Positions 1 through 64,000 of a stretch of DNA of 64,000 bases are shown piece by piece. The notes under the pieces were generated by a model, which was given only the letters and a program-made list of their open reading frames with translations, made no database searches and was not told the origin of the DNA. Each line of letters opens with the position of its first letter. The first letter of the stretch is position 1. The position numbers and the translations under genes were made by a program. The DNA lies in NCBI RefSeq assembly GCF_030164465.1, contig NZ_JASNJE010000006.1, forward strand, positions 124,001 through 188,000, given 5' to 3'. This stretch comes from Sedimentitalea xiamensis. GTDB lineage: Bacteria > Pseudomonadota > Alphaproteobacteria > Rhodobacterales > Rhodobacteraceae.

Positions 1-113
1 GTGCCCGTCTGCAGGCGGCTGATCGGGTCCGGCATCCGTAGCAGCCCGAGGGCGGCGGAAAAGACGAAGACGGAGCCAATGAACATGAGAAAGCTGGCAA
101 CGAGTTCGATCAT
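1..113 (-). CDS. mnhG: Mrp/Mnh antiporter subunit G, 5' part only
   Basis: This is the N-terminal 37 codons of a membrane protein that runs off the left edge of the window. The visible part is one hydrophobic helix followed by a GLLRMPD motif, typical of MnhG/MrpG, the smallest subunit of the multi-subunit Na+(K+)/H+ antiporter in the cytoplasmic membrane. Its ATG overlaps the stop of the preceding gene as ATGA, so it is translated as part of the mnhE-F-DUF4040-G operon. The family call rests on this short stretch and on the neighbours. Confidence 0.75.
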   Translation of the reverse strand, partial: MIELVASFLMFIGSVFVFSAALGLLRMPDPISRLQTG

Positions 114-361
114 CTGTCGGATTTCCCCGGATACCCGGCCTTCTTGAGAGCGTAGAGAAAGATGAAGATCCCCAGTCCCGAACCGATGGCGGCTTCGGCC
201 ATTGCCACGTCTGGCGCACCGAGAAGCAGGAAGGCGAGCGACGCGAAGAGACCAGCCGCGCCGGCGCTGACCGATGCCATCAGGACATCGGACAGCACAA
301 CCGCCAAAACCCCGCCGAGCAGGATTGCCGCGCAGATCACGATGATGAAGATGTCGAGCAT
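110..361 (-). CDS. DUF4040 / MbhD-like antiporter subunit, stand-alone
   Basis: An 83-residue protein with three hydrophobic segments and a GAPDVAMAEAAIG motif, the signature of the DUF4040/MbhD domain. In canonical Mrp antiporters this domain forms the C-terminal part of the large MrpA subunit. In membrane-bound hydrogenase-like and some split Mrp systems it is a separate polypeptide, as here. It probably contributes to the proton or cation path in the membrane arm. It begins at the last base of the mnhF stop and overlaps mnhG by four bases, so it belongs to the same operon. The order E-F-DUF4040-G is slightly unusual. Confidence 0.8.
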   Translation of the reverse strand: MLDIFIIVICAAILLGGVLAVVLSDVLMASVSAGAAGLFASLAFLLLGAPDVAMAEAAIGSGLGIFIFLYALKKAGYPGKSDR

Positions 362-621
362 CAGAGGCCGCGCTCCAAATACCGGGCGACGGCGAGAACC
401 GACACGAAGCTGAGCAGGCCATAGGTCAGCGCGACGTCGAGATAGGCTGTCCGGCCCGACACATGCGCGTAGACGGCGATCAGCACGATTGCGACGATGG
501 TCAGCACGTCCAGCGCGACGATCCTGTCGATCAGTGTGGGTCCCATGGCCAGTCTCACGAGGCTGCAGAGGATGGCACCGGCGACAAGAACGCCTGAGGC
601 CTGGATCAGAAGGTCAGCCAA
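361..621 (-). CDS. mnhF: Mrp/Mnh antiporter subunit F
   Basis: An 86-residue protein with three predicted membrane helices. The MGPTLIDRIVALD stretch at about residues 26-38 is characteristic of MnhF/MrpF, a small membrane subunit of the multi-subunit cation/proton antiporter used for Na+ and pH homeostasis. Its start overlaps the end of mnhE by eight bases and its stop shares a base with the DUF4040 gene, so translation is coupled. Length is normal for the family. Confidence 0.88.
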   Translation of the reverse strand: MADLLIQASGVLVAGAILCSLVRLAMGPTLIDRIVALDVLTIVAIVLIAVYAHVSGRTAYLDVALTYGLLSFVSVLAVARYLERGL

Positions 622-1129
622 TCGCGTTCTCCACCAGTGTTTCGAATTCGCGGACGCTGCCCTCTGTCCCGGCGACGAGAGCGCTGTCGAGGAGGTGAAG
701 GTGGATCCGTTCGTCTTCGAGGTCGATCACCAGGGACCCCGGTGTGAGAGTCAGGGTGTTGGTGAGCGCAAGCCGTTCTCGCGGCCGGGCGAGACGTGTG
801 GAGACATGCATCGTCACGGGCGAGATATTCACGCGTGGAGAATATACATAACCCATAACTGAAATATTGGATTTGACGATCTCCCGCATGAAGACGGCAA
901 GATAGCGGAGGCCGGCAGCGAGTTGACGCGGCTTAAGGCTGAATCCATCCCAAAAATCCGTCATGCGGCTTGCCAAAATAGCAATTCCGAACGAGACAAT
1001 GAGGCCCGCAGCCATGCGCGCCAATTCGGTCGATGCAGTCACGGCCATCCAGATTACAAAAAAAGTGACCCAAGCCCCCCAGAATCCGTTTGTTTCATTT
1101 TTTTCGTCCGAGCGATATCTTTTGGACAT
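614..1129 (-). CDS. mnhE: Mrp/Mnh antiporter subunit E
   Basis: A 171-residue protein with two or three N-terminal membrane helices and a cytosolic C-terminal half carrying the LTPGSLVIDLEDERIHLHLLD-type segment conserved in MnhE/MrpE. MnhE is needed for assembly of the Na+/H+ antiporter complex. It is the most upstream minus-strand antiporter gene visible, although a larger cluster could be split elsewhere. A G-rich stretch (GGGGG) lies about ten bases before the ATG. It is divergent from the RND pump operon, with about 290 bases between them. Confidence 0.88.
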   Translation of the reverse strand: MSKRYRSDEKNETNGFWGAWVTFFVIWMAVTASTELARMAAGLIVSFGIAILASRMTDFWDGFSLKPRQLAAGLRYLAVFMREIVKSNISVMGYVYSPRVNISPVTMHVSTRLARPRERLALTNTLTLTPGSLVIDLEDERIHLHLLDSALVAGTEGSVREFETLVENAIG

Positions 1130-1225
1130 TTCATCAGCCCCCGATTTCCATCGAAGGGGCTTTTTCCGTCAGATCCAATGTCTCGCGACAATTCAAGTCA
1201 GGACATGTCGTCCGGGGGGACGGAG

Positions 1226-1273
1226 TGCATGATCCGCCAATTGAAGATCGTGCTTTCGACGAAAGATCATGCA
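1226..1273. repeat. Inverted repeat in the mnhE / RND divergent region
   Basis: TGCATGATC (1226-1234) is repeated inverted as GATCATGCA (1265-1273). Just inside the right arm lies a second perfect palindrome, CTTTCGACGAAAG (1253-1265). The site lies between two divergent operons, 150-200 bases before the efflux genes, so an operator is plausible. No regulator gene is adjacent, so its owner is unknown. Confidence 0.4.
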
Positions 1274-1344
1274 TTTCATCAAAAAATCCTGGATAATGCC
1301 GGCAGGCACCAATGCGACACAAGGGCACCGAACGGTTCGGCTTC

Positions 1345-1374
1345 TTGACCAAGCCTACAGCAAGCTCCTATACG
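1345..1374 (+). promoter_or_regulatory. Candidate sigma-70 promoter of the RND efflux operon
   Basis: TTGACC (1345-1350) and TATACG (1369-1374) are separated by 18 bases, close to a sigma-70 promoter. They lie about 45 bases before the membrane-fusion protein start. This is a prediction from spacing and sequence only. Confidence 0.4.
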
Positions 1375-1420
1375 GAAACAAGGTTCATATTCGGGAATAT
1401 GACGAGGGAGTTAGCATTTG

Positions 1421-2509
1421 ATGTCGTGGTTTTGGGCCAACAGGCTGGGTTGGACCCCGGTCGTTCTCGCAAGTCTGGTTGCAGCTTGCGAGCCGGAGGA
1501 AGAAGAGAAGGTCGTGGAGCCGCGTCCGGTGCGTGCTGTCGAGGTCACCCAGAGCGATGGCGGCACCTACGTGACGATCGCCGGCACCATCGAGGCGGTC
1601 GAACAGGTCAATCTTGGCTTTCTTCACGGCGGGCGGATGATCGAACGTCTGGTCCGCGTCGGCGACAGCGTCGAGCCTGGTCAGGTCGTGGCGCGACTTG
1701 ACAGCTCCAATGAGGAAAATGCGCTGCGGGCGGCCGAGGCAAACCTCGCGGCCGTGTCGGGGCAGCTTTCGGAAGCACGGATCAATTTCGACCGCCAGCA
1801 GACCCTCTATCAACGCCAGATCGCGGCACGGGTCGCCTTCGAACGGGCAGAGCAGGTCTATTCGACCGCTTCCGCCGCGGCCGATGCCGCGGAGGCGCAG
1901 GTCGCGGTCGCGCGGCGGCGACTGGACGAAACCGTGCTCTACGCGGACGCGCCGGGCGTCGTGATCGGCGTGGGCGCCGAACCCGGAGAGGTCGTCTCGG
2001 CCGGGCGGGCGATCGTCCAGGTGGCGCGGGACAACGGCCGTGACGCGGTGCTCTCGGTGCCGGCAAACATCCTCGAAACCAGCCCGCCCGATCCGGAGGT
2101 GACGGTGGCCCTGTCGCTGAACCCGTCTGTCAGCACCAAAGGTCGGGTGCGCGAGATTGCGCCTCAGGCCGATCCGGTCACCGGCACGTTCCAGGTTCGC
2201 ATCGGCCTGATCGAGGCACCGGCCGAGTTGCGGCTCGGCTCGGCGGTCACGGCCCGCGCGTTCTTCGGTAGCGAAGGGGGCATCGTGCTGCCGGCCACCG
2301 CTTTGACCCGGTCTGAAGGATCGCCGGCCGTCTGGGTTGTCGACCCGGACTCCGGCACGGTCACCCTCAGGCCCATCGAAGTGGGCACCTTTGCGCCGTC
2401 GGCGGTTCAGGTCGCAAGCGGTCTGGAGGTCGGTGAAATCGTTGTAACGGCCGGCGTGCAAGCGCTGCGCCCAGGCCAGGAAGTACGGTTGCTGGGCGCT
2501 GACTCATGA
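1421..2509 (+). CDS. RND efflux periplasmic adaptor (membrane-fusion) lipoprotein
   Basis: A HlyD/AcrA-type periplasmic adaptor of 362 residues that would link the inner-membrane RND pump to an outer-membrane channel. The N-terminus is hydrophobic and ends in a lipobox (LVAAC), so it is probably a lipoprotein. A biotinyl-lipoyl-like half (GGRMIERLVRVGDSVEPGQ), a coiled-coil hairpin rich in Ala/Glu/Arg (about residues 95-165) and the second lipoyl half follow in the usual order. I chose the ATG at 1421; a TTG directly before it (1418) is an alternative, and GGGAG at 1406-1410 serves either. Its stop overlaps the pump start as ATGA. No outer-membrane channel or local repressor gene is seen. Confidence 0.92.
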   Translation: MSWFWANRLGWTPVVLASLVAACEPEEEEKVVEPRPVRAVEVTQSDGGTYVTIAGTIEAVEQVNLGFLHGGRMIERLVRVGDSVEPGQVVARLDSSNEENALRAAEANLAAVSGQLSEARINFDRQQTLYQRQIAARVAFERAEQVYSTASAAADAAEAQVAVARRRLDETVLYADAPGVVIGVGAEPGEVVSAGRAIVQVARDNGRDAVLSVPANILETSPPDPEVTVALSLNPSVSTKGRVREIAPQADPVTGTFQVRIGLIEAPAELRLGSAVTARAFFGSEGGIVLPATALTRSEGSPAVWVVDPDSGTVTLRPIEVGTFAPSAVQVASGLEVGEIVVTAGVQALRPGQEVRLLGADS

Positions 2510-5500
2510 TCGGACCGAACCTGTCGGCATGGGCGGTCAAGAGCCGCGCCCTAACGATTTACCTCATGCTGGTGGCGGTTATCGCCGGCGCCTTTGCCTT
2601 CGTGAACCTTGGCCGGGACGAGGACCCGAGCTTTACCATCAAGACGATGCTGGTGACCGCCGTCCTGCCCGGCGCCACCCTGGAAGAGACCCAGAATCAG
2701 CTCACCGAACGGCTGGAGCGGCGGTTGCAGGAGACCACGGGCCTCGACGCATTGCGCTCGATCACCCGGCCCGGGCTGGTGACGATTTATGTCGACCTCG
2801 ACGGAGCCTTCCCGCCCGAAGATGTCCGGGACGTCTGGCAGGAGGTGCGCAACTCCGTCGGCGACATGCGCCATACCCTGCCGCAGGGCGCGTTGGGGCC
2901 CTTCTTTAACGACAATTTCGGCGATGTCTTCGGCATCATCTACGCCTTCACCGCCGATGGTTTCAGTGACCGGGAACTCCGCGACTACGTCGATTTCGCT
3001 CGTTCGGAACTCATCCGCAAGGTGCCGGATATCTCCAAGATCGAGTGGATCGGCGCGCAGGACGAAACCGTCTTCGTCGAATTCCAGCCGGAACGCGTGG
3101 CGGCGATGCGGCTCGATTACGGCCAGATCTTCGCGGCGATCGCTGCGCAGAACAGGATTCGGCCGGCTGGCGTTATCAATACCGGGTTGGAGAACCTGGC
3201 GTTGCGGGTGTCGGGCGCCTTCGAAAGCGCGGACGATATTCTCGACGTGACTCTCGTGGCGGGCGACCGGATGATCCGGCTGGGCGATATCGCCACGGTC
3301 CGCCACGGCTTCGTCGACCCGCCGCAGCCGCTTCTGCACGTGAACGGCGAACGCGCCATCGCCCTGGCGATTTCCATGCGCGATGGCGGCGATATCCTTC
3401 AACTCGGCGACGAGATCGACGCGGCCATCCGCGATATCACGGCGGAACTACCCATCGGGATCGAACCGATGCTGATCTCCAACCAGCCCGCCGTCGTCGA
3501 GACCGCCATCGGGGATTTCACGACTTCGCTCTACCAGGCTGTCGCCATCATCCTGACGGTGAGCTTCCTGACCCTCGGGGTGCGCCCCGGGGCAGTCGTT
3601 GCGATCGCCATTCCGGTCACGCTGGCGACGGTGTTCCTCGTGATGTCGGTCATGGGGATCGACCTGCACCGGGTGTCTCTGGGTGCGCTCATCATCGCCC
3701 TTGCGCTGTTGGTGGACGATGCGATGACCACGGTGGACTCGATGCTGCGGCGACTTGCGGCGGGCGACACGATCGCGGAAGCCGGCGCCCATGCCTACCG
3801 GACGCTCGCCGCGCCGATGCTGACCGGTACCCTGATCACCATCGCCGGCTTCGTGCCCATCGGCTTCGCCGAGAGCCAGGCCGGGGAGTACACGATCTCC
3901 CTGTTCCTCGTGGTTGCCATCGCACTGATCGCCTCGTGGTTCGTGGCCGTTATGTTCACGCCGATTCTTGGCGGCGCTCTTCTCAAGCCGCCGACAAACC
4001 CCGAGCCGGTCGAGCCCGGTGGGATCATGAAGGCCTATCGCGGCGTGCTGACATTCGCCATGCGGGCGAAGTGGCTGACCTTCGCCGTGACCATCGCGAT
4101 ATTCGTGGTCTCGCTCCTTGGCTTGCAGATGGTGAACCGGCAGTTTTTTCCGCCGTCCGACCGCAACGAGCTGATCGTCGATTTCCAGATGCCGCGGTCG
4201 AGTTCGATCTTCGCCAGTGAAGATGCCATCGCGCGCGTCGAGGCCTGGCTGGGCGAGTCCGAAGACGTGGATTTCTGGACCGCCTATATCGGGCGCAACG
4301 TGATCCGTTTCTATCTGCCGTTGGCCATCCAGCCGCCGAGCGACCACCACAGCCAGATCGTGGTGATGGCGAAGGATCTCGAGGCGCGCGAGCGGCTTGA
4401 GGAGGACCTCTCGGAATTCCTCAGCGAGAACTTCCCGGAAACGATCAGCCGCGTCGGCCCGCTGGAGATGGGACCACCCATCGGCTGGCCGCTGCAATAC
4501 CGGATCTCGGGGCCGGATATCGAGGAGTTGCGGACGCAGGCCATGCGGCTCGCGGGAGTCGTAGCCAGCAACCCCGGTGCACAAGGCGTGCATTTCGACT
4601 GGATCGAACCTGCCCGGCAGGTGCGGGTCGAGGTCGATCAGAACCGGGCCCGGCGGCTGGGCCTGTCCTCGGCACAGCTGTCGAACACGCTGCAGACAGC
4701 GGTTTCCGGTGCGCCGATCACGCAGATGCGCGACGGGATCTACCTGATCAACGTCGTTGCCAGGTCGGATTCCCGGGACCGGATCTCGCTCGACACGCTG
4801 GCAACCCTGCAGGTGCCCGTGTCCGGCGGGCGGACCGTTGCATTGAGCCAGTTTGCCAACTTCTACTACGATCAGGAGCAGCCGCTGATCTGGCGGCGGG
4901 ACCGCGTTCCCACCCTGACCGTGCTGGCCGATGTGGTGCCCGGAACCTTGCCCGAGGCGGTCGTGACGGCGCTGGAAGAGGACATCGCGGTGCTGAACGC
5001 GGATCTGCCGCCGAATTACGCCATTGAACTCGGTGGGACGGCGGAAACCAGCGCCGAAAGCCAGGCATCGGTCTTTGCCGTGCTGCCGGTGATGGTCTTC
5101 ATCATGCTGACGCTGCTGATGATCCAGCTGCAGAGCTTCAAGTCGACCGGCATGGTCGTTCTGTTGCTGCCGCTCGGACTGATCGGCGTGGTGCTGGCGC
5201 TGCTGACCTTTGGCCGGCCGCTTGGCTTCGTGGCCATCCTCGGGATCCTGGCACTGATCGGGATGATCGCGAAGAACGCGGTGATCCTGATCACCCAGAT
5301 CGAGGATGAACGCCGGAACGGGCTGTCGCCATGGGATGCCGCGATCAGCGCGGCGACCAACCGGTTCCGGCCGCTGCTGCTGGCGGCCTTGTCGACCATC
5401 CTCGGGATGTTGCCGATCGCGCCGACCCTGTTCTGGGGCCCGATGGCCTTTGCGATCATGGGCGGTCTGGCGGTGGCCACGGTTCTCACGCTCATCTTCC

Positions 5501-5556
5501 TGCCGACGCTCTACATCGCCATTCACGGAAAGGAAGACGCGCCAGCCGGGGAGTGA
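2506..5556 (+). CDS. RND-family efflux pump (AcrB/MexB-like inner-membrane transporter)
   Basis: A 1016-residue resistance-nodulation-division transporter, full length for the family. It has an N-terminal helix, a large periplasmic loop, six helices, a second periplasmic loop and six more helices ending near the C-terminus. The adjacent aspartates of the proton relay are present as LLVDDAM at residues 402-408. It would use the proton motive force to export hydrophobic compounds or drugs through the adaptor encoded just upstream, with which it overlaps by four bases. Substrate cannot be told from sequence. The divergent subclass with short loops resembles pumps usually annotated simply as efflux RND transporter permease. 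Confidence 0.93.
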   Translation: MIGPNLSAWAVKSRALTIYLMLVAVIAGAFAFVNLGRDEDPSFTIKTMLVTAVLPGATLEETQNQLTERLERRLQETTGLDALRSITRPGLVTIYVDLDGAFPPEDVRDVWQEVRNSVGDMRHTLPQGALGPFFNDNFGDVFGIIYAFTADGFSDRELRDYVDFARSELIRKVPDISKIEWIGAQDETVFVEFQPERVAAMRLDYGQIFAAIAAQNRIRPAGVINTGLENLALRVSGAFESADDILDVTLVAGDRMIRLGDIATVRHGFVDPPQPLLHVNGERAIALAISMRDGGDILQLGDEIDAAIRDITAELPIGIEPMLISNQPAVVETAIGDFTTSLYQAVAIILTVSFLTLGVRPGAVVAIAIPVTLATVFLVMSVMGIDLHRVSLGALIIALALLVDDAMTTVDSMLRRLAAGDTIAEAGAHAYRTLAAPMLTGTLITIAGFVPIGFAESQAGEYTISLFLVVAIALIASWFVAVMFTPILGGALLKPPTNPEPVEPGGIMKAYRGVLTFAMRAKWLTFAVTIAIFVVSLLGLQMVNRQFFPPSDRNELIVDFQMPRSSSIFASEDAIARVEAWLGESEDVDFWTAYIGRNVIRFYLPLAIQPPSDHHSQIVVMAKDLEARERLEEDLSEFLSENFPETISRVGPLEMGPPIGWPLQYRISGPDIEELRTQAMRLAGVVASNPGAQGVHFDWIEPARQVRVEVDQNRARRLGLSSAQLSNTLQTAVSGAPITQMRDGIYLINVVARSDSRDRISLDTLATLQVPVSGGRTVALSQFANFYYDQEQPLIWRRDRVPTLTVLADVVPGTLPEAVVTALEEDIAVLNADLPPNYAIELGGTAETSAESQASVFAVLPVMVFIMLTLLMIQLQSFKSTGMVVLLLPLGLIGVVLALLTFGRPLGFVAILGILALIGMIAKNAVILITQIEDERRNGLSPWDAAISAATNRFRPLLLAALSTILGMLPIAPTLFWGPMAFAIMGGLAVATVLTLIFLPTLYIAIHGKEDAPAGE

Positions 5557-5578
5557 CTCGCGCCCCTGCCTGTTCGCG

Positions 5579-5613
5579 AAACGGACGCCCGCAGGATGTC
5601 GGGCGTCCGTTTT
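5579..5613 (+). terminator. Intrinsic terminator of the RND operon
   Basis: A perfect 13-bp stem, AAACGGACGCCCG (5579-5591) with CGGGCGTCCGTTT (5600-5612), has an eight-base loop and runs into TTTT. It lies 22 bases after the pump stop codon and is among the strongest terminators in the window. Confidence 0.9.
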
Positions 5614-6177
5614 CGTTTCTTGCAGCGGTGCGGACAGTCCGGTCGTTCATGGATATGTCAGTAGGGTCTGTTGACTGCGCAAACCTACCGGTCGCGATGT
5701 ATGAACGCTTCGTTCATGCAGCATCTTCTCTGGACTCTCGGGTGGCGAAAGAAAGCAAGAAATGAAACCCTTTTCCAATTCATCCGGAGGTATTGGCGGA
5801 ATGATCCGGGCCGCATTGCATTCCAGTGTCGCTGGGCGATCGTTTCCCATCGCCTGATCCTTACAAATCCGGGTTCGCATCGAGAGCGAAGGCAGCGTCC
5901 GAAAGCTTTCTCCTGATCGTTATGGAAGTGCGTTCCGGGTATTCACTTTCTTTGAAAGCTGCCCCATGAGCTGTCGGAAACAGGAATTCATGGGTCGAAA
6001 TGTCTTTCGTCCCATTCTGTGTTGCCGCAAATCTGAGCGATTTGCAGCGATTGACCATTTGCGACACCGGGGATGCCTTCAAATCAATACCTTGGTGTAG
6101 TATGACGAGTCCGTGATTCTGCGCTGCGGCATCATCATGTAGTATTTTAAACTCACGTTCATGAAAGGAACTTCGAG
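5614..6177. other. Long non-coding stretch with repeated CGTTCAT elements
   Basis: No convincing gene is present in these 564 bases. The notable content is a perfect inverted repeat ATGAACG-ctt-CGTTCAT at 5701-5717, extended by partial matches to about ten bases per arm, as in many TetR-type operators. Further copies of CGTTCAT lie at 5644-5650 and at 6156-6162, the last just before the ribosome binding site of the patatin gene. A TTGACT at 5671-5676 could be a -35 element next to the inverted repeat. A short open frame from 5701 (about 71 codons) has no recognisable protein features. Confidence 0.45.
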
Positions 6178-7248
6178 ATGCCGGGGGCTGACCGCCAAAT
6201 CGACATTGCCTTGCAGGGTGGCGGGGCGCACGGGGCGTTTTCCTGGGGAGTGCTGGATCGGCTGCTCGAGGAGGAGAGCCTTGAGATCAGCGGCGTTTCC
6301 GGCGCCAGCGCGGGTGCTATGAACGCGGTCGCCCTGACCCAGGGGCTTGCGACCGGCAGCCGGCAGGCCGCACGGGAACTTCTGGAACGCTACTGGCGGG
6401 CGGTGAGCGATGCGGCGCGCTTCAGCCCCCTGAAACGCACGATCTGGGACAAGATGGTTGGGCGCTGGAGCCTGGAATTCTCGCCCGGTTTCGTCGTATC
6501 GCAATATCTCCAGCAGACCTTGTCGCCGTATCAGCTCAATCCGCTCGACATCAATCCGCTGCGCGATCTCGTGATCGAGCATTTCGATTTCGACCTGGTG
6601 AATTCCGGAAAGGGCCCGAAGCTTTTTCTGGGCGCCACCAACGTGCGCAGCGGCTTGCCCAAGATCTTCCGCCAACCGCAGATCACTGCCGACGCGGTGA
6701 TGGCCTCGGCCTGTCTGCCGTTCCTGTTCAAGGCGGTCGAGATCGACGGCGAAGCCTACTGGGACGGCGGATACATGGGGAACCCGCCGCTCTTTCCGCT
6801 GATCGACGAGACGGAAACCCGCGACATCCTGCTGGTGCAGATCAATCCGTTCCGCCGCGAGGAACTGCCCCGAACCGCCTATGAAATCCAGAACCGGCTC
6901 AACGAGATCACCTTCAACGGAAGTCTCATAAAAGAGATGCGTTCGATCGGCTTCCTGTGGGAGATGATCCACCACGAACAGCTCGACCGCGCCGCCTACC
7001 GCGACGCGCGCGTCCACCGGATCAGCGCCGAGAAGGAAATGGGCCGGATGAGCGTGTCCAGCAAGCTCAATGCCGAACGCAGGTTCCTCGACCACCTGTT
7101 CGCGCTCGGCCGCCGCACCGCGGACACCTGGCTGGACGAGAATTTCGACAAGGTCGGCGTCAAGTCCACCTGGTATCCGGACTTCCTGTTCGAGGAAAGC
7201 CTCGAGCCCGCCCATCTCGACGACAAGAAGCGCGAGATCCAATCGTGA
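6178..7248 (+). CDS. Patatin-like phospholipase (RssA-type)
   Basis: A 356-residue patatin-family lipid acyl hydrolase with a Ser-Asp dyad. The oxyanion loop GGGAHG is at residues 14-19, the nucleophile elbow SGASAG at 41-46 (Ser44), and the catalytic Asp lies in the DGG motif at about 196-198. No signal peptide is visible, so it is probably cytosolic or membrane-associated and would hydrolyse phospholipids or other acyl esters. AAAGGA lies nine bases before the ATG. Its stop overlaps the GTG start of the permease gene, so the two are co-translated. The link between lipid hydrolysis and the permease is not evident. Confidence 0.9.
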   Translation: MPGADRQIDIALQGGGAHGAFSWGVLDRLLEEESLEISGVSGASAGAMNAVALTQGLATGSRQAARELLERYWRAVSDAARFSPLKRTIWDKMVGRWSLEFSPGFVVSQYLQQTLSPYQLNPLDINPLRDLVIEHFDFDLVNSGKGPKLFLGATNVRSGLPKIFRQPQITADAVMASACLPFLFKAVEIDGEAYWDGGYMGNPPLFPLIDETETRDILLVQINPFRREELPRTAYEIQNRLNEITFNGSLIKEMRSIGFLWEMIHHEQLDRAAYRDARVHRISAEKEMGRMSVSSKLNAERRFLDHLFALGRRTADTWLDENFDKVGVKSTWYPDFLFEESLEPAHLDDKKREIQS

Positions 7249-8696
7249 TCGACATTCTCGCCATTCTGCTGGCCCTCGGGCTGTTGATGTTTCTCGCCTT
7301 CCGGGGGATGACGCTGCTGCTGGTCGCGCCGCTGATGGCGGTGCTTGCGGTGGTGCTGTCGGGCAGCCTGCCGCCGCTGGCCTCCTATACCCAGATCTTC
7401 ATGGTCAGCACCGGCCGGTTCGTCGTCGATTTCTTTCCGCTGTTCATGCTTGGGGCGATCTTCGGCAAGCTGATGGACGACAGCGGCTGCGCCGCCGCGA
7501 TCGCCAAGGGTGTCATCGGCAAGCTCGGCGTGGAACGGGCGATCCTCGCCGTCGTGCTGTGCTGTGCGCTGCTGACCTACGGCGGCGTGTCGCTGTTCGT
7601 CGTCGCCTTCGCGATCTTCCCGATTGCCGCCTCGCTGTTCCGCGACGCGCAGATCCCGAAGCGGCTGATCCCCGGCACCATCGCGCTCGGCGCCTTCACC
7701 TTCACCATGTCGGCGCTTCCCGGCAGCCCGGCGATCCAGAACGCGATCCCGATGCCGTTCTTCGGCACCACTTCCTTCGCGGCGCCGGTCCTCGGCATCA
7801 TCACCGCCGCCATCATGCTGGGCCTCGGCATGATGTGGCTCAACCGGCGCAGCCGCCTTGCCGCCGCTGCCGGAGAAGGCTACGGGCAGCACGAGGACAG
7901 CATGCCTGCGCCGGACCGCACGATGCGCGAGCGGACGCAGGTCGAGGGGTTCGACCTTGCCGAGATCGACCCAGAACCCAGTGGACCGGACCTGCCGGGC
8001 TTCGCGCTCGCCTTCGCGCCGGTGATCATCGTGGTTGCCGTCAACCTGCTCTTCATCCAGCTCGTCGTGCCGCGTCTGGACACCGCGCCGCTGGCGCTGC
8101 CGCTGTTCGGCGAAACCACGATCGAGGCGGTGCGTGGCCTCTGGGCGGTGATCGTCGCGCTGTCGACGGCGATCCTGTTCCTGATCGCCACCAACTGGGC
8201 GAGGCTGAAGGACCTGCGCGCCAGCCTCAACGCGGGGGCCGACGCCTCGGTCCTGCCGATCTTCAACACCGCCAGCCTCGTCGGCTTTGGCGCCGTGGTC
8301 GCGGCCCTGCCGGCCTTCGCGATGATCAGCGAGGCAATGCTGTCGATGGGCGAGGGCAACCCGCTGGTTTCGGTCGCGGTCGCGGTGACGACTCTCTCGG
8401 CGCTCACGGGTTCCGCCTCGGGCGGCATGACCATTGCGCTCGACGCGCTCGGCGCCAACTTCGTGGAGCTTGCCGCGTCGACAGGCACTTCGCTCGAAGC
8501 CATGCACCGCGTCACGGCCGTCTCCTCGGGGGCACTCGATGCGCTGCCACACAATGGCGCCGTCATCACCGTTCTGGGCATCTGCAAGCTTACCCACCGT
8601 GACAGCTATCTCGATATCCTCGCCGTCGCCGTCGTGATCCCGATGATCTCGCTCGTCGCCCTGATCGTGCTGGCCAGCCTCTTCGGAGCGTTCTAG
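7245..8696 (+). CDS. GntP-family permease
   Basis: A 483-residue integral membrane protein with about twelve to fourteen hydrophobic segments, read from the GTG at 7245 that overlaps the patatin stop as GTGA. Features of the GntP/ion-transporter superfamily include the FFPLFMLGAIFGKLMDDSG segment in the first third, the paired half-repeats and the ASGGMTIALDALG motif near residue 395. Members import gluconate, hydroxybutyrate or other short hydroxy-acids with protons. The substrate here is unknown. A hydrophilic loop rich in Glu, Asp and Arg sits in the middle, at about residues 205-245. Confidence 0.85.
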   Translation: MIDILAILLALGLLMFLAFRGMTLLLVAPLMAVLAVVLSGSLPPLASYTQIFMVSTGRFVVDFFPLFMLGAIFGKLMDDSGCAAAIAKGVIGKLGVERAILAVVLCCALLTYGGVSLFVVAFAIFPIAASLFRDAQIPKRLIPGTIALGAFTFTMSALPGSPAIQNAIPMPFFGTTSFAAPVLGIITAAIMLGLGMMWLNRRSRLAAAAGEGYGQHEDSMPAPDRTMRERTQVEGFDLAEIDPEPSGPDLPGFALAFAPVIIVVAVNLLFIQLVVPRLDTAPLALPLFGETTIEAVRGLWAVIVALSTAILFLIATNWARLKDLRASLNAGADASVLPIFNTASLVGFGAVVAALPAFAMISEAMLSMGEGNPLVSVAVAVTTLSALTGSASGGMTIALDALGANFVELAASTGTSLEAMHRVTAVSSGALDALPHNGAVITVLGICKLTHRDSYLDILAVAVVIPMISLVALIVLASLFGAF

Positions 8697-8750
8697 ACTC
8701 CGGTTGCCGGCGATGGACCGGGACACCCGGACGGAGAGGCGAGGGACGAC

Positions 8751-9428
8751 ATGGATCAGACTGAAATGAATATCCCGCTCGCTCTTGTGCGTCTCACGAG
8801 TTCGTTGCTGCCTGTCGGTGCCTTTGCCTATTCCCGCGGGCTCGAACATGCCGCGAACGTGGGGTGGGTGACGGATGCGCAAGACCTGCGATCCTGGCTG
8901 TTCGGAACGCTCCAGCATTCCTACGCCTCGCTCGACGGGGCGATGTTCCTGCGGCTGATGGCTGCGGCGCAGGAATGCCGCTGGCAGGATTTCCAACGCG
9001 ACGACGTCCTTCTGTGCGCCGCCAGGGAGAGCCGCGAGTTGCAGCAGGAAGACATGCGGATGGCCGAGGCCTTGATGGACCTGTTGCGCGAAATGGGTGT
9101 TGCGGCGGCGCAGGACCAGAGCGTGCCATGCAAGACCTTTCCGGCCGCGTTTGCCCTTGCGGCTCATGACGCCGGGGCGAGCGCTTCGGCGGGTCTTGCG
9201 GGGCTGATGTGGTCGCTCTGCGAAGCGCAGGTCGCGGCGGCGATCCGGCTCGGGATCATCGGGCAGACGGACGGGCAGAAGATCCTTGCAGACGCGCCCT
9301 CGGAAATATCCCGTGCGCTGGTGTTGGCGGAAGAGACGCCGGCGGACGAGATCGGCAACCTGTCGTTCCTTCAGGCCGTCGGAAGCGCATTGCACGAACG
9401 GCAGTACAGCCGCCTGTTCCGGTCCTGA
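8751..9428 (+). CDS. ureF: Urease accessory protein UreF
   Basis: A 225-residue UreF, full length. The N-terminal LTSSLLPVGAFAYSRGLE motif and the C-terminal region with EAQVAAAIRLGIIGQTDGQ are typical. UreF forms the GTPase-activating complex with UreD and UreG that delivers Ni2+ and CO2 to apo-urease. It sits at the far end of the urease region, separated from ureE and ureG, and converges with the urea transporter with only six bases between the stop codons. The ATG at 8751 follows a GAGG-type ribosome binding site; an in-frame ATG at 8766 is possible. Confidence 0.92.
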   Translation: MDQTEMNIPLALVRLTSSLLPVGAFAYSRGLEHAANVGWVTDAQDLRSWLFGTLQHSYASLDGAMFLRLMAAAQECRWQDFQRDDVLLCAARESRELQQEDMRMAEALMDLLREMGVAAAQDQSVPCKTFPAAFALAAHDAGASASAGLAGLMWSLCEAQVAAAIRLGIIGQTDGQKILADAPSEISRALVLAEETPADEIGNLSFLQAVGSALHERQYSRLFRS

Positions 9429-9434
9429 TGCCCG

Positions 9435-10466
9435 TCACGCCTGGACTCTGGCCCTCTCGCGCAGCGTCCTTTCCGGTGAGTCGGCGTTGGCCGGCTCGAC
9501 GGGAATCAGAGCCGCGAACCCGTATTGCCCGAGCAACATCATCCAGGTCACCAGGACGAAGGTCGAGGTCAGGACCGGCATTCCGATCGGGCCAAGGAAG
9601 ATCGCGACCGAAGCCCAGAGCCAGGTGGAAATGATGGCGCCAAAAATGGCGTAAAGGATGCTCGCGCGGTTCGGGACGAGGAAGAACCCGCCGAGCGCAA
9701 TGGCGGTCAGGGCCGCGTTGTAGCCGAACAACCCGTCGCGGATCGCGCCTTCAGGCCCCCCGGATATTGTCGCCGTCACCGCCGCAACCGCCGCGCCGAG
9801 AAGCGCCATCCCGGCGCTGATCCGCGAATGGATCGCCATGCCGAGGATTATGAGGTAGCCGGAGATCCAGTTGTCCTGGAAAAAGATCTGTCCGATCGCA
9901 TTGCCGATCCCCATGTACCAGGTGGGCAGGGAATAGACCGCGATGGCCTCGTAATCCTCGGGCGAAACCGGCTTTTCAAGCGGCCCGGCCTCGATATGCG
10001 CGAATTTCAGAACCGCAAACAGGAATAGCCAGCCAACCAGCACGAAGGGGCCGGTGAGGGGGGCGACGCGATGGGGGGCAAGCAGCGTCGCCATTGCCTG
10101 CATCACGACGGTCGAAAAGGCGGCGCCGAAGCCGATGTAGACGGTCATCAACGGCGAGGGCACCGCGCCGGTCCGGAAGTCCGCGCTGGTGAAGGCAACG
10201 AGGCACAGGGCGACGAGCGCCCCGTTGAACCCGAACAGACCGGCCTTGATCAGCCCGCGATCCGCCTTCAGCGCAAGCGCGGTCAGGGTGCTGACGGTCG
10301 CGCCGAAGATCGCGACGGTGCCGTAGATCCAGGAGTTGAAGAACAGCGCGAACAGGATGACCGCCCCGGACAGGGGATTGTTCTGGAACACCACCTGTCC
10401 GATCCCGCGCAACAGCCAGTCGATGAGCCCGACCCGGGGGGCGTCCTGAAAACGATTGATGTCCAT
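9435..10466 (-). CDS. UT-family urea transporter
   Basis: A 343-residue membrane protein of the urea transporter (UT/Yut) family. The two-fold repeat of the family is visible: a GLFGFNGALVALCL segment in the first half and a GLFGYNAALTAIALG segment in the second, each lining the urea channel. It would pass urea across the inner membrane to the urease. I chose the ATG at 10466 because GGGAGG lies five bases before it; a GTG at 10472 would add two residues. It is the last gene of the minus-strand ureDABC transcription unit, 49 bases after ureC. Confidence 0.9.
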   Translation of the reverse strand: MDINRFQDAPRVGLIDWLLRGIGQVVFQNNPLSGAVILFALFFNSWIYGTVAIFGATVSTLTALALKADRGLIKAGLFGFNGALVALCLVAFTSADFRTGAVPSPLMTVYIGFGAAFSTVVMQAMATLLAPHRVAPLTGPFVLVGWLFLFAVLKFAHIEAGPLEKPVSPEDYEAIAVYSLPTWYMGIGNAIGQIFFQDNWISGYLIILGMAIHSRISAGMALLGAAVAAVTATISGGPEGAIRDGLFGYNAALTAIALGGFFLVPNRASILYAIFGAIISTWLWASVAIFLGPIGMPVLTSTFVLVTWMMLLGQYGFAALIPVEPANADSPERTLRERARVQA

Positions 10467-10515
10467 GTCCACCTCCCGGGTCGGTGCTTGTCTGGGTATG
10501 CGGCACTGGTCCCGA

Positions 10516-12219
10516 TCAGATCAGGAAATACCGCTGCGCCATTGGAAGGACCTCCATGGGCTCGCAGGTCGCAAGCTCCCCGTCGACGCGCACCTCGAAG
10601 GTCTGCGGATCGACTTCGAGCTTCGGAGTCAAGCCGTTGTGAACCATGTCCTTCTTCTTGACCGTCCGGCAGCCTTTCACCGCGACGAGCGATTTCTGAA
10701 GCTGCAGCTCCTCGCCGATCCCGGCCGCCAGCGCGGCTTGCGACACGAAGGTCACGCCGGTCTTGCCAAGCGCGCGGCCAAGCGGGCTGAACATCGGGCG
10801 GTAGTGCACCGGCTGCGGCGTGGAGATCGAAGCGTTCGGATCGCCCATCGGGGCGACCGCGATCATGCCGCCGATCAGCACGAGCGCCGGTTTGACGCCG
10901 AACATCTTCGGATCCCACAGCACCAGATCCGCCCGCTTGCCGACTTCGACCGAGCCGATCTCGTGGGCAAAGCCGTGCGAGAGGGCCGGATTGATGGTGT
11001 ACTTGGCGATGTAGCGGCGGGCGCGGAAATTGTCGTTCCGGTCGCTGTCCTCGGGCAGGGGGCCGCGCTGCACCTTCATCTTGTGCGCGGTCTGCCAGCA
11101 ACGCAGCGTGGTTTCGCCGATCCGGCCCATCGCCTGCGAATCCGAGGACATCATCGAGAAGACGCCCAGATCGTGGAGGATGTCCTCTGCCGCGATGGTC
11201 TCCTTGCGGATGCGGCTTTCGGCGAAGGCCACGTCCTCCGGGATGTCGGGCGACAGGTGATGGCAGACCATCAGCATGTCGAGATGCTCGTCCACCGTGT
11301 TGATCGTGTAGGGCCGCGTCGGATTGGTCGATGACGGCAGGACGTTCTGTTCGCCTGCCACGCTGATGATGTCCGGCGCGTGGCCTCCGCCGGCCCCTTC
11401 GGTATGGAAGGAATGGATCGTGCGCCCCTTCATCGCGGCGAGCGTGTCGGCCACGAAACCGCTTTCGTTGAGCGTGTCGGTATGGATGGCGACCTGGATG
11501 TCTTCCTCTTCGGCGACCGACAGGCAATTGTCGATGGCCGCGGGGGTCGTGCCCCAGTCCTCGTGCAGTTTGAGGCCGATGGCGCCGGCGCGGATTTGTT
11601 CGTGCAGCGGCTCGGGCAGGCTGGCGTTGCCCTTGCCCAGAAGCCCGATATTGATCGGCAGGGCGTCGGCGGCCTCCAGCATCCGGTGCATGTACCACGG
11701 TCCGGGCGTCACCGTCGTCGCCAGCGTTCCCACCGACGGGCCGGTGCCGCCGCCGACCAATGTCGTCGTGCCGCTGGAGAGCGCCTCTTCGATCTGTTGC
11801 GGGCAAATGAAATGGATATGGGTGTCGATGGCGCCGGGCGTCAGGATCTTGCCCTCGCCGGCGATGACATCGGTGCCGGGACCGATGACGATATCCACAT
11901 TCGGTTGGATATCCGGGTTGCCCGCGCGGCCGATGGCCACGATGCGACCATTCTTCACCCCGACATCGGCTTTCACGATGCCGTGGTGATCCAGCACGAC
12001 AGCGTTGGTGATGACCAGATCGACAACCTGGTCGGCGTTGCATTGGCCCTGACCCATGCCATCGCGGATGACCTTGCCGCCACCGAACAGCACTTCGTCG
12101 CCATAGATCGTGTAATCCTTCTCGACCTCGACAAACAATTCCGTATCGGCCAACCGAATCCGGTCTCCGGTGGTCGGGCCATAGAGGGAAGCATAGGCTT
12201 CGCGTGTGATTTCAACCAT
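10516..12219 (-). CDS. ureC: Urease alpha (catalytic) subunit
   Basis: The 567-residue catalytic subunit, hydrolysing urea to ammonia and carbamate in the cytoplasm. All active-site residues are present at the classical positions: His134 and His136 (DTHIHF), the carbamylated Lys217 (GLKLHED), His246, His272, Asp360 (SSDSQ) and the flap Cys319-His320 (VCHH). I used the ATG at 12219, preceded by GGAGAA, because the family begins with [16 protein letters not shown]; a longer frame upstream overlaps ureB. It forms the (abc)3 enzyme with UreA and UreB encoded just upstream. Confidence 0.97.
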
Positions 12220-12220
12220 T

Positions 12221-12532
12221 TCAGTTCTCCAATGCGCCCATGATCTTGCCGCCGAAGCCGTAAACCTTGCGGTCGCCATCCAACTTGACCAGCGTCACGC
12301 TGCGTTCCTGGCCGGGTTCGAACCGCACGGCGGTGCCGCTGGGAATGTCGAGGCGGAACCCGCGTGTAGCCTCCCGGTCGAAAGCCAGCGCGTTGTTGGT
12401 CTCGTAGAAGTGGTAATGCGAGCCCACCTGTATCGGCCGGTCGCCCGTATTCGCAACTTCGACCGTGATCCGGTCGCGGCCGGCGCTGAGTTCGATCATG
12501 CCTTCGGCGGTGATGATTTCTCCGGGGATCAT
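12221..12532 (-). CDS. ureB: Urease beta subunit
   Basis: A 103-residue structural subunit that begins MIPGEI and contains the [10 protein letters not shown] and [15 protein letters not shown] motifs conserved in UreB. It packs around the catalytic subunit and has no catalytic residues of its own. It lies ten bases after ureA and one base before ureC on the minus strand, the normal A-B-C order. Length is normal. Confidence 0.96.
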
Positions 12533-12542
12533 TTTGGCGCCC

Positions 12543-12845
12543 TCACTGAATCGGATAGTGGACGGTGACGAGCTTCGTGCCGTCTGGAAAGACCGCTTCG
12601 ACCTGCACGTCGTGGATCATTTCCGGCACGCCCTCCATGACGTCGTCCCGGCTCAGCAGGGTCGTGCCATAGGACATCAGGTCGGCCACGGTGCGCCCGT
12701 CGCGCGCACCTTCGAGGATCGCAAGCGCAATGTAGGCAATTGCCTCCGGCCGGTTGAGCTTCAGCCCGCGTGCCTTGCGGCGTTCGGCCAGCAAGCCGGC
12801 GGTGAAGATTAGCAGCTTGTCTTTTTCTCGCGGTAGCAGGTCCAT
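12543..12845 (-). CDS. ureA: Urease gamma subunit
   Basis: A 100-residue subunit starting [14 protein letters not shown], exactly the usual length for UreA. The conserved [11 protein letters not shown]-type and GRTVADLM segments are present. An open frame extends 34 codons further upstream, but the family start and the GGAGG just before the ATG at 12845 fix the start. It follows ureD by 25 bases in the minus-strand operon. Confidence 0.96.
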
Positions 12846-12870
12846 CCTCCGCAACCTCCCTAGTTGAAAA

Positions 12871-13743
12871 TCATGTTGCCCAGATGCGCGGAACAACGGC
12901 ATCTTTCCCCTGGCCGAGTTGCCGCAAGACTTTCCAGGCCGCGGCAAAGAAGCTGCGGCCGGCAGATACCTTGGAGCCGATGTAGCGGCAGACGATCAGG
13001 TCGTTGATCTGTGTGATCGCGCCAAGCCCGTGGGTGGCTGGCGGAACGCGTTCATGGAGCCTGTCTATGGCGCCCTCGGGCAGCCGGCCTGCGTGGATTG
13101 CGGCGCCAAAGATCGGGTGGCCGCCAAATCCATGCGCGGCGTCCAGGATTGCCGAACCGCCGTCGATCTGCGCTCGCTCGTACCATATCGGTTCGCCGTC
13201 GCGGGTGATGTTCATCCGCTGATCGAAAAGACCCTCTGAGAATCGTTCACCCGCGGCCGGCCGGCCAAGGCTGACGAGGTCCCAGCCGAAGAAGACGCCG
13301 TTGCCCTGCAACCGGATTTCGGTTTCGAACCGGCTGCGCGCGGCATTGAAAAGGATGGTCTCCATCGGCATCAGTTCGCAGACCGCCCCGTCGGCGATAT
13401 CGATACCGATGCGCTGCCGGCTGCCGTTTCCCGGTGTCCGGTAGACCTTGGTGGCGCCCGGGGATGTCAGCAGGCAGCGGGCGTCCGGTTCAACGGAAAT
13501 CCGGATATCCAGGCTGTCGCCGCCGGCCACTCCGCCGGGGGGATGGAGAACATAGCTGTGACATGTTCCGTCCCGCTCCGGGTAGAAGGGGCGTTGCACC
13601 AGGAGCGGCCCGACATGCCGCCGGTGCACGACTGTCCTGTCTGCCTTGGCCTCGTATCTCAGTTCAAGACGCGCGGGCCAGGTGCCGTACCCGGGGGCGC
13701 GGCCAATGGCACTCTTACATCTTGAAGCATCGATCAGATTCAA
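12871..13743 (-). CDS. ureD: Urease accessory protein UreD
   Basis: A 290-residue UreD/UreH, the scaffold that binds apo-urease and recruits UreF and UreG for nickel insertion. Family motifs include [20 protein letters not shown] and [12 protein letters not shown] in the N-terminal third, and the [13 protein letters not shown] segment in the middle. It is the first gene of the minus-strand ureD-A-B-C-transporter unit and diverges from ureE across 222 bases that should contain both promoters. Confidence 0.93.
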
Positions 13744-13965
13744 GGCACTACTCTGAAGAAAGGCTGAACAAGGTTCCTATAGGTATTGCCCCGGCCCGGC
13801 GGCAAAGCAAGGTTTTTTTCCCGACCGGAGAAAGCTTTGACGGCGAAATCGATCCGGCTGAATTCGATCCAGCTTTCAGTCAAGCTGGGCGAGGCAAGTC
13901 CTTGACTTGGGGCAATTCGGTATGATTTGCCTTGGAGTCGGTGCCCGCAGAAATGGAGGAACAGA

Positions 13966-14472
13966 ATGCGACAAGTCGTTGAGGTCCTGGCCGATCGGCC
14001 AAACGCCTCGTCCGCGCCCGGGACGCCGGGTTCTGTGATGCTGCTGGCGCATGACGAACGTCACGTTCGTCGGCGGGTCATGGAAACGACAGATGGCCAA
14101 AGGGTTCTGGTGGACCTGCCTGAACCCGTAATGCTGAACCATGGCGATCTGCTGGTGCTCGACAATGGCGCCGAGGTCTGGATCGAGGCGGCAGAAGAGG
14201 CGTTGTACGACGTGCAGGCGAGGGATCTCGTCCACCAGGCCGAACTTGCATGGCACATCGGGAACCGTCACCTGGCGGCCGAGATTCAGCCGGAAGGAAT
14301 TCGCATCCTGCAGGACCACGTCATCAGGACGATGCTCGAGAAACTCGGCGCGACGGTCAGCGAGGTGCGCGCGCCCTTCGTTCCGGTGCGTGGCGCCTAT
14401 TCGGGGACTTCGGCATCTCACGGCCACCACCACCATCACAATCACGACAAAAACGACACCGATCACGGGTAA
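13966..14472 (+). CDS. ureE: Urease accessory protein UreE (nickel metallochaperone)
   Basis: A 168-residue nickel chaperone that hands Ni2+ to UreG. The central peptide-binding and metal-binding domains match the family (DLVHQAELAWHIGNRHL, then EGIRILQDHV). The C-terminus is His-rich (HGHHHHHNHD), a nickel-storage tail. The ATG at 13966 is preceded by GGAGGA at 13955-13960, which decides it over a start 13 codons upstream. ureG follows after 51 bases. Confidence 0.94.
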   Translation: MRQVVEVLADRPNASSAPGTPGSVMLLAHDERHVRRRVMETTDGQRVLVDLPEPVMLNHGDLLVLDNGAEVWIEAAEEALYDVQARDLVHQAELAWHIGNRHLAAEIQPEGIRILQDHVIRTMLEKLGATVSEVRAPFVPVRGAYSGTSASHGHHHHHNHDKNDTDHG

Positions 14473-14523
14473 GGTTTCCGGGACGGGGCGCGCAGGGCCT
14501 CTCTCCGGTCAAAGGAGCACGAC

Positions 14524-15198
14524 ATGCCATCTAAAAACGGACCTCTCCGCGTGGGTATCGGGGGCCCCGTGGGATCGGGGAAGACAACGCTGACCGAAAA
14601 GCTGTGTGTGGCGATGCGGTCGGATTACTCCATCGGCGTCATCACCAACGACATCTACACCAAGGAGGACGCGCTCTATCTGGTGCGCCGGCAGGTGCTT
14701 CCCGAGGATCGGGTCGTCGGTGTCGAAACCGGGGGCTGCCCTCACACGGCGATCCGCGAGGACGCCTCGATCAACCTTCAGGCCATCGCGGAACTGAACA
14801 GGCAGTTCCCCGATCTCGAGGTCGTCTTCATCGAATCCGGCGGAGACAACCTCGCCGCCACCTTCTCTCCGGACCTCGCGGATTTGACGATTTACGTTAT
14901 CTCCGTCGCCCAGGGCGAGGAGATTCCGCGCAAGGGTGGGCCGGGGATTACCCGTTCAGACCTTCTCGTCATCAACAAGACGGACCTCGCCCCGCATGTC
15001 CGTGTCAATCTCGACGTGATGGCCGGTGATGCCGACCGCATGCGGCAAGGACGCCCCGTGGTCTTCACCGACATATTGCGCGGGGTCGGTGTCGACGAGA
15101 TCGTCTCTTTTCTGGTGGAGACCGGCGGCCTTGCGGCATCGCAAGGCGCACATTCGCCGCGTGTTGTGACGGCCGGGGAGGATAATCCACTTCCATGA
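14524..15198 (+). CDS. ureG: Urease accessory GTPase UreG
   Basis: A 224-residue SIMIBI-class GTPase that powers nickel delivery to urease. The P-loop GPVGSGKT is at residues 14-21, the ETGGCPH metal-binding motif (Cys-Pro-His) near 78-84, ESGGDN near 104-109, and NKTDL as the guanine-specificity motif. AAAGGAG precedes the ATG. Its stop overlaps the start of the DUF1576 membrane protein (ATGA), so that protein is made together with the urease maturation machinery. Confidence 0.96.
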
Positions 15199-16475
15199 CC
15201 GACGATGCGCCCAAGGTCCTACCAAGCAACACCCGTCTTGCCATGGTGGCCGGCCTGGCGGTCGTGTTCATCGCCTACGGCATCGCGGTGTCCGGTCCTG
15301 GGGCGACGTTGGAGGGGCTTGGCAAGATCCTCCTCGCGCGCGACATGCTGTTGACCGACTATGTCGAACTCGGCGGCATCGGCGCGGCCTTCGTCAATGC
15401 CGGGCTGCTGACATTGATCGCGGCAGCCGTATACTGGCGCACCGAAGCGACCGTCGGGGGCGGAGCCGTCGCCTGCCTGTTGCTGGTCCTCGGGTTCGCG
15501 CTGTTCGGCAAGAACCTCCTGAATGTGTGGCCAATCCTTGGCGGTGTCTATCTCTATGCCCGGTTTCGCGGGGAACCGGTCTCGGGCCACCTGAACACGG
15601 CCTTCTTCGGCTTTGCGCTTGCTCCTGTCGTTTCCGAGATCCTGTTCAGCACCTCGCTCGACGTTGCCGTGCGGATACCGCTCGCGATTGGAACCGGCAT
15701 AGTCATCGGGTTCATCCTGCCACCGATCGCGGCGCAGCTCTTCCGGGCGCATGACGGGTACAACCTCTACAACATGGGGTTCACCGGGGGGATGGTCGGA
15801 ACCATCGTCGTCGCCGTCTACATGTCCTACGGGTTTGTGCCGGTCCCGGTTTTCCTCTGGGCCACCGACGCGAGCGCCGTCCTTGCGCCGTTCCTGATCG
15901 TGGTTTTCCTGGGAATGATCGCTGCCGGCCGATACGTCGACCCGGCCTGTTTCCGGAACTTCCGCGAACTCTTGCGGTTGAGCGGCCAGGCGCCAAGCGA
16001 TTTTGCAGCCAAGGCAGGGGATGGCGCGGTGCTGGTCAACATGGGTGTTCTCGGGCTGTTGACCACCGGCTATGTCCTGGCGACCGGAAGCGTTCTGAAC
16101 GGCCCGACTATCGGCGGTATCCTGTCCGTCGTGGGCTTCGGAGCGTACGGAAAGCATCCGTTCAATTGCGCACCGATCATGGCGGGCGTCCTGCTGGCGA
16201 CCCTCGCCAAGGGTGCCGATCCCGCGGCGTCCGGGCTGATCCTTGCGGCGCTGTTCTCGACCTCGCTCGCCCCGATCGCAGGGCGGTTTGGCTGGCATTG
16301 GGGGATCCTGACCGGCGCCATCCATGTTTCCGTGGCTCAGTCGGTCGGTGTCCTGCACGCGGGCCTCAACCTCTACAACAACGGGTTTGCCGCGGGGATC
16401 GTCGCGACGCTTGTCTCGGCGGTGATCCTGTCGATCGTGACACGGGGAGGGGAGCGCACCCCCGAGAAGCTGTAG
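15195..16475 (+). CDS. DUF1576 integral membrane protein with internal duplication
   Basis: A 426-residue polytopic membrane protein of the uncharacterised DUF1576 family. The two halves repeat three motifs in the same order. Half one has FVNAGLL (66-72), [17 protein letters not shown] (98-114) and [11 protein letters not shown] (186-196). Half two has LVNMGVL (280-286), [17 protein letters not shown] (312-328) and [11 protein letters not shown] (388-398). Such two-fold symmetry is typical of channels and carriers, including the urea transporter family. Its ATG overlaps the ureG stop, so a role in urea, ammonium or nickel passage is a reasonable inference, but no function is established. A DUF1576 protein in a urease operon deserves attention. 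Confidence 0.8.
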
Positions 16476-16680
16476 CGGGTGTAGGAGACGCGAGGAACAT
16501 CCGCCTGAAGGTGCAACCGGCTCGGCGGGGTCAGTGTCCGCAAGGACCGCATGACGCGAACACGACAGGATATGCGCTTGCGCAGCCGGCATCCGGGAAT
16601 GCAAGCTGCCGGCGGAACAATGGGGTTCGACGACTGACGCCAGACCTGGCGAAACCACAGACCAGAAAGGGTCAAGAGGG

Positions 16681-17259
16681 ATGAGCAAGACCGTCATGTC
16701 CTGGAAAGAGAATCAAACGGCGGGAGTGTCCAAGGCACTGCTGCGCTTCGGCCATTTTGGCTTCTGGTTGCAACTGGTATTCCTCGTCGTCATTGTGCTG
16801 CTGGGAGGCTACGTTGCTCGGATCGTCCGCGGCGGAATCGGGCTGGAGAATTTCCTGGCCCTGATCGGGCTCTTGCTGCCGCTCTTCACCACGTTCTGGT
16901 GCCGCGTTTATATCTTTCTGGGCCGCGCGATGGCGGGACCCGAAAAACCCAACCCGGCGCGGGTGCGCAACCGGGTCTGGATCGGGTTCTGGGCCGGAAC
17001 GCTTGGTATCAGCGTATCGATGTTGTCGCTCTTCGGCGCGGCGTCCGCGCTGCTGGTGACGATGCTTTCGAACCCGCAGGTCGGGATTCAGGTGTCTCCC
17101 GCGACGGGCGGGGCCACGGCCTACACGGTTTCCGCCATCGACGCGGTCAGTATCTTCGCCCTTCTGTTGACCCAGACGTCCGAACTTCTGGTCGCGGCGA
17201 TTTCCCTTCGCCTTGTCTTCCTTGTCGCTCGGTCGACCCGTCAGGAGACCGCGGAGTGA
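16681..17259 (+). CDS. DUF3611-family membrane protein
   Basis: A 192-residue protein with four hydrophobic segments at about residues 30-50, 60-82, 100-125 and 145-180. The FGHFGFWLQLVFLVV start of the hydrophobic part resembles DUF3611 proteins, known mainly from cyanobacteria and without an assigned function. It overlaps the downstream AI-2E-type gene by four bases (GTGA), so the two proteins are probably produced together and may cooperate. Family assignment is from remembered sequence features only. Confidence 0.6.
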   Translation: MSKTVMSWKENQTAGVSKALLRFGHFGFWLQLVFLVVIVLLGGYVARIVRGGIGLENFLALIGLLLPLFTTFWCRVYIFLGRAMAGPEKPNPARVRNRVWIGFWAGTLGISVSMLSLFGAASALLVTMLSNPQVGIQVSPATGGATAYTVSAIDAVSIFALLLTQTSELLVAAISLRLVFLVARSTRQETAE

Positions 17260-18386
17260 GCAGCGAGAGCCAGGACCCCGGCGAGACCACCAAGGTGCCG
17301 GAGTCGGGTACGGAACCCATCATTCGCATGGCGGCGATTTCAATCACCGTTGCCTTGTGCGTGGCGCTTCTGACCATCGGTGCGGGTTTCCTCGTGCCGA
17401 TTGCCGAGGCATTGATCGTATGGTTCATTCTCAACAGGTTCGCCTTGCAGCTGCGCAGGTCTCCCGTGATAGGACCCATGCTGGGCAATGGCACTTCGAT
17501 AGCGCTGGCGGCGGTGCTGATCACCCTGATCGGTCTGGTAGGCGTCTATAGCGGCGTCCGCAGTTTCCTGAATGCCGGCTCGCAGGCGATGTCTTTGCAG
17601 ACCAGCATGGATCCTGTGATCCACTTCATCGCGCGGGTGTTGGGCACCGAAACCTCGCTGGTCGTGGATTACGTGTTCGACAGGATTGGTTTCGAGACAT
17701 TGTTCCAGAAACTGGCGCTTGGGCTGCTGGGGCTGATCAACCAGTTCGGCGTCGTGGCAATCTACGTGGCGTTTCTGGTGGTGGACCAGGCGTTCTTCGA
17801 TGCGAAAATGCGTGCGCTTTACCCGGACCCGCAGACCCGCGCCCATGCAAAGGCGTTTCTGGCCGACATTTCGCGGCAGATCAGCTCCTACCTCTGGATC
17901 ATGACCCGCGTGAGCCTGATGACCACTGTCCTGAGCTTCGTCGTGATGCTGGGGGTCGGGCTGGACAGCCCGGATTTTTGGGCGATTCTGATCTTCGTGC
18001 TGAACTTCATCCCCACCATCGGATCGATCCTCGGCACGATCCTGCCAACCTTCTTCGCGTTGGTTCAGTTCGACAGTCTCGGGCCGGTCATCATCTTGCT
18101 GGCGGGGATCGGATCGGTGCAGTTCGTGATCGGGAATTTCGTCTTTCCAAAGATGGCGGGCGAAACCCTGAACATGAGCCTGTTCGTGACCATCTTCTCA
18201 CTGTTTTTCTGGGGGTCGATCTGGGGCATCACGGGCATGTTCCTCGCGGTGCCGCTGACCGCGATCCTCGTCATCGTGCTGAGCCGGTTCCGGATCTCGC
18301 GGCAGGTGGCGATCATGCTGTCCAAGAACGGGCAGGTCGGGACGCCGAACCCAGAGCCAATCGCTCCCGAGACTCGCAAGACCTGA
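17256..18386 (+). CDS. AI-2E family transporter (YdiK/PerM-like)
   Basis: A 376-residue membrane protein of the AI-2 exporter superfamily, read from the GTG at 17256. Two N-terminal helices (residues about 20-65), a third near 85-105, an amphipathic middle domain and a C-terminal helical bundle containing FVLNFIPTIGSILGTILP (about 248-265) are typical. Members include the AI-2 exporter TqsA, Na+/H+ antiporters and uncharacterised permeases, so the substrate is open. It is translationally coupled to the DUF3611 gene. Confidence 0.85.
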   Translation: MSSESQDPGETTKVPESGTEPIIRMAAISITVALCVALLTIGAGFLVPIAEALIVWFILNRFALQLRRSPVIGPMLGNGTSIALAAVLITLIGLVGVYSGVRSFLNAGSQAMSLQTSMDPVIHFIARVLGTETSLVVDYVFDRIGFETLFQKLALGLLGLINQFGVVAIYVAFLVVDQAFFDAKMRALYPDPQTRAHAKAFLADISRQISSYLWIMTRVSLMTTVLSFVVMLGVGLDSPDFWAILIFVLNFIPTIGSILGTILPTFFALVQFDSLGPVIILLAGIGSVQFVIGNFVFPKMAGETLNMSLFVTIFSLFFWGSIWGITGMFLAVPLTAILVIVLSRFRISRQVAIMLSKNGQVGTPNPEPIAPETRKT

Positions 18387-18862
18387 CCGGGGGATACCCG
18401 CAGCGTGGGTTGAGCCTTTTTCCTACAGGGCGGGCCAGGGACAGGCACTGTCCCGGCGGAATTGCCTTGCAATCCGCCAGCCGGGGAACAGGACGTGGCG
18501 TATCTGCCCCATGGCGCATCCTTCCATTCCGACGAATGGATCGCGCCATCAAACCGTGGGATCGGGCAGCTGGGCATTTCGATGCCAGTCGTGTTCAGTG
18601 TAAAGGAACCAGCATCGAAAATCCCATTCGCACGTTCGGTCGGCGATTGGCCTTCGACCGTGCCTACTACTCCTTGAAGAGGTCCGGCTGCTCCGCTTCG
18701 AACATTTCGACTTTGCCGGAAAACCTGTCCGTCTGTGCAAAGACACCTTGCGCATTTCGCCAATGCCTGTGCGCCGATGGACATCACATATTCCAATCAC
18801 GCGCAACGGCCATTCCGATCATTCGGTGCGGCCCGAACCGAAAAGCAACCCAGGAGAAGACC
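18387..18862. other. Intergenic stretch without recognisable genes
   Basis: About 476 bases separate the AI-2E gene from the next periplasmic protein gene. A weak hairpin (ACCC...GGGT followed by CCTTTTT) near 18395-18425 might terminate the upstream operon. One plus-strand frame is open through the whole stretch, but its translation has no protein-like character. The promoter of the next gene should lie in the last 150 bases. Confidence 0.4.
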
Positions 18863-19330
18863 ATGCAGACCCTCAAATCCCTCACCGCCCTCACCGTGGC
18901 CCTCGCCCTGGCGGCGCCCGGCATCGCCGCCGCGCAGAGTGCCGCCCATGACGGCCATGCTGCCTCGGCGCTGGAAATCGTGCTGAATGATGGCGCCAAA
19001 TGGCAGGGCGATCAGAACATGCTCACCGGCATGAGCGCGATCCACGCCACCATAACCGGGAACCTGGACGCGATCCACGCCGGCAGCCTGTCGGCCGATG
19101 CCGCCGGCGGGATCGCCGCCGATGTGCAGAAGCAGCTCGATTTCATGGTCGAGAACTGCGTGCTGGAGCCCGAGGTCGACGAGCAGTTCCACATCGTCCT
19201 CGGCGAGGTGATGGCCGGTGTCGCGGCGCTCGAGGCAGGCGAGGTGGAGCCGGGCGCGGTGACCATCGTTCAGGCGCTGAACGCCTATGGCGAGCATTTC
19301 GAGCATCCGGACTGGCGGATGATCGACTGA
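18863..19330 (+). CDS. Periplasmic protein of unknown function, helical
   Basis: A 155-residue protein with a clear Sec signal peptide (residues 1-24, cleavage after IAAAQ or nearby). The mature part is mainly alpha-helical and acidic, with an early DGHA and a conserved-looking LDFMVENCVLEPEVDEQFHIVLGEVM segment in the middle containing one Cys and one His. I have the impression of a small periplasmic helical-bundle family often found beside metal or redox genes, but I cannot name it. AGGAGA lies six bases before the ATG at 18863. It converges with the LysR gene. Confidence 0.75.
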   Translation: MQTLKSLTALTVALALAAPGIAAAQSAAHDGHAASALEIVLNDGAKWQGDQNMLTGMSAIHATITGNLDAIHAGSLSADAAGGIAADVQKQLDFMVENCVLEPEVDEQFHIVLGEVMAGVAALEAGEVEPGAVTIVQALNAYGEHFEHPDWRMID

Positions 19331-19363
19331 ACGCGCGCCCGCAGGGACGACCCGGCCGGGGCA

Positions 19364-20281
19364 TCACGCCCCGGCCGGTTTTCCGTCACGCGGGCGGCGG
19401 CCCTCCAGCAGGTCGGCCTGCGCCGCCAGTGCCTCGGCGATGAAATCGACGAAGGCGCGGATGCGGGCGGTCTGGCGCAGATCCTCATGGGTGAGCAGCC
19501 ACAGGTCGAGGCGGAAATCGTCCGGGAACGGTGCCACGCGCACCAGTTCGGGGTCGGGATCGGCGATGGCGCAGGGCAGCGGCGCAAGGCCGGTGCCGGC
19601 GCGTGCCGCCGCAACCGCCGCCGAGATCGAATTGGTGCGGAATTGCGGGCGCAGGCCGGGCAGCCAGTCCTTGAGCGCCTGACGCAGGGGCGCATGGCCA
19701 CTGCCAAAGCCGATCCAGTCGTTGCGCGCCAGATCTCCGGCGATTCCGGCACGCTGGCGCGCGGCGCTGGCATAGACGCCGAAGGCCAGTCGTCCCACCC
19801 GGCGTCCGACCAGGGTTTCCTGCACGGGATTGCCAAGGCGCAGAGCCACATCCGCTTCGCGCCGGGTCAGATCGAGCCGCATGTCCGAGACCAGCAGTTC
19901 CAGATCAATGCCCGGCCATTCGCGCCGAAACGCCGCCAGATGCGGCGGCAGCAACCCGATGGCCAGCATGTCGGTGGTGGTGATGCGGACCTGTCCGCTC
20001 GGCCGCTGGTCCTGGCCCGTGACCTGGCGGCGGATGGCGGCGATCTCGTCGTCGATGCGGGCGGCCGCCGGCTGCATGGCCTCGCCGGCGGCGGTCAGGG
20101 CGTAGCCCGAGGGCAGGCGCTCGAACAGACGCACGCCAATGCGGTTCTCGAAGCTGCCAAGGCGGCGAAACACCGTCGAATGCGTCACGCCCAGCAGCCG
20201 CGCCGCCCCCGACAGGCTGCCCGCCTGCGCGATGGCCAGGAACAGGCGGTAATCGTCCCAGTTCTGTTCCTGTGCATCCAT
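19364..20281 (-). CDS. LysR-family transcriptional regulator
   Basis: A 305-residue LysR-type regulator. The N-terminal winged helix-turn-helix (residues about 10-68) reads LFLAIAQAGSLSGAARLLGVTHSTVFRRLGSFE, and the periplasmic-binding-like effector domain spans about 95-295. The ATG at 20281 was chosen because the HTH begins eight residues in. LysR regulators usually control an adjacent divergent gene; here the divergent 440 bases hold only what looks like a decayed gene, so the target may have been lost. Confidence 0.9.
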   Translation of the reverse strand: MDAQEQNWDDYRLFLAIAQAGSLSGAARLLGVTHSTVFRRLGSFENRIGVRLFERLPSGYALTAAGEAMQPAAARIDDEIAAIRRQVTGQDQRPSGQVRITTTDMLAIGLLPPHLAAFRREWPGIDLELLVSDMRLDLTRREADVALRLGNPVQETLVGRRVGRLAFGVYASAARQRAGIAGDLARNDWIGFGSGHAPLRQALKDWLPGLRPQFRTNSISAAVAAARAGTGLAPLPCAIADPDPELVRVAPFPDDFRLDLWLLTHEDLRQTARIRAFVDFIAEALAAQADLLEGRRPRDGKPAGA

Positions 20282-20724
20282 GCAAGAATTCCTTACGTTG
20301 ACCGCTTGTCCCTGCGCGCTTGCGGACAGCCTATCTTGAAGATGCCAGCAAGGTCCAGCCCGAAGCCGGGCCGCACGGACAAAGGAGAAAGCCATGCCCG
20401 GCACTGAGTCGCCGAGGCCAAGGTGTGTTTCAAGACCGGCCGCGTCGAGGTGGCCCCTGACGCCGCCGCGTCGAAGATGCGCAGGAGGAACGCGCGCCCA
20501 GCCGGCGCATGATCGAACGCTTCGCGCAAGGGTATACATCCGGCATCTGGAGAATGCCGGGCGCATCGACATGCTTGCGGTGTGCGCCACCGGGACGACA
20601 TCCGGTGCGGCGCTGCTGTCCGATAACCGTCAATGCCCCTTGCGCCGACCTGCGCAGACAAATAGAAGGCCACAAATTTGAACGTTGTGCGTATTGCGCA
20701 CGCAGGAACCTATGGGGAACTAGG
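20282..20724. other. Intergenic stretch, possible remnant of a gene divergent from LysR
   Basis: AAAGGAG at 20382 followed by an ATG at 20394 looks like a normal translation start on the plus strand. The frame carries only MPGTE before sensible-looking sequence continues in another frame ([18 protein letters not shown]). A later stretch near 20509 reads [12 protein letters not shown] in a third frame. This suggests a small gene broken by several indels, but I cannot identify the ancestor. The last 50 bases must hold the trigger factor promoter or leader. Confidence 0.3.
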
Positions 20725-22056
20725 ATGCAGGTCACAGAGACGCTGAACGACGGACTGAAGCGAGGCTACGCGATCACGGTTACGGCTGCCGAGCTGGAAG
20801 CGAAGGTCAACGAGAAACTTGCCGAAGCCCAACCCGAAATCGAGATGAAAGGGTTTCGCAAGGGCAAGGTTCCGATGCCGCTGCTGAAGAAGCAGTTCGG
20901 TCAGCGTCTGATGGGCGAAGCGATGCAGGAAAGCATCGATGGCGCCATGAGCAAACATTTCGAGGAAAGCGGCGACCGTCCGGCGATGCAGCCCGAGGTC
21001 AAGATGACCAACGAGGACTGGAAGGAAGGCGACGACGTCGAAGTCGCGCTGTCCTACGAAGCCCTTCCGGCCATTCCCGAGGTCGATCTGAAGTCGGTCA
21101 CGCTGGAAAAGCTGGTGGTCAAGGCCAGCGAAGCCGACGTCGAGGAAGCCCTTGGCAACCTGGCTGAAACGGCCCAGAACTTCGAGCCGCGCAAGAAAGG
21201 CTCCAAGGCCAAGGACGGCGATCAGGTCGTCATGGATTTCGTCGGAAAGGTCGACGGAGAAGCGTTTGAGGGCGGTGCGGCCGAGGATTATCCGCTGGTC
21301 CTGGGATCCAACAGCTTCATCCCCGGTTTCGAGGATCAGCTGTTGGGCGTGAAGGCCGGCGAAGAAAAGACCGTGACTGTCAGTTTCCCCGAGGAATATC
21401 AGGCCACGCACCTGGCCGGGAAGGAAGCCCAGTTCGATTGCACGATCAAAGAAGTCAAACAGCCGGTGGCGGCGACCATCGACGACGAGCTGGCCAAGAA
21501 ATTCGGGGCAGAGGATCTGGCGGCGCTCAAGGTCCAGATCGGCGAACGTCTGGAAGCGGAATACGCGGGTGCCTCGCGGGCCGTGATGAAACGTGCCCTG
21601 CTGGACGCTCTGGACAAGTTGGTCGAATTCGACCTTCCGCCGAGCCTTCTGGAAGCGGAAGCGGGACAGATCGCCCACCAGCTCTGGCATGACGAGAACC
21701 CGGATGTGACCGGCCACGATCACCCGGAAATCACGCCGACCGACGAGCACCAGAAACTGGCCGCGCGGCGCGTCCGCCTCGGGCTGCTGCTGGCCGAGCT
21801 TGGACAGAAGGCCGAAGTCGAAGTCACCGACGCCGAGATGACACAGGCGATCATGAACCAGGCCCGTCAGTATCCGGGGCAGGAGCGCCAATTCTTCGAA
21901 TTCGTGCAGCAGAACCAGCAGATGCAGCAGCAAATGCGCGCGCCGATCTTTGAGGACAAGGTTGTCGACTACATCTTCGAACTGGCGACAGTCACGGACA
22001 AGGAAGTCGGCAAGGACGATCTCCAGAAGGCTGTCGAAGCCATGGAAGACGAATAA
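20725..22056 (+). CDS. tig: Trigger factor, ribosome-associated chaperone
   Basis: A 443-residue trigger factor. The ribosome-docking signature appears as [17 protein letters not shown] at about residues 46-62. The FKBP-type peptidyl-prolyl isomerase domain follows at about 150-235 and the helical chaperone arms in the C-terminal half, ending in a Gln/Met-rich [10 protein letters not shown] stretch. It binds nascent chains at the ribosome exit. A frame is open upstream, but the family begins MQVTETL, so the ATG at 20725 is the start. A strong terminator follows. Confidence 0.96.
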
Positions 22057-22105
22057 GGATCAGTCCGTCTGGCCCAAGTGCCAGGCTTTCTGATGCGGAA
22101 ACGGC

Positions 22106-22133
22106 AAGAGCCGCCTCTGAGGGCGGCTCTTTT
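22106..22133 (+). terminator. Intrinsic terminator after trigger factor
   Basis: AAGAGCCGCC (22106-22115) pairs perfectly with GGCGGCTCTT (22122-22131), with a six-base loop and a short T tract. It lies 50 bases after the tig stop. The opposite strand is the downstream side of luxI, so it may act on both. Confidence 0.85.
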
Positions 22134-22223
22134 CGTTTTCGAGTGTAAGTCTTGGTCGTGAGTGGTCTTGGCCTGAAATGAAATTGTCGGTTCTGCCAGC
22201 TCCGCCAGGCAGGCTTGACCAGA

Positions 22224-23066
22224 TCAGTTGAAACGACGCAGGGCTTGTCGCGATTTGTCCGACAATGTGCCCGATACGGCTTCGATGAGCTGGCGGACCG
22301 CCACGATTTCTTCGGGGCTGTTTGCATCGCGCAACTGCTGGACGAAGTAGTCCTGCAATTCGCCCGATGAGCCTTTGGCCGGACGAAACGGAATGCAGTT
22401 GTCGGACTTCGGCCGCGATTTTTCGGCGATAAGGGCAATCACCTCTTCTTCCGACGAGAACACGTTGCCGCGGATGTCCGAAAATTCGCGGATGCTGGCA
22501 ATGCGTTCGTCCGAGCAGTCCATCAGCGCGGCCATGGCCGTCACTTTTCCCATCGGTTTTGCACTGCCGACATAATCATACGGCGCGTTCCCGGACCGTT
22601 TGAGCACCCGGTTCATCACCGGGTCGATGACGGCCACAGCGTCGAGCACGCCGGCTTTCTGGGCGTATTCGAAGGCTCCGATCATGACCTCGCTGGTCAC
22701 GTAGGAAATCGAGTTGCGCGATTTTCCGCCCGAAAGCCTGGCTGTGTCGACGCAGAACCGTGTCGCTTCCCAAAGCCGGGAGCTGCGCAGAGGCGGTTCG
22801 CCATCAAGAATGCTGTAGAACACATCGGCCAGCATGTGCGGGCCGGTGGTTTGCAGCAGTCGCATGCACCCGACGACATTCCCGTCATCGTCGAGGCTGA
22901 CGACATGCGTCGGATCGAGATCGTCGAATTCGTCTCTTTCCATGCCGTCCTGAACATTCACGTCCCAACCCAGACGGCCCTGGAACACGCGCGCGCGAAG
23001 CCTGTACATGTCATCCAGAACCGAACCGAATTTGTGCCTGTTCAGTGAGTCTATCGTAATGATCAT
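22224..23066 (-). CDS. Acyl-homoserine-lactone synthase (LuxI family) with C-terminal extension
   Basis: A 280-residue LuxI-type enzyme that makes N-acyl-homoserine lactones from S-adenosylmethionine and acyl-ACP. The invariant residues are all present: Arg24, Phe28, Trp34, Asp45, Asp48 and Arg69. Typical LuxI proteins are 190-220 residues. This one carries about 65 extra residues after the catalytic fold, predicted helical and charged, of unknown role. It lies 91 bases downstream of the LuxR gene on the same strand. Acyl-ACP substrates could come from the fab genes further along, though those are housekeeping genes. Confidence 0.93.
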   Translation of the reverse strand: MIITIDSLNRHKFGSVLDDMYRLRARVFQGRLGWDVNVQDGMERDEFDDLDPTHVVSLDDDGNVVGCMRLLQTTGPHMLADVFYSILDGEPPLRSSRLWEATRFCVDTARLSGGKSRNSISYVTSEVMIGAFEYAQKAGVLDAVAVIDPVMNRVLKRSGNAPYDYVGSAKPMGKVTAMAALMDCSDERIASIREFSDIRGNVFSSEEEVIALIAEKSRPKSDNCIPFRPAKGSSGELQDYFVQQLRDANSPEEIVAVRQLIEAVSGTLSDKSRQALRRFN

Positions 23067-23084
23067 TTTCGTTCCCCATCTATT

Positions 23085-23110
23085 CCTGCCACCAAAACTA
23101 TAGATGCAGG
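23085..23110 (-). promoter_or_regulatory. lux-box-like dyad upstream of luxI
   Basis: CCTGC (23085-23089) and GCAGG (23106-23110) bound an imperfect 26-bp dyad located 19 bases before the luxI start, in the 91-bp luxR-luxI gap. Outer arms TTCCCCA (23072-23078) and TGGGGAA (23124-23130) surround it. A lux-type operator for autoinduction is plausible, but the position relative to a promoter is not clear. Confidence 0.35.
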
Positions 23111-23157
23111 ATATTTGATCTATTGGGGAATTCCCGTAGGTCGATTTTCCGACGCTG

Positions 23158-23859
23158 TCAGCCCGGCATGATCAGGTTGAGACCAATTGCGCGGCCAACC
23201 GCCTGCGGCGTCGAAAGGGCGCCGAGCTTTTCGCGCCCGGAACGCAGGTGAACTTCGACGGTGCGGTGTGAAATGGACAGGATATCGCCAATGTCCTGCT
23301 GAGACTTGCCCGCGGCCACCCATTGCAGAATTTCGACTTCGCGGGAGGACAACGCAGGCATCGAGATCGCCCGCGCCAGCACGCCCGTTTTCGTCACGTT
23401 GTCATGCATGTGAACGGCGGACGCCTGCAGGTCGCCGATCACGGATTTTTTCAGCTTCTCCCATTCCACCGGGGAACAATCCCGGGTGACGCTCAACAGC
23501 CCGCAATCGCCGTAAGGGCCGCGGACGGGAACCGTCAGGCCGCGATCGCTTATCCCGAAATCGTGGGCATCCTTGAAAACCTTGGTGAATTTCGTGTTCT
23601 GTTCGAAACAACCCCAATCGACGGGAGCGATGCTTTTTGCGGATTGCGTCAAGGTGGGGTCAAGGTTGTGGTAGCTTTGCTTTGCGTAATGTAACTTCCA
23701 TGCGTCAGGATAATTGGCATAGCCCTGCACGTCGCCGCTGACCGGATTGATCGTGGCATAGGACGCGTAGTCGAATTCGAGCAACTGACACAACTCGTCC
23801 AGATAGGACCCAGCATGCTGGTGCACGTTCTGTACCGAACTGAGATCGATCAGTTTCAA
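23158..23859 (-). CDS. LuxR-family autoinducer-responsive regulator
   Basis: A 233-residue LuxR-type regulator. The N-terminal autoinducer-binding domain carries the Trp/Tyr/Asp set (WKLHYAKQSYHNLDP) that contacts acyl-homoserine lactones. The C-terminal LuxR helix-turn-helix (about residues 168-225) reads LSSREVEILQWVAAGKSQQDI, then SHRTVEVHL. It sits between an XRE regulator and luxI on the same strand and most likely forms a cognate pair with that synthase. In Rhodobacter and roseobacters such pairs influence gene transfer agent production. Confidence 0.92.
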   Translation of the reverse strand: MKLIDLSSVQNVHQHAGSYLDELCQLLEFDYASYATINPVSGDVQGYANYPDAWKLHYAKQSYHNLDPTLTQSAKSIAPVDWGCFEQNTKFTKVFKDAHDFGISDRGLTVPVRGPYGDCGLLSVTRDCSPVEWEKLKKSVIGDLQASAVHMHDNVTKTGVLARAISMPALSSREVEILQWVAAGKSQQDIGDILSISHRTVEVHLRSGREKLGALSTPQAVGRAIGLNLIMPG

Positions 23860-23895
23860 TTCTGTGTCCTCGGTGCCGGTGCATGAATGCCCAGG

Positions 23896-24300
23896 CTAGC
23901 TTGGCACCTTCAGTCTGGGTTTCGTGTCGGTATCTGCCATCGAACGGATGAACGCCAGGACAGCCCGTTTCTGTTCGCCCGGAAGGGAGCTGTAGGCCTC
24001 CACCATCTGGACAACGTCCGGATCGGACAAGTAGGTCAGTTTGTCCAGCAACACGGGCGCATCACCGGTGCCGTCATCTGTCCCTTGTTCGATACCATCG
24101 AAGAAATGCGTGACATCCACATTCAGAGCGTCCGCAATCGCCCACAGCCTCGAGGCACTGACCCGGTTGGATCCGGTTTCATACTTCTGAACCTGCTGAA
24201 ATCTGACTCCGACCGCGGAGCCGAGATCGGCCTGGCTCATGTTCGCGGCGAGCCTGCAAGCGCGGATGCGCTGTCCAACTACTACGTCCACCATGTTCAT
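23896..24300 (-). CDS. XRE-family helix-turn-helix regulator
   Basis: A 134-residue protein with a Cro/C1-type helix-turn-helix at about residues 10-65 (MSQADLGSAVGVRFQQVQKYETG) and a C-terminal helical segment of about 50 residues. I placed the start at the ATG at 24300, with GGAG eleven bases upstream; the open frame is longer, but its extra 49 codons are low in protein character. The arrangement matches small alphaproteobacterial regulators that lie next to quorum-sensing genes. Only 36 bases separate it from luxR, so a three-gene regulatory unit is possible. Confidence 0.85.
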   Translation of the reverse strand: MNMVDVVVGQRIRACRLAANMSQADLGSAVGVRFQQVQKYETGSNRVSASRLWAIADALNVDVTHFFDGIEQGTDDGTGDAPVLLDKLTYLSDPDVVQMVEAYSSLPGEQKRAVLAFIRSMADTDTKPRLKVPS

Positions 24301-24510
24301 CTGCGTCAAAATCTCCGATTTGTTCGCGCCTGATCGTCCGGTTCCCGCGGGTAATCGAGGTCGGCCCGCGAGTGAACCAGAGCCGCATCCGGTGCTACCG
24401 TCTCCTAGCCCTTGGCAAAGTCTGCATGACATTGCCCGAACAGGCAATGGCTTTCTGATTGAATTGACCTTGCATTTTATCCAATCGGTTGAATGACCGA
24501 TGGTGCGCTG

Positions 24511-26469
24511 TCACAAGTCGATGCGGTAACGGGCGAAACCGTCAGGGCCATTCCCGGCGGGTTCGATGACCACGCCCTGCACGTCGTCCAGGTAGGTCTG
24601 CGATCTTGGGCCGGTGTCGAACAGGACGGATGCGCCGTCCAAGGGTTTGAACGACCAGTTCGCGTCCGCCCTGGGGTTGATGGTGCCGTGTTGAACGATG
24701 TATCGGACGATCACATCGCGGTTCGTGTCGGGACCTTCGAAAATCACGGTATCGTCCATAGCACCGGGAAAACTGCCGCCGCCGCTTGCACGGTAATTGT
24801 TGGTCGCGATGACGAAGTTCTGTTCCAGGTCAATTGGTTGCCCGTCAAACTTGAGGTCGGTGATACGGTTCGCTTCGGGATTGATCAATTCGCCCTTGGT
24901 GTCGAATTTCGATGGCTGGCTGAGATCGATCCGGTAGGTCACGCCGTCAATCACATCGAAATTGTAGGACGGAAATTCAGTGTTCAGCAAAGGCTGGTCT
25001 GGTTTGCCGGGTTCGATCCGGTTGAACATCCCGGCAGAGCGTTCCAGCCAATCCTTGACTTGTGCCCCGGTGACGAGCACGGCGCGCGCCGTGTTCGGGT
25101 AAAGATACAGGTCGGACACGTTCTTGATCGCGACATCTCCCTTTGGCACGTCCGTGTAGTATTCCGGGCCGCCCCGGCCGCCGGCCTTGAACGGCGCCGC
25201 GGCCGAGAGGACCGGCAGGTCTTCGTACTCCGTTCCGAGCAGCATTTCCTTGATATACCAGGTCTGCGCCATCGACACGATCTGGATCGACGGATCGTCC
25301 GCCACGAGCGCGAAATAGCTGTGCAGCGGTGCATTGGTCTTGCCGACCGCGCGGCGGACATAGGCAAGCGTTTCATCGTGTTCCTTCTGGACGGATGCCA
25401 GAACCGCCGCGTCGCTTTCCACCAGCGCCGTGTAGGAACGGTCTTCGTTGCGCCGGGAAATGGGCCGGGCTTCGGCGGAATGGCCGGTGATGCGCCAGCC
25501 ATTGCCGTCGCGTTCTAGGATCAGGTCGATCACACCCAGATGGCTGCCCCAGAACCCGCCCATGGTGGCGGGCTTGCCGTGGATCGTGCCGGCCTGCGCG
25601 TCGATGGCGGCGTAACCGGCATAGGTGTCGGACGGAAAGACGAGGTGGCTATGCCCGGTCATCACCGCGTCGATCCCTTCGATCGCCGCAAGCGGGACCG
25701 ATGCATTCTCCATCCCCTCGCTTTCCTGCGCCGCACCGATGCCGGAATGAGACAGCGCGATGATGATGTCGGCACCCTGTTCCTTCATCTCGGGCACCAG
25801 CGCACGGGCGGTTTCAAGGATGTCGCGCGCCTGCACGTTGCCTTCGAGATGGCGGCGGTCCCAATTCATGATCTGCGGCGGGACAAATCCGACGAGGCCG
25901 ATCCGGATCGGAAGTCGCGTTCCCGCCCCGTCCGTCAGGGTCCGGTCGAGAATGACATAGGGGTCGATCAACGTGGTGTCGCCGCCGGGCGCGGCCCCCA
26001 AGGCCTTGGCGACGTTGGCGCAGACAACCGGAAAAGCGGCTCCCGCCAGGGATTTCATCAGGAAATCGAGCCCGTAGTTGAATTCGTGATTGCCCAGCGT
26101 CGCCGCGTCGAATCCGACGGCGTTCATGGCGGCGATCACCGGATGCATGTCGCCTTCCTTCATGCCGCGTTCATAGGCGATGTAGTCGCCCATCGGGTTT
26201 CCCTGAAGAAAATCGCCATTGTCCAGCAACAGGGAATTGGTTGCCTCCGCCCGGATCGCGCGCACGGTCGATGCGGTGCGTGCAAGCCCGACCGTGTCGC
26301 GCGGTTTGTCCGCGTAGTAGTCGTAGGGAAACACATGCACATGCAGATCGGTGGTTTCCATCAGGCGCAGGTGGGCCTGGTTTGCCGCCGCGTGAACCGA
26401 AAACGGATGCAGGGCGATCAGACCGGCGCTGCCGGCGAGGAAGGAACGGCGATCAAGATGGAGCGGCAT
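24511..26469 (-). CDS. cpdB: 2',3'-cyclic-nucleotide 2'-phosphodiesterase / 3'-nucleotidase
   Basis: A 652-residue periplasmic nucleotidase. The N-terminus has a twin-arginine-like signal (RRSFLAG). Metallophosphoesterase motifs follow in order: DLHVH (Asp/His), [17 protein letters not shown] and GHSHLV; the C-terminal half is the 5'-nucleotidase substrate domain. It would hydrolyse 2',3'-cyclic nucleotides from RNA decay and then 3'-nucleotides, supplying nucleosides and phosphate. It diverges from aqpZ over about 150 bases. Confidence 0.93.
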
Positions 26470-26617
26470 GGGATTGTCCTTTTGCTGGGGCGTCGGGTCG
26501 GTATGGATCGGCGTCGGCGCGGGATCGGTCGAAAACGTGACCTTCGTGTTCTCAAATGCTTTGCCAAAATTTCAGAATCAGCAAATGGTTTTCCCTGTGG
26601 TTTCCTGGAGCATGAAT

Positions 26618-27307
26618 ATGACAAAGAAATTTCTGGCCGAGTTTTTCGGCACCTACTGGTTGGTTTTCGGCGGTTGTGGAAGCGCGATCCTGGCGGCAGG
26701 TGTCGCGAATGTGGGAATTGGCTGGCTTGGGGTCAGCCTCGCTTTCGGCCTGACCGTCCTCACCATGGCCTATGCTGTCGGGCATATATCCGGAGGCCAT
26801 TTCAATCCTGCCGTGACCCTCGGGCTGGTCATCGGCGGCCGACACAGCAGTTCCGAATTGCTGCCCTACTGGGCTGCGCAGGTCCTTGGGGCGACGGCGG
26901 CCGCGGCGACGCTTTACGTGGTGTTCACGGGGATGGCCGATTTTCAGGGCGTCGGTGGCTTTGCTTCCAACGGGTTCGGCGAAGCGTCGCCGGAGAAATA
27001 CGGGATGCTGTCCGCGCTCGTGATCGAGATCGTCCTGACCGCCTTCTTCCTGATCATCATTCTCGGGGCGACATCGAAGGGGGCGCCCGCCGGGTTTGCC
27101 CCGATCGCGATCGGTCTCGCATTGACGCTCATCCACCTGATCTCGATTCCGGTCACGAACACCTCGGTCAACCCGGCGCGGTCCACCGGGGTGGCCCTTT
27201 TCGCGGAGGGGCCTGCCTTGGGCCAGCTCTGGCTATTCTGGGCCGCGCCTCTGGCCGGTGCAGCGATCGGCGCAATGATCTGGAAGATGATGACGACAGA
27301 CGACTGA
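26618..27307 (+). CDS. aqpZ: Aquaporin Z
   Basis: A 229-residue aquaporin with six membrane helices and two NPA half-helices (HFNPAVTLG and SVNPARSTG). The selectivity-filter residues of a water-specific channel are present (His in [16 protein letters not shown], Thr and Arg), so water rather than glycerol is the likely substrate. GGAG at 26607-26610 is seven bases before the ATG at 26618 but only one before the ATG at 26612, which favours the later start (MTKKFLAEF). Confidence 0.93.
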
Positions 27308-27356
27308 TGCGGTGACGCGGCAGAGGTTTAGCCTGTATTGCCGCGTGCCGTGCCGT

Positions 27357-27845
27357 TCATTCGATGACGGTCGGTTGCACCAGTCCGGTTTCGACCAGCA
27401 TCCCGCGTTTCTTGGCTTCGTAGTAATAGCCGCGGGAATAGTGTTTGACCGCGTTGTCGTAGCTGCCGTCGGCCAGCAACCAGGCGCCGCGCAGATACTT
27501 GCCGGCGTATTTCAAGTTGGTTTCGGCATCCAGAAGATCCTCCGGCTTGCCGCGGAACCCCATGGATCTTGCGGTCGCCGGAAGGATTTGCAGCAAACCG
27601 TAATAGGGGCGGTTGATCGCTTCGGGGCGGTGGGTGCTCTCGCGAATGGCGAGACGATGCACCAGCGGCCGCGGAATTTCGTAAAGATCGGCGTAGGTAT
27701 TGATCAGCTCGCGCAGTTCCGGTGTTTCGTTGGGATATAACGGCGTCGCGGCCAGGCGTTCCGGAGTTTCGTTTCGGGCACAGGCGGATGTTGCAAGGCC
27801 GATTGCGATGACGGCCAGGGCACGCCGGCGGGACAGAGGAGACAT
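27357..27845 (-). CDS. Lipoprotein lytic transglycosylase (SLT domain)
   Basis: A 162-residue protein with a lipobox (LATSAC) near residue 21 and a lysozyme-like SLT fold. The catalytic Glu lies in AIRESTHRPEA at about residue 69, followed by YYGLLQILPATARSMGF and the LNLKYAGKYLRG-like segment. It would cut peptidoglycan glycan strands from the outer-membrane inner face. It is small for the family but all core motifs are present. It converges with aqpZ, with about 50 bases between them. Confidence 0.9.
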   Translation of the reverse strand: MSPLSRRRALAVIAIGLATSACARNETPERLAATPLYPNETPELRELINTYADLYEIPRPLVHRLAIRESTHRPEAINRPYYGLLQILPATARSMGFRGKPEDLLDAETNLKYAGKYLRGAWLLADGSYDNAVKHYSRGYYYEAKKRGMLVETGLVQPTVIE

Positions 27846-28011
27846 GTGGTGACCAAGGTTGTTTCTACTGCGCGAAAACCGTTACCGGATCGGCGGCGCA
27901 GGGCAAGAGGCATGGGAAATGATGCGCGGCGATCTGCCGATGAGATGGCTTGTCCCGGAGCCGCGGTCAGGCCAAGTTGACGAATAGGCGCATGGGCAAG
28001 AGGCGAAGCGA

Positions 28012-28431
28012 ATGGAACACGTCGGCTTTGGCAAGGAAGAATACGAGGCGTTCAAGGCGAATGACCGACCGGGTCCGATTCACATGCTCAACCTTGTCCT
28101 GCTGCGTGACTGGGCCGACTACCCGGATGGATCGCGTGTCAGCGGCAGGGATGCCTACGCGGCCTATGGACGATTGAGCGCACCGATTTTCGCACGGGTT
28201 GGCGGGCGGATCGTCTGGCGCGGCAGAATGGAACAGATGGTCATCGGCCCCAGGGACCGTGTCTGGGACTTGTGTTTCATCGCCGAGTATCCGCAACCGT
28301 CGGCGTTCCTTGAAATGCTGAAAGACAGCGCATACCGCGAGGCCATGCTGCATCGTCAGGCGGCGGTCCGGGATTCGCGCCTGATCCGCATGGCGCCGCA
28401 GGAGACCGGGGAAAATTTCGGGAACGGCTGA
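28012..28431 (+). CDS. DUF1330-family protein
   Basis: A 139-residue soluble protein of the DUF1330 dimeric alpha-beta barrel type. The GPIHMLNLVLLRD start, the AYAAYGRLSAPIF middle and the YREAMLHRQAAVRDSRLI end are typical. These proteins resemble small dimeric barrel enzymes, but their reaction is unknown. The stop shares a base with the start of the next gene (TGATG), so it is translationally coupled to the membrane protein. Confidence 0.8.
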   Translation: MEHVGFGKEEYEAFKANDRPGPIHMLNLVLLRDWADYPDGSRVSGRDAYAAYGRLSAPIFARVGGRIVWRGRMEQMVIGPRDRVWDLCFIAEYPQPSAFLEMLKDSAYREAMLHRQAAVRDSRLIRMAPQETGENFGNG

Positions 28432-29015
28432 TGCGGGAATATCCGATGATCGCGTGGTCGGACCTTAGCGATTGCGTCTTTGCCCGCTGGTCGCCGAAAA
28501 TCGGCGACGCAAGTGTCATGGGATGGGTCACGGTGGCAGCCTATGGCGGCGCGGCACTGCTGTGCGCGGTGGCGTTCTCTCGGGCGCCGGACCGGGCAGT
28601 TCGGGTCTTTGGATGGGCGCTTGCCGTCTTGCTTGCGGCTTTGATGGTCAACAAACAACTGGACCTGCAATCGGCTTTCACGGCAACCGGGCGCTGCATT
28701 TCCCAGATACAGGGCTGGTATGAGCACCGCCAGCAGTTCCAGTTCCGGTTCATACTCGGTTTGCTGGCCGTCTGTGCAATCCTGGGAGCAGGGGCATTCT
28801 GGCTGATGCGGCAGCACTTGCGGCAGGTCTGGCTGGCGCTGCTGGGGCTGCTTCTGGTCATCTCCTTCGTCGCAGTGCGCGCCGTCGGGTTTCACCATTT
28901 CGACGAGGTGATCAATTTCCGGGTGAAAGATGTTCGGATGAACTGGGTCCTGGAACTCAGCGGATTGGTGCTGATTTCGATCAACGCGATCTGGCTGCTG
29001 TTCCGGCGCGACTGA
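28431..29015 (+). CDS. Four-helix membrane protein of unknown function
   Basis: A 194-residue protein with four hydrophobic helices (about residues 30-50, 60-75, 105-125 and 130-150) and a last one near the C-terminus. A conserved-looking VRAVGFHHFDEVINF segment faces one side of the membrane. Similar roseobacter proteins are often mislabelled as isopropylmalate isomerase; nothing here supports that. It is coupled to the DUF1330 gene and converges with rplI. Confidence 0.7.
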   Translation: MREYPMIAWSDLSDCVFARWSPKIGDASVMGWVTVAAYGGAALLCAVAFSRAPDRAVRVFGWALAVLLAALMVNKQLDLQSAFTATGRCISQIQGWYEHRQQFQFRFILGLLAVCAILGAGAFWLMRQHLRQVWLALLGLLLVISFVAVRAVGFHHFDEVINFRVKDVRMNWVLELSGLVLISINAIWLLFRRD

Positions 29016-29024
29016 CACGAAAAA

Positions 29025-29050
29025 GCCGCGCGGGAGGGAACCCGCGCGGC
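29025..29050 (-). terminator. Bidirectional terminator of the rpsF-rpsR-rplI operon
   Basis: GCCGCGCGGG (29025-29034) and CCCGCGCGGC (29041-29050) form a perfect ten-base stem with a six-base loop. On the minus strand the stem runs into TTTTT, so it mainly ends the ribosomal protein operon. It sits between converging genes and may also stop plus-strand transcripts. Confidence 0.88.
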
Positions 29051-29075
29051 CTTGTCATGCGTCCTGTGCTTTCGA

Positions 29076-29705
29076 TCAGGCTTTGCTGTCGTCTTCGGTC
29101 GCTTCGGTTTCCACGCGAGCGGCTTCCGCGAGATCGTCGTCATCCGAGGCGGCGCTTCCGATGTCGTCGAACAGTTCGGCGATCTCGAATTCCGCTGCGG
29201 CCTCTTCCTCGGCGGCGAGTTCCTGGATGGATTTGCCGGAGGCTTGCAACTCGGCCTCGTCCGTCGATCGAGCGACGTTCAGGCGGATTACCGCAGTCAC
29301 TTCCGGGTGCAGCACGATCGTGACGGAATGCAGACCGAGTTCCTTGATCGGCCGATCGATGATGACCTGCTTGCGGTCGATCGAAAAGCCTTCCTCGGTT
29401 GCGACATCCGCGGCGTCGCGTGTCGTGACCGACCCGTAGAGCGAACCGGCGTCCGACGCGGAGCGAATCACGATGAACTGCTTGCCGTCCAGTTTGGCGG
29501 CGAGCGCTTCAGCTTCCTTGCGGGTTTCGAGGTTGCGCGCTTCAAGCTGGGCCTTCTGCGCTTCGAAACCGGCGATATTCGCTTCGGATGCCGACAGGGC
29601 CTTGCCCTGCGGCAACAGGAAATTGCGGGCATAGCCGGATTTCACGTCGACGACGTCGCCCATCTGGCCAAGCTTGGCCACGCGTTCCAAAAGGATCACT
29701 TGCAT
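29076..29705 (-). CDS. rplI: 50S ribosomal protein L9
   Basis: A 209-residue L9. The N-terminal rRNA-binding domain ([19 protein letters not shown], then [13 protein letters not shown]) and the long connecting helix are standard. Residues beyond about 155 form an acidic tail rich in Glu, Asp and Ala, not found in the classical 150-residue protein but common in alphaproteobacteria. It is the last gene of the rpsF-rpsR-rplI operon, 12 bases after rpsR. Confidence 0.96.
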
Positions 29706-29717
29706 TTCAAAGTCTCC

Positions 29718-29945
29718 TTAGTTCACGGCATAGGGCAGCAGGGCGAGGAAGCGGGCGCGCTTGATGGCGCGGGCCAGTTCACGCTGCTTTTTCGCCGAGA
29801 CGGCGGTGATACGGGAAGGCACGATCTTGCCGCGTTCGCTGATGTAGCGCTGCAGCAGGCGGGTGTCTTTGTAGTCGATGGCCGGAGCGTTGTCGCCGGA
29901 GAAGGGGCATACTTTGCGACGGCGGAAAAATGGTTTGGCTGCCAT
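29718..29945 (-). CDS. rpsR: 30S ribosomal protein S18
   Basis: A 75-residue S18, the usual size. [12 protein letters not shown] at the start and the basic [14 protein letters not shown] segment are diagnostic. It binds with S6 to the platform of the small subunit and lies between rpsF and rplI, the standard bacterial order. Confidence 0.97.
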
Positions 29946-29974
29946 GGTTTACAGTCCTTTTCTCAAGCTTCTGA

Positions 29975-30328
29975 TCAACGACGTTCGCGGCGTTCGCTGC
30001 GGTCGTCACGTTTCTGCATCTGAACCGACGGCAGTTCCTTGTGCTCATCGACGCGGATGGTCAGAACCCGCATGACGTCGTCGTGCAGACGCATCAGGCG
30101 TTCCATTTCCTGCACCGCCGGCGCCGGGGCGTCGCTGCGCAGGAACGCATAGTGCCCCTTGCGGTTCTTGTTGATCTTGTAGGCCATCGTCTTGACGCCC
30201 CAGTATTCGTGATCGACGAGGCTTCCGCCATTGTCGGTCAGAACGGCTCCGAAATGTTCGATAAGGCCTTCGGCTTGCGTGTTGGACAAATCCTGACGCG
30301 CGATCATGACATGCTCATAGAGTGGCAT
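29975..30328 (-). CDS. rpsF: 30S ribosomal protein S6
   Basis: A 117-residue S6 beginning MPLYEHVMIARQDLS, with the YWGVKTMAYKINKNRKGHYAFL core. The C-terminus is very basic and Glu/Arg rich (KRDDRSERRERR), as in other alphaproteobacterial S6 proteins. It heads the rpsF-rpsR-rplI operon and pairs with S18 in the ribosome. Confidence 0.96.
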   Translation of the reverse strand: MPLYEHVMIARQDLSNTQAEGLIEHFGAVLTDNGGSLVDHEYWGVKTMAYKINKNRKGHYAFLRSDAPAPAVQEMERLMRLHDDVMRVLTIRVDEHKELPSVQMQKRDDRSERRERR

Positions 30329-30435
30329 GTGGACTCCTGTCTTGTTTCAAGGCGCATTTCAAAGGAGGGGCCAGACCCTTCCGCGGCCCCGCCACGAGAG
30401 ACTGCGCGGTTCAATTGGTTGCGAAAGGAGCGCTC

Positions 30436-30463
30436 CGTATACACGCTTTGCCAAAGGTCGCAA
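30436..30463 (-). promoter_or_regulatory. Candidate promoter of the rpsF operon
   Basis: On the minus strand TTGCGA (30463-30458) and TATACG (30441-30436) are 16 bases apart, about 110 bases before rpsF. The 395-base gap between rpsF and the first YceI gene (30329-30723) holds no gene that I can support; the rest is GC-rich leader sequence. This promoter is a prediction only. Confidence 0.35.
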
Positions 30464-30723
30464 GCCCGACACGTCAATCCGGCGGGCGGCCGGCGTCTTT
30501 GGGCCGCCGGACAGGCGTCCTGTCGGTGTTTTCTGTCGCTTGTTCTTTCGGGATGCGCCTACCGTTGCACTCCGCGCGGCTCAGACCGTCCATTTGCAGG
30601 ACAAGGTTGGCTTGCGGCCCTTGAATCCGCGCCACACAACCGGGGCCGTGACAGATTGGCCCTTGAGGAATCGCAGTCACGGACCATCTGATTTGATGGA
30701 AGTGCCGCCCAAGGTTTGAAGAG

Positions 30724-31296
30724 ATGAAGAAGGCCCTGTTTGGACTGTCGCTGACCATTCTCGCCGCGCCGCTGAGCGCGGAGACAGGACGCTATGTTCT
30801 CGATCCCAGCCACAGCCAGGTTCTGTTTCAGTATGAACATCTGGGATATTCGACCACATGGGGGTTGTTTTCCGGGTTCTCGGGAGAGATCGAGTTCCAT
30901 CCGGATGACCCCGCAGCCTCCAGTGTAACGGTTTCCATACCCGTGATGTCGATGATGACGGGCTGGCAGGAACGGTTCGAGACGTTCATGGCCGATGGGT
31001 TCTTCGGTGCGACGGAGCAGGACATGATCACGTTCAGGTCCACCCATATTACGATTACGGGTGAGAACCGTGCGGACATCGCCGGTGATCTGTCGATGAA
31101 CGGGATCACGCGGCCGGTGGTCCTGGATGCACGGCTGAACCAGATGGGACCGCATCCGATCGAAAACAGGGCATGGGTCGGGTTCGATGCCACGGCGACA
31201 CTGATACGGTCGGATTTCGATCTCGGGCAGTTCGCGCCTTTCGTGGGCGACGAGGTGAAAGTGCAGATATCGATCGAGGCCGGCAAGGCCGAATGA
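30724..31296 (+). CDS. YceI-family periplasmic protein (first copy)
   Basis: A 190-residue protein with a signal peptide (residues 1-19, cleavage after LSA) and one YceI domain: DPSHSQVLFQYEHLGYS at the start of the mature part and a central FRSTHITITG strand. YceI proteins form lipocalin-like barrels that bind isoprenoid-type lipids, often with cytochrome b561. The neighbourhood contains a second YceI gene and a b561-YceI fusion, which supports a shared lipid or quinone role. Confidence 0.9.
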   Translation: MKKALFGLSLTILAAPLSAETGRYVLDPSHSQVLFQYEHLGYSTTWGLFSGFSGEIEFHPDDPAASSVTVSIPVMSMMTGWQERFETFMADGFFGATEQDMITFRSTHITITGENRADIAGDLSMNGITRPVVLDARLNQMGPHPIENRAWVGFDATATLIRSDFDLGQFAPFVGDEVKVQISIEAGKAE

Positions 31297-31395
31297 GACC
31301 TTGAACGACTGGAACTGGCCCTTGCAATGATCATAGCACTTGCCCGCCGGGGCTTGAATGCGCAACCTGTCGGCGACTCAAGGCTTCGGGAGATC

Positions 31396-31986
31396 ATGAA
31401 GGTGAAGGTGAAATTTGTCGCGGTCGCTTTGGCGGTTGTTGCCGCCTGTGCGGAAGCGGATACCTGGACGGCCGATCCTGATCACACCGAAGTCCGGGCG
31501 TATTGGGACCATTCCGGTTTTTCGGAACAATCGCTCGAATTCACGAAGTTCGACGGATCGCTTCAGTTTTCCCTGGACGCCGTGCCGCAGTCGAATGCGT
31601 TCTTCAGCATTCCCGTGAGCAGCATCGCGACAGGTGTCGCGCAACTGGACAAGGATCTGCTTGGACCGACCTTTTTTGACGTCGAGAATTTTCCGAACAT
31701 CAGTTTCCAGTCCTCGTCTTTCCGGCAGGTCGGACCCAGGAGCGTCATTGTCACAGGCGATTTGACAATCAAGGACGTGACCAAGGCAGCGACATTCGAT
31801 GTCACTGTCCTCAATCTCGGGGAACATCCGGTCGGTCGCTTCTACAAGCCGTTTCAAGGCACGTGGCTGGGGGTTTTCGCAGTCGCCACGATCAAGCGTT
31901 CGGAGTGGGGAATGGGGGCGTTCGTACCGATTGGATCGGACGAGATCCGGATCGAAATAAATTCGGAACTGAAAGCAGAGAACTGA
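31396..31986 (+). CDS. YceI-family periplasmic protein (second copy)
   Basis: A 196-residue YceI-domain protein with a signal peptide (residues 1-20). It has the same layout as the upstream copy (DPDHTEVRAYWDHSGFSE, central FPNISFQSSSF, later FYKPFQGTWLG) but is clearly divergent, so the pair is an old duplication. GGGAG lies shortly before the ATG at 31396, which is why I prefer it to an upstream in-frame start. It converges with the b561-YceI fusion gene. Confidence 0.88.
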   Translation: MKVKVKFVAVALAVVAACAEADTWTADPDHTEVRAYWDHSGFSEQSLEFTKFDGSLQFSLDAVPQSNAFFSIPVSSIATGVAQLDKDLLGPTFFDVENFPNISFQSSSFRQVGPRSVIVTGDLTIKDVTKAATFDVTVLNLGEHPVGRFYKPFQGTWLGVFAVATIKRSEWGMGAFVPIGSDEIRIEINSELKAEN

Positions 31987-32040
31987 ACCTGTTCGTACGT
32001 GTCGGAACTTGCGGTTCCCGTGATCCGGGGGCGCGCGCCG

Positions 32041-33276
32041 TCACGGATTCCCGGACGGTGGCACGCGTTCGGCAGTCAAATCGACCTTGACTTGCACGTA
32101 TCGGCCAAGCGTTTTCGGGTCGGTGACAGTCGTGCCGATACCGTGCATCAGTCGATCGACGATCACGGCGCCTGAAACGGTCGCCGTGTCGCCGGCCAGA
32201 GTCAGATCAAACGGCATCGAAACTGGAACCGAAATGCCGCGAATGGTCAGGGGGCCGGACAGGACATAACCTTCCGTGGTTCTTGAGATGTCGCTGCGAA
32301 AATGCGCCACAGGAAAATCGATCCCGTCCAGAAAGTCCGGACCCGTCGCCTGGGAGGAGACTGATCCCAAGGCGAGTGACCGGATCGACACGGTGACGTC
32401 GACATGCCCCGCTATTCCGATGCTGTCCCGTTCTTCAAAGAAGATCGAGGCAGTCCAGTCGTCGAAACGGCCTGCCACCGGACTTCCAAGCTGTTCGATC
32501 GTGATGGCCAGTGTGCCGTCCGTGACAGTCCAACCGCTTGTTTCCGTCGCCAGAGGGACGCCGGAACTTTCGCCGGGGCGCTCGGTCGCGTACATGCCCA
32601 GACCCGCTCCGACCGCTACTGCGATTGCCCAGATGGCGAGAGCCAAGGCACCTGGAAGGGCGGAGCGGCCTCGTGCAACGGGAACGGGGATCTCGGACCG
32701 CCCGGGCCACATGCGCAACAATGTGGCGTCGCGGTAAGCGAAGTGGTGCAGGAAAGCGCCCGCGACATGCAAGAGGATCGCCAGGACCAGGACTCGCTGC
32801 AACACGATGTGCAGACCGGCGAACACCGATGCCAGAGCTTCTGAAGGCGGCACGAACGGCAGGGACTGCCCGAATGGCCACAGGATCGGCGCGAATCCTG
32901 TCGCTGCGGAGTGATGCAGCCAGCCGGTCAGTGGAACCAGCAAAAGCGAACCGTAGAGAAGCCAATGGATCGTCCGCGCTGCGAGCATCTGAATACGGGG
33001 CGTTTCGGGCAAGGGGCCGGGCGCGGGTTGAAGAAAGGCCCAGGAGATACGCGCCAGCGACAGCAGGAAGATCGCGACTCCAACGGTCTTGTGCAGGGAA
33101 AACAGCAGCAGCGACCGGTTCAGGAGATCTTCCGTCGTGCCGGGCGCGAATGCTTCCTGCGCCATCCTATTCGCGATCAGACCGAGCGGGATCACGATCA
33201 GAATCATCAAGGCGGTCAGCCAGTGAAGGGTCTTTGTGACCGCGCCGAAGCGCCTGTCCGTGTTGGCGAAATTCAT
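32041..33276 (-). CDS. Cytochrome b561 - YceI fusion protein
   Basis: A 411-residue fusion. Residues 1-185 are a four-helix di-haem cytochrome b561 (first-helix His in VTKTLHWLTALM, second near LHKTVGVAI, others in the LHIVLQRVL and LLHVAGAFLHHF helices). A fifth helix at about 200-222 anchors the C-terminal YceI domain (about 235-405) in the periplasm. Cytochrome b561 exchanges electrons with quinones, and fusion to a lipid-binding YceI domain suggests handling of a quinone-like or polyisoprenoid ligand. Two free YceI genes lie next to it on the other strand. Confidence 0.92.
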   Translation of the reverse strand: MNFANTDRRFGAVTKTLHWLTALMILIVIPLGLIANRMAQEAFAPGTTEDLLNRSLLLFSLHKTVGVAIFLLSLARISWAFLQPAPGPLPETPRIQMLAARTIHWLLYGSLLLVPLTGWLHHSAATGFAPILWPFGQSLPFVPPSEALASVFAGLHIVLQRVLVLAILLHVAGAFLHHFAYRDATLLRMWPGRSEIPVPVARGRSALPGALALAIWAIAVAVGAGLGMYATERPGESSGVPLATETSGWTVTDGTLAITIEQLGSPVAGRFDDWTASIFFEERDSIGIAGHVDVTVSIRSLALGSVSSQATGPDFLDGIDFPVAHFRSDISRTTEGYVLSGPLTIRGISVPVSMPFDLTLAGDTATVSGAVIVDRLMHGIGTTVTDPKTLGRYVQVKVDLTAERVPPSGNP

Positions 33277-33461
33277 ACTGCGCTCCGCTGACTGCGGTCA
33301 GGATAGGCATTATTGAAGGGCGCACAATGTTACGGTTTGACCGGCAGGCCCGAATTGCCAGGCCCGACGAGCATCTGCGGCTTCGTATGGGAACCCGCAA
33401 GCCGCCGTTGCCTCTCGATCCCGCGCGGGCTATGCCGGACCTGGAAAAGTGGAGACGCAAG

Positions 33462-34406
33462 ATGAGCAGAGCATTCGTATTTCCGGGGCAGGGCGCGCAG
33501 ACCATCGGGATGGGACAAGCCCTTGCCGAGTCTTATCCGGTGGCGCGGGCGGTATTTGAGGAAGTCGACGAGGCGCTTGGCGAAAAGCTGAGCGCGCTGG
33601 TCTGGGAAGGCGATATCGAAACGCTGACCATGACGCGGAACGCGCAACCAGCCCTGATGGCCACGTCGTTGGCTGCCATGTGTGCGCTGGAAGCGGAAGG
33701 TGTGAAGATCACGGATGCGCGTTTTGTTGCAGGTCATTCGCTTGGTGAATATTCGGCTCTCGCGGCGTCCGGGGCGCTGAGCATTAGCGACACGGCCAGA
33801 TTGTTGCGCGCACGCGGAACTGCCATGCAGGATGCGGTTCCGGTCGGCGTTGGCGCGATGGCGGCGCTTCTGGGGCTGGACCTTGAAGCCGTCCGGGACA
33901 TTTCAAAGGAGGCGGCGCAGGGCGAGGTGTGTGAAGCGGCCAATGACAATGACCCGGCGCAGGTGGTCGTGTCCGGCAACAAGGCTGCGGTGGAACGCGC
34001 GGTGGAACTGGCCAAGTCGCGGGGCGCCAAGCGCGCGGTCATGTTGCCGGTCAGCGCGCCGTTTCATTGCCGCTTGATGCAACCGGCAGCCGAGGTCATG
34101 GCGGAGGCATTGGATGCGGTTTCGATTTCCGCTCCTGCGATTCCCCTGATCGCCAATATCCTGGCGGAGCCGGTGGCCGATCCGGATCGGATCCGGTCGC
34201 TTTTGGTGCAGCAGGTAACGGGTGCGGTCCGGTGGCGCGAAAGCGTGCTTTACATGGGATCGCAAGGTGTTGACGAGATATGGGAAATCGGCGCCGGAAA
34301 GGCGCTGTCGGGCATGGTCCGCCGGATCGACCGGAATATCTCCTGCCGGGCGGTCGGGGGTCCGGAAGATGTCGCGGAAGCTGCAGACAAATTGAAGCAA
34401 GGATAA
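33462..34406 (+). CDS. fabD: Malonyl-CoA:ACP transacylase
   Basis: A 314-residue FabD, transferring malonyl groups from CoA to acyl carrier protein for fatty-acid elongation. GQGAQ at residues 9-13, the nucleophile elbow GHSLGEYSA at 91-99 (Ser93) and the catalytic His202 in APFHCRL are all present. A frame is open for 45 codons upstream, but the family start MSRAFVFPGQ and the GGAGA ten bases before it fix the ATG at 33462. fabG follows after five bases. Confidence 0.96.
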   Translation: MSRAFVFPGQGAQTIGMGQALAESYPVARAVFEEVDEALGEKLSALVWEGDIETLTMTRNAQPALMATSLAAMCALEAEGVKITDARFVAGHSLGEYSALAASGALSISDTARLLRARGTAMQDAVPVGVGAMAALLGLDLEAVRDISKEAAQGEVCEAANDNDPAQVVVSGNKAAVERAVELAKSRGAKRAVMLPVSAPFHCRLMQPAAEVMAEALDAVSISAPAIPLIANILAEPVADPDRIRSLLVQQVTGAVRWRESVLYMGSQGVDEIWEIGAGKALSGMVRRIDRNISCRAVGGPEDVAEAADKLKQG

Positions 34407-34411
34407 TCGAG

Positions 34412-35149
34412 ATGTTTGATCTGACCGGAAAGACGGCGCTGGTTACCGGGGCGTCCGGTGGCATCGGCGGCGAAATAGCACGAATGCTTGTGGAGGCGGG
34501 CGCGACCGTGAGCCTGTCGGGCACGCGCGTGGAGCCGCTCGAGGCATTGGCGGCGGAGCTTGGCGACCGGGCCCATGTGCTGCCTTGCAACCTGAGCGAC
34601 ATGGCGGCAGTCGACGCGTTGCCGAAACAGGCCGTCGCGGCGATGGGCAGCCTCGATGTCCTGGTCAACAACGCCGGGATAACACGTGACAACCTGTTCA
34701 TGCGCATGTCCGACGACGAATGGCAGAGCGTGATCGACGTGAACCTGACCGCCACGTTCAGGCTGTGCAAGGGCGCGATCCGCGGGATGATGAAGGCGCG
34801 TTGGGGCCGGATCGTGAACATCAGCTCGGTGGTCGGCGCGACCGGCAATCCGGGGCAGGCGAACTATGCTGCGTCCAAGGCCGGGATGATCGGCATGTCC
34901 AAGAGCCTCGCCTATGAGGTGGCCAGCCGGGGGATCACCGTGAATACCGTGGCGCCGGGCTTCATTGCGACGGCGATGACCGACAAGCTGAGCGACGACC
35001 AGAAAGCCGGGATCCTGGCCCAGGTGCCGGCGGGACGCATGGGAGAGTCCCACGAGATCGCTGCGGCTGTGTTGTATCTGGCGAGTCCGGAGGCGGGATA
35101 CGTCACGGGCGCGACGCTGCATGTGAACGGCGGCATGGCCATGCTCTGA
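34412..35149 (+). CDS. fabG: 3-oxoacyl-ACP reductase
   Basis: A 245-residue short-chain dehydrogenase reducing 3-oxoacyl-ACP with NADPH. TGASGGIG lies at residues 12-19, NNAG at 86-89, and the catalytic Ser139, Tyr152 and Lys156 are in place (SS, then YAASK). Length and sequence are typical of FabG rather than other SDRs, and the position between fabD and acpP supports this. The ATG at 34412 follows AAGGA. Confidence 0.96.
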   Translation: MFDLTGKTALVTGASGGIGGEIARMLVEAGATVSLSGTRVEPLEALAAELGDRAHVLPCNLSDMAAVDALPKQAVAAMGSLDVLVNNAGITRDNLFMRMSDDEWQSVIDVNLTATFRLCKGAIRGMMKARWGRIVNISSVVGATGNPGQANYAASKAGMIGMSKSLAYEVASRGITVNTVAPGFIATAMTDKLSDDQKAGILAQVPAGRMGESHEIAAAVLYLASPEAGYVTGATLHVNGGMAML

Positions 35150-35462
35150 TACGGCGCTTTCCGGGGACGGAAAAATGGGCTGATCAGCCGAGGTTCACGA
35201 TAAGGTTTTTCAGGTCTTTGAGGACTGAAGCACCTGAAGCGCGGCCCGCATGGCGATGCCGACCAGAAGGTCGGAGATGCGGCAAGTTCGACGGATTGGT
35301 GCGCCATGGATCGGGGTTTTCCTGATTCACAGGCTTTTGACACGCGCGCGATTTCGACTCCGCTCTTGTTTCGAATGCGGGAACGGATTATCTGCGAAAA
35401 CAGGATAAATTTCGGCAGGTTCCGACCAGGGACGAGGCGCTTGCCGGGGTTTTCGAAAGCGT

Positions 35463-35490
35463 TTGCCAATTTTTCAGTCTATGCTATAGG
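35463..35490 (+). promoter_or_regulatory. Candidate promoter of acpP
   Basis: TTGCCA (35463-35468) and TATAGG (35485-35490) are 16 bases apart, giving a leader of about 140 bases before acpP. The gap 35150-35638 has no supported gene. A frame is open from 35306 to 35629, but its product is not protein-like. A separate acpP promoter is expected because ACP is needed in large amounts. Confidence 0.4.
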
Positions 35491-35638
35491 CGGCGCAGAA
35501 TTTGACAGGGAGCGAGTGCGTTCTTCTGTCGTCCCCGGCGATCCGGGACCGAGCCGCCTGATGAGGGCAAAACCAACCCACCCGAACGGGCAAGGGCAGA
35601 CTTGGGCGAGAAAGCCCACAATGGAATGAGGACCAAAC

Positions 35639-35872
35639 ATGAGCGACGTCGCAGACCGCGTTAAGAAGATCGTTGTGGAACATCTGGGTGTTGAAGAAGA
35701 CAAAGTGACTGAAGGCGCTTCGTTCATTGACGATCTCGGCGCGGACAGCCTCGACACTGTCGAACTGGTCATGGCCTTCGAAGAAGAATTCGGAATCGAA
35801 ATCCCCGACGATGCCGCTGAAACCATCCAGACCTTCGGCGACGCGGTGAAGTTCATCAGCGAAGCCTCCTGA
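35639..35872 (+). CDS. acpP: Acyl carrier protein
   Basis: A 77-residue, strongly acidic ACP. The phosphopantetheine attachment motif DSL is present ([12 protein letters not shown], Ser37). It carries growing acyl chains for FabD, FabG and FabF and also feeds acyl-homoserine lactone synthesis. GAGG lies just before the ATG. A second, unusual gene pair (a broken acetyltransferase and a HisA paralogue) separates it from fabF. Confidence 0.98.
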
Positions 35873-36012
35873 TAGTCAGCCAGAACTATTTCTTGATCGG
35901 CGTCCCCGGACAGGTGGCGCCGATTTCCTTTTTGCGACCCTGTGACTTGCGTCCATCGGATTCGCTGCGACACTGATCCTGCAGAGCAGAGGCCGGAGAG
36001 CGTCGCCACATC

Positions 36013-36542
36013 ATGCGAACCATACCCAACATCAATACGGCGCGTCTGACATTGCGCGCCATGCGTCCGGAGGATTTCGGGCGCTACGCGGAAATCTGGT
36101 CCGAGCCGGACGTCGTGCGCCACATCCAAAGCGCTCCGCGCACCCGCGGACAATCCTGGGATGCGTTCCTGCGCAATGCGGGACATTGGCAGATGGCGGG
36201 GGTTTCGGACAATGGGCCATCGTCGAGCGGAACAGCCGTCGGATGATCGGGCAAACCGGGTTCTTTTTCGCCGCGCGCGGTCTGGGCGAAGACTTCGATT
36301 CCCATCCCGAAGCTGGCTGGGTTCTCGCTTCGGAGGCGCGGGGGACGGGATTCGGACTGGAAGCGGCGCAGGCCGCGCATGAGTGGTTCGACCGGATCAT
36401 GCCCGGACCCCTGGTCGCCATGATTGATCCGGACAATACTGTTTCGCTGCGACTGGCCGCGTATCTGGGATACGCGGAGATACGGGAATCCGAAAGCGAC
36501 GGTGCCGCCGTGGTTCTTCTGCGCCGCCACGGCCCACCATAG
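36013..36542 (+). pseudogene. GNAT-family N-acetyltransferase, frameshifted
   Basis: The first 64 or so codons (MRTIPNINTARLTLRAMRPEDFGRY...) match the start of RimJ/RimL-type GNAT acetyltransferases. The rest of the domain, including the acetyl-CoA loop region (EARGTGFGLEAAQAAHEW), continues in a different frame from about 36196. The break coincides with a run of five G at 36198-36202; one additional G would restore a single frame of about 177 codons. This is either a true pseudogene, a slippage-controlled gene or a sequencing error in a homopolymer. Confidence 0.8.
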
Positions 36543-36652
36543 CGCCTGGCTACGCCGCAAAAGGCAGAGACAGAGACGCAAACCGCAGACGTTCCGGCAA
36601 AGGTCGTGCTATGGTCCCGAGCGAGAACGGGCCACCAGCAGGAGTTTGCGTC

Positions 36653-37396
36653 ATGTTGATCTATCCGACCATTGAATTGCAGCAAGGGCGTTGCGTGTCA
36701 CTGGACAAGGGACGACTGGACCAGGCCATGATCTGGCATGTCGATCCGGTCGAAACGGCCCGTGGCTTTGCGGCTGACGGCGCCGAATGGATGCATGTCA
36801 CAGATTTTGACGCCGTTGAGGGGCGAACCGACAACAGCGATCTTATCGAGACCATCATACGGGCCGCGGGCATTCCGGTTCAGTTGGGCGGCGGAATCCG
36901 AAGCCGGGAAACGGTGGAACGCTGGATCGATAAGGGGGTCGGCCGGGTGGTGATTGGCACCCTCGCGGCGCGCGACCCGCAACTGGTGCAGGAACTGGCG
37001 AAATATTACCCGGACCAGATCGTTCTTGCGGTGGATGTCTGGCAGGGGCAGGTCATGACCGAGGGGTGGCGCACCGCCAGCGCATTGACGCCCGAGGCCT
37101 TTATTTCGGCGTTCGGCAATGCGCCTTTCGCGGGGATCATCATTACCGATGTCGATACGGACATCTCCGAAGTCGATGCGCAATTGGGCCTGATTTCGGG
37201 TCTTGCGAGGCACGCAAGTTCGCCGGTGATCGCGAGCGGAGTCGTGCGCGGCGCCGATGATATCGCGCGGCTGGCCCATATTCCGAACATCGCCGGCGCC
37301 CTGGTCGGCCGGGCCTTGTTTCAGAAGACGATCGACCTGAAGGAAGCCTTGCGCACGGCGCAGCCGGGACCGGGGCGGATCGCCGAGTTCCTGTAA
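36653..37396 (+). CDS. HisA-related TIM-barrel protein with altered catalytic residue
   Basis: A 247-residue (beta-alpha)8 barrel homologous to HisA, the isomerase of histidine synthesis. The second catalytic Asp is kept (LAVDVWQG, Asp128). The first, Asp8 in HisA, is Glu (IYPTIELQQG, Glu8), and the RDGT phosphate loop of HisA is changed to a TDIS-type sequence around residues 169-172. It sits alone among fatty-acid genes rather than in a his operon. I infer a paralogue with a modified or different reaction, and I leave it without a gene symbol. The ATG at 36653 follows AGGAG at 36639-36643. Confidence 0.85.
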   Translation: MLIYPTIELQQGRCVSLDKGRLDQAMIWHVDPVETARGFAADGAEWMHVTDFDAVEGRTDNSDLIETIIRAAGIPVQLGGGIRSRETVERWIDKGVGRVVIGTLAARDPQLVQELAKYYPDQIVLAVDVWQGQVMTEGWRTASALTPEAFISAFGNAPFAGIIITDVDTDISEVDAQLGLISGLARHASSPVIASGVVRGADDIARLAHIPNIAGALVGRALFQKTIDLKEALRTAQPGPGRIAEFL

Positions 37397-37526
37397 CGTC
37401 ACGGTTCCACATTAGGACTGTCCGGACGCGGAAACGCGCTGATGAGAGGTGTGCTGCGCCCTTGCCCCCGTGCCCCGGTGCGGGGTAAGAGCGATGCGCA
37501 GGAGAACACGGTCGAGAGGGCAGGTC

Positions 37527-38792
37527 ATGCGCAGAGTAGTCGTAACGGGATTGGGTCTGGTGACGCCGCTGGCCAGCGGCGTCGAGGAAAGCTGGTCGCG
37601 CCTGTTGGCCGGGGAGTCCGGAGCCGGGCCGATCAAGCAGTTCGATGCAGTGGCGAGCGGTGTGACGACGACCTATGCCTGCGAAGTGCCGCTGGGCGAC
37701 GGCAGCAACGGCACGTTCAACGCGGACGACTGGCTGGAACCCAAGGAACGGCGCAAGGTCGATGACTTTATCCTGTTCGGGATCGCTGCGGCGGACATGG
37801 CCGTCCGCGATGCGGGCTGGCTGCCCGAGGCGGAAGAAGACCGGCAACGCACGGGCGTGATGATTGGGTCGGGGATCGGCGGTCTGAGTTCGATTGCGGA
37901 CACGGCCGTGATGATCAAGGAAAAGGGCCCCCGCCGGGTGTCACCGTTCTTCATTCCCGGCGCGCTGATCAACCTGATCTCGGGCCAGGTTAGTATCAGG
38001 TTCGGTTTCAAGGGGCCCAACCATTCGGTGGTGACGGCCTGTTCGACCGGCGCGCATGCGATCGGCGATGCGTCCCGGCTGATCCGGTTCGGGGATGCGG
38101 ATGTCATGATCGCAGGCGGCGCCGAAGCGGCGATCTGCGAGATCGGCATCGCGGGGTTCAATGCCTGCAAGGCTCTGAGCACGAAATTCGCCGATAATCC
38201 CAAGGCGGCCAGCCGTCCCTATGATGTCGACCGCGACGGGTTCGTCATGGGCGAAGGTGCGGGGGTCGTCGTTCTGGAAGAATATGAACACGCAAAAGCG
38301 CGCGGGGCCAAGATCTATGCCGAGGTTCTTGGCTACGGACTTTCCGGCGATGCATATCACATCACCGCCCCGTCGGAGAACGGGGAAGGCGGCGAGCGGT
38401 CGATGCGTATGGCCCTGAAACATGCCGGGCTGGAGCCGAAGGATATTGATTATATCAATGCGCACGGCACGAGTACGATGGCTGATACCATCGAACTCGG
38501 AGCTGTCGAACGCATGTTGGGAGAGTTCGCCGGGCAGGTCACGATGTCGTCCACGAAGTCGGCCACAGGACATCTTCTTGGGGCCGCTGGCGCGATCGAG
38601 GCGATTTTCGCGATCCTTGCAATCCGTGATCAGGTGGCGCCGCCGACCATCAACCTGGATAACCCGGCGGTGGAGTCCAAGGTCGATCTTGCCCCGAACG
38701 CCAAGCGCGAACGCAAGATAGATGTGGCGCTGTCCAATTCGTTCGGCTTTGGTGGGACCAATGCCAGCGTCGTCTTCGGAAAACTCCGCTGA
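37527..38792 (+). CDS. fabF: 3-oxoacyl-ACP synthase II
   Basis: A 421-residue condensing enzyme elongating acyl-ACP with malonyl-ACP. The Cys-His-His triad is complete: Cys172 in TACSTGAH, His313 in NAHGTSTMADTIE and His349 in SATGHLLGAAG, which is the KAS II pattern. The ATG at 37527 matches the family start MRRVVVTGLG; the open frame upstream is not used. The stop shares one base with mltG. Confidence 0.96.
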   Translation: MRRVVVTGLGLVTPLASGVEESWSRLLAGESGAGPIKQFDAVASGVTTTYACEVPLGDGSNGTFNADDWLEPKERRKVDDFILFGIAAADMAVRDAGWLPEAEEDRQRTGVMIGSGIGGLSSIADTAVMIKEKGPRRVSPFFIPGALINLISGQVSIRFGFKGPNHSVVTACSTGAHAIGDASRLIRFGDADVMIAGGAEAAICEIGIAGFNACKALSTKFADNPKAASRPYDVDRDGFVMGEGAGVVVLEEYEHAKARGAKIYAEVLGYGLSGDAYHITAPSENGEGGERSMRMALKHAGLEPKDIDYINAHGTSTMADTIELGAVERMLGEFAGQVTMSSTKSATGHLLGAAGAIEAIFAILAIRDQVAPPTINLDNPAVESKVDLAPNAKRERKIDVALSNSFGFGGTNASVVFGKLR

Positions 38793-39946
38793 TGTGGCGC
38801 AGCCTCGCTTCGAACATGCTGACGTTCCTGATCGTCGCGCTGTTCCTTCTGGTCGGTGTCGTCCTGTGGGGGCAGTCGCAATACAGGGCGGAAGGCCCCT
38901 TGACGGATGCGATTTGCCTGCGCGTGGACCGTGGGTCGAACATGGGGGTTGTCAGCCGCAGTCTCGAAGAACAGGGCGCGGTCACTGACAGCCTGATCTT
39001 CCGCCTGGGTGCGGATTACACCGACAAGACCGGCCAGTTGAAAGCGGGCAGTTTCCTGATCAGGCCGGGCGCGTCGATGGAGCAGATCGTTGATCAGCTG
39101 ACACGCGGGGGTGCGAGCACTTGTGGTACCGAAATCGTCTACCGTGTGGGGGTCACGAGCACGGAGGCGCAGGTGCGGGAACTGGACCCTGCGACAGATA
39201 AGTTCGTGGAGAGGGCCGCGTTCGACCCGACCGTTGACGAAGCTCCGGAAGCCTATGTCGAGAAACGGTCCATGGCGGACACAAGATACCGGATTTCACT
39301 GGCCGAGGGCGTGACAAGCTGGCAGGTCGTCGAGGCTCTGAAAGCCATTGACGCGCTTACAGGCGAGGTGGCTGAAATCCCGGCAGAGGGGACACTGGCG
39401 CCCGACAGCTACGAAATCGTCGCGGGCGCTGAACGATCGGCAATTTTGGCGAGGATGCAGGAACTGCAAACTTTGCGGATCAATGCGGTCTGGGAAAGCC
39501 GCCCCGAGGGGATTTCCCTGGCCAGTCCGGAAGAGATGTTGATATTGGCCTCGATCATCGAAAAGGAAACCGGCGTACCGGAAGAGCGCGGGCAGGTGGC
39601 AAGCGTTTTTATCAACCGGTTGAAACAGGGTATGCGGCTTCAGACAGATCCTACGGTGATCTATGGAATAACCAAAGGACAGGGAGTGTTGGGGCGCGGC
39701 CTACGGCAAAGCGAATTGCGTGGCCAGACTCCTTGGAACACCTATGTGATAGACGGTCTGCCCCCGACGCCAATCGCGAATCCCGGTCTGGCGAGCCTTG
39801 AGGCGGCCGTCGCGCCTGACGAAACAGATTTCGTGTTCTTTGTGGCGGATGGAACCGGCGGGCATGCCTTTGCGACCACGCTTGAGGAACACAATCGGAA
39901 CGTGGCGAAATGGCGAGAGATCGAGGCCAACCAGTCGAATAACTAG
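38792..39946 (+). CDS. mltG: Endolytic murein transglycosylase MltG
   Basis: A 384-residue inner-membrane enzyme (single helix at residues 9-27, catalytic domain in the periplasm) that cuts nascent glycan strands and terminates peptidoglycan polymerisation. The LysM-like region (about 40-105) and the YceG domain with the catalytic Glu257 (ILASIIEKETG) are present, followed by the conserved TDPTVIYG and YNTY-like motifs. It is translationally coupled to fabF, an arrangement common in proteobacteria. It is the last gene before the GTA cluster. Confidence 0.95.
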   Translation: MWRSLASNMLTFLIVALFLLVGVVLWGQSQYRAEGPLTDAICLRVDRGSNMGVVSRSLEEQGAVTDSLIFRLGADYTDKTGQLKAGSFLIRPGASMEQIVDQLTRGGASTCGTEIVYRVGVTSTEAQVRELDPATDKFVERAAFDPTVDEAPEAYVEKRSMADTRYRISLAEGVTSWQVVEALKAIDALTGEVAEIPAEGTLAPDSYEIVAGAERSAILARMQELQTLRINAVWESRPEGISLASPEEMLILASIIEKETGVPEERGQVASVFINRLKQGMRLQTDPTVIYGITKGQGVLGRGLRQSELRGQTPWNTYVIDGLPPTPIANPGLASLEAAVAPDETDFVFFVADGTGGHAFATTLEEHNRNVAKWREIEANQSNN

Positions 39947-40043
39947 TGTTTCTCGACAGGCCGCTACGGTTGGCCAGTTTCGCGAAATTAGGATTTTGTT
40001 AATTATGCCGGACGGTTACGTGGAAAGGGTTTAGAGAATTCGC

Positions 40044-40072
40044 TTGACTTAGCGAACGGACTCTCGTATAAG
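40044..40072 (+). promoter_or_regulatory. Strong candidate promoter of the gene transfer agent cluster
   Basis: TTGACT (40044-40049) and TATAAG (40067-40072) are separated by exactly 17 bases, the best sigma-70 match in the window. It lies about 110 bases before g1. A palindrome TTTCGCGAAA at 39978-39987 sits about 60 bases upstream and might be a regulator site. The 97 bases from the mltG stop to this promoter contain nothing else recognisable. Confidence 0.7.
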
Positions 40073-40100
40073 TTGTGGCATGCTAGAAGAAGTGGGCGAA

Positions 40101-40132
40101 CGGCCACGGGAGTTTCCCGTCGGTCGTTTTTT
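40101..40132 (+). terminator. Terminator-like hairpin in the GTA leader
   Basis: CGGCC-ACGGG (40101-40110) pairs with CCCGT-(c)-GGTCG (40116-40126), ten pairs with one bulge and one G-T pair, a five-base loop, followed directly by TTTTTT (40127-40132). It lies about 30 bases after the -10 element and 48 bases before g1. In this position it would stop most transcripts unless the polymerase is modified. Confidence 0.65.
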
Positions 40133-40179
40133 CGTTTCTCTCGTGCGGAGAAGTTCACGCATGAGGCTAATGAGCAAAT

Positions 40180-40509
40180 ATGACTTTGATTACCCCGGAT
40201 GAGTGCGTTTCGCGAACAGCTGAACTCTTGGAGTCGGTTCACGAGTCACTTCAAAGACTGCGTCAGCAGGCGGAAGACCTGCGTATGCAGCTTGAAGCCG
40301 GGGAGGATACGGATCTAGCGGACGGTAGCAAACAGGTTGCGGCGATCGAAAGACTGATCGGAGCCTGCCAGAAAGTGGAGATCAGCCTTGATGAGCAGCA
40401 CAAACGACAAGCCGGTATTGTCAGAGGGGACTACGCACTCGACATGGACGTCATTCGATTTGAGATCGGGTGCCGTCTTGCTCGCCTCCGCACCTGCGGA
40501 GATACGTGA
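40180..40509 (+). CDS. GTA gene 1, small terminase-like protein
   Basis: A 109-residue, acidic, helical protein at the position of RcGTA g1, which acts as the small terminase subunit. Residues about 8-80 are predicted coiled or helical (SVHESLQRLRQQAEDLRMQLEAG). It overlaps the terminase large subunit start by about 120 bases, as in other GTA clusters. The small terminase role is known from Rhodobacter capsulatus, and here it is assigned by position and size. Confidence 0.8.
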   Translation: MTLITPDECVSRTAELLESVHESLQRLRQQAEDLRMQLEAGEDTDLADGSKQVAAIERLIGACQKVEISLDEQHKRQAGIVRGDYALDMDVIRFEIGCRLARLRTCGDT

Positions 40510-41803
40510 AAGTTTTTTGGATGAGATCGGAAAGGGGGGGCTTCGCGCCCTCCCTTTTCTTTTTGAGTTCTGGGCACTGGAGCATCAACTGCCACCGGAT
40601 GGGGACTGGCGTGCCTGGGTTATCATGGGGGGACGGGGCGCGGGCAAGACACGCGCCGGTGCGGAATGGGTTCGAAGCCAAGTGGAGGGCGCAAGGCCGC
40701 TGGATCCGGGACGCAAGAGGCGCGTTGCGCTGGTAGGGGAAACCTACGACCAGGTGCGCGAAGTCATGATCAAGGGCGACAGCGGGATCCTGGCCTGTTC
40801 TCCGCCGGATCGGATGCCGCAATGGAAAGCCAGCGAACGCAAGCTCATCTGGGACAACGGCGCGGAAGCGCAGGTGTTTTCGGCGAGCGAACCGGAAGCG
40901 TTGCGGGGACCCCAGTTCGATGCGGCCTGGGTGGATGAGCTTGCCAAATGGAAAAAGGCGCAGGACACGTGGGACATGCTGCAATTTGCGTTGCGGTTGG
41001 GTGAGAAGCCCCAAGTCTGCGTGACCACGACGCCGCGCAATGTCAATATTCTCAAGGCGCTGCTGAAATCGCCATCGACTGTCCTGACGCATGCGCCGAC
41101 CGAAGCCAACAAGGCCAATCTCGCGGCGAGTTTCCTTGAGGAGGTGCGTAGCCGCTATTCCGGCACGCGCCTTGGCCGGCAGGAATTGGACGGCGTTCTG
41201 CTCGCCGATGCCGAGGGTGCGTTGTGGACAACCGAGATGCTTCAGAAGGCCCATGTCGAGATCGTGCCTGAACTGGACCGCATCGTTGTCGCCGTTGACC
41301 CGTCGGTGAGTTCCGGGTCCGGGTCGGACGAATGCGGAATCGTGGTCGCAGGTGCCAGGACGCAGGGACCGCCGCGCGATTGGCGCGCCTATGTTCTCGC
41401 GGACTGCACCGTGCAGGGAGTCGGTCCGACCGGTTGGGCAAATGCCGCCATAGCGGCGATGGATGTCCACGGAGCAGAGCGGCTCGTGGCGGAAGTCAAC
41501 CAGGGGGGGCAACTGGTGGAGGAAGTCATCCGGCAAGTCGATCCGCTGGTGGCCTACAAAGGCGTCCATGCGGCGCGGGGTAAATCCGCCAGAGCCGAAC
41601 CTGTCGCCGCGCTCTATGAACAGGGGCGCGTGAGGCATGTGAGGGGGCTGACCGCTCTGGAAGAACAAATGTGCCTTATGACTCCGAGAGGGTTTGAAGG
41701 GCAGGGATCACCGGATCGGATGGATGCCCTGGTCTGGGCATTGCACGAACTGATGATTGCACCGGCCGCGCAATACCGGGTTCCGCGCATAAGAGTTCTT
41801 TAA
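40391..41803 (+). CDS. GTA terminase large subunit (g2)
   Basis: A 470-residue DNA-packaging motor and nuclease. The ATPase has Walker A GGRGAGKT at residues 80-87 and Walker B with catalytic Glu (AAWVDELAKW, 178-187). The RNase H-like nuclease begins with Asp303 (VVAVDPSVSSG), with further acidic residues in EVNQGG and in the final DRMDALVWAL. GTA terminases package random headfuls of host DNA. The ATG at 40391 follows a TTG; GGAG eleven bases upstream supports it. A hairpin follows the gene. Confidence 0.93.
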   Translation: MSSTNDKPVLSEGTTHSTWTSFDLRSGAVLLASAPAEIRESFLDEIGKGGLRALPFLFEFWALEHQLPPDGDWRAWVIMGGRGAGKTRAGAEWVRSQVEGARPLDPGRKRRVALVGETYDQVREVMIKGDSGILACSPPDRMPQWKASERKLIWDNGAEAQVFSASEPEALRGPQFDAAWVDELAKWKKAQDTWDMLQFALRLGEKPQVCVTTTPRNVNILKALLKSPSTVLTHAPTEANKANLAASFLEEVRSRYSGTRLGRQELDGVLLADAEGALWTTEMLQKAHVEIVPELDRIVVAVDPSVSSGSGSDECGIVVAGARTQGPPRDWRAYVLADCTVQGVGPTGWANAAIAAMDVHGAERLVAEVNQGGQLVEEVIRQVDPLVAYKGVHAARGKSARAEPVAALYEQGRVRHVRGLTALEEQMCLMTPRGFEGQGSPDRMDALVWALHELMIAPAAQYRVPRIRVL

Positions 41804-41821
41804 CCCTTCGGTGTTGCGGGA

Positions 41822-41840
41822 CCACCGTACGGTGGGTTTT
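41822..41840 (+). terminator. Hairpin after terL, possible internal terminator
   Basis: CCACCGTACGGTGG is a perfect 14-base palindrome at 41822-41835 followed by GTTTT. It is the only marked structure in the 129-base gap between terL and the portal gene. It could be a weak intrinsic terminator or an RNA processing site; the T tract is short. Confidence 0.4.
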
Positions 41841-41932
41841 CCGAATTTTACGAAACCTCGATCATAAAGCGTCTCATCGACCCGGTCGGCGCGGACCGGA
41901 CTCGCGACGGTGATCAGACAGGAGCTTCACAC

Positions 41933-43120
41933 ATGGTATTTAAATTCTTGCGTCCTGGCGCTGAAGCGAAGGTTGTGGAAACCAAGGCAAGCGCGACCGG
42001 ACCCGTAGTGGCCTATCACAGCGCCGGACGGGTTGCCTGGAGCCCGCGGGATACGGTGTCTTTGACGCGGACCGGTTTTTCGGGAAACCCTGTCGGTTTC
42101 CGGTCCGTGAAGCTGATCGCCGAAGCGGCGGCTGCGTTGCCGCTGGTCCTGCAGGATCGCAACCAGCGTTTTGATGTTCATCCGATACTGAACCTGGTGC
42201 GCCGCCCGAACATGGCGCAGGGCCGTGCAGAGCTGATGGAGGCGCTGTTCGCGCAATTGCTGTTGTCCGGCGACGCTTATGTCGAAGCGGTTGCGAGCGA
42301 AGAAAGCGTTCCTCTGGAAATGCACGTCCTCAGATCGGATCGCATGAAGATAGTTCCCGGTGCGGACGGATGGCCGGTGGCCTATGAATACAGTGTTGGT
42401 GCGAAGAAACACCGTTTCGATGCGACTGGCCCGGTTTCCCCGATCTGTCATATCAAATCCTTTCATCCGCAAGATGACCACTACGGGTTCTCACCCATGC
42501 AGGCAGCCGCCATGGCGGTCGATGTTCACAACAGTGCGTCACGCTGGTCGAAATCGCTGTTGGACAACGCGGCCAGACCCAGTGGTGCATTGGTGTTCAA
42601 CAGCTCGGAAGGGCATGGCGCCATGGGCGATGACCAGTACCGCCGGCTGTCCGAGGAGATCGAAGCGAACTATCAGGGTGCCCGCAATGCCGGTCGGCCG
42701 ATGGTTCTGGAGGGTGGTCTGGACTGGAAGCCGATGGGTTTTTCGCCCAGCGATATGGAATTCCAGAAGACCAAGGAATCCGCGGCGCGGGAAATCGCCT
42801 TGGCCTTTGGCGTCCCTCCGATGCTGATCGGGATACAGGGTGATGCAACCTATGCCAACTACCAGGAGGCCAACCGCGCATTCTATCGCCTGACGGTTCT
42901 GCCGCTGGCCACGCGGGTGGCATCTGCCCTGAGCGATTGGTTGTCACAATTCACCGGTGAAGATTTGGAACTGAAACCTGACCTGGATCAGGTCCCGGCA
43001 TTGGCCACTGAACGGGATGCCCAATGGTCGCGAGTCTCGAACGCGGATTTCCTGACGAACAGGGAGAAAAGGGCGCTGCTCGGCTTGCCTGCTCTGGCCG
43101 AAGGGGATTCGGATGGATGA
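41933..43120 (+). CDS. GTA portal protein (g3)
   Basis: A 395-residue HK97-type portal, the dodecameric ring at the capsid vertex through which DNA passes. The central wing and clip region (SRWSKSLLDNAARPSGAL) and the C-terminal EIALAFGVPPMLIG motif with TYANYQEANRAFYR are typical. AGGAG lies nine bases before the ATG. It overlaps the small g3.5 gene by eight bases. Confidence 0.94.
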   Translation: MVFKFLRPGAEAKVVETKASATGPVVAYHSAGRVAWSPRDTVSLTRTGFSGNPVGFRSVKLIAEAAAALPLVLQDRNQRFDVHPILNLVRRPNMAQGRAELMEALFAQLLLSGDAYVEAVASEESVPLEMHVLRSDRMKIVPGADGWPVAYEYSVGAKKHRFDATGPVSPICHIKSFHPQDDHYGFSPMQAAAMAVDVHNSASRWSKSLLDNAARPSGALVFNSSEGHGAMGDDQYRRLSEEIEANYQGARNAGRPMVLEGGLDWKPMGFSPSDMEFQKTKESAAREIALAFGVPPMLIGIQGDATYANYQEANRAFYRLTVLPLATRVASALSDWLSQFTGEDLELKPDLDQVPALATERDAQWSRVSNADFLTNREKRALLGLPALAEGDSDG

Positions 43121-43340
43121 CAAGAGACCGAGATTTGAGTCTTTCGAGTGCGCCCCAGGTCTGAGGTTGGCGGCGCATGAGCGGGTTAGCCAGATCCATC
43201 ACGAAAACCTCGTCCGCCGGTTGGATCGGCTGGACGAGATGATGGAGCGGCTGGAGCGCAAGCTTTGGCTTACGGTCTATGGCGTTGTCGGCGTGATCCT
43301 GAGCCAGGCCGTTCAATCCTTCATCGTTGCGACGCCTTGA
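43113..43340 (+). CDS. Small GTA protein (g3.5-like) with one membrane helix
   Basis: A 75-residue protein located between portal and protease genes, where RcGTA has a small gene called g3.5. It has an amphipathic helix (about residues 28-48, rich in Glu, Arg and Leu) followed by one hydrophobic helix (about 52-70). Its role is not established. It overlaps the portal stop and is therefore co-translated. Confidence 0.75.
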   Translation: MDDKRPRFESFECAPGLRLAAHERVSQIHHENLVRRLDRLDEMMERLERKLWLTVYGVVGVILSQAVQSFIVATP

Positions 43341-43375
43341 GCGTCACACACTCAACTCTTGAAAAGGAGAGTTTA

Positions 43376-43933
43376 ATGGGAACCGAGAACGGACTTGAGC
43401 ACAAGTTTGCCCGTTTCGGCGATGCCTTGAGCGTCTCGGACGATGCCTTGATCCAGGGATACGCCAGCCTGTTTGGCCAGACGGACCAGGGCGGTGATGT
43501 CGTTCGGAAGGGTGCCTACGAGCGATCCCTGTCTCAACTGGCGCATGCAGGACAAAGGGTCAAAATGCTGTGGCAGCACGACCCTGCCCAGCCGATCGGT
43601 GTCTGGGACGAGGTCCGGGAGGATGCCAATGGCCTCTGGGTCAAGGGACGGATTCTGGACAGCACCCAGAAGGGCCGGGAGGCAGCGGCGCTGATCGCGG
43701 CCGGGGCGATAGATGGGCTTTCGATCGGGTATCGCACCCAGAAAGCGAGTAAGACGGACAAGGGCCACAGGCTTTTGACTGAACTGGAGCTTTGGGAGGT
43801 GTCGCTTGTGACCTTCCCGATGCTTCCCAGTGCGCGGGTGGCGGCCAAGGCCGAAAACCTGGAGGTGGAAACCACCATGCGTGAGTTGGCGGCGACATTT
43901 CACAGTGCGCGGCTGGAGCTGGCGCGCCGTTAG
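43376..43933 (+). CDS. GTA prohead protease (g4)
   Basis: A 185-residue HK97-family serine protease that trims the capsid protein during maturation. The herpesvirus-type catalytic residues are visible as His in KMLWQHDP and Ser in DGLSIGY. AAGGAGA lies six bases before the ATG at 43376; the longer open frame upstream overlaps g3.5 and is not used. The capsid gene follows after 36 bases. Confidence 0.94.
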   Translation: MGTENGLEHKFARFGDALSVSDDALIQGYASLFGQTDQGGDVVRKGAYERSLSQLAHAGQRVKMLWQHDPAQPIGVWDEVREDANGLWVKGRILDSTQKGREAAALIAAGAIDGLSIGYRTQKASKTDKGHRLLTELELWEVSLVTFPMLPSARVAAKAENLEVETTMRELAATFHSARLELARR

Positions 43934-43969
43934 CCGCGCCTTTCAATCACCAACAGACAGGATGTTCTG

Positions 43970-45151
43970 ATGAGCAAGACCGACGGGCTGGCATCGGCCA
44001 GTGAAGGTATGCCCCTGGTTCAGGAGGTGAAGCAGGCGATGACCGGCTTCGTAAGTGAATTCAAGGGCTTTCAAGATGAAATTCAATTCAAGCTTCAACA
44101 AACAGAAAAGCGACTGACCATGCTGGATCGAAAATCCCAAATCGCGGCGCGCCCGCATCTTTCCGCCGCAACCGATGAAATGGCCCCGCACCAGAAAGCC
44201 TTCAACGCCTATGTGCGTTCCGGCGACGATGACGGTCTGCGCGGATTGGACCTGGCAGGCAAGTCCATGTCGACCGCTGTGAACAGCGATGGCGGTTTTC
44301 TCGTCGATCCGCAAACCGCCGACACGGTGAAATCCGTTCTGCAGTCGACCGCTTCGATCCGTTCGATCGCGTCCGTGGTCAATGTCGAAGCAACCAGTTT
44401 TGACGTTCTGGTGGATCACACCGATGTCGGCGCCGGCTGGGCGAGCGAAACCGGGGCGCGGAGCGAAACGGACACGCCTCAGATCGATCGTATCACCATT
44501 CAGCTTCACGAACTGAGTGCTTTGCCGAAGGCGAGCCAGCGGCTTCTGGACGACAGCGCCTTTGACATCGAAGGCTGGCTGGCGGGTCGCATCGCCGACA
44601 AGTTTTCCCGTGCCGAAGCCGCTGCCTTCCTGAACGGCGATGGGCTGGACAAGCCTCGCGGCATCCTGAGCCACAACAAGGTCGACAACGATGTCTGGGC
44701 CTGGGGCAACATTGGCTATGTGCCGACTGGCGTCGATGGCGACATCGGGTTCGGTGATGCGATCGTTGACCTGGTCTATGCGCTGGGTGCGCAATATCGG
44801 GCAAACGCGACGTTTGTGATGAATTCGAAGACGGCCGGGCTTGTCCGCAAGCTCAAGGACGCCGACGGGCGTTTCCTGTGGTCCGATGGTCTCGCCGCGG
44901 GCGAGCCGGCACGCCTGATGGGCTATCCTGTCGTGGTCGCCGAAGACATGCCCGACGTTGCAAGCGACTCTTTCTCGGTCGCCTTCGGTGATTTCAATGC
45001 AGGCTATACCATCGCCGAACGCCCGGACCTGCGGGTGCTGCGTGATCCGTTCAGCGCGAAACCTCATGTTCTTTTCTATGCGACCAAACGTGTCGGCGGT
45101 GATGTTTCGGATTTTGCCGCGATCAAATTGCTGAAATTCGGCGTCGCCTAA
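43970..45151 (+). CDS. GTA major capsid protein (g5)
   Basis: A 393-residue HK97-fold capsid protein. Residues 1-100 or so form a helical scaffold segment (EVKQAMTGFVSEFKGFQDEI) that the prohead protease removes. The mature coat begins near KSMSTAVNSDGGFLVDPQ and contains the E-loop, the SETGARSETDTPQ region and the C-terminal axial domain. It is followed five bases after the stop by a large RNA hairpin. As the most abundant GTA protein it should need higher expression than its neighbours. Confidence 0.96.
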   Translation: MSKTDGLASASEGMPLVQEVKQAMTGFVSEFKGFQDEIQFKLQQTEKRLTMLDRKSQIAARPHLSAATDEMAPHQKAFNAYVRSGDDDGLRGLDLAGKSMSTAVNSDGGFLVDPQTADTVKSVLQSTASIRSIASVVNVEATSFDVLVDHTDVGAGWASETGARSETDTPQIDRITIQLHELSALPKASQRLLDDSAFDIEGWLAGRIADKFSRAEAAAFLNGDGLDKPRGILSHNKVDNDVWAWGNIGYVPTGVDGDIGFGDAIVDLVYALGAQYRANATFVMNSKTAGLVRKLKDADGRFLWSDGLAAGEPARLMGYPVVVAEDMPDVASDSFSVAFGDFNAGYTIAERPDLRVLRDPFSAKPHVLFYATKRVGGDVSDFAAIKLLKFGVA

Positions 45152-45155
45152 AGCG

Positions 45156-45195
45156 GCGTCCGATACAGGGCCATTATAGGCTCTGTGGTGGACGC
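45156..45195 (+). other. Large stem-loop directly after the capsid gene
   Basis: GCGTCC (45156-45161) pairs with GGACGC (45190-45195), and ACAGGGCC (45165-45172) pairs with GGCTCTGT (45179-45186) with one G-U pair. A symmetric three-base internal loop and an ATTATA apical loop complete the structure. No T tract follows, so it is not an ordinary terminator. A role in protecting or processing capsid mRNA is likely. The rest of the 167-base gap to g6 shows nothing else. Confidence 0.65.
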
Positions 45196-45318
45196 GCGTC
45201 TGGAGAGACCCCTCATGTTGTCTAGCTGCTCCCCTCCGTCCGAGCAATGTGGGGCGACGCGTGTCCACCGAAACCGAATGAACTGGCCCGGAGGGGTCCG
45301 AGCTTGCGGAGTGACGTT

Positions 45319-45918
45319 ATGATGTTGATCGAAGAAACCACCGTGCCCGATACGGCATTGCCAGTGGCCGAGTTCAAGGCGCATTTGCGGTTGGGTACTG
45401 GCTTTGGTGAGGAGAGCTTGCAGGACAGCGTTCTGAAAAGTTTTCTTCGCGCAGCAATCGCGGCGATCGAGGCGCGGACCGGCAAGATATTGATTACGAG
45501 AGAGTTTTCATGGTCTTTGACCGGTTGGCGTGACCGCTCCGGGCAAGCGCTGCCTGTTTCTCCGGTCACGGAGATCAGCCGAGTGACCTTGATCGATGCG
45601 CTGGAGATCGAATCCGAGTTGCCGAGCTACAGGTTCCGCCTGGAGAAGGACAGCCAGCGCCCGAGGTTGCGTCCGACAGACAGCCTATTGCCGATGGTGA
45701 GAACCGGAGGGTCGGTTCGCATTAACTTCCGCGCCGGATTCGCGCCGACCTGGGGGGAGTTGCCAGCGGATCTGGGGCAGGCCGTACTGTTGTTGGCCGC
45801 TCACTACTATGAGTACAGAAATGAGACAGCATTGAGCGACGGGTGCATGCCATTCGGCGTCAGCAGCTTGCTTCAACGCTACCGGGTGATGCGCATCGGG
45901 ATTGGATCGGTCCAATGA
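45319..45918 (+). CDS. GTA head-tail connector / adaptor (g6)
   Basis: A 199-residue protein matching the gp6-type connector family in RcGTA position g6. The N-terminal EFKAHLRLG..., helical bundle and the LVAAIE-like repeats with IEARTGKILI are typical; the beta part contains TEISRVTLIDA. It would sit under the portal ring in the neck. GGAG lies seven bases before the ATG at 45319. The stop overlaps the next gene as ATGA. Confidence 0.88.
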   Translation: MMLIEETTVPDTALPVAEFKAHLRLGTGFGEESLQDSVLKSFLRAAIAAIEARTGKILITREFSWSLTGWRDRSGQALPVSPVTEISRVTLIDALEIESELPSYRFRLEKDSQRPRLRPTDSLLPMVRTGGSVRINFRAGFAPTWGELPADLGQAVLLLAAHYYEYRNETALSDGCMPFGVSSLLQRYRVMRIGIGSVQ

Positions 45919-46253
45919 ACGGGCCGCATCTGAATCGTCTGTTGTCTCTGGAGGCTCCGATACGGATCGCTGACGGGGCCGGCGGCTACGTGGAAACCTG
46001 GGCCGTGCTGGGTGAACACTGGGCGGAAGTCCGGTCCCGGACCGGCCGGGAACGCGACGAGGCTGGCGTTCCGATATCGACGGTCAGCTACAACATCGTG
46101 GTGCGCAGTGCGCCGTTCGGCTCGACTGCACGCCCCATGCCGCAACAAAGGTTTCGGGATGGCCAGCGGCTTTTCGTTATTCAGGCGGTGGCAGAACGGG
46201 ATCGCGAAGGCCGGTTCCTGACATGTTTCGCGGATGAGGAATTGGTCGCATGA
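45915..46253 (+). CDS. GTA head-closure / stopper protein (g7)
   Basis: A 112-residue beta-rich protein of the SPP1 gp16-type head-tail joining family in RcGTA position g7. The WAEVRSRTGRERDEAG and FVIQAVAERDREGRFL segments are typical. It closes the DNA-filled head and links the connector to the tail. It overlaps g6 by four bases and g8 by four bases. Confidence 0.87.
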   Translation: MNGPHLNRLLSLEAPIRIADGAGGYVETWAVLGEHWAEVRSRTGRERDEAGVPISTVSYNIVVRSAPFGSTARPMPQQRFRDGQRLFVIQAVAERDREGRFLTCFADEELVA

Positions 46254-46663
46254 GTTATGGGCTTGCAAATGCACTACAGACGGCAGTCTACCAGCAGCTC
46301 CGTTCTGACGCCCTCGTCAGCACGCTGGTCGGCAACGCCGTCTACGACGCTCTGCCGGTCGGCGATGTACCGAACCTGTACGTAACCCTTGGTCCGGAAA
46401 CCGTTCGGGACAGGTCTGACATCAGCGGCGTCGGCGCAGAACACCGATTCATCATTTCCGTGGTGACGGATGAGGCCGGATTCGGTGCGGCCAAAAACGT
46501 TGCTGCGGCCGTTGGCGACGCGCTGATCGACGCGGATCTGCCGTTGTCGCGCGGTCGCTTGGTCGGACTTTGGTTCGATCGGGCAACAGCACGGCGGACA
46601 GGCAAAGCGGGGCGTGTGCGGCGCATCGATCTGAGATTTCGCGCACGCGTCGAAGACAACTAA
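46250..46663 (+). CDS. GTA tail terminator (g8, DUF3168)
   Basis: A 137-residue DUF3168 protein beginning MSYGLANALQTAVYQQL, with YDALPVGDVPNLYVTLG next. Members cap the tail tube and attach it to the head. The gene overlaps g7 by four bases, consistent with coupled translation in the neck gene set. Confidence 0.9.
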   Translation: MSYGLANALQTAVYQQLRSDALVSTLVGNAVYDALPVGDVPNLYVTLGPETVRDRSDISGVGAEHRFIISVVTDEAGFGAAKNVAAAVGDALIDADLPLSRGRLVGLWFDRATARRTGKAGRVRRIDLRFRARVEDN

Positions 46664-46687
46664 TCAACCAATTTTTGGAGACACGAT

Positions 46688-47101
46688 ATGGGTGCCCAGA
46701 ACGGCAAGGACCTGTTGGTCAAGGTGGATATGAATGGTGGCGGGCTTTTTGAGACAATCGCCGGTCTTCGCGCAACGCGCGTCAGTTTCAACGCGGAAAG
46801 CGTGGACGTGACCAGTCTCGAAAGCCAGGGCGGTTGGAGAGAGCTATTGTCCGGCGCTGGTGTCAAATCGGCCGCGATTTCCGGGTCTGGAGTATTCAAG
46901 GACGCCGGAACCGATGAACGCGCGCGCCAGCTCTTCTTTGACGGGGAAACCCCTGATTTCCAGGTGATCATTCCTGATTTTGGCGTTGTCGAAGGCCCTT
47001 TTCAGGTGACGTCTATTGAGTATGCGGGAAGCCACAACGGCGAAGCCACCTATGAGATGTCTTTGGCGAGCGCCGGAGCGCTCACGTTCACGGCGCTGTA
47101 G
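46688..47101 (+). CDS. GTA major tail protein (g9)
   Basis: A 137-residue beta-sandwich tail-tube protein beginning MGAQNGKDLLVKVD, with ESVDVTSLESQGGWREL and GSGVFKDAGTDERARQLF motifs. It polymerises into the GTA tail tube. TTGGAG lies just before the ATG. It is shorter than the tail-tube proteins of many siphophages, which is typical for GTAs. Confidence 0.93.
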   Translation: MGAQNGKDLLVKVDMNGGGLFETIAGLRATRVSFNAESVDVTSLESQGGWRELLSGAGVKSAAISGSGVFKDAGTDERARQLFFDGETPDFQVIIPDFGVVEGPFQVTSIEYAGSHNGEATYEMSLASAGALTFTAL

Positions 47102-47105
47102 TCCT

Positions 47106-47426
47106 GTGGCGAACCCGTGGACTGGAGAGGTGGCCTTGGTCATCGATGGAAAGAAGCGTGTCTTGAAACTCACTCTCGGAGCGTTGGCGGAATTGGAACA
47201 GGTTCTGGAAACAAAGTCTCTCGTGGCTCTTGTCGAGAGGTTCGAAGGCGGATCGTTCACCACGAAGGATGTGATTTCCCTGATCGCGGCGGGACTGCAA
47301 GGCGGCGGAACAGATATTTCGGCGGTCGACCTTGGCCGGGCGGACATCAAGGGCGGACCAATGATGGCCGCACGGGTTGCCGCAGAGCTTCTTGCCCGTG
47401 CCTTCATGTTGCCTGGGGAAGAATGA
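47106..47426 (+). CDS. GTA tail assembly chaperone (g10)
   Basis: A 106-residue protein starting at the GTG at 47106, four bases after the tail-tube stop. The VIDGKKRVLKLTLGALAELE segment identifies the gene-transfer-agent family protein at position g10, the equivalent of phage lambda gpG that coats the tape measure during assembly. It overlaps g10.1 by four bases. In phages G and GT arise by frameshift; here they are two separate coupled genes. Confidence 0.9.
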   Translation: MANPWTGEVALVIDGKKRVLKLTLGALAELEQVLETKSLVALVERFEGGSFTTKDVISLIAAGLQGGGTDISAVDLGRADIKGGPMMAARVAAELLARAFMLPGEE

Positions 47427-47608
47427 CAAGCTTTGACTGGGCGGCCTTGATGCGAGCCGGACTGCAGGGCCTGAGACTTACACCGGACGTGTTCTGGAAC
47501 CTGACACCCGCGGAACTGCGCCTGATGTTGGGAAATGCGACGGCCGAGTCATCGTTATCCCGCGCTGGACTGGATGCATTGTTGGCTGCCTATCCAGACG
47601 AAAAATGA
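47423..47608 (+). CDS. GTA second tail assembly chaperone (g10.1)
   Basis: A 61-residue protein equivalent to the T extension of phage gpGT, encoded at RcGTA position g10.1. FDWAALMRAGLQGLRLTPDVFW and TPAELRLMLG are family features. The ATG overlaps the g10 stop (ATGA), so re-initiation could set a fixed ratio between the two chaperones. Confidence 0.85.
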   Translation: MTSFDWAALMRAGLQGLRLTPDVFWNLTPAELRLMLGNATAESSLSRAGLDALLAAYPDEK

Positions 47609-47618
47609 GGAAAAGTTG

Positions 47619-48278
47619 ATGAGCGACGAGATTGGTATGACGGCCCTCGAAGGTCAGGCTGAAGCGTTGGAGGACAGCCTTGGTGCCGCGGCCAACATGG
47701 CCGCGGGGTTTGATTCCGAACTCCAACGGGTCCGAAATTCCCTCGCTGGCACGGGAAAGGACATCGCGTCGCTGGAGCGGGGACTGTCCAACGGACTTAG
47801 GCGGGCCTTTGATGGAGTTGCGTTTGACGGCATGAAGCTGTCGGATGCGCTGGAAACGGTCGCGCAATCCATGATTCAGACGACGTATTCGGCCGCGATC
47901 AAGCCGGTCGCAAATCATTTTGGCGGACTTTTGGCGCAGGGCGTCAATGGAATTGTCGAAGGTATTTTGCCATTTGCCGATGGCGCGAGTTTCTCACAAG
48001 GCCGTGTTACTCCGTTTGCAAACGGCGGAATCGTATCCGGACCGACAACTTTCCCGATGCGCGGAGGGATGGGACTCATGGGCGAAGCGGGCCCGGAAGC
48101 GATCATGCCACTCGCGAGAGGTGCCGACGGAAAACTAGGGGTGCGAAGTGCCGGTGGTCGCTCGGTTAACGTCGTGATGAATATCACAACGCCTGACGTG
48201 CAGGGTTTCAACCGGAGCCAGGGTCAGATCGCGGCTCAGATGAGCCGGGCTTTGGGCCGCGGCAATCGCAACCGGTGA
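47619..48278 (+). CDS. GTA tape measure protein (g11)
   Basis: A 219-residue tape measure that sets tail length. Residues about 5-80 are helical; the middle has AIKPVANHFGGLLAQGVNGI, and the C-terminus has the glycine-rich FANGGIVSGPTTFPMRGG...EAGPEAIMPL segment typical of tape measure ends. The short length agrees with the short (about 50 nm) GTA tail. The ATG at 47619 lies shortly after g10.1. Confidence 0.92.
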   Translation: MSDEIGMTALEGQAEALEDSLGAAANMAAGFDSELQRVRNSLAGTGKDIASLERGLSNGLRRAFDGVAFDGMKLSDALETVAQSMIQTTYSAAIKPVANHFGGLLAQGVNGIVEGILPFADGASFSQGRVTPFANGGIVSGPTTFPMRGGMGLMGEAGPEAIMPLARGADGKLGVRSAGGRSVNVVMNITTPDVQGFNRSQGQIAAQMSRALGRGNRNR

Positions 48279-48301
48279 ACGGAAAGACAGGGGAGAAGAA
48301 T

Positions 48302-48934
48302 ATGAGCTTCCACGAAGTGAGATTTCCGGCTTCGCTGAGCTTTGGCTCGGTTGGCGGGCCTGAACGACGCACGGATGTCGTGACGCTGGCCAATGGATAC
48401 GAAGAGCGCAACACGCCTTGGGCCCATTCGCGACGTCGGTATGATGCCGGTCTGGGCATGCGATCCCTGGACGACATTGAGACCCTGATTTCCTTTTTCG
48501 AAGCTCGGAGAGGTCAGATGTTCGGTTTTCGTTGGAAGGACTGGTCTGATTTCAAGTCGGGGCGGTCATCGGCTGAAACGTCGTTTGACGATCAGGTCAT
48601 CGCCATTGCCGATGGTCACAGAACCGAGTTTCCGTTGGTCAAGACTTACCGATCTGGAGAGTTCTCATACGTCAGGCCGATTGCCAAACCTGTGCTTGGC
48701 TCGGTTCGTATCGGAATCGAACAAGATGAGATGAAGGAGTCGGTCGACTTTTTTGTCGATGTTGCGACCGGTTTCATCCGCTTTGAACAACCCCCCGCGG
48801 AAACCATGAGAATAACCGCCGGGTTCGAGTTCGACGTTCCCGTCCGGTTTGACACTGATCGCATCCAAACCAGCGTTGCCAGCTTTCAAGCAGGCGATGT
48901 GCCCAATGTTCCTGTCATTGAGGTTCGTGTGTGA
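48302..48934 (+). CDS. GTA distal tail protein (g12, DUF2460)
   Basis: A 210-residue DUF2460 protein that forms the hexameric distal end of the tail tube. SFHEVRFPASLSFGSVGGPERRTDVV at the N-terminus and the FRWKDWSDFKSG segment are highly characteristic. A GGGAGAAG ribosome site precedes the ATG at 48302. It overlaps g13 as TGATG. Confidence 0.93.
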   Translation: MSFHEVRFPASLSFGSVGGPERRTDVVTLANGYEERNTPWAHSRRRYDAGLGMRSLDDIETLISFFEARRGQMFGFRWKDWSDFKSGRSSAETSFDDQVIAIADGHRTEFPLVKTYRSGEFSYVRPIAKPVLGSVRIGIEQDEMKESVDFFVDVATGFIRFEQPPAETMRITAGFEFDVPVRFDTDRIQTSVASFQAGDVPNVPVIEVRV

Positions 48935-49821
48935 TGGTGGCAGATAGCGAGGCTTTTCAGGAGCATGTCTCCACCGGCTTGACCACCCTGTGTCGGTGCT
49001 GGGCCATCACGCGCAAGGATGGCGTACAGATTGGGTTCACGGATCACGATTTGCCCCTGTTTTTTGAGAATATTGCCTTTAAGGCGGATACGGGCTTGTC
49101 GGCCTTGGCCTTACAGCAGAGTACAGGTCTTTCAATCGACAATACCGAAGTTCTTGGTGCACTCAGCGATGCTGCAGTGCGCGAAACAGACATTGTTGCC
49201 GGGCGGTTCGATGGTGCCGAAGTTCGGTCCTGGTTGGTGAACTGGGAAGACGTTTCCATTCGGAAACTGCAGTTTCGCGGCTCTATTGGGGAATTGCGCC
49301 GCGGCGGCGGCGCCTTTCACGCGGAACTTCGCGGTCTGACCGAAGAACTCAACAAGCCGATTGGGCGGATTTATCAGCGTCCGTGCACCGCTGTGCTTGG
49401 TGATTCCAGCTGCGGATTCGATCTGGATTCGGATGGGTACTTTCTGGAACGCGGCGCGGAGCTGGTTGAAGACGCACGCATCTTTCGCTGGAAAAGCTTA
49501 TCAGACTTCGAGCCAGGTTGGTTTGCTCGAGGTCGGCTTTCGGTCAAGTCTGGTGAAGCGGCAGGTCTTTGGGGCGTCATCAAAAGCGATCGGTTTGAAG
49601 GCGATCTTCGCGTCATCGAATTGTGGGAACCCATCCGTGCAAACGTAGCGGCGAATGACTTGCTTAGATTGGATGCCGGGTGCGACAAGCGCATGGAAAC
49701 CTGCCGTCTGAAGTTTGCAAACTTCGTCAACTTCCAAGGATTTCCCGATATTCCCAGTGAAGACTGGGTTATGGCCGTTCCAAAGCAGAGTGGCAGGAAT
49801 TCTGGAGGGAGCCTGCGCTGA
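48934..49821 (+). CDS. GTA baseplate hub protein (g13, DUF2163)
   Basis: A 295-residue DUF2163 protein forming the hub trimer of the baseplate. Four cysteines in CTAVLGDSSCGFDL and GCDKRMETCRLKF match the iron-sulfur-binding set seen in the RcGTA hub. I start it at the ATG at 48934, which shares a base with the g12 stop; a GTG at 48931 directly precedes it. The stop shares a base with g14. Confidence 0.92.
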   Translation: MVADSEAFQEHVSTGLTTLCRCWAITRKDGVQIGFTDHDLPLFFENIAFKADTGLSALALQQSTGLSIDNTEVLGALSDAAVRETDIVAGRFDGAEVRSWLVNWEDVSIRKLQFRGSIGELRRGGGAFHAELRGLTEELNKPIGRIYQRPCTAVLGDSSCGFDLDSDGYFLERGAELVEDARIFRWKSLSDFEPGWFARGRLSVKSGEAAGLWGVIKSDRFEGDLRVIELWEPIRANVAANDLLRLDAGCDKRMETCRLKFANFVNFQGFPDIPSEDWVMAVPKQSGRNSGGSLR

Positions 49822-50270
49822 TGTCGGATAAGAAATGTATCGTCACCATCGCACGGAGTTGGATTGGGACGCCCTATCGCCACCAGGCGGCCACCAAGTC
49901 AGCGGGAACAGACTGCCTGGGACTCATTCGCGGAGTGTGGCGGGAACTGAACGGATTCGAGCCGGAAAGCGTTCCTCCATATTCGATGGACTGGTCGGAA
50001 CCACAGGGAGAGGAACGTCTGTGGGAGGCCGCCAAGCGTCACTTGATTGCCAAACCCATATCGGTTCCAGAAATGGAACCAGGCGAGATTGTGCTCTTCC
50101 GGATGAAAACCGACGCCGTTGCCAAGCATCTCGGCCTCATCGCTGACACCGGCAAGCAGCCGACCTTTATCCATGCATATTCTTATCATGGGGTAGTCGA
50201 AAGCCCCCTGAGTGAACCCTGGCGGCGCAGAATAGTTGCCCGTTTCATTTATCCTTTGGAGATCATCTGA
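49821..50270 (+). CDS. GTA NlpC/P60 cell-wall peptidase (g14)
   Basis: A 149-residue NlpC/P60 peptidase that opens the recipient peptidoglycan during DNA delivery. The catalytic Cys32 lies in GTDCLGLIRG, His103 in AKHLGLI and another conserved His118 in FIHAY. It is coupled on both sides to the hub and megatron genes. Confidence 0.93.
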   Translation: MSDKKCIVTIARSWIGTPYRHQAATKSAGTDCLGLIRGVWRELNGFEPESVPPYSMDWSEPQGEERLWEAAKRHLIAKPISVPEMEPGEIVLFRMKTDAVAKHLGLIADTGKQPTFIHAYSYHGVVESPLSEPWRRRIVARFIYPLEII

Positions 50271-53200
50271 TGGCGACCATACTTCTTTCAGCCGCAGGCG
50301 CCGCCATTGGAGGATCCATTGGTGGGTCTGTGGCCGGGCTTTCTTCTGTTGTGATTGGACGCGCGGTTGGCGCTACGCTCGGCCAGGCGATAGATCAACG
50401 TCTATTGGGCCAGGGTGCGACGGCGGTCGAGACGGGTCGGGTCGACAGGTTCAGGTTGACCAATGCCGGCGAAGGAAACCCCATTGCGCAGGTGTATGGG
50501 CGCACGAGGGTCGGAGGACAGGTTATCTGGTCCTCTGACTTCAGAGAGTCGTCCAGCACAACCGATGGTGGGGGCAAGGGTAGCCCAAGCACGCCGGAAG
50601 TGACGACCTTCAGCTATTCCGTTTCGCTTGCGGTTGCTGTTTGCGAAGGTGAAATCAATTCGATCGGAAGAGTCTGGGCGGACGGAACCGAAGTTTCAAA
50701 AGACGATTTGAACATGCGCGTCTATCCCGGAAGCAGAGATCAGCCGCCGGACCCAACCATGGAGGCCGTGGAGGGTCGGGGCAATGTTCCGGCATACCGG
50801 GGAACGGCCTATATTGTGTTTGACAACTTGCCACTGGGCAAGTTCGGGAACCGAGTTCCGCAATTCTCCTTCGAAGTGATCCGGACGGAGCAAGAAAGCT
50901 CGAGAACTTTTGAGCGCGATCTGCCTCAACTTGTGAGGGGTGTGGCGTTGATGCCTGGAACCGGAGAATATGCTTTGGCGACGTCGCCCGTGTATTACAC
51001 GAAGGAACCTGGAAGCAGCTGGCCGGCGAACATCAATAGCCCGTCCGGGAAAACGGATTTCGTTACTTCGATGGAAATGCTGGCCGACGAACTACCAAAA
51101 TGCGATGCGGCATCTCTGGTCGTTTCGTGGTTTGGAGATGATCTGAGGTGCGGGTATTGTCAAGTTCAGCCGAAGTTCGAGCGACGCGAAGTTGAAGGAA
51201 GCAATATGCCCTGGAGCGTTTCGGGACGAACCAGATCAACGGCGCTGGAAATTGCGGAGGAGGAAGGTCGGCCAATTTATGGTGGTACACCTGCCGACAA
51301 AGCGGTCATCGAGGCCATCCGTCACATGAATGCGCAAGATCGCCGTGTGATGTTCTATCCCTTTATCCTTATGGATCAAACCAGCGGAAATGGTTTGCCT
51401 GACCCGTGGACTGGCGCCGAGAACCAACCGGTCCTCCCCTGGCGGGGGCGGATCACGTTATCGGCGGCACCGGGAACCGAAACGTCCCCCGACGGAACCG
51501 AAGCGGCGGATGCGGAAGTTCAGAAACTTTTCGGCAAAGCAAAAGCGTCGGATTTCAAAGTTGTTAGCGGGAATGTTTCTTACCATGGACCGCAGGAATG
51601 GGGACTTCGGCGATTCATTTTGCACTACGCGGCGCTTTGCGCCGCAGCAGGCGGGGTATCATCTTTCTGCATTGGGTCAGAGATGAGAAGCCTCACGCAG
51701 ATCAGGGGCGCGAACGGATTTCCTGCGGTTTCCGCATTGAAGGAATTGGCTGGGGAAGTGCGAAAACTGGTGGGATCCGAAACGAAGATCGGCTATGCGG
51801 CGGATTGGTCAGAGTACTTCGGCTATCAGCCACAGGATGGTAGCGGAAATCGATACTTTCATCTTGATCCACTTTGGGCAGATGAGAATATCGATTTCAT
51901 CGGAATTGACAACTATATGCCCTTGTCTGACTGGCGCGATGGCGCAGATCATGCCGATTCGGAATGGGAGTCCGTTTACAATCCGGAGTACTTGCAGAAA
52001 AACATCGAAGGCGGAGAAGGGTATGATTGGCACTATCATTCTTCGGAAGCGAGATCGGCACAGATACGGACCGAGATTTCGGATCTTGAACATGGTGAAC
52101 CCTGGGTCTGGCGATACAAAGATCTGCGTTCGTGGTGGAGCAAGCCGCATCATGAACGCATTGATGGGGTGCGGCAGGTCGAACCGACGGCGTGGGTTCC
52201 CCAATCAAAGCCGATCTGGTTTACTGAACTGGGTTGTGCCGCAGTAGACAAGGGCACCAACGAACCAAATAAGTTCGTGGATCCGAAATCTTCGGAATCC
52301 AGCCTGCCAAGCTTCTCGAACGGAATGCGCGATGACTTCATGCAAATGCAGTTTCTGCAAACGGTTCTTGCGTATTGGCAGGATGGCGATCGGAACCCGA
52401 ATTCGGATCTTTATGACGGCAAGATGGTCGATGTTTCGAATGCTTATGTTTGGGCATGGGATACACGCCCATACCCAATGTTTCCAAACAATCGGATGCA
52501 ATGGGACGACGGGGCAAACTATGCCCGTGGGCACTGGATCAATGGAAGAGTCGGAACACGCAGTTTGGCTTCCGTGGTTGAAGAAATATGCGCCCGTTCC
52601 GGTCTGACAAAAGTTGATACTAAACGGCTCTTCGGAGTAATTCCCGGATATGTTGTGGAACAAATTGGTGACGCAAGAGGCGCGTTGCAACCTCTTATGT
52701 TGCGTTTCGGGTTTGATGCTGTCGAGCGTGATGGATTGTTGATCTTCGCGACGAGAAACGGAAATAATTCCAAACCAATCGATTTGGAAAGAGTCGCCGA
52801 ATGCGATGAAATCGAAGGAATCCTGCAAAAGAGCAGAGATGCCGAAGCCGAAATGACCGGACGAGTCCGGGTGCGTTTCATTCAATCCGGAGCGGACTAT
52901 GATCTCGTCGCGGAAGAAGCCGTCATGGCCGACGATGCGACGCATGCCGTTTCGACAAATGATCTCCCACTTTCGATGACCAGGGCCGAGGGGCGTCAGG
53001 TTGCGGAGAGATGGCTGGCCGAGGCAAGGGTTTCACGTGACAGGATCCGGCTCGCGCTGCCGCCTTCAATGATTGGCATCGGCGCTGGAGATGTAATCAG
53101 GGTGCCAGACTGTCTGGAGAGTGGTGAAGCTCTTTTCAGGATCGACATGGTGGAGCAATCTGGTCTTCAAATCGTTGATGCTGTGCGTGTTGAACGGAAC

Positions 53201-54193
53201 ATCTACACGCCTTCAGACATGGCAGACGATCAACCCGCGGCCGCCTCGTTCGTGCCGCCGGCTCAGGTCTTTCCATTGATGATGGACCTGCCGTTGATAG
53301 CCGGCGACGAGGTTCCGCATGCTCCGCATCTGGCGGTAACAGCGCAACCTTGGCCGGGCGCGGTCGCGGTATACTCTTCTGTAACCGACGACAGCTACGA
53401 CTTGAACCGCATAATCCGTCGCCGTTCCATCGTTGGCAGGACCGAAACGGCGCTTGCTTCGGCTGGAATGGGTGTTTGGGACAATGGTGAAGCTTTGCAG
53501 GTCAAATTGTTGACCGGTGGGTTGGAATCAAAGTCCGAAGATGCGGTTCTCAAGGGAGCCAATCTTGCTGCAATTGGGGATGGCAGCAGCGGAAACTGGG
53601 AGCTTTTTCAGTTTCAGAGTGCTGAACTGATTGCCGAGAGAACGTATCTTCTTTGGCGGCGCCTGCGCGGTCAATTGGGCAGTGATGCGGCGATGAAAGA
53701 TGTTTGGCCTGCGGGCTCTTGGTTTGTCTTGATGAACAGTATTCCTGAGCAGATTGATCTGAAAAGTGCGCAACGGCGTCTCGAAAGTCACTTTCGAATT
53801 GGACCGGCAGCAAAGGGAATTAGTGATCCTTCCTTTTCATACTTGCGTGAAGCGTTCGATGGAAATGGTCTTCGTCCTTATTCGCCATGCCACTTGTCCG
53901 TCAACCAAGAGAACGGTGAGGGCATCGATTTCAAATGGATTCGCCGAACCCGCATTGATGGGGACCCATGGGATCTGACCGAAGTGCCGCTAGGGGAAGA
54001 ACGGGAAGCTTACGTGGTGCGTGTCGCCCAAGGATCAAAAACGATACGGGAAGCAGTAGTTTCAAAACCCAACTGGACCTATTCTCATGCGCAACGGATG
54101 GAGGATGCTTTGCTAGGATCTTATGAAGTTTCGGTTGCGCAGGTGTCGGCACTTTATGGTGCAGGCCCATACACGAGCATTCAAGTGACCTGA
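50270..54193 (+). CDS. GTA megatron, host-specificity / tail fibre protein (g15)
   Basis: A 1307-residue baseplate protein, the largest of the cluster. A glycine-rich hydrophobic N-terminus (GAAIGGSIGGSVAGL, residues about 9-25), a phage-tail-type domain with LTNAGEGNPIAQVYGRTRVGG, a central glycoside-hydrolase-like TIM barrel (IDFIGIDNYMPLSDWRDG, about residue 545) and C-terminal receptor-binding domains are visible. It pierces the envelope and recognises the host. GC content falls in its second half compared with neighbouring chromosomal genes, as in the GTA as a whole. IS debris follows. Confidence 0.94.
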   Translation: MATILLSAAGAAIGGSIGGSVAGLSSVVIGRAVGATLGQAIDQRLLGQGATAVETGRVDRFRLTNAGEGNPIAQVYGRTRVGGQVIWSSDFRESSSTTDGGGKGSPSTPEVTTFSYSVSLAVAVCEGEINSIGRVWADGTEVSKDDLNMRVYPGSRDQPPDPTMEAVEGRGNVPAYRGTAYIVFDNLPLGKFGNRVPQFSFEVIRTEQESSRTFERDLPQLVRGVALMPGTGEYALATSPVYYTKEPGSSWPANINSPSGKTDFVTSMEMLADELPKCDAASLVVSWFGDDLRCGYCQVQPKFERREVEGSNMPWSVSGRTRSTALEIAEEEGRPIYGGTPADKAVIEAIRHMNAQDRRVMFYPFILMDQTSGNGLPDPWTGAENQPVLPWRGRITLSAAPGTETSPDGTEAADAEVQKLFGKAKASDFKVVSGNVSYHGPQEWGLRRFILHYAALCAAAGGVSSFCIGSEMRSLTQIRGANGFPAVSALKELAGEVRKLVGSETKIGYAADWSEYFGYQPQDGSGNRYFHLDPLWADENIDFIGIDNYMPLSDWRDGADHADSEWESVYNPEYLQKNIEGGEGYDWHYHSSEARSAQIRTEISDLEHGEPWVWRYKDLRSWWSKPHHERIDGVRQVEPTAWVPQSKPIWFTELGCAAVDKGTNEPNKFVDPKSSESSLPSFSNGMRDDFMQMQFLQTVLAYWQDGDRNPNSDLYDGKMVDVSNAYVWAWDTRPYPMFPNNRMQWDDGANYARGHWINGRVGTRSLASVVEEICARSGLTKVDTKRLFGVIPGYVVEQIGDARGALQPLMLRFGFDAVERDGLLIFATRNGNNSKPIDLERVAECDEIEGILQKSRDAEAEMTGRVRVRFIQSGADYDLVAEEAVMADDATHAVSTNDLPLSMTRAEGRQVAERWLAEARVSRDRIRLALPPSMIGIGAGDVIRVPDCLESGEALFRIDMVEQSGLQIVDAVRVERNIYTPSDMADDQPAAASFVPPAQVFPLMMDLPLIAGDEVPHAPHLAVTAQPWPGAVAVYSSVTDDSYDLNRIIRRRSIVGRTETALASAGMGVWDNGEALQVKLLTGGLESKSEDAVLKGANLAAIGDGSSGNWELFQFQSAELIAERTYLLWRRLRGQLGSDAAMKDVWPAGSWFVLMNSIPEQIDLKSAQRRLESHFRIGPAAKGISDPSFSYLREAFDGNGLRPYSPCHLSVNQENGEGIDFKWIRRTRIDGDPWDLTEVPLGEEREAYVVRVAQGSKTIREAVVSKPNWTYSHAQRMEDALLGSYEVSVAQVSALYGAGPYTSIQVT

Positions 54194-54289
54194 CTCGAAC
54201 GAAGGCAGGTGAGCCACCCACTAAAATTCGAACACTGACGTAGGCTACGATTTGCTGTCTGCGGATCTTCGACGAGAAGGCGTTCAGGG

Positions 54290-54356
54290 ATGTCGAAAAG
54301 GAAACAACACGCGCCCGAGTTCAAGGCGAAGGTGGGGCTGGAAGCGTTGAAGAGTG
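54290..54356 (+). mobile_element. IS3-family OrfA fragment interrupted by IS66
   Basis: The ATG at 54290 opens an IS3-type OrfA (MSKRKQHAPEFKAKVGLEAL). After 22 codons it is cut by the sequence GTAAGCATCCGG, the kind of end found in IS66 elements. The left end of the IS3 probably lies near 54210, but its inverted repeat was not proved. The remainder of OrfA and OrfB is missing. Confidence 0.75.
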
Positions 54357-55078
54357 GTAAGCATCCGGCGTCGGCCGCGGTCATGCTGCGCGTCGGTGTG
54401 CTGATGGCTGCCAATTCCAGGGCAGAAGATCGGTCACGCGTGATGCCGTTGTGTTGGGGAGCCGTGCGAGGACGTCAGCAAGCCATGCTTGCGGGTCGAT
54501 GTCGTTCATCTTTGCCGTGACGATCAAGGAGTACATGAAGGCTGCTCGGTCGCCGCTGCGCTCGGAGCCCGCGAAGAGCCAGGACCTTCTTCCCAGTGCA
54601 ATCCCGCGAAGTGCGCGCTCGGCTGCATTGTTGGTCAGGCAGATTCGCCCGTCGTTCAGGAAGAGCGTGAAGGCGTCCCAACGGTCCTTCTTGAACATGT
54701 AGGCGATCGCCTTGGCGACGGGGTTGTGCTTCGACATGGTGCCCTGCTCGGCCTGCATCCAGTCGTGCAGGTCCTCGACCAGTGGGCGGACCAGCCGGTG
54801 CTGGGCCTCGAGCCGGCTGGCGACGTCCAGGCCGTTGATCTCGCGCTCAACCTCAAAGATGGCGTCGATCTTCTTCACGGCTTCCAGCGCGACAGGCGAT
54901 ATGTCGTACGCGGGCTTCTTCTGGCGGGCGTTCTCCTTGATGTCCGCAAGCTCGAAGAACTTCCGTCGAGCATGGCTCCAGCAGAGAGCGCTCAGCACGG
55001 GGCCGGGATCACGCCCACCACGGTAGAGGTCGTTATAGCCGCCATAGGCGTCGGCCTGGAGAACGCCCTGGAAACAGA
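54357..55078 (-). mobile_element. IS66-family transposase remnant
   Basis: The minus strand encodes the C-terminal 230 or so residues of an IS66 TnpC. LQADAYGGYNDLY, then CWSHARRKFFEL, LNDGRICLTNNAAERALRGIALGRRSWLF and YSLIVTAKMNDIDPQAWLADVL are diagnostic, ending near 54381. The N-terminal half and the accessory genes are absent; sequence homology stops near 55078, so the element is dead. One end (GTAAGC at 54357) is intact and marks insertion into the IS3 fragment. Confidence 0.88.
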
Positions 55079-55202
55079 CAATCCTGCAGCGCCGCCTGCA
55101 GCGCCAATCCGATACCGCCTGGACTGAAACTGAAACCGAACCAGAGCCTTGGCTGCGAAACGGCCCAGGGAGTCCGGAAAAGCCCGACGACGGAAAAGCC
55201 GG

Positions 55203-56561
55203 TTACGAATCCCGCCTCGCGCCGGGGTCCGGAGCATCGGTCGGCAACTTCAGAGAAGCTTGGAAACCGGAAAGGGCGCCCTGAGGCGGCGACTCCAGAA
55301 CGAGCGAGCTACCGATCCGCTCCGCGATGGCGGCGACGATGGCGAGGCCGAGTCCGCTGCCGTCGGCGCCGGTGGTCGCCCGCTCAAAGCGCGCCGTCAG
55401 GCGATCAAGGGTGTCGCGCGGCAGGACGGGACCGTCGTTCGCGACCACCAGGTGGCCATCCGCCGTCAGGCTCACCCCGACCTGCACATTCTCGGTTCCG
55501 TGCCGGAGGGCGTTTTCCACGAGGTTGCGGCACAGGATGGCGAAGGCGTCGGGGTCGATGTCCGACATGACGGCAGTGTCAGGCAGGTTCAGCGCGATGC
55601 GGCCCGGCGCGCTTGCGCGTCCGATATCGTCCACGACGATGCGCGCGACCGCCCTCAGGTCCGCGCTCCGGTCCATCCGCAGCCGTCCGCCTTCGGCCCG
55701 CGCAAGCTGCATGAGGCGTTCGGAAAGCCGGGTCAGGCGCTTGAGCGTCGCCTCTATCTCTGCCGCGCGCGCTTCGGTGGCAGTGTCGCTGGTCTCTGAC
55801 CTGAGCCTTTGTGCCTGCGCGATGGCGCCCGCCAGCGGCGTCCGCAGCTCGTGTGCAGCGTTGGCGGCGAAGCTGCGTTCGGCCTCGAATGCGTCGCGTA
55901 ACCTGGCCAGAAGGCTGTTCAGGGCTACGGCCAAGGGGGCGGTCTCTGTCGGCAAGCCCTCGGTAGGAACCTGCGACAGGTCGCGGGCATCACGCGCCTC
56001 CAGCTGCGCGCCGAACCGTCGCAGAGGATCGAGGCTGAAGCGGACAGCCAGGATGATCGCCGTCAAGGCGACCGGCAGCACGATCAGCAAGGGCAGGCCG
56101 AGGCCCATCTGGATTTCCCGCGCGACCGACATGCGATGCGCGAGAGGTTCCGCCACGGTGATGCGGACAGTGCCCTGAAGGGCGGCGTCGCTGTAGAGCC
56201 GGTGGGTTGCCGTCTGTCGAAACCCCTGACCGTCCCAAGGCGGGAACACGGCAGGGTCGGCCGCATGAGATTGCAGCAGGATGCGCCCTTCGGCATCGCG
56301 GATGAGGTAGGTGAAGAACTCGTCATGTTCCCGAATCGGCGCGAGCCGCTGCGTCACCCCCTGATCTTCCCGCCCGACGATATCGGTCACGGCCAGCGGC
56401 AGGATGCGCTCCGCCGTCTCCCGCAGCGCACTGTCGAAAACCTCGTCCAGCTCACCCCGCACGATCACCGCCGTGACCGTTGCGGCCAGCAGCCACAGCA
56501 CCGTCAGCACCAGCCCGACCGAAAGGCCAAGCTGCGCCTGCAGGCTGCGCGGCATCTTCAT
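55203..56561 (-). CDS. Two-component sensor histidine kinase (QseC/PmrB-like)
   Basis: A 452-residue inner-membrane kinase. Two helices (about residues 12-33 and 152-176) bound a periplasmic sensor region of about 120 residues; then come HAMP, HisKA with the phospho-accepting His in AANAAHELRTPLAGA, and HATPase with NLVENALRHG and GSGLGLAIV. It should phosphorylate the response regulator whose stop overlaps its start. The sensor region senses an unknown signal; the regulated genes suggest a redox or metal stimulus. The ATG at 56561 overlaps the regulator stop (ATGA). Confidence 0.93.
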   Translation of the reverse strand: MKMPRSLQAQLGLSVGLVLTVLWLLAATVTAVIVRGELDEVFDSALRETAERILPLAVTDIVGREDQGVTQRLAPIREHDEFFTYLIRDAEGRILLQSHAADPAVFPPWDGQGFRQTATHRLYSDAALQGTVRITVAEPLAHRMSVAREIQMGLGLPLLIVLPVALTAIILAVRFSLDPLRRFGAQLEARDARDLSQVPTEGLPTETAPLAVALNSLLARLRDAFEAERSFAANAAHELRTPLAGAIAQAQRLRSETSDTATEARAAEIEATLKRLTRLSERLMQLARAEGGRLRMDRSADLRAVARIVVDDIGRASAPGRIALNLPDTAVMSDIDPDAFAILCRNLVENALRHGTENVQVGVSLTADGHLVVANDGPVLPRDTLDRLTARFERATTGADGSGLGLAIVAAIAERIGSSLVLESPPQGALSGFQASLKLPTDAPDPGARRDS

Positions 56562-57217
56562 GGTTTGCCCAGTCTGTAGCCCATGCCGCGTTCGGTCTCT
56601 ATGACTGCGCTCCCCAGCTTCTTGCGCAGCCGGCTGACATGGACCTCGATCGTGTTGCTCTCCACTTCGGCGTCGAAGGTGTAGAGCTTCTCTTCCAGCT
56701 GCGCCTTGGACAGGAGTTGCCCGGGCCGCGCGAGGAAGGCTTCGAACAGGGCCCATTCGCGCGCGGTGAGCTGGACGGGCTGGCCGGCGCGATGAACGCT
56801 GCGCGCGGCGAGATCGATTTCCAGCGGCCCGTGGGTGACGATGGGATTCGGGTTGCCGCTATAGCGCCGGGCGACAGACCCGATCCGGGCGGACAATTCG
56901 GCCAGGTCGAAGGGCTTCACGAGGTAGTCGTCGGCGCCCGCGTTCAAGCCCTCGATACGGTCGGATACCTGGTCGAGCGCGGTCAGGATGATGACCGGCG
57001 TCACGTCGCCCCGCACCCGCAAGTTCTTGAGGAAGCCGATGCCACGCCCGTCGGGAAGCATCAGGTCGAGAAGGATCAGGTCGAAGGACGTTGTCTTCAC
57101 CGCGTCGCCGGCGGCATCGAGCCGCGTGACCCAATCAACCGACTGACCATCGGCCGCGATCTGGTCGCGCACCGCGGCCCCCAGAACCGTGTCGTCCTCG
57201 ATCAGCAGAATGCGCAT
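56558..57217 (-). CDS. OmpR-family response regulator (QseB/PmrA-like)
   Basis: A 219-residue regulator with a receiver domain (phospho-acceptor Asp in LILLDLMLPDG, Lys in YLVKPFDL) and a C-terminal winged helix (about 125-219). I prefer the ATG at 57217 (MRILLIEDD); a 17-residue longer form is possible. It diverges from the first PepSY gene across a perfect 17-bp inverted repeat, and two further copies of this site precede other genes of the cluster. I infer that this protein binds those sites. Confidence 0.93.
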   Translation of the reverse strand: MRILLIEDDTVLGAAVRDQIAADGQSVDWVTRLDAAGDAVKTTSFDLILLDLMLPDGRGIGFLKNLRVRGDVTPVIILTALDQVSDRIEGLNAGADDYLVKPFDLAELSARIGSVARRYSGNPNPIVTHGPLEIDLAARSVHRAGQPVQLTAREWALFEAFLARPGQLLSKAQLEEKLYTFDAEVESNTIEVHVSRLRKKLGSAVIETERGMGYRLGKP

Positions 57218-57261
57218 CCTCGTTCCCGTCCTTTTCCGATGCCCCTCCATGATCAGACTGT

Positions 57262-57311
57262 CTGACAACAGCCTGAAGCGGGTGGACCAGGCGCCTTCAG
57301 GCTGTTGTCAG
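57262..57311. promoter_or_regulatory. 50-bp operator module, copy 1 (divergent regulator / PepSY)
   Basis: CTGACAACAGCCTGAAG (57262-57278) is perfectly inverted as CTTCAGGCTGTTGTCAG (57295-57311). Each arm contains two TCAG elements 11 bases apart, the usual spacing for tandem OmpR-family monomers. The site lies between the response regulator and the first PepSY gene and may serve both. Confidence 0.75.
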
Positions 57312-57362
57312 CTTCGCCGTGCATGACCTGAATCAAGAGGTGAGCCACGAGGAGTTTGGCCC

Positions 57363-57689
57363 ATGAAGAAGACATTGACAATTCTCGGCTTTCTTACGTT
57401 CTTGCCAGCCGGTGTTGCACTTGCGGACGACGACTGCTTCGTGCCGATGGCGGATTGGCAGCCGCGAGACGCCGTCTCCCGGCTTGCCGAGCAGAATGGC
57501 TGGACGGTGCGCCGCATCAAGATCGACGACGGCTGCTACGAAATCGACGGCCGGGATGCCGAGGGGCTCCGGATCGAGGTGACGGTCCATCCGGAGACGC
57601 TTCAGGTGATCGAGTTCGAATACGAGGACGACGACGATCGTCGCAACAAAGACAGGGCGCGCGATCGCGAAGGAGGCAACAATGACTGA
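57363..57689 (+). CDS. PepSY-domain periplasmic protein (first copy)
   Basis: A 108-residue protein with a signal peptide (residues 1-21) and one PepSY domain. QPRDAVSRLAEQNGWTVRRI, DDGCYEIDGRDAEG and HPETLQVIEFEYEDDDD are the landmarks; the C-terminus is highly charged. It shares about half its residues with the second copy at 59226. PepSY domains of this type accompany membrane redox proteins. It overlaps the cytochrome b gene by eight bases. Confidence 0.88.
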   Translation: MKKTLTILGFLTFLPAGVALADDDCFVPMADWQPRDAVSRLAEQNGWTVRRIKIDDGCYEIDGRDAEGLRIEVTVHPETLQVIEFEYEDDDDRRNKDRARDREGGNND

Positions 57690-58347
57690 CGCAACCACCC
57701 ATCAACCGCCGCAGATGAACACCGCGCCGACCGGCACGGTCCGGGTCTGGGATCCGCTGATCCGGATCTTCCATTGGAGTCTCGTCGTTGCCTTCATACT
57801 CGCCTGGCTGACAGCGGATGAGTGGCAGACCACGCACGAGGTCGCGGGCTATACGGTCGCGGGTCTTGTCGCATTCCGGCTGGTCTGGGGCTTTGCCGGC
57901 AGCCGCTACGCGCGCTTTGCCCAGTTCCTGAAGGGACCCGGCACAACGCTCGGCTATATCGGTGACATGATGCGAGGGCGCGAGCGGCGGCACCTCGGTC
58001 ATAATCCGGCCGGTGCCGCCATGGTCGTCGCGCTGCTGGTGACGCTCTCGGGCACCGCCGTCACCGGCTGGCTCATGGAGGACGAGACCCGCGTGGCGAT
58101 GCTGCCGGAGATGCCTGCCATCGTGGCACCGGCCTGGGCGGATGACGACGGGGACGCGCAGGGCCAGCGCGGCGGCGAGGAAGGCGCGCTGGAAGAGGTT
58201 CATGAAACACTTGCCAACCTGATGCTCTTGCTTGTTGCACTGCATGTGGGCGGGGTCGTGCTGGCGTCGTTCCGGCATCATGAAAACCTTGCGCGTGCCA
58301 TGGTCACAGGCGACAAGCGCGCCCGTGGCCCGGACGACATCGCCTGA
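57682..58347 (+). CDS. Cytochrome b/b561-type membrane protein
   Basis: A 221-residue diheme cytochrome b of the type found with Ni/Fe hydrogenases and periplasmic reductases. Four helices are present, with candidate haem histidines in RIFHWSLVVAF, TTHEVAGYTVAG, RHLGHNPAG and LLVALHVGGVVL. The helix-3/4 loop has an insert rich in Gly, Asp and Glu (about residues 152-175). It probably passes electrons between quinones or reductase and periplasmic partners. It overlaps the PepSY gene, and a terminator-like hairpin follows. Confidence 0.88.
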   Translation: MTDATTHQPPQMNTAPTGTVRVWDPLIRIFHWSLVVAFILAWLTADEWQTTHEVAGYTVAGLVAFRLVWGFAGSRYARFAQFLKGPGTTLGYIGDMMRGRERRHLGHNPAGAAMVVALLVTLSGTAVTGWLMEDETRVAMLPEMPAIVAPAWADDDGDAQGQRGGEEGALEEVHETLANLMLLLVALHVGGVVLASFRHHENLARAMVTGDKRARGPDDIA

Positions 58348-58389
58348 CCTGCGCAGACCCCGAGACCGGCTGTCCGTTCGGCCGACTCT

Positions 58390-58417
58390 GGCCCCGCTCT
58401 CCCCGGCGGGGCCCATT
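58390..58417 (+). terminator. Hairpin after cytochrome b gene
   Basis: GGCCCCGC (58390-58397) pairs with GCGGGGCC (58406-58413), loop of eight bases, followed by CATTT. It lies 42 bases after the stop and probably ends the two-gene PepSY-cytochrome transcript. The T tract is weak. Confidence 0.5.
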
Positions 58418-58422
58418 TCTTG

Positions 58423-58472
58423 CTGACAGCAAACTGAAGCTTGAAACGCGGCCCTGTCAGGAAAGCATCAGG
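58423..58472 (+). promoter_or_regulatory. 50-bp operator module, copy 2
   Basis: CTGACAGCAAACTGAAG (58423-58439) is followed 17 bases later by TCAGGAAAGCATCAGG (58457-58472), that is, TCAG elements 11 bases apart in opposite orientation in the two arms. The module is 40 of 50 bases identical to the copy at 59132. It ends 42 bases before the start of the next gene. Confidence 0.75.
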
Positions 58473-58514
58473 CAGGACCGTCACATTGGTCACATCAAGC
58501 AAGAGGAGGCTAAA

Positions 58515-59048
58515 ATGCAACAGATCCTGATCGTCGCCGCGGCCCTGACGGCCCTTGCCATTCCGGCCCATGCGACACCTTATGAAACCCCCTATGCCCT
58601 GAGTGCGGTGCATGCGGAGTTTCAGACCCGGCTGGAACATGCCGCCGAAACGCCAGGTGCAATCGGCGCGGCCGCCCGCGTGGCCGCCGATCTCATGACA
58701 CGGCAAAACGCCGCGCAGGAACGGGTGGTCTTGCCGCTGCTTGGCTGGGCCGATGTGACGCCGGCACGCGGTATGAAGGCGTCGGCGGACTTGCCCGACC
58801 GGATGCGCATCGAGACGGAAGTGTCGCAACTCTATGACGGTGACGTGAACCTCGTGACGGCTTTGGTCGAGCTCTATGCAGCGGCGGATGAGGCCGGAGA
58901 TTCCGAAACCGCACGTCTGGCAGAGACAATGATCTGGCACCAGACCAGCGACGCCGAAGTGCTCTACCCGGCAGCCCTGCTTGTCGAAGCGGCCATGCAG
59001 GCGCAGGTACCGTCTGCCGATCCGCACAAGCCCGGCACCGGCAACTGA
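58515..59048 (+). CDS. Periplasmic helical protein, possibly hemerythrin-like
   Basis: A 177-residue protein with a signal peptide (residues 1-20). The mature chain is helical. Candidate metal ligands are spaced as in a hemerythrin-type bundle: HAEF and LEHAAE in the first helix, QERVVLPLL in the second, then ETEVSQLYDGDVNLVTALVELY and a final IWHQTSDAEVLYPAALL. I cannot confirm the fold, so the diiron idea is a suggestion. It is a single-gene unit with its own operator copy upstream and a terminator downstream. AGAGGAGG precedes the ATG. Confidence 0.7.
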   Translation: MQQILIVAAALTALAIPAHATPYETPYALSAVHAEFQTRLEHAAETPGAIGAAARVAADLMTRQNAAQERVVLPLLGWADVTPARGMKASADLPDRMRIETEVSQLYDGDVNLVTALVELYAAADEAGDSETARLAETMIWHQTSDAEVLYPAALLVEAAMQAQVPSADPHKPGTGN

Positions 59049-59097
59049 GCTGGTGCAACGGACGGGTGGACGGTACGGGATCGTGCCAACAAACCTG

Positions 59098-59125
59098 AAA
59101 GGCCGGCTGCGTCAGCTGGCCTTTT
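59098..59125 (+). terminator. Intrinsic terminator after the hemerythrin-like gene
   Basis: AAAGGCCGGCTG (59098-59109) pairs with CAGCTGGCCTTT (59113-59124) apart from one G-T pair, loop CGT, followed by a T tract. It isolates the upstream gene from the next promoter, which begins only seven bases later. Confidence 0.8.
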
Positions 59126-59131
59126 CCTTAT

Positions 59132-59181
59132 CTGACAGGAAGCTGAAGCCGAAATCGCGCCGCTGTCAGGAAACCCTCAGG
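59132..59181 (+). promoter_or_regulatory. 50-bp operator module, copy 3
   Basis: CTGACAGGAAGCTGAAG (59132-59148) and, 17 bases on, TCAGGAAACCCTCAGG (59166-59181) repeat the layout of the other two modules exactly, again 50 bases in total. It ends 44 bases before the second PepSY gene, almost the same distance as copy 2 to its gene. Confidence 0.75.
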
Positions 59182-59225
59182 TCGGCCCTCCAGATAGGTT
59201 TCAGCAGACCAAAGGAGACCCTGCC

Positions 59226-59606
59226 ATGAAAATGACCCTGACAGCATTTGCTCTTGCAGCGCTTCTGCCCGCCGGTGCCGTGCTTGCCGATGATGACGAT
59301 TGCAAAGCGCCCCGCGACACCTGGCAGCCGCGCGAGGCCGCGATGAAGATGGCCGAGCAAAACGGCTGGACCGTGCGCGACTTCGAGATCGACGATGGCT
59401 GCTTCGAGATCGAGGGCCGGGACCGGGAAGGCCGGGAGATCGAGGTGAAGCTTGATCCGGCGACACTGAAGGTTGTCGAGATGGACTACGAGGATGACGA
59501 CGACAACCGCGGCGGCGCCCGCAATCCCGCGCCCGCCGGTACCGTCGCGCCGCCGCAGAACGGTCTCTTCGGCAACGGCGCTCCGCCGCAGGTTCAGGTG
59601 AACTGA
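59226..59606 (+). CDS. PepSY-domain periplasmic protein (second copy)
   Basis: A 126-residue protein with a signal peptide (residues 1-21) and one PepSY domain closely related to the copy at 57363: WQPREAAMKMAEQNGWTVRD, DDGCFEIEGRDREGREIEV and YEDDDD. The C-terminal 30 residues are rich in Pro, Gly and Asn and look disordered. It starts a probable transcript that runs through the DUF2271, reductase and ApbE genes. AAAGGAG lies seven bases before the ATG. Confidence 0.88.
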   Translation: MKMTLTAFALAALLPAGAVLADDDDCKAPRDTWQPREAAMKMAEQNGWTVRDFEIDDGCFEIEGRDREGREIEVKLDPATLKVVEMDYEDDDDNRGGARNPAPAGTVAPPQNGLFGNGAPPQVQVN

Positions 59607-59644
59607 ACCGTTCTGCAGCACTTTCCCGAACAAGGATCAGCCCG

Positions 59645-60115
59645 ATGAAATCGCTTCTTGCAACGCTCGCGCTCACCACCGCGCTGACGCTTCCCGGCGT
59701 CGCCATGGCGCGGCCGGTGACGCTCACCACGACCCTCAACAACTACGGCGGCGACGGGGCCTATCTCGCCCTCTACGTCACCGACGCCTCGGGCGCCTAT
59801 GTTGGCAGCCTCTGGATGGCCGGCGGCAAGTCCAAGTACTATGAACATCTGAGCGACTGGTACCGCGCCACGGGCGGCGACACCGCGCAGGTGAACGGCA
59901 TCACCGGCGCCAGCGTCGGCGCGGGGCGCACGCTCGAGATCACCCTCGACCTGGCCGACGCGCTCTTCGATGCCGGTTATACGCTCCACATCGACGCCGC
60001 CGTCGAGGAGATGCGCGACAGCCCGAACGAGGTGGCGGTGCCGCTCACCGCCGATGGCGCGGGCACGCCGGTACGCGGCCGCCGCTACATCGCCAGCTTC
60101 GCCTACGACATGTGA
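59645..60115 (+). CDS. DUF2271 periplasmic protein with flavinylation-like motif
   Basis: A 156-residue DUF2271 protein with a signal peptide (residues 1-22). It has a beta-rich fold with LTTTLNNYGGDGAYLALYV and SLWMAGGKSKYYEHL. The sequence NGITGAS at residues 84-90 resembles the (S/T)GA(S/T) site at which ApbE attaches FMN, pointing to Ser90. An ApbE gene lies two genes downstream and a membrane reductase between them, so this protein is the most likely flavin-carrying electron acceptor in the periplasm. Covalent flavin is an inference. Confidence 0.82.
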   Translation: MKSLLATLALTTALTLPGVAMARPVTLTTTLNNYGGDGAYLALYVTDASGAYVGSLWMAGGKSKYYEHLSDWYRATGGDTAQVNGITGASVGAGRTLEITLDLADALFDAGYTLHIDAAVEEMRDSPNEVAVPLTADGAGTPVRGRRYIASFAYDM

Positions 60116-60126
60116 GGAGCGGGTCC

Positions 60127-62328
60127 ATGATCCGTGCGTTTCATCGCTGGCCGGGCCTTGTGGCCCTCGCGTTCCTCACCATACTCGCGCTGAGCGGTGC
60201 GGCGCTGTCGGTCTTTCCTGCGACCGAGCGCATCGCCGCGCCGCAGGCGCAATCTGAACTGACGGTCGCCGCTCTCGCGGACCGCATCCAGGCCGTCTAT
60301 CCGGGCGTCGAGCAGATCCGCCGCTCGCCCTCGGGCCGGATCACTGCCTATTGGTTCGATCAGGGTGCACCGGGTGCTGCCGTGATCGACCCGGCGACGG
60401 GTGAGGGCGTGGCCTCGGCCGACCCGAACCAAGCCCTTCGCTGGCTCACCAACCTGCATCGCTCGCTGTTCCTCGGGGACGGCGGGCGCATCGCCATGGC
60501 CGCGGGGGCTGCCGCGATGCTGGCCCTATCGCTGTCCGGCGCGGCGCTGGTCGCGCGGCGCGCGGGCGGCTGGCGGCACTGGTTTGCGCCCCTGCGGGGG
60601 CCGCTTGCCGGACGGCTGCACGTCGAAATCGCCCGCATCGCCGTGATCGGCCTCGTTCTGTCCTCTACGACCGCCCTCTGGATGACGGCGTCCACTTTTG
60701 ACCTTCTGCCAGACGGCGGTGCCATGCCAGCCTTCCCGTCCGAAGTGAGCGGTGAGACGGGGGCTGCGCTCAAGCAGATGAGAACCTTGCAGCAAACACC
60801 CGTCACGGAACTGCGCGAACTGAGCTTTCCATATTCTGGCGACGCGACAGACGTCTTCACGCTCAAGACCGACCGGGGCACCGGATATCTCGATCAGGGC
60901 GACGGGGCTCTTCTGGCCTGGGCCGACCTTGCGGGATGGGAGCGCGTCTCGGAAACCATCTACATGCTGCACACCGGGCAGGGTGAGGCGACGCTCGGCC
61001 TCGTGCTCGGGCTCATGGCGCTTGGCGTGCCCGCGATGGGCGCGACCGGCGTTCTGATCTGGCTTGCCGGGCGGCGGGGGCGCATCCGAGGCAATCAACC
61101 CGCAGGGCGGGCAGAGACGATCCTGCTCGTCGGCAGCGAAGGCGGCAGCACCTGGGGTTTCGCCGCGACGCTGCACGCCGCCCTGACCGAAGCGGGGCAG
61201 AGTGTCCATGTCGGGCCGATGTCGGCCTTTGAACCGCACCGATACGCCGAGGCCCAGCGGATCATCGTGCTGGCGGCGACCTATGGCGACGGCGCTGCGC
61301 CGGCCTCGGCGAAGGGCTTTCTCGACCGGCTGAACGATTCCGACCCGGCGCCGGACATTCCTCTGGCCGTGCTCGGCTTTGGCGATCGCAGCTTTCCGGC
61401 CTATTGCGCCTTCGCCAGGACAGTTACGGCCACGGCGCAGGCGAAAGGCTGGCGTGAGCTCCTGCCGCCGGACATCATCGACCGCCAGTCGCCGCAGGAT
61501 TTCGCGCGTTGGGGCCGCGCGCTCGGGGAAATGCTTGGGATCGACTTTGAGCTGTCGCATCGACCCGTTCCGCCGAAGACCGAAATGCTGGCCCTCGTCT
61601 CGCGACGGGACTACGGCGCCGAGGTGCAGGCCCCGACCGCCATCCTCCGCTTCGCGCTTCCGCGAGTCTCGCTCTGGCAACGACTGCGAGGGGCCGGGTT
61701 CGCACGGTTCCAGGCCGGCGACATGATCGGCGTTCTGCCTGAGGGGAGCGCCGTCCCGCGGCTCTACTCGTCGGCCTCCGGGCGCCGCGACGGTTTCATC
61801 GAGATCGTCGTGAGAAAGCATCCCGGCGGCCTGTGCTCGGGCCAGCTCGTGGCGCTGGAGCCGGGCGACACGGTGACCGCCTTCCTCCGCCACAATCCCG
61901 CTTTTCGTCCGGGCCGGGGCCGGACGCCGCTGATCCTGATCGGCGCCGGGACCGGCATCGGGCCGCTTGCGGGCCTCATACGCGGCAATGCGCGCCGCAG
62001 GCGGGTCCACTTGTTCTTCGGCATGAGACATCCCGCCAGCGACTTCCTCTATGGCGAGGAATTCCCCGCCTGGAAGGAAATGGGGCGTCTGACGCGCCTG
62101 GTCACGGCCGTCTCGCGCGGGGCGCGGCCTCATTACGTGCAGGATGCCTTGCGCGCCGAGGCCGCTCAGGTCGCGGAGCTTATCCGCGACGGAGCCCGCG
62201 TGATGGTCTGCGGCGGGCGCGAGATGGCGTCGGGGGTGGCCGATGCGCTGGTCGAGATCCTCGCTCCGACAGGGTTGACGCCGGCAGTTCTGAAGGCGGA
62301 GGGGCGGTATGTCGAAGATGTCTACTGA
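60127..62328 (+). CDS. PepSY-TM / flavodoxin / FNR fusion reductase
   Basis: A 733-residue membrane reductase. Residues 1-330 form a PepSY-associated membrane region with helices near 10-30, 120-145, 170-195 and 290-315 and a periplasmic PepSY-like part. Residues about 340-480 are flavodoxin-like (FMN; ILLVGSEGGSTWGFA, then LAATYGDGAAP), and about 490-733 an FNR-type FAD/NAD(P) module (RLYSSAS, then GAGTGIGPLAGLI and CGGREMASGV). Electrons would run from cytosolic NAD(P)H through FAD and FMN to the membrane and outward. The ATG at 60127 follows GAGGAG at 60114-60119 and is preferred over an in-frame GTG at 60112. Confidence 0.92.
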   Translation: MIRAFHRWPGLVALAFLTILALSGAALSVFPATERIAAPQAQSELTVAALADRIQAVYPGVEQIRRSPSGRITAYWFDQGAPGAAVIDPATGEGVASADPNQALRWLTNLHRSLFLGDGGRIAMAAGAAAMLALSLSGAALVARRAGGWRHWFAPLRGPLAGRLHVEIARIAVIGLVLSSTTALWMTASTFDLLPDGGAMPAFPSEVSGETGAALKQMRTLQQTPVTELRELSFPYSGDATDVFTLKTDRGTGYLDQGDGALLAWADLAGWERVSETIYMLHTGQGEATLGLVLGLMALGVPAMGATGVLIWLAGRRGRIRGNQPAGRAETILLVGSEGGSTWGFAATLHAALTEAGQSVHVGPMSAFEPHRYAEAQRIIVLAATYGDGAAPASAKGFLDRLNDSDPAPDIPLAVLGFGDRSFPAYCAFARTVTATAQAKGWRELLPPDIIDRQSPQDFARWGRALGEMLGIDFELSHRPVPPKTEMLALVSRRDYGAEVQAPTAILRFALPRVSLWQRLRGAGFARFQAGDMIGVLPEGSAVPRLYSSASGRRDGFIEIVVRKHPGGLCSGQLVALEPGDTVTAFLRHNPAFRPGRGRTPLILIGAGTGIGPLAGLIRGNARRRRVHLFFGMRHPASDFLYGEEFPAWKEMGRLTRLVTAVSRGARPHYVQDALRAEAAQVAELIRDGARVMVCGGREMASGVADALVEILAPTGLTPAVLKAEGRYVEDVY

Positions 62329-63289
62329 CCTGCGGCGCCGCGCCCTGAACGGCCCGACCATGGGAACGCGCTGGTCGGCGCTGTTCTACGCAGATCTGAC
62401 CGTCGATCCCGACCGGATCCGTGCGGCGCTGCAGGCGGCCGTGGACGAGGTGGATGCCCAGATGTCGACCTGGAACTCGGGCAGCGACCTGATGCGGCTC
62501 AACGCGGCGCCGGAGGGCGATTGGGTGGCGTTGCCCGAACGCCTGCGCGCGGTTCTGGGTCTCGGCCTGGACATCGGGCGAGCGTCGCACGGGGCGTTCG
62601 ATATCGGCATGGGCGATGCGGTGACGGCCTGGGGCTTCGGGTCGGACACGGCAGCATCCGGGGCCATCCGCGCGGCGATGGGCGCATGCCGTCGACCGGC
62701 GCATGAGGTGCTGGACATCGACGGCGCCCGTGTGCGCAAGTCCGCGCCCGTCACACTGGACCTGAACGGCATCGCCAAGGGCTACGGCGTCGACCGGCTG
62801 GCCGATACCCTGCGCGACTACGGGATCACAGACGGACTCGTCGGTATCGACGGCGAGATGCGCGCGACGGGGTTCCGGCCGGATGGCGAGGCATGGACCA
62901 TCGCGGTCGAGGCCCCGGACACCGCGCGCCGGGCGCCGCATTCGATCCTCGCGCTGCAGGATGCCGCCGTCGCGACATCCGGCGATTACCGCCACTGGGT
63001 CGAGGTGCAGGGACGCCGCCTGTCGCATACCATGGACCCGGCGCGCGGCGCGCCGCTGATCGCGTCGCCGGCCTCCGTCACCGTGGTGGCCAGCACCTGT
63101 GCCGAGGCCGACGCCTGGGCGACGGCCCTCATGGTGGCCGGGCCCGAGAGAGGGGCGGCACTCGCACGAAGACGCGAGCTCGACGCCCTGTTCCTGCTGC
63201 GCGGTGATGATGCAGGCGTTAGGGGCGTGGGAGTCGGGCGGCTTTTCCGCGAAGAGCCGGCGGCGTTCGCCTCGGCCCGAGGAAGATGA
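62309..63289 (+). CDS. apbE: FAD:protein FMN transferase (ApbE family)
   Basis: A 326-residue flavin transferase that links FMN covalently to Ser/Thr of target proteins using FAD and Mg2+. Core motifs are present: TMGTRWS near the start, LDLNGIAKGYGVDRL in the middle, SGDYRHW and SHTMDP later, and AEADAWATALMV. No signal peptide or lipobox precedes the core, although classical ApbE is periplasmic. It overlaps the reductase gene by 20 bases. Its natural target in this operon is the DUF2271 protein. Confidence 0.92.
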   Translation: MSKMSTDLRRRALNGPTMGTRWSALFYADLTVDPDRIRAALQAAVDEVDAQMSTWNSGSDLMRLNAAPEGDWVALPERLRAVLGLGLDIGRASHGAFDIGMGDAVTAWGFGSDTAASGAIRAAMGACRRPAHEVLDIDGARVRKSAPVTLDLNGIAKGYGVDRLADTLRDYGITDGLVGIDGEMRATGFRPDGEAWTIAVEAPDTARRAPHSILALQDAAVATSGDYRHWVEVQGRRLSHTMDPARGAPLIASPASVTVVASTCAEADAWATALMVAGPERGAALARRRELDALFLLRGDDAGVRGVGVGRLFREEPAAFASARGR

Positions 63290-63630
63290 GCCGTATGGAA
63301 ACGATCCGGACCGATCGCGTCAAGACCGCTATCCCGTTCGTCGCGGCGGCCGGCCTGGTTGCGGGACTTGCATTCCGCGCCGTGGGTGGACCCGACATCG
63401 CAAACCTTGTCTGGATCGCCGGTGTCGTTCCCGCACTTGCCGCGCTCTCGATGTCGGCGGCGCTGGTCTTCGGAGAGACGCTGGCCGCTTCGGTCGTCGC
63501 CGTCATGTATGCCGGCGGCACCGTCCTCGAAGCCTGCGCCGAGGGCCGTGCCCGGCGCGAGGCATGACCTTCTGTCCCGCGTCCCCGGACCGCGTCCCGG
63601 CATCGGAACGGGGGGCTGACGACCGCCTCG
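63286..63630 (+). pseudogene. Decayed N-terminal piece of a heavy-metal P-type ATPase
   Basis: The frame from the ATG at 63286 encodes AIPFVAAAGLVAGLAFRAVGG and later LAASVVAVMYAGGTVLEACAE, the first membrane helices of a ZntA/CadA-type ATPase. About twenty residues between the two parts are missing, and the expected continuation (MT-LLSRVP) appears in a shifted frame after the stop at 63567. All catalytic domains are absent. It overlaps apbE by four bases, so a metal pump may once have ended this operon. Confidence 0.7.
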
Positions 63631-63669
63631 TTCCGCGACAGGTCGGCTACGTCCAGTTCCTGCCAGGCC

Positions 63670-63880
63670 GGGTGCCGGTTCCTTTTCCTCCCGCCATACA
63701 GCCCTGATCCCGATCCCGTCGAAATGGGCTTCTCGAAATTCAAGGCTTCTTCGGAGGATCGGCGCCCGCACCTTCACCGATATGTTCGATGCCATCGCCC
63801 GGGTTTGCGGTCTCTACGCACCGGAAGCATGCCGGAACCACTTCACGGTTGCCGGATATGCCTCAGATCAATGGCGGGAC
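63670..63880 (+). mobile_element. IS630-family transposase fragment, frameshifted
   Basis: Translation from 63670 gives CRFLFLPPYSPDPDPVEMG, the DDE region of IS630-type transposases. After a one-base shift near 63748 the normal end of the protein follows (RRIGARTFTDMFDAIARVC, then YAPEACRNHFTVAGYAS). Only the last 65 or so residues survive, with no start or inverted repeats seen. It marks the right boundary of the module. Confidence 0.75.
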
Positions 63881-63883
63881 GCA

Positions 63884-64000
63884 TTAGCGACGGGCGGTGA
63901 TCGACTGGTCCCCGGCGTTTGTCAGGGTCATTGCGCCGGTCGCATCAAAGCTGACCGTCACGGGGCCGGAAAGAACCTGGAAGAACTTCTGCTCTTGATC
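63884..64000 (-). CDS. C-terminal end of an unidentified protein, perhaps META-domain
   Basis: The minus strand entering from the right edge encodes 38 residues ending GDQSITARR before a TAA at 63886-63884. The pattern (EQKFFQVLSGPVTV, then FDATGAMTLTNAG) resembles the end of META/HslJ-type domains, in which a threshold-like EQ-FF helix is followed by two strands. Too little is visible for a firm call. Confidence 0.4.
   Translation of the reverse strand, partial: DQEQKFFQVLSGPVTVSFDATGAMTLTNAGDQSITARR

Follow-up and report, generated by a model that had tools for sequence, protein, structure and literature searches.

The window analyzed here, a stretch of 64,000 nucleotides from Sedimentitalea xiamensis (NCBI RefSeq contig NZ_JASNJE010000006.1, positions 124,001–188,000), contains an intact RcGTA-type cluster extending from g1 up to the gene for the GTA_TIM protein, with the g1-g15 gene order and the GTA terminase, HK97 capsid, and GTA_TIM protein that mark members of this type (Table 1). 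Rhodobacteraceae are abundant in the sea, and GTA genes are silent in most cells. The g1 product recovered no match in a Pfam search. Directly downstream of g15, an ORF on the reverse strand (54381-54998) resembles an IS66-type transposase by eye. A strong terminator-like hairpin also occurs at the start of the terminase gene (window 40529-40559); we considered it as a possible terGTA analog and rejected it, as it is found in 52 of 133 loci vs 131 of 399 synonymous resamplings, a pattern attributable to the conserved peptide and codon usage, with no selection seen.

Table 1. Features of the GTA leader and of the genes flanking it in the window.
Feature	Position	Strand	Remarks
mltG (yceG)	38792..39946	+	upstream of the GTA promoter and co-oriented with the GTA genes
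-35 element TTGACT	40044..40049	+	TTGAC nearly invariant (100 leaders)
Conserved spacer motif AGCGAACGGAC (family TGCGnaCGgTC)	40051..40061	+	candidate element for the GafA C-terminal domain
-10 element TATAAG	40067..40072	+	family TAnAnn, T avoided at -7
Predicted transcription start	40080	+	A of a near-invariant CA, 8 bases after the -10
Conserved initial transcribed block CATGCTAGAAGAAGTGGGC	40079..40097	+	
TAGAAG, candidate -10-like pause element	40084-40089	+	+5 to +10; putative pause role
Outer helix GAAGUG (40089-40094) : CGUUUC (40133-40138)	40089..40138	+	spans the U-tract
Terminator hairpin H1	40098..40129	+	14 pairs, 3-base loop, one bulge
U-tract TTTTTT	40127..40132	+	predicted 3' end of a ~53-nt leader RNA
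Second hairpin H2, CUCGUGC : GCAUGAG	40140..40165	+	overlaps the probable g1 ribosome-binding GAGG
g1 ORF	40180..40509	+	ATG at 40180; homologs in relatives
GTA structural genes g2-g15 (terminase, portal, capsid, tail, GTA_TIM protein)	40388..54193	+	
Terminase	40388-41803		
Capsid	43970-45151		
GTA_TIM protein	50270-54193		

The region between mltG and g1 shows the layout given in the first-pass annotation of this DNA, namely a promoter, a hairpin, and a TTTTTT run, all at the coordinates named there and with 48 bases between the T-run and the g1 ATG. The -35 and -10 elements are separated by a 17 bp spacer, and this promoter pattern has a single perfect match in the organism's own genome. 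The same annotation had called the promoter near-consensus, and the TTGACT-N17-TATAAG arrangement at 40044-40072 does match the consensus at 10 of 12 positions, but the important T at -7 is missing. Its further expectations of a very active promoter and of constitutive initiation found no support: T is present at -7 (window 40072) in merely 2 of 100 leaders, the -10 element is variable across the family (e.g., TAGAAA in Rhodobacter capsulatus) with just the T and A of its first two positions being kept, and GafA is a known activator. The family-wide avoidance of T at -7 exceeds what neutral drift would give. Alphaproteobacterial promoters mostly lack this T and in that case frequently depend on CarD (PMC8407463); a high level of constitutive activity is hence not to be taken for granted. 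The absence of the -7T is also the reason why a promoter scan of the window passes over the GTA promoter. The start dinucleotide CA is almost without exception (C in 98/100 and A in 100/100 leaders), and the conserved spacer motif, in which G54 and C57 reach 1.92 bits among the 100 leaders, lies in the place occupied by the ZBE, QBE, and ABE, viz., between the -35 and -10 elements.

The hairpin that follows the start (H1; GAACGGCCACGGGA-GUU-UCCCGU(C)GGUCGUU) had been described as having ten pairs; the hairpin is indeed present, but its stem comprises 14 pairs and one bulge if the AA:UU base is counted. The segment 40078-40140 folds with -26.5 kcal/mol (z = -3.7), with none of 200 shuffles being as good. 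Since terminator-like sites in the region 32000-51000 number 25 vs 17.2 +/- 4.9 in shuffles, the single sequence taken alone is suggestive and only moderately convincing as a terminator. Using a definition of a hairpin with dG <= -6 and then at least 5 T in 8, we found the hairpin and U-tract in 102 of 107 leaders vs 42 of 321 dinucleotide shuffles (13%), with a median of -22.4 kcal/mol for the hairpins of the 107 leaders. Part of these leaders were found by leader similarity, which favors intact ones; loci fetched via the capsid, which are free of this bias, show the same result. The T-run is likewise conserved (1.7–2.0 bits at T128-T131 among 100 leaders). In a MAFFT alignment made without structure, 94.7% of the pair cells of the stem hold standard pairs, and double changes amount to 47 vs 14.5 expected (0/500 shuffles reach this value); when the partner is slid by 1–3 columns, the pairing falls to 40–54%. 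Moreover, certain diverged leaders (L142, L156, L159) rebuild the terminator with other sequence, and a further one missed by the leader model (L192) also keeps a terminator of other sequence. A separate terminator is found between mltG and the GTA promoter in 27 of the 58 loci with mltG placed, including that of R. capsulatus, and accordingly we rejected a plain mltG terminator as the full explanation of H1. The window locus has no such separate terminator, as is the case in about half of the leader-bearing loci tested, and a double role for H1 in terminating both mltG and GTA transcription is possible where it is absent. Together, the conservation, the covariation, the rebuilt terminators, and the separate mltG terminators make a well-supported case, drawn from the sequences, that H1 has been selected as an intrinsic terminator with a constant position between the GTA start and g1. 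By its predicted structure and conservation, it corresponds to the intrinsic terminator between start and first gene that typifies Q/AlpA-type control.

A blastn search with 39960-40200 detected the leader in 67 of 198 genomes of the family, with g1 often being more diverged. An alignment of 37 leaders shows distinct conserved blocks: the -35, TGCGnaCGgTC, a variable -10, an invariant CA, and CAwGCTAGAAGAAGTGGGC, followed by the hairpin, the U-tract, CTCTCGTGCGGA, and GCATGAG. A covariance model built on the leader matches 282 of 395 Rhodobacteraceae genomes, a sample with nearly one genome per genus, and does so nearly always as a single copy; in the S. xiamensis genome the next match after the single copy has an E-value of 1.7. 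In a class-wide sample of 385 genomes, the matches are confined to two members of the family and one weak outsider. Likewise, nearly all of the 74 GTA loci that were fetched by the R. capsulatus capsid protein alone, with the leader not being used, contain it, including those of both R. capsulatus strains. The first-pass annotation had set a lack of hairpin conservation in related GTA leaders as the result that would speak against its reading; the hairpin proves to be conserved family-wide, R. capsulatus included. A search of Rfam 15 found no family matching the leader (best score 24.2 bits vs a cut-off of 80, outside the leader), and a survey of open-licence papers found no GTA leader terminator or small RNA.

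The leader model has no match in 70 of the 318 capsid-positive genomes (~22%), and among 18 such genomes inspected, a few possess diverged terminators and the others none at this place; GTA control can thus work without one. Other lineages (L010, L011, L014, L189, L199, L200) have a GTA leader that is conserved but of another kind, in which ACAGGCAAnAAAGGTATCGAGC immediately precedes g1 and a terminator is not obvious; this leader perhaps represents a second solution to GTA control. The cluster of Rhodobacteraceae bacterium QY30 (L111 5058-5186) is rearranged, with under 1 kb between the leader and the downstream capsid gene as against the usual ~4 kb. The leader is also kept in 34 genomes without a capsid match; of 12 fetched, most had the cluster deleted. 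Five loci from as many genera, L173 (G071), L174 (G083), L177 (G268), L178 (G271), and L180 (G166), display the same GTA deletion, which joins terminase codon ~186 (FDAAWVDE) to g15 codon ~644 (GCAAVDKG) and leaves the leader and, in most, g1; several contain an in-frame fused ORF of 800–900 aa. This deletion may have arisen repeatedly, or else once long ago with the fusion protein being retained since. L172, L175, L176, and L181 have other deletion breakpoints.

Conservation extends beyond the promoter into the transcribed region, with the first 16 transcribed bases being conserved to the same degree as the -35 element and T84, G86, T93, and G94 present in all 100 leaders. Within it, a TAGAAG-like block is conserved at +5 to +10, with its last base being G and not T, and by analogy this could be a -10-like pause element of the kind seen in Q-controlled promoters (PMC6606751). 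In R. capsulatus, GafA binds an EMSA probe from 76-125 bp upstream of g1 (PMC6363796, PMC9638019). This probe computes to CATTGCGGACGCTCTAAGGTAGAAATAAGCCATGCTAGGAGAGGTGGGCA, and comprises the spacer motif, the -10, the start, and the initial block, ending where the hairpin begins and excluding the latter. The spacer motif thus falls inside the equivalent of the GafA-bound probe (PMC6363796) and is the counterpart of the Q/AlpA-type element between -35 and -10, with the binding being known at the level of the probe.

The S. xiamensis genome codes for one DUF6456 protein (E 2.7e-63), GafA (382 aa), whose gene has an upstream CtrA-type TTAAC-N6-GTAAC site, as is reported from R. capsulatus (PMC6363796). 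In an AlphaFold model made from 16 homologs (mean pLDDT 71.8), residues 3-73 match domain IV of DnaA (Z 9.1, 2.0 A over 71 residues), residues 104-210 match PadR-like winged helices, and residues 303-376 match sigma region 4 with a middling Z (Z 6.9, 1.5 A over 62 residues). As modeled, the protein displays both the DnaA-like N-terminal DNA-binding part and the sigma-like C-terminal helix-turn-helix of the GafA family. Foldseek alone recovered nothing at E <= 0.001 with this model; Q and AlpA structures do not feature among the fold matches listed, which is no evidence of their absence. GafA is present in 276 of 282 leader-bearing genomes vs 85 of 112 genomes without the leader (Fisher p 4e-11), and the association has p 0.03 when limited to capsid-positive genomes; the link is present and is partly explained by the presence of the GTA and by genome completeness. 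In one genome (L203, G007), the gafA frame has an internal TAA, with the GTA cluster partly deleted and the leader intact. In Caulobacter, GafY is the counterpart of the N-terminal part of GafA (DUF6456) and GafZ that of its C-terminal part; GafZ is a proven antiterminator that travels with RNA polymerase past terminators (PMC11150451). The same study suggests that GafA may have an unrecognised antitermination activity, and the conserved leader terminator is the missing target for such an activity.

Comparisons with other systems bring out both shared and distinct features. The Caulobacter GafY/GafZ system shares a homologous DUF6456 activator, has a binding element between -35 and -10, where the Rhodobacteraceae leader has its candidate element, and needs to overcome intrinsic termination before the bulk of the cluster can be expressed, a need that in the Rhodobacteraceae is predicted from the sequence (PMC11150451). 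However, its promoter (AATCAT/TATCTTT) has a 229-nt leader unlike that found here, and its terminator consists of three 150-bp repeats downstream of the first gene (gtaT), whereas here there is a small hairpin ~20–50 bases after the start and before the first gene (PMC11150451). For AlpA of Pseudomonas aeruginosa, which controls lysis in a subset of cells, the binding element is situated between the -10 and the -35, and terminators precede the first gene (PMC7969949, PMC9371919). At PA0807, the terminator begins 26 bp after the start (PMC7969949), as compared to ~18 bases between the predicted start and H1; AlpA itself is a different protein that is not recognized here as a relative of GafA. 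The Q-dependent late promoters of phages lambda and 21 combine an element between the -35 and -10, a -10-like initial sequence, and a downstream terminator ahead of late morphogenesis genes, and the DNA-binding part of 21Q is sigma4-like (PMC6606751), as is the C-terminal part of the GafA model. In contrast to Q promoters, the -10-like TAGAAG of the GTA leader is merely a candidate; and GafA differs from Q in its additional DnaA-IV-like and winged-helix parts and in contacting omega. The R. capsulatus GTA promoter itself (L092:1996-2113) agrees with that of the window in its -35, spacer motif, initial block, hairpin, U-tract, and distance to g1; in the passages considered from the RcGTA and GafA papers, activation alone is described and a terminator is unmentioned (PMC6363796, PMC9638019).

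The conserved stop signal ~50 bases after the GTA start suggests that early termination holds these genes silent until an activator allows RNA polymerase to pass, and the anatomy of the leader matches that of Q/AlpA-type antitermination. Hence, with moderate confidence, we favor a promoter-proximal termination checkpoint overcome by GafA-loaded polymerase with a Q/AlpA logic. Under this proposal, RNA polymerase starting at ~40080 would make a ~53-nt RNA and halt at the hairpin and U-tract ending at 40132. GafA would bind the promoter spacer and the initial transcribed block (between -35 and +20), recruit RNA polymerase, and load onto it, with the resulting complex ignoring the leader terminator and later ones and transcribing g1-g15. 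The selected terminator, the conserved block where R. capsulatus GafA binds, and a GafA with a modeled sigma4-like C-terminal part support this proposal; the actual termination, the loading of GafA on the polymerase, and the read-through are the three steps that we infer. Antitermination by GafA at the leader terminator is likely by analogy, and fits with the coincidence of the GafA-binding region and the conserved block (PMC6363796, PMC9638019), and with Caulobacter GafZ (PMC11150451).

Against this checkpoint, GafA is known to act on initiation by recruiting RNA polymerase via omega (PMC9638019), and this action could suffice. H1 might then be a real terminator that serves as a passive insulator against leaky mltG or basal GTA transcription, with GafA only raising initiation such that enough polymerases leak through without dedicated antitermination. 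The co-oriented upstream mltG, the loci (including the one in the window) that lack a separate mltG terminator, and the avoidance of -7T, which suggests that initiation is itself weak and activator-dependent (PMC8407463), are all in keeping with such a role. Nevertheless, we regard it as unlikely, given that the 27 loci with a terminator upstream of the promoter keep H1 all the same, that so strong a terminator 50 bases into its own operon would be costly unless it could be overridden, and that the homologous GafZ is an antiterminator (PMC11150451).

The leader has further structural potential beyond the terminator. The strands of the outer helix (family GAAGUG:CRUUUC) are paired in 96.8% of the cells, with double changes at two pairs (e.g., GACGUG:CAUGUC), and as its 3' strand lies beyond the U-tract, this helix would form only in the read-through RNA. 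H2 is paired in 92.7% of the cells and also appears in the fold of the whole leader; in most genera it covers the probable g1 ribosome-binding site, and in others it is rebuilt with other sequence or lost. A second, translational lock formed by these read-through structures is possible. That the outer helix and H2 both form only in the read-through RNA and act either as an RNA element comparable to HK022 put or as such a second lock, with the short leader RNA also having a life of its own, appears doubtful to us at present; a leader RNA of this kind would explain why, in many genera, the leader persists after the GTA genes have been deleted.

Still more doubtful is the idea that the promoter, 5' block, and terminator are first and foremost a small RNA gene for a trans-acting product, with g1 expression being a by-product of read-through. 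The anatomy, with ~20 conserved 5' bases followed by a terminator and U-tract, would suit such a gene, as would the retention of the leader in genomes without a capsid match, several of which have the GTA cluster deleted. However, the GafA probe spans the 5' block, which can be conserved as DNA, and at 40089-40094 the compensated changes within this block indicate structure. Moreover, the deletion scars often retain an intact g1 and fused ORFs, which implies that the deletions may be recent, damage is already apparent in the hairpin of L182 and in near-invariant bases of L176 and L179, and the leader matches no Rfam 15 family. An RNA-only attenuator, in which a leader peptide, riboswitch, or alternative structure decides termination without a protein antiterminator, can draw on the covarying outer helix and the H2 over the probable g1 ribosome-binding site in the read-through RNA, but is highly improbable because there is neither an Rfam match nor a conserved pairing found to compete with H1, and because a leader peptide from the +1 AUG (40080) had to be rejected, with the second base being A, G, or C in 37 of 100 leaders and the loop lengths breaking any reading frame.

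The GTA switch of R. capsulatus has so far been explained by activation only. If the termination checkpoint overcome by GafA is true, the decision to express the GTA would also be taken during elongation, including in R. capsulatus, and the antitermination activity proposed for GafA becomes directly testable by means of the 53-nt RNA and a simple reporter. Phage late-gene control (Q), the programmed lysis of bacteria (AlpA), and the GTAs of Caulobacter and of the Rhodobacteraceae would then share one design.
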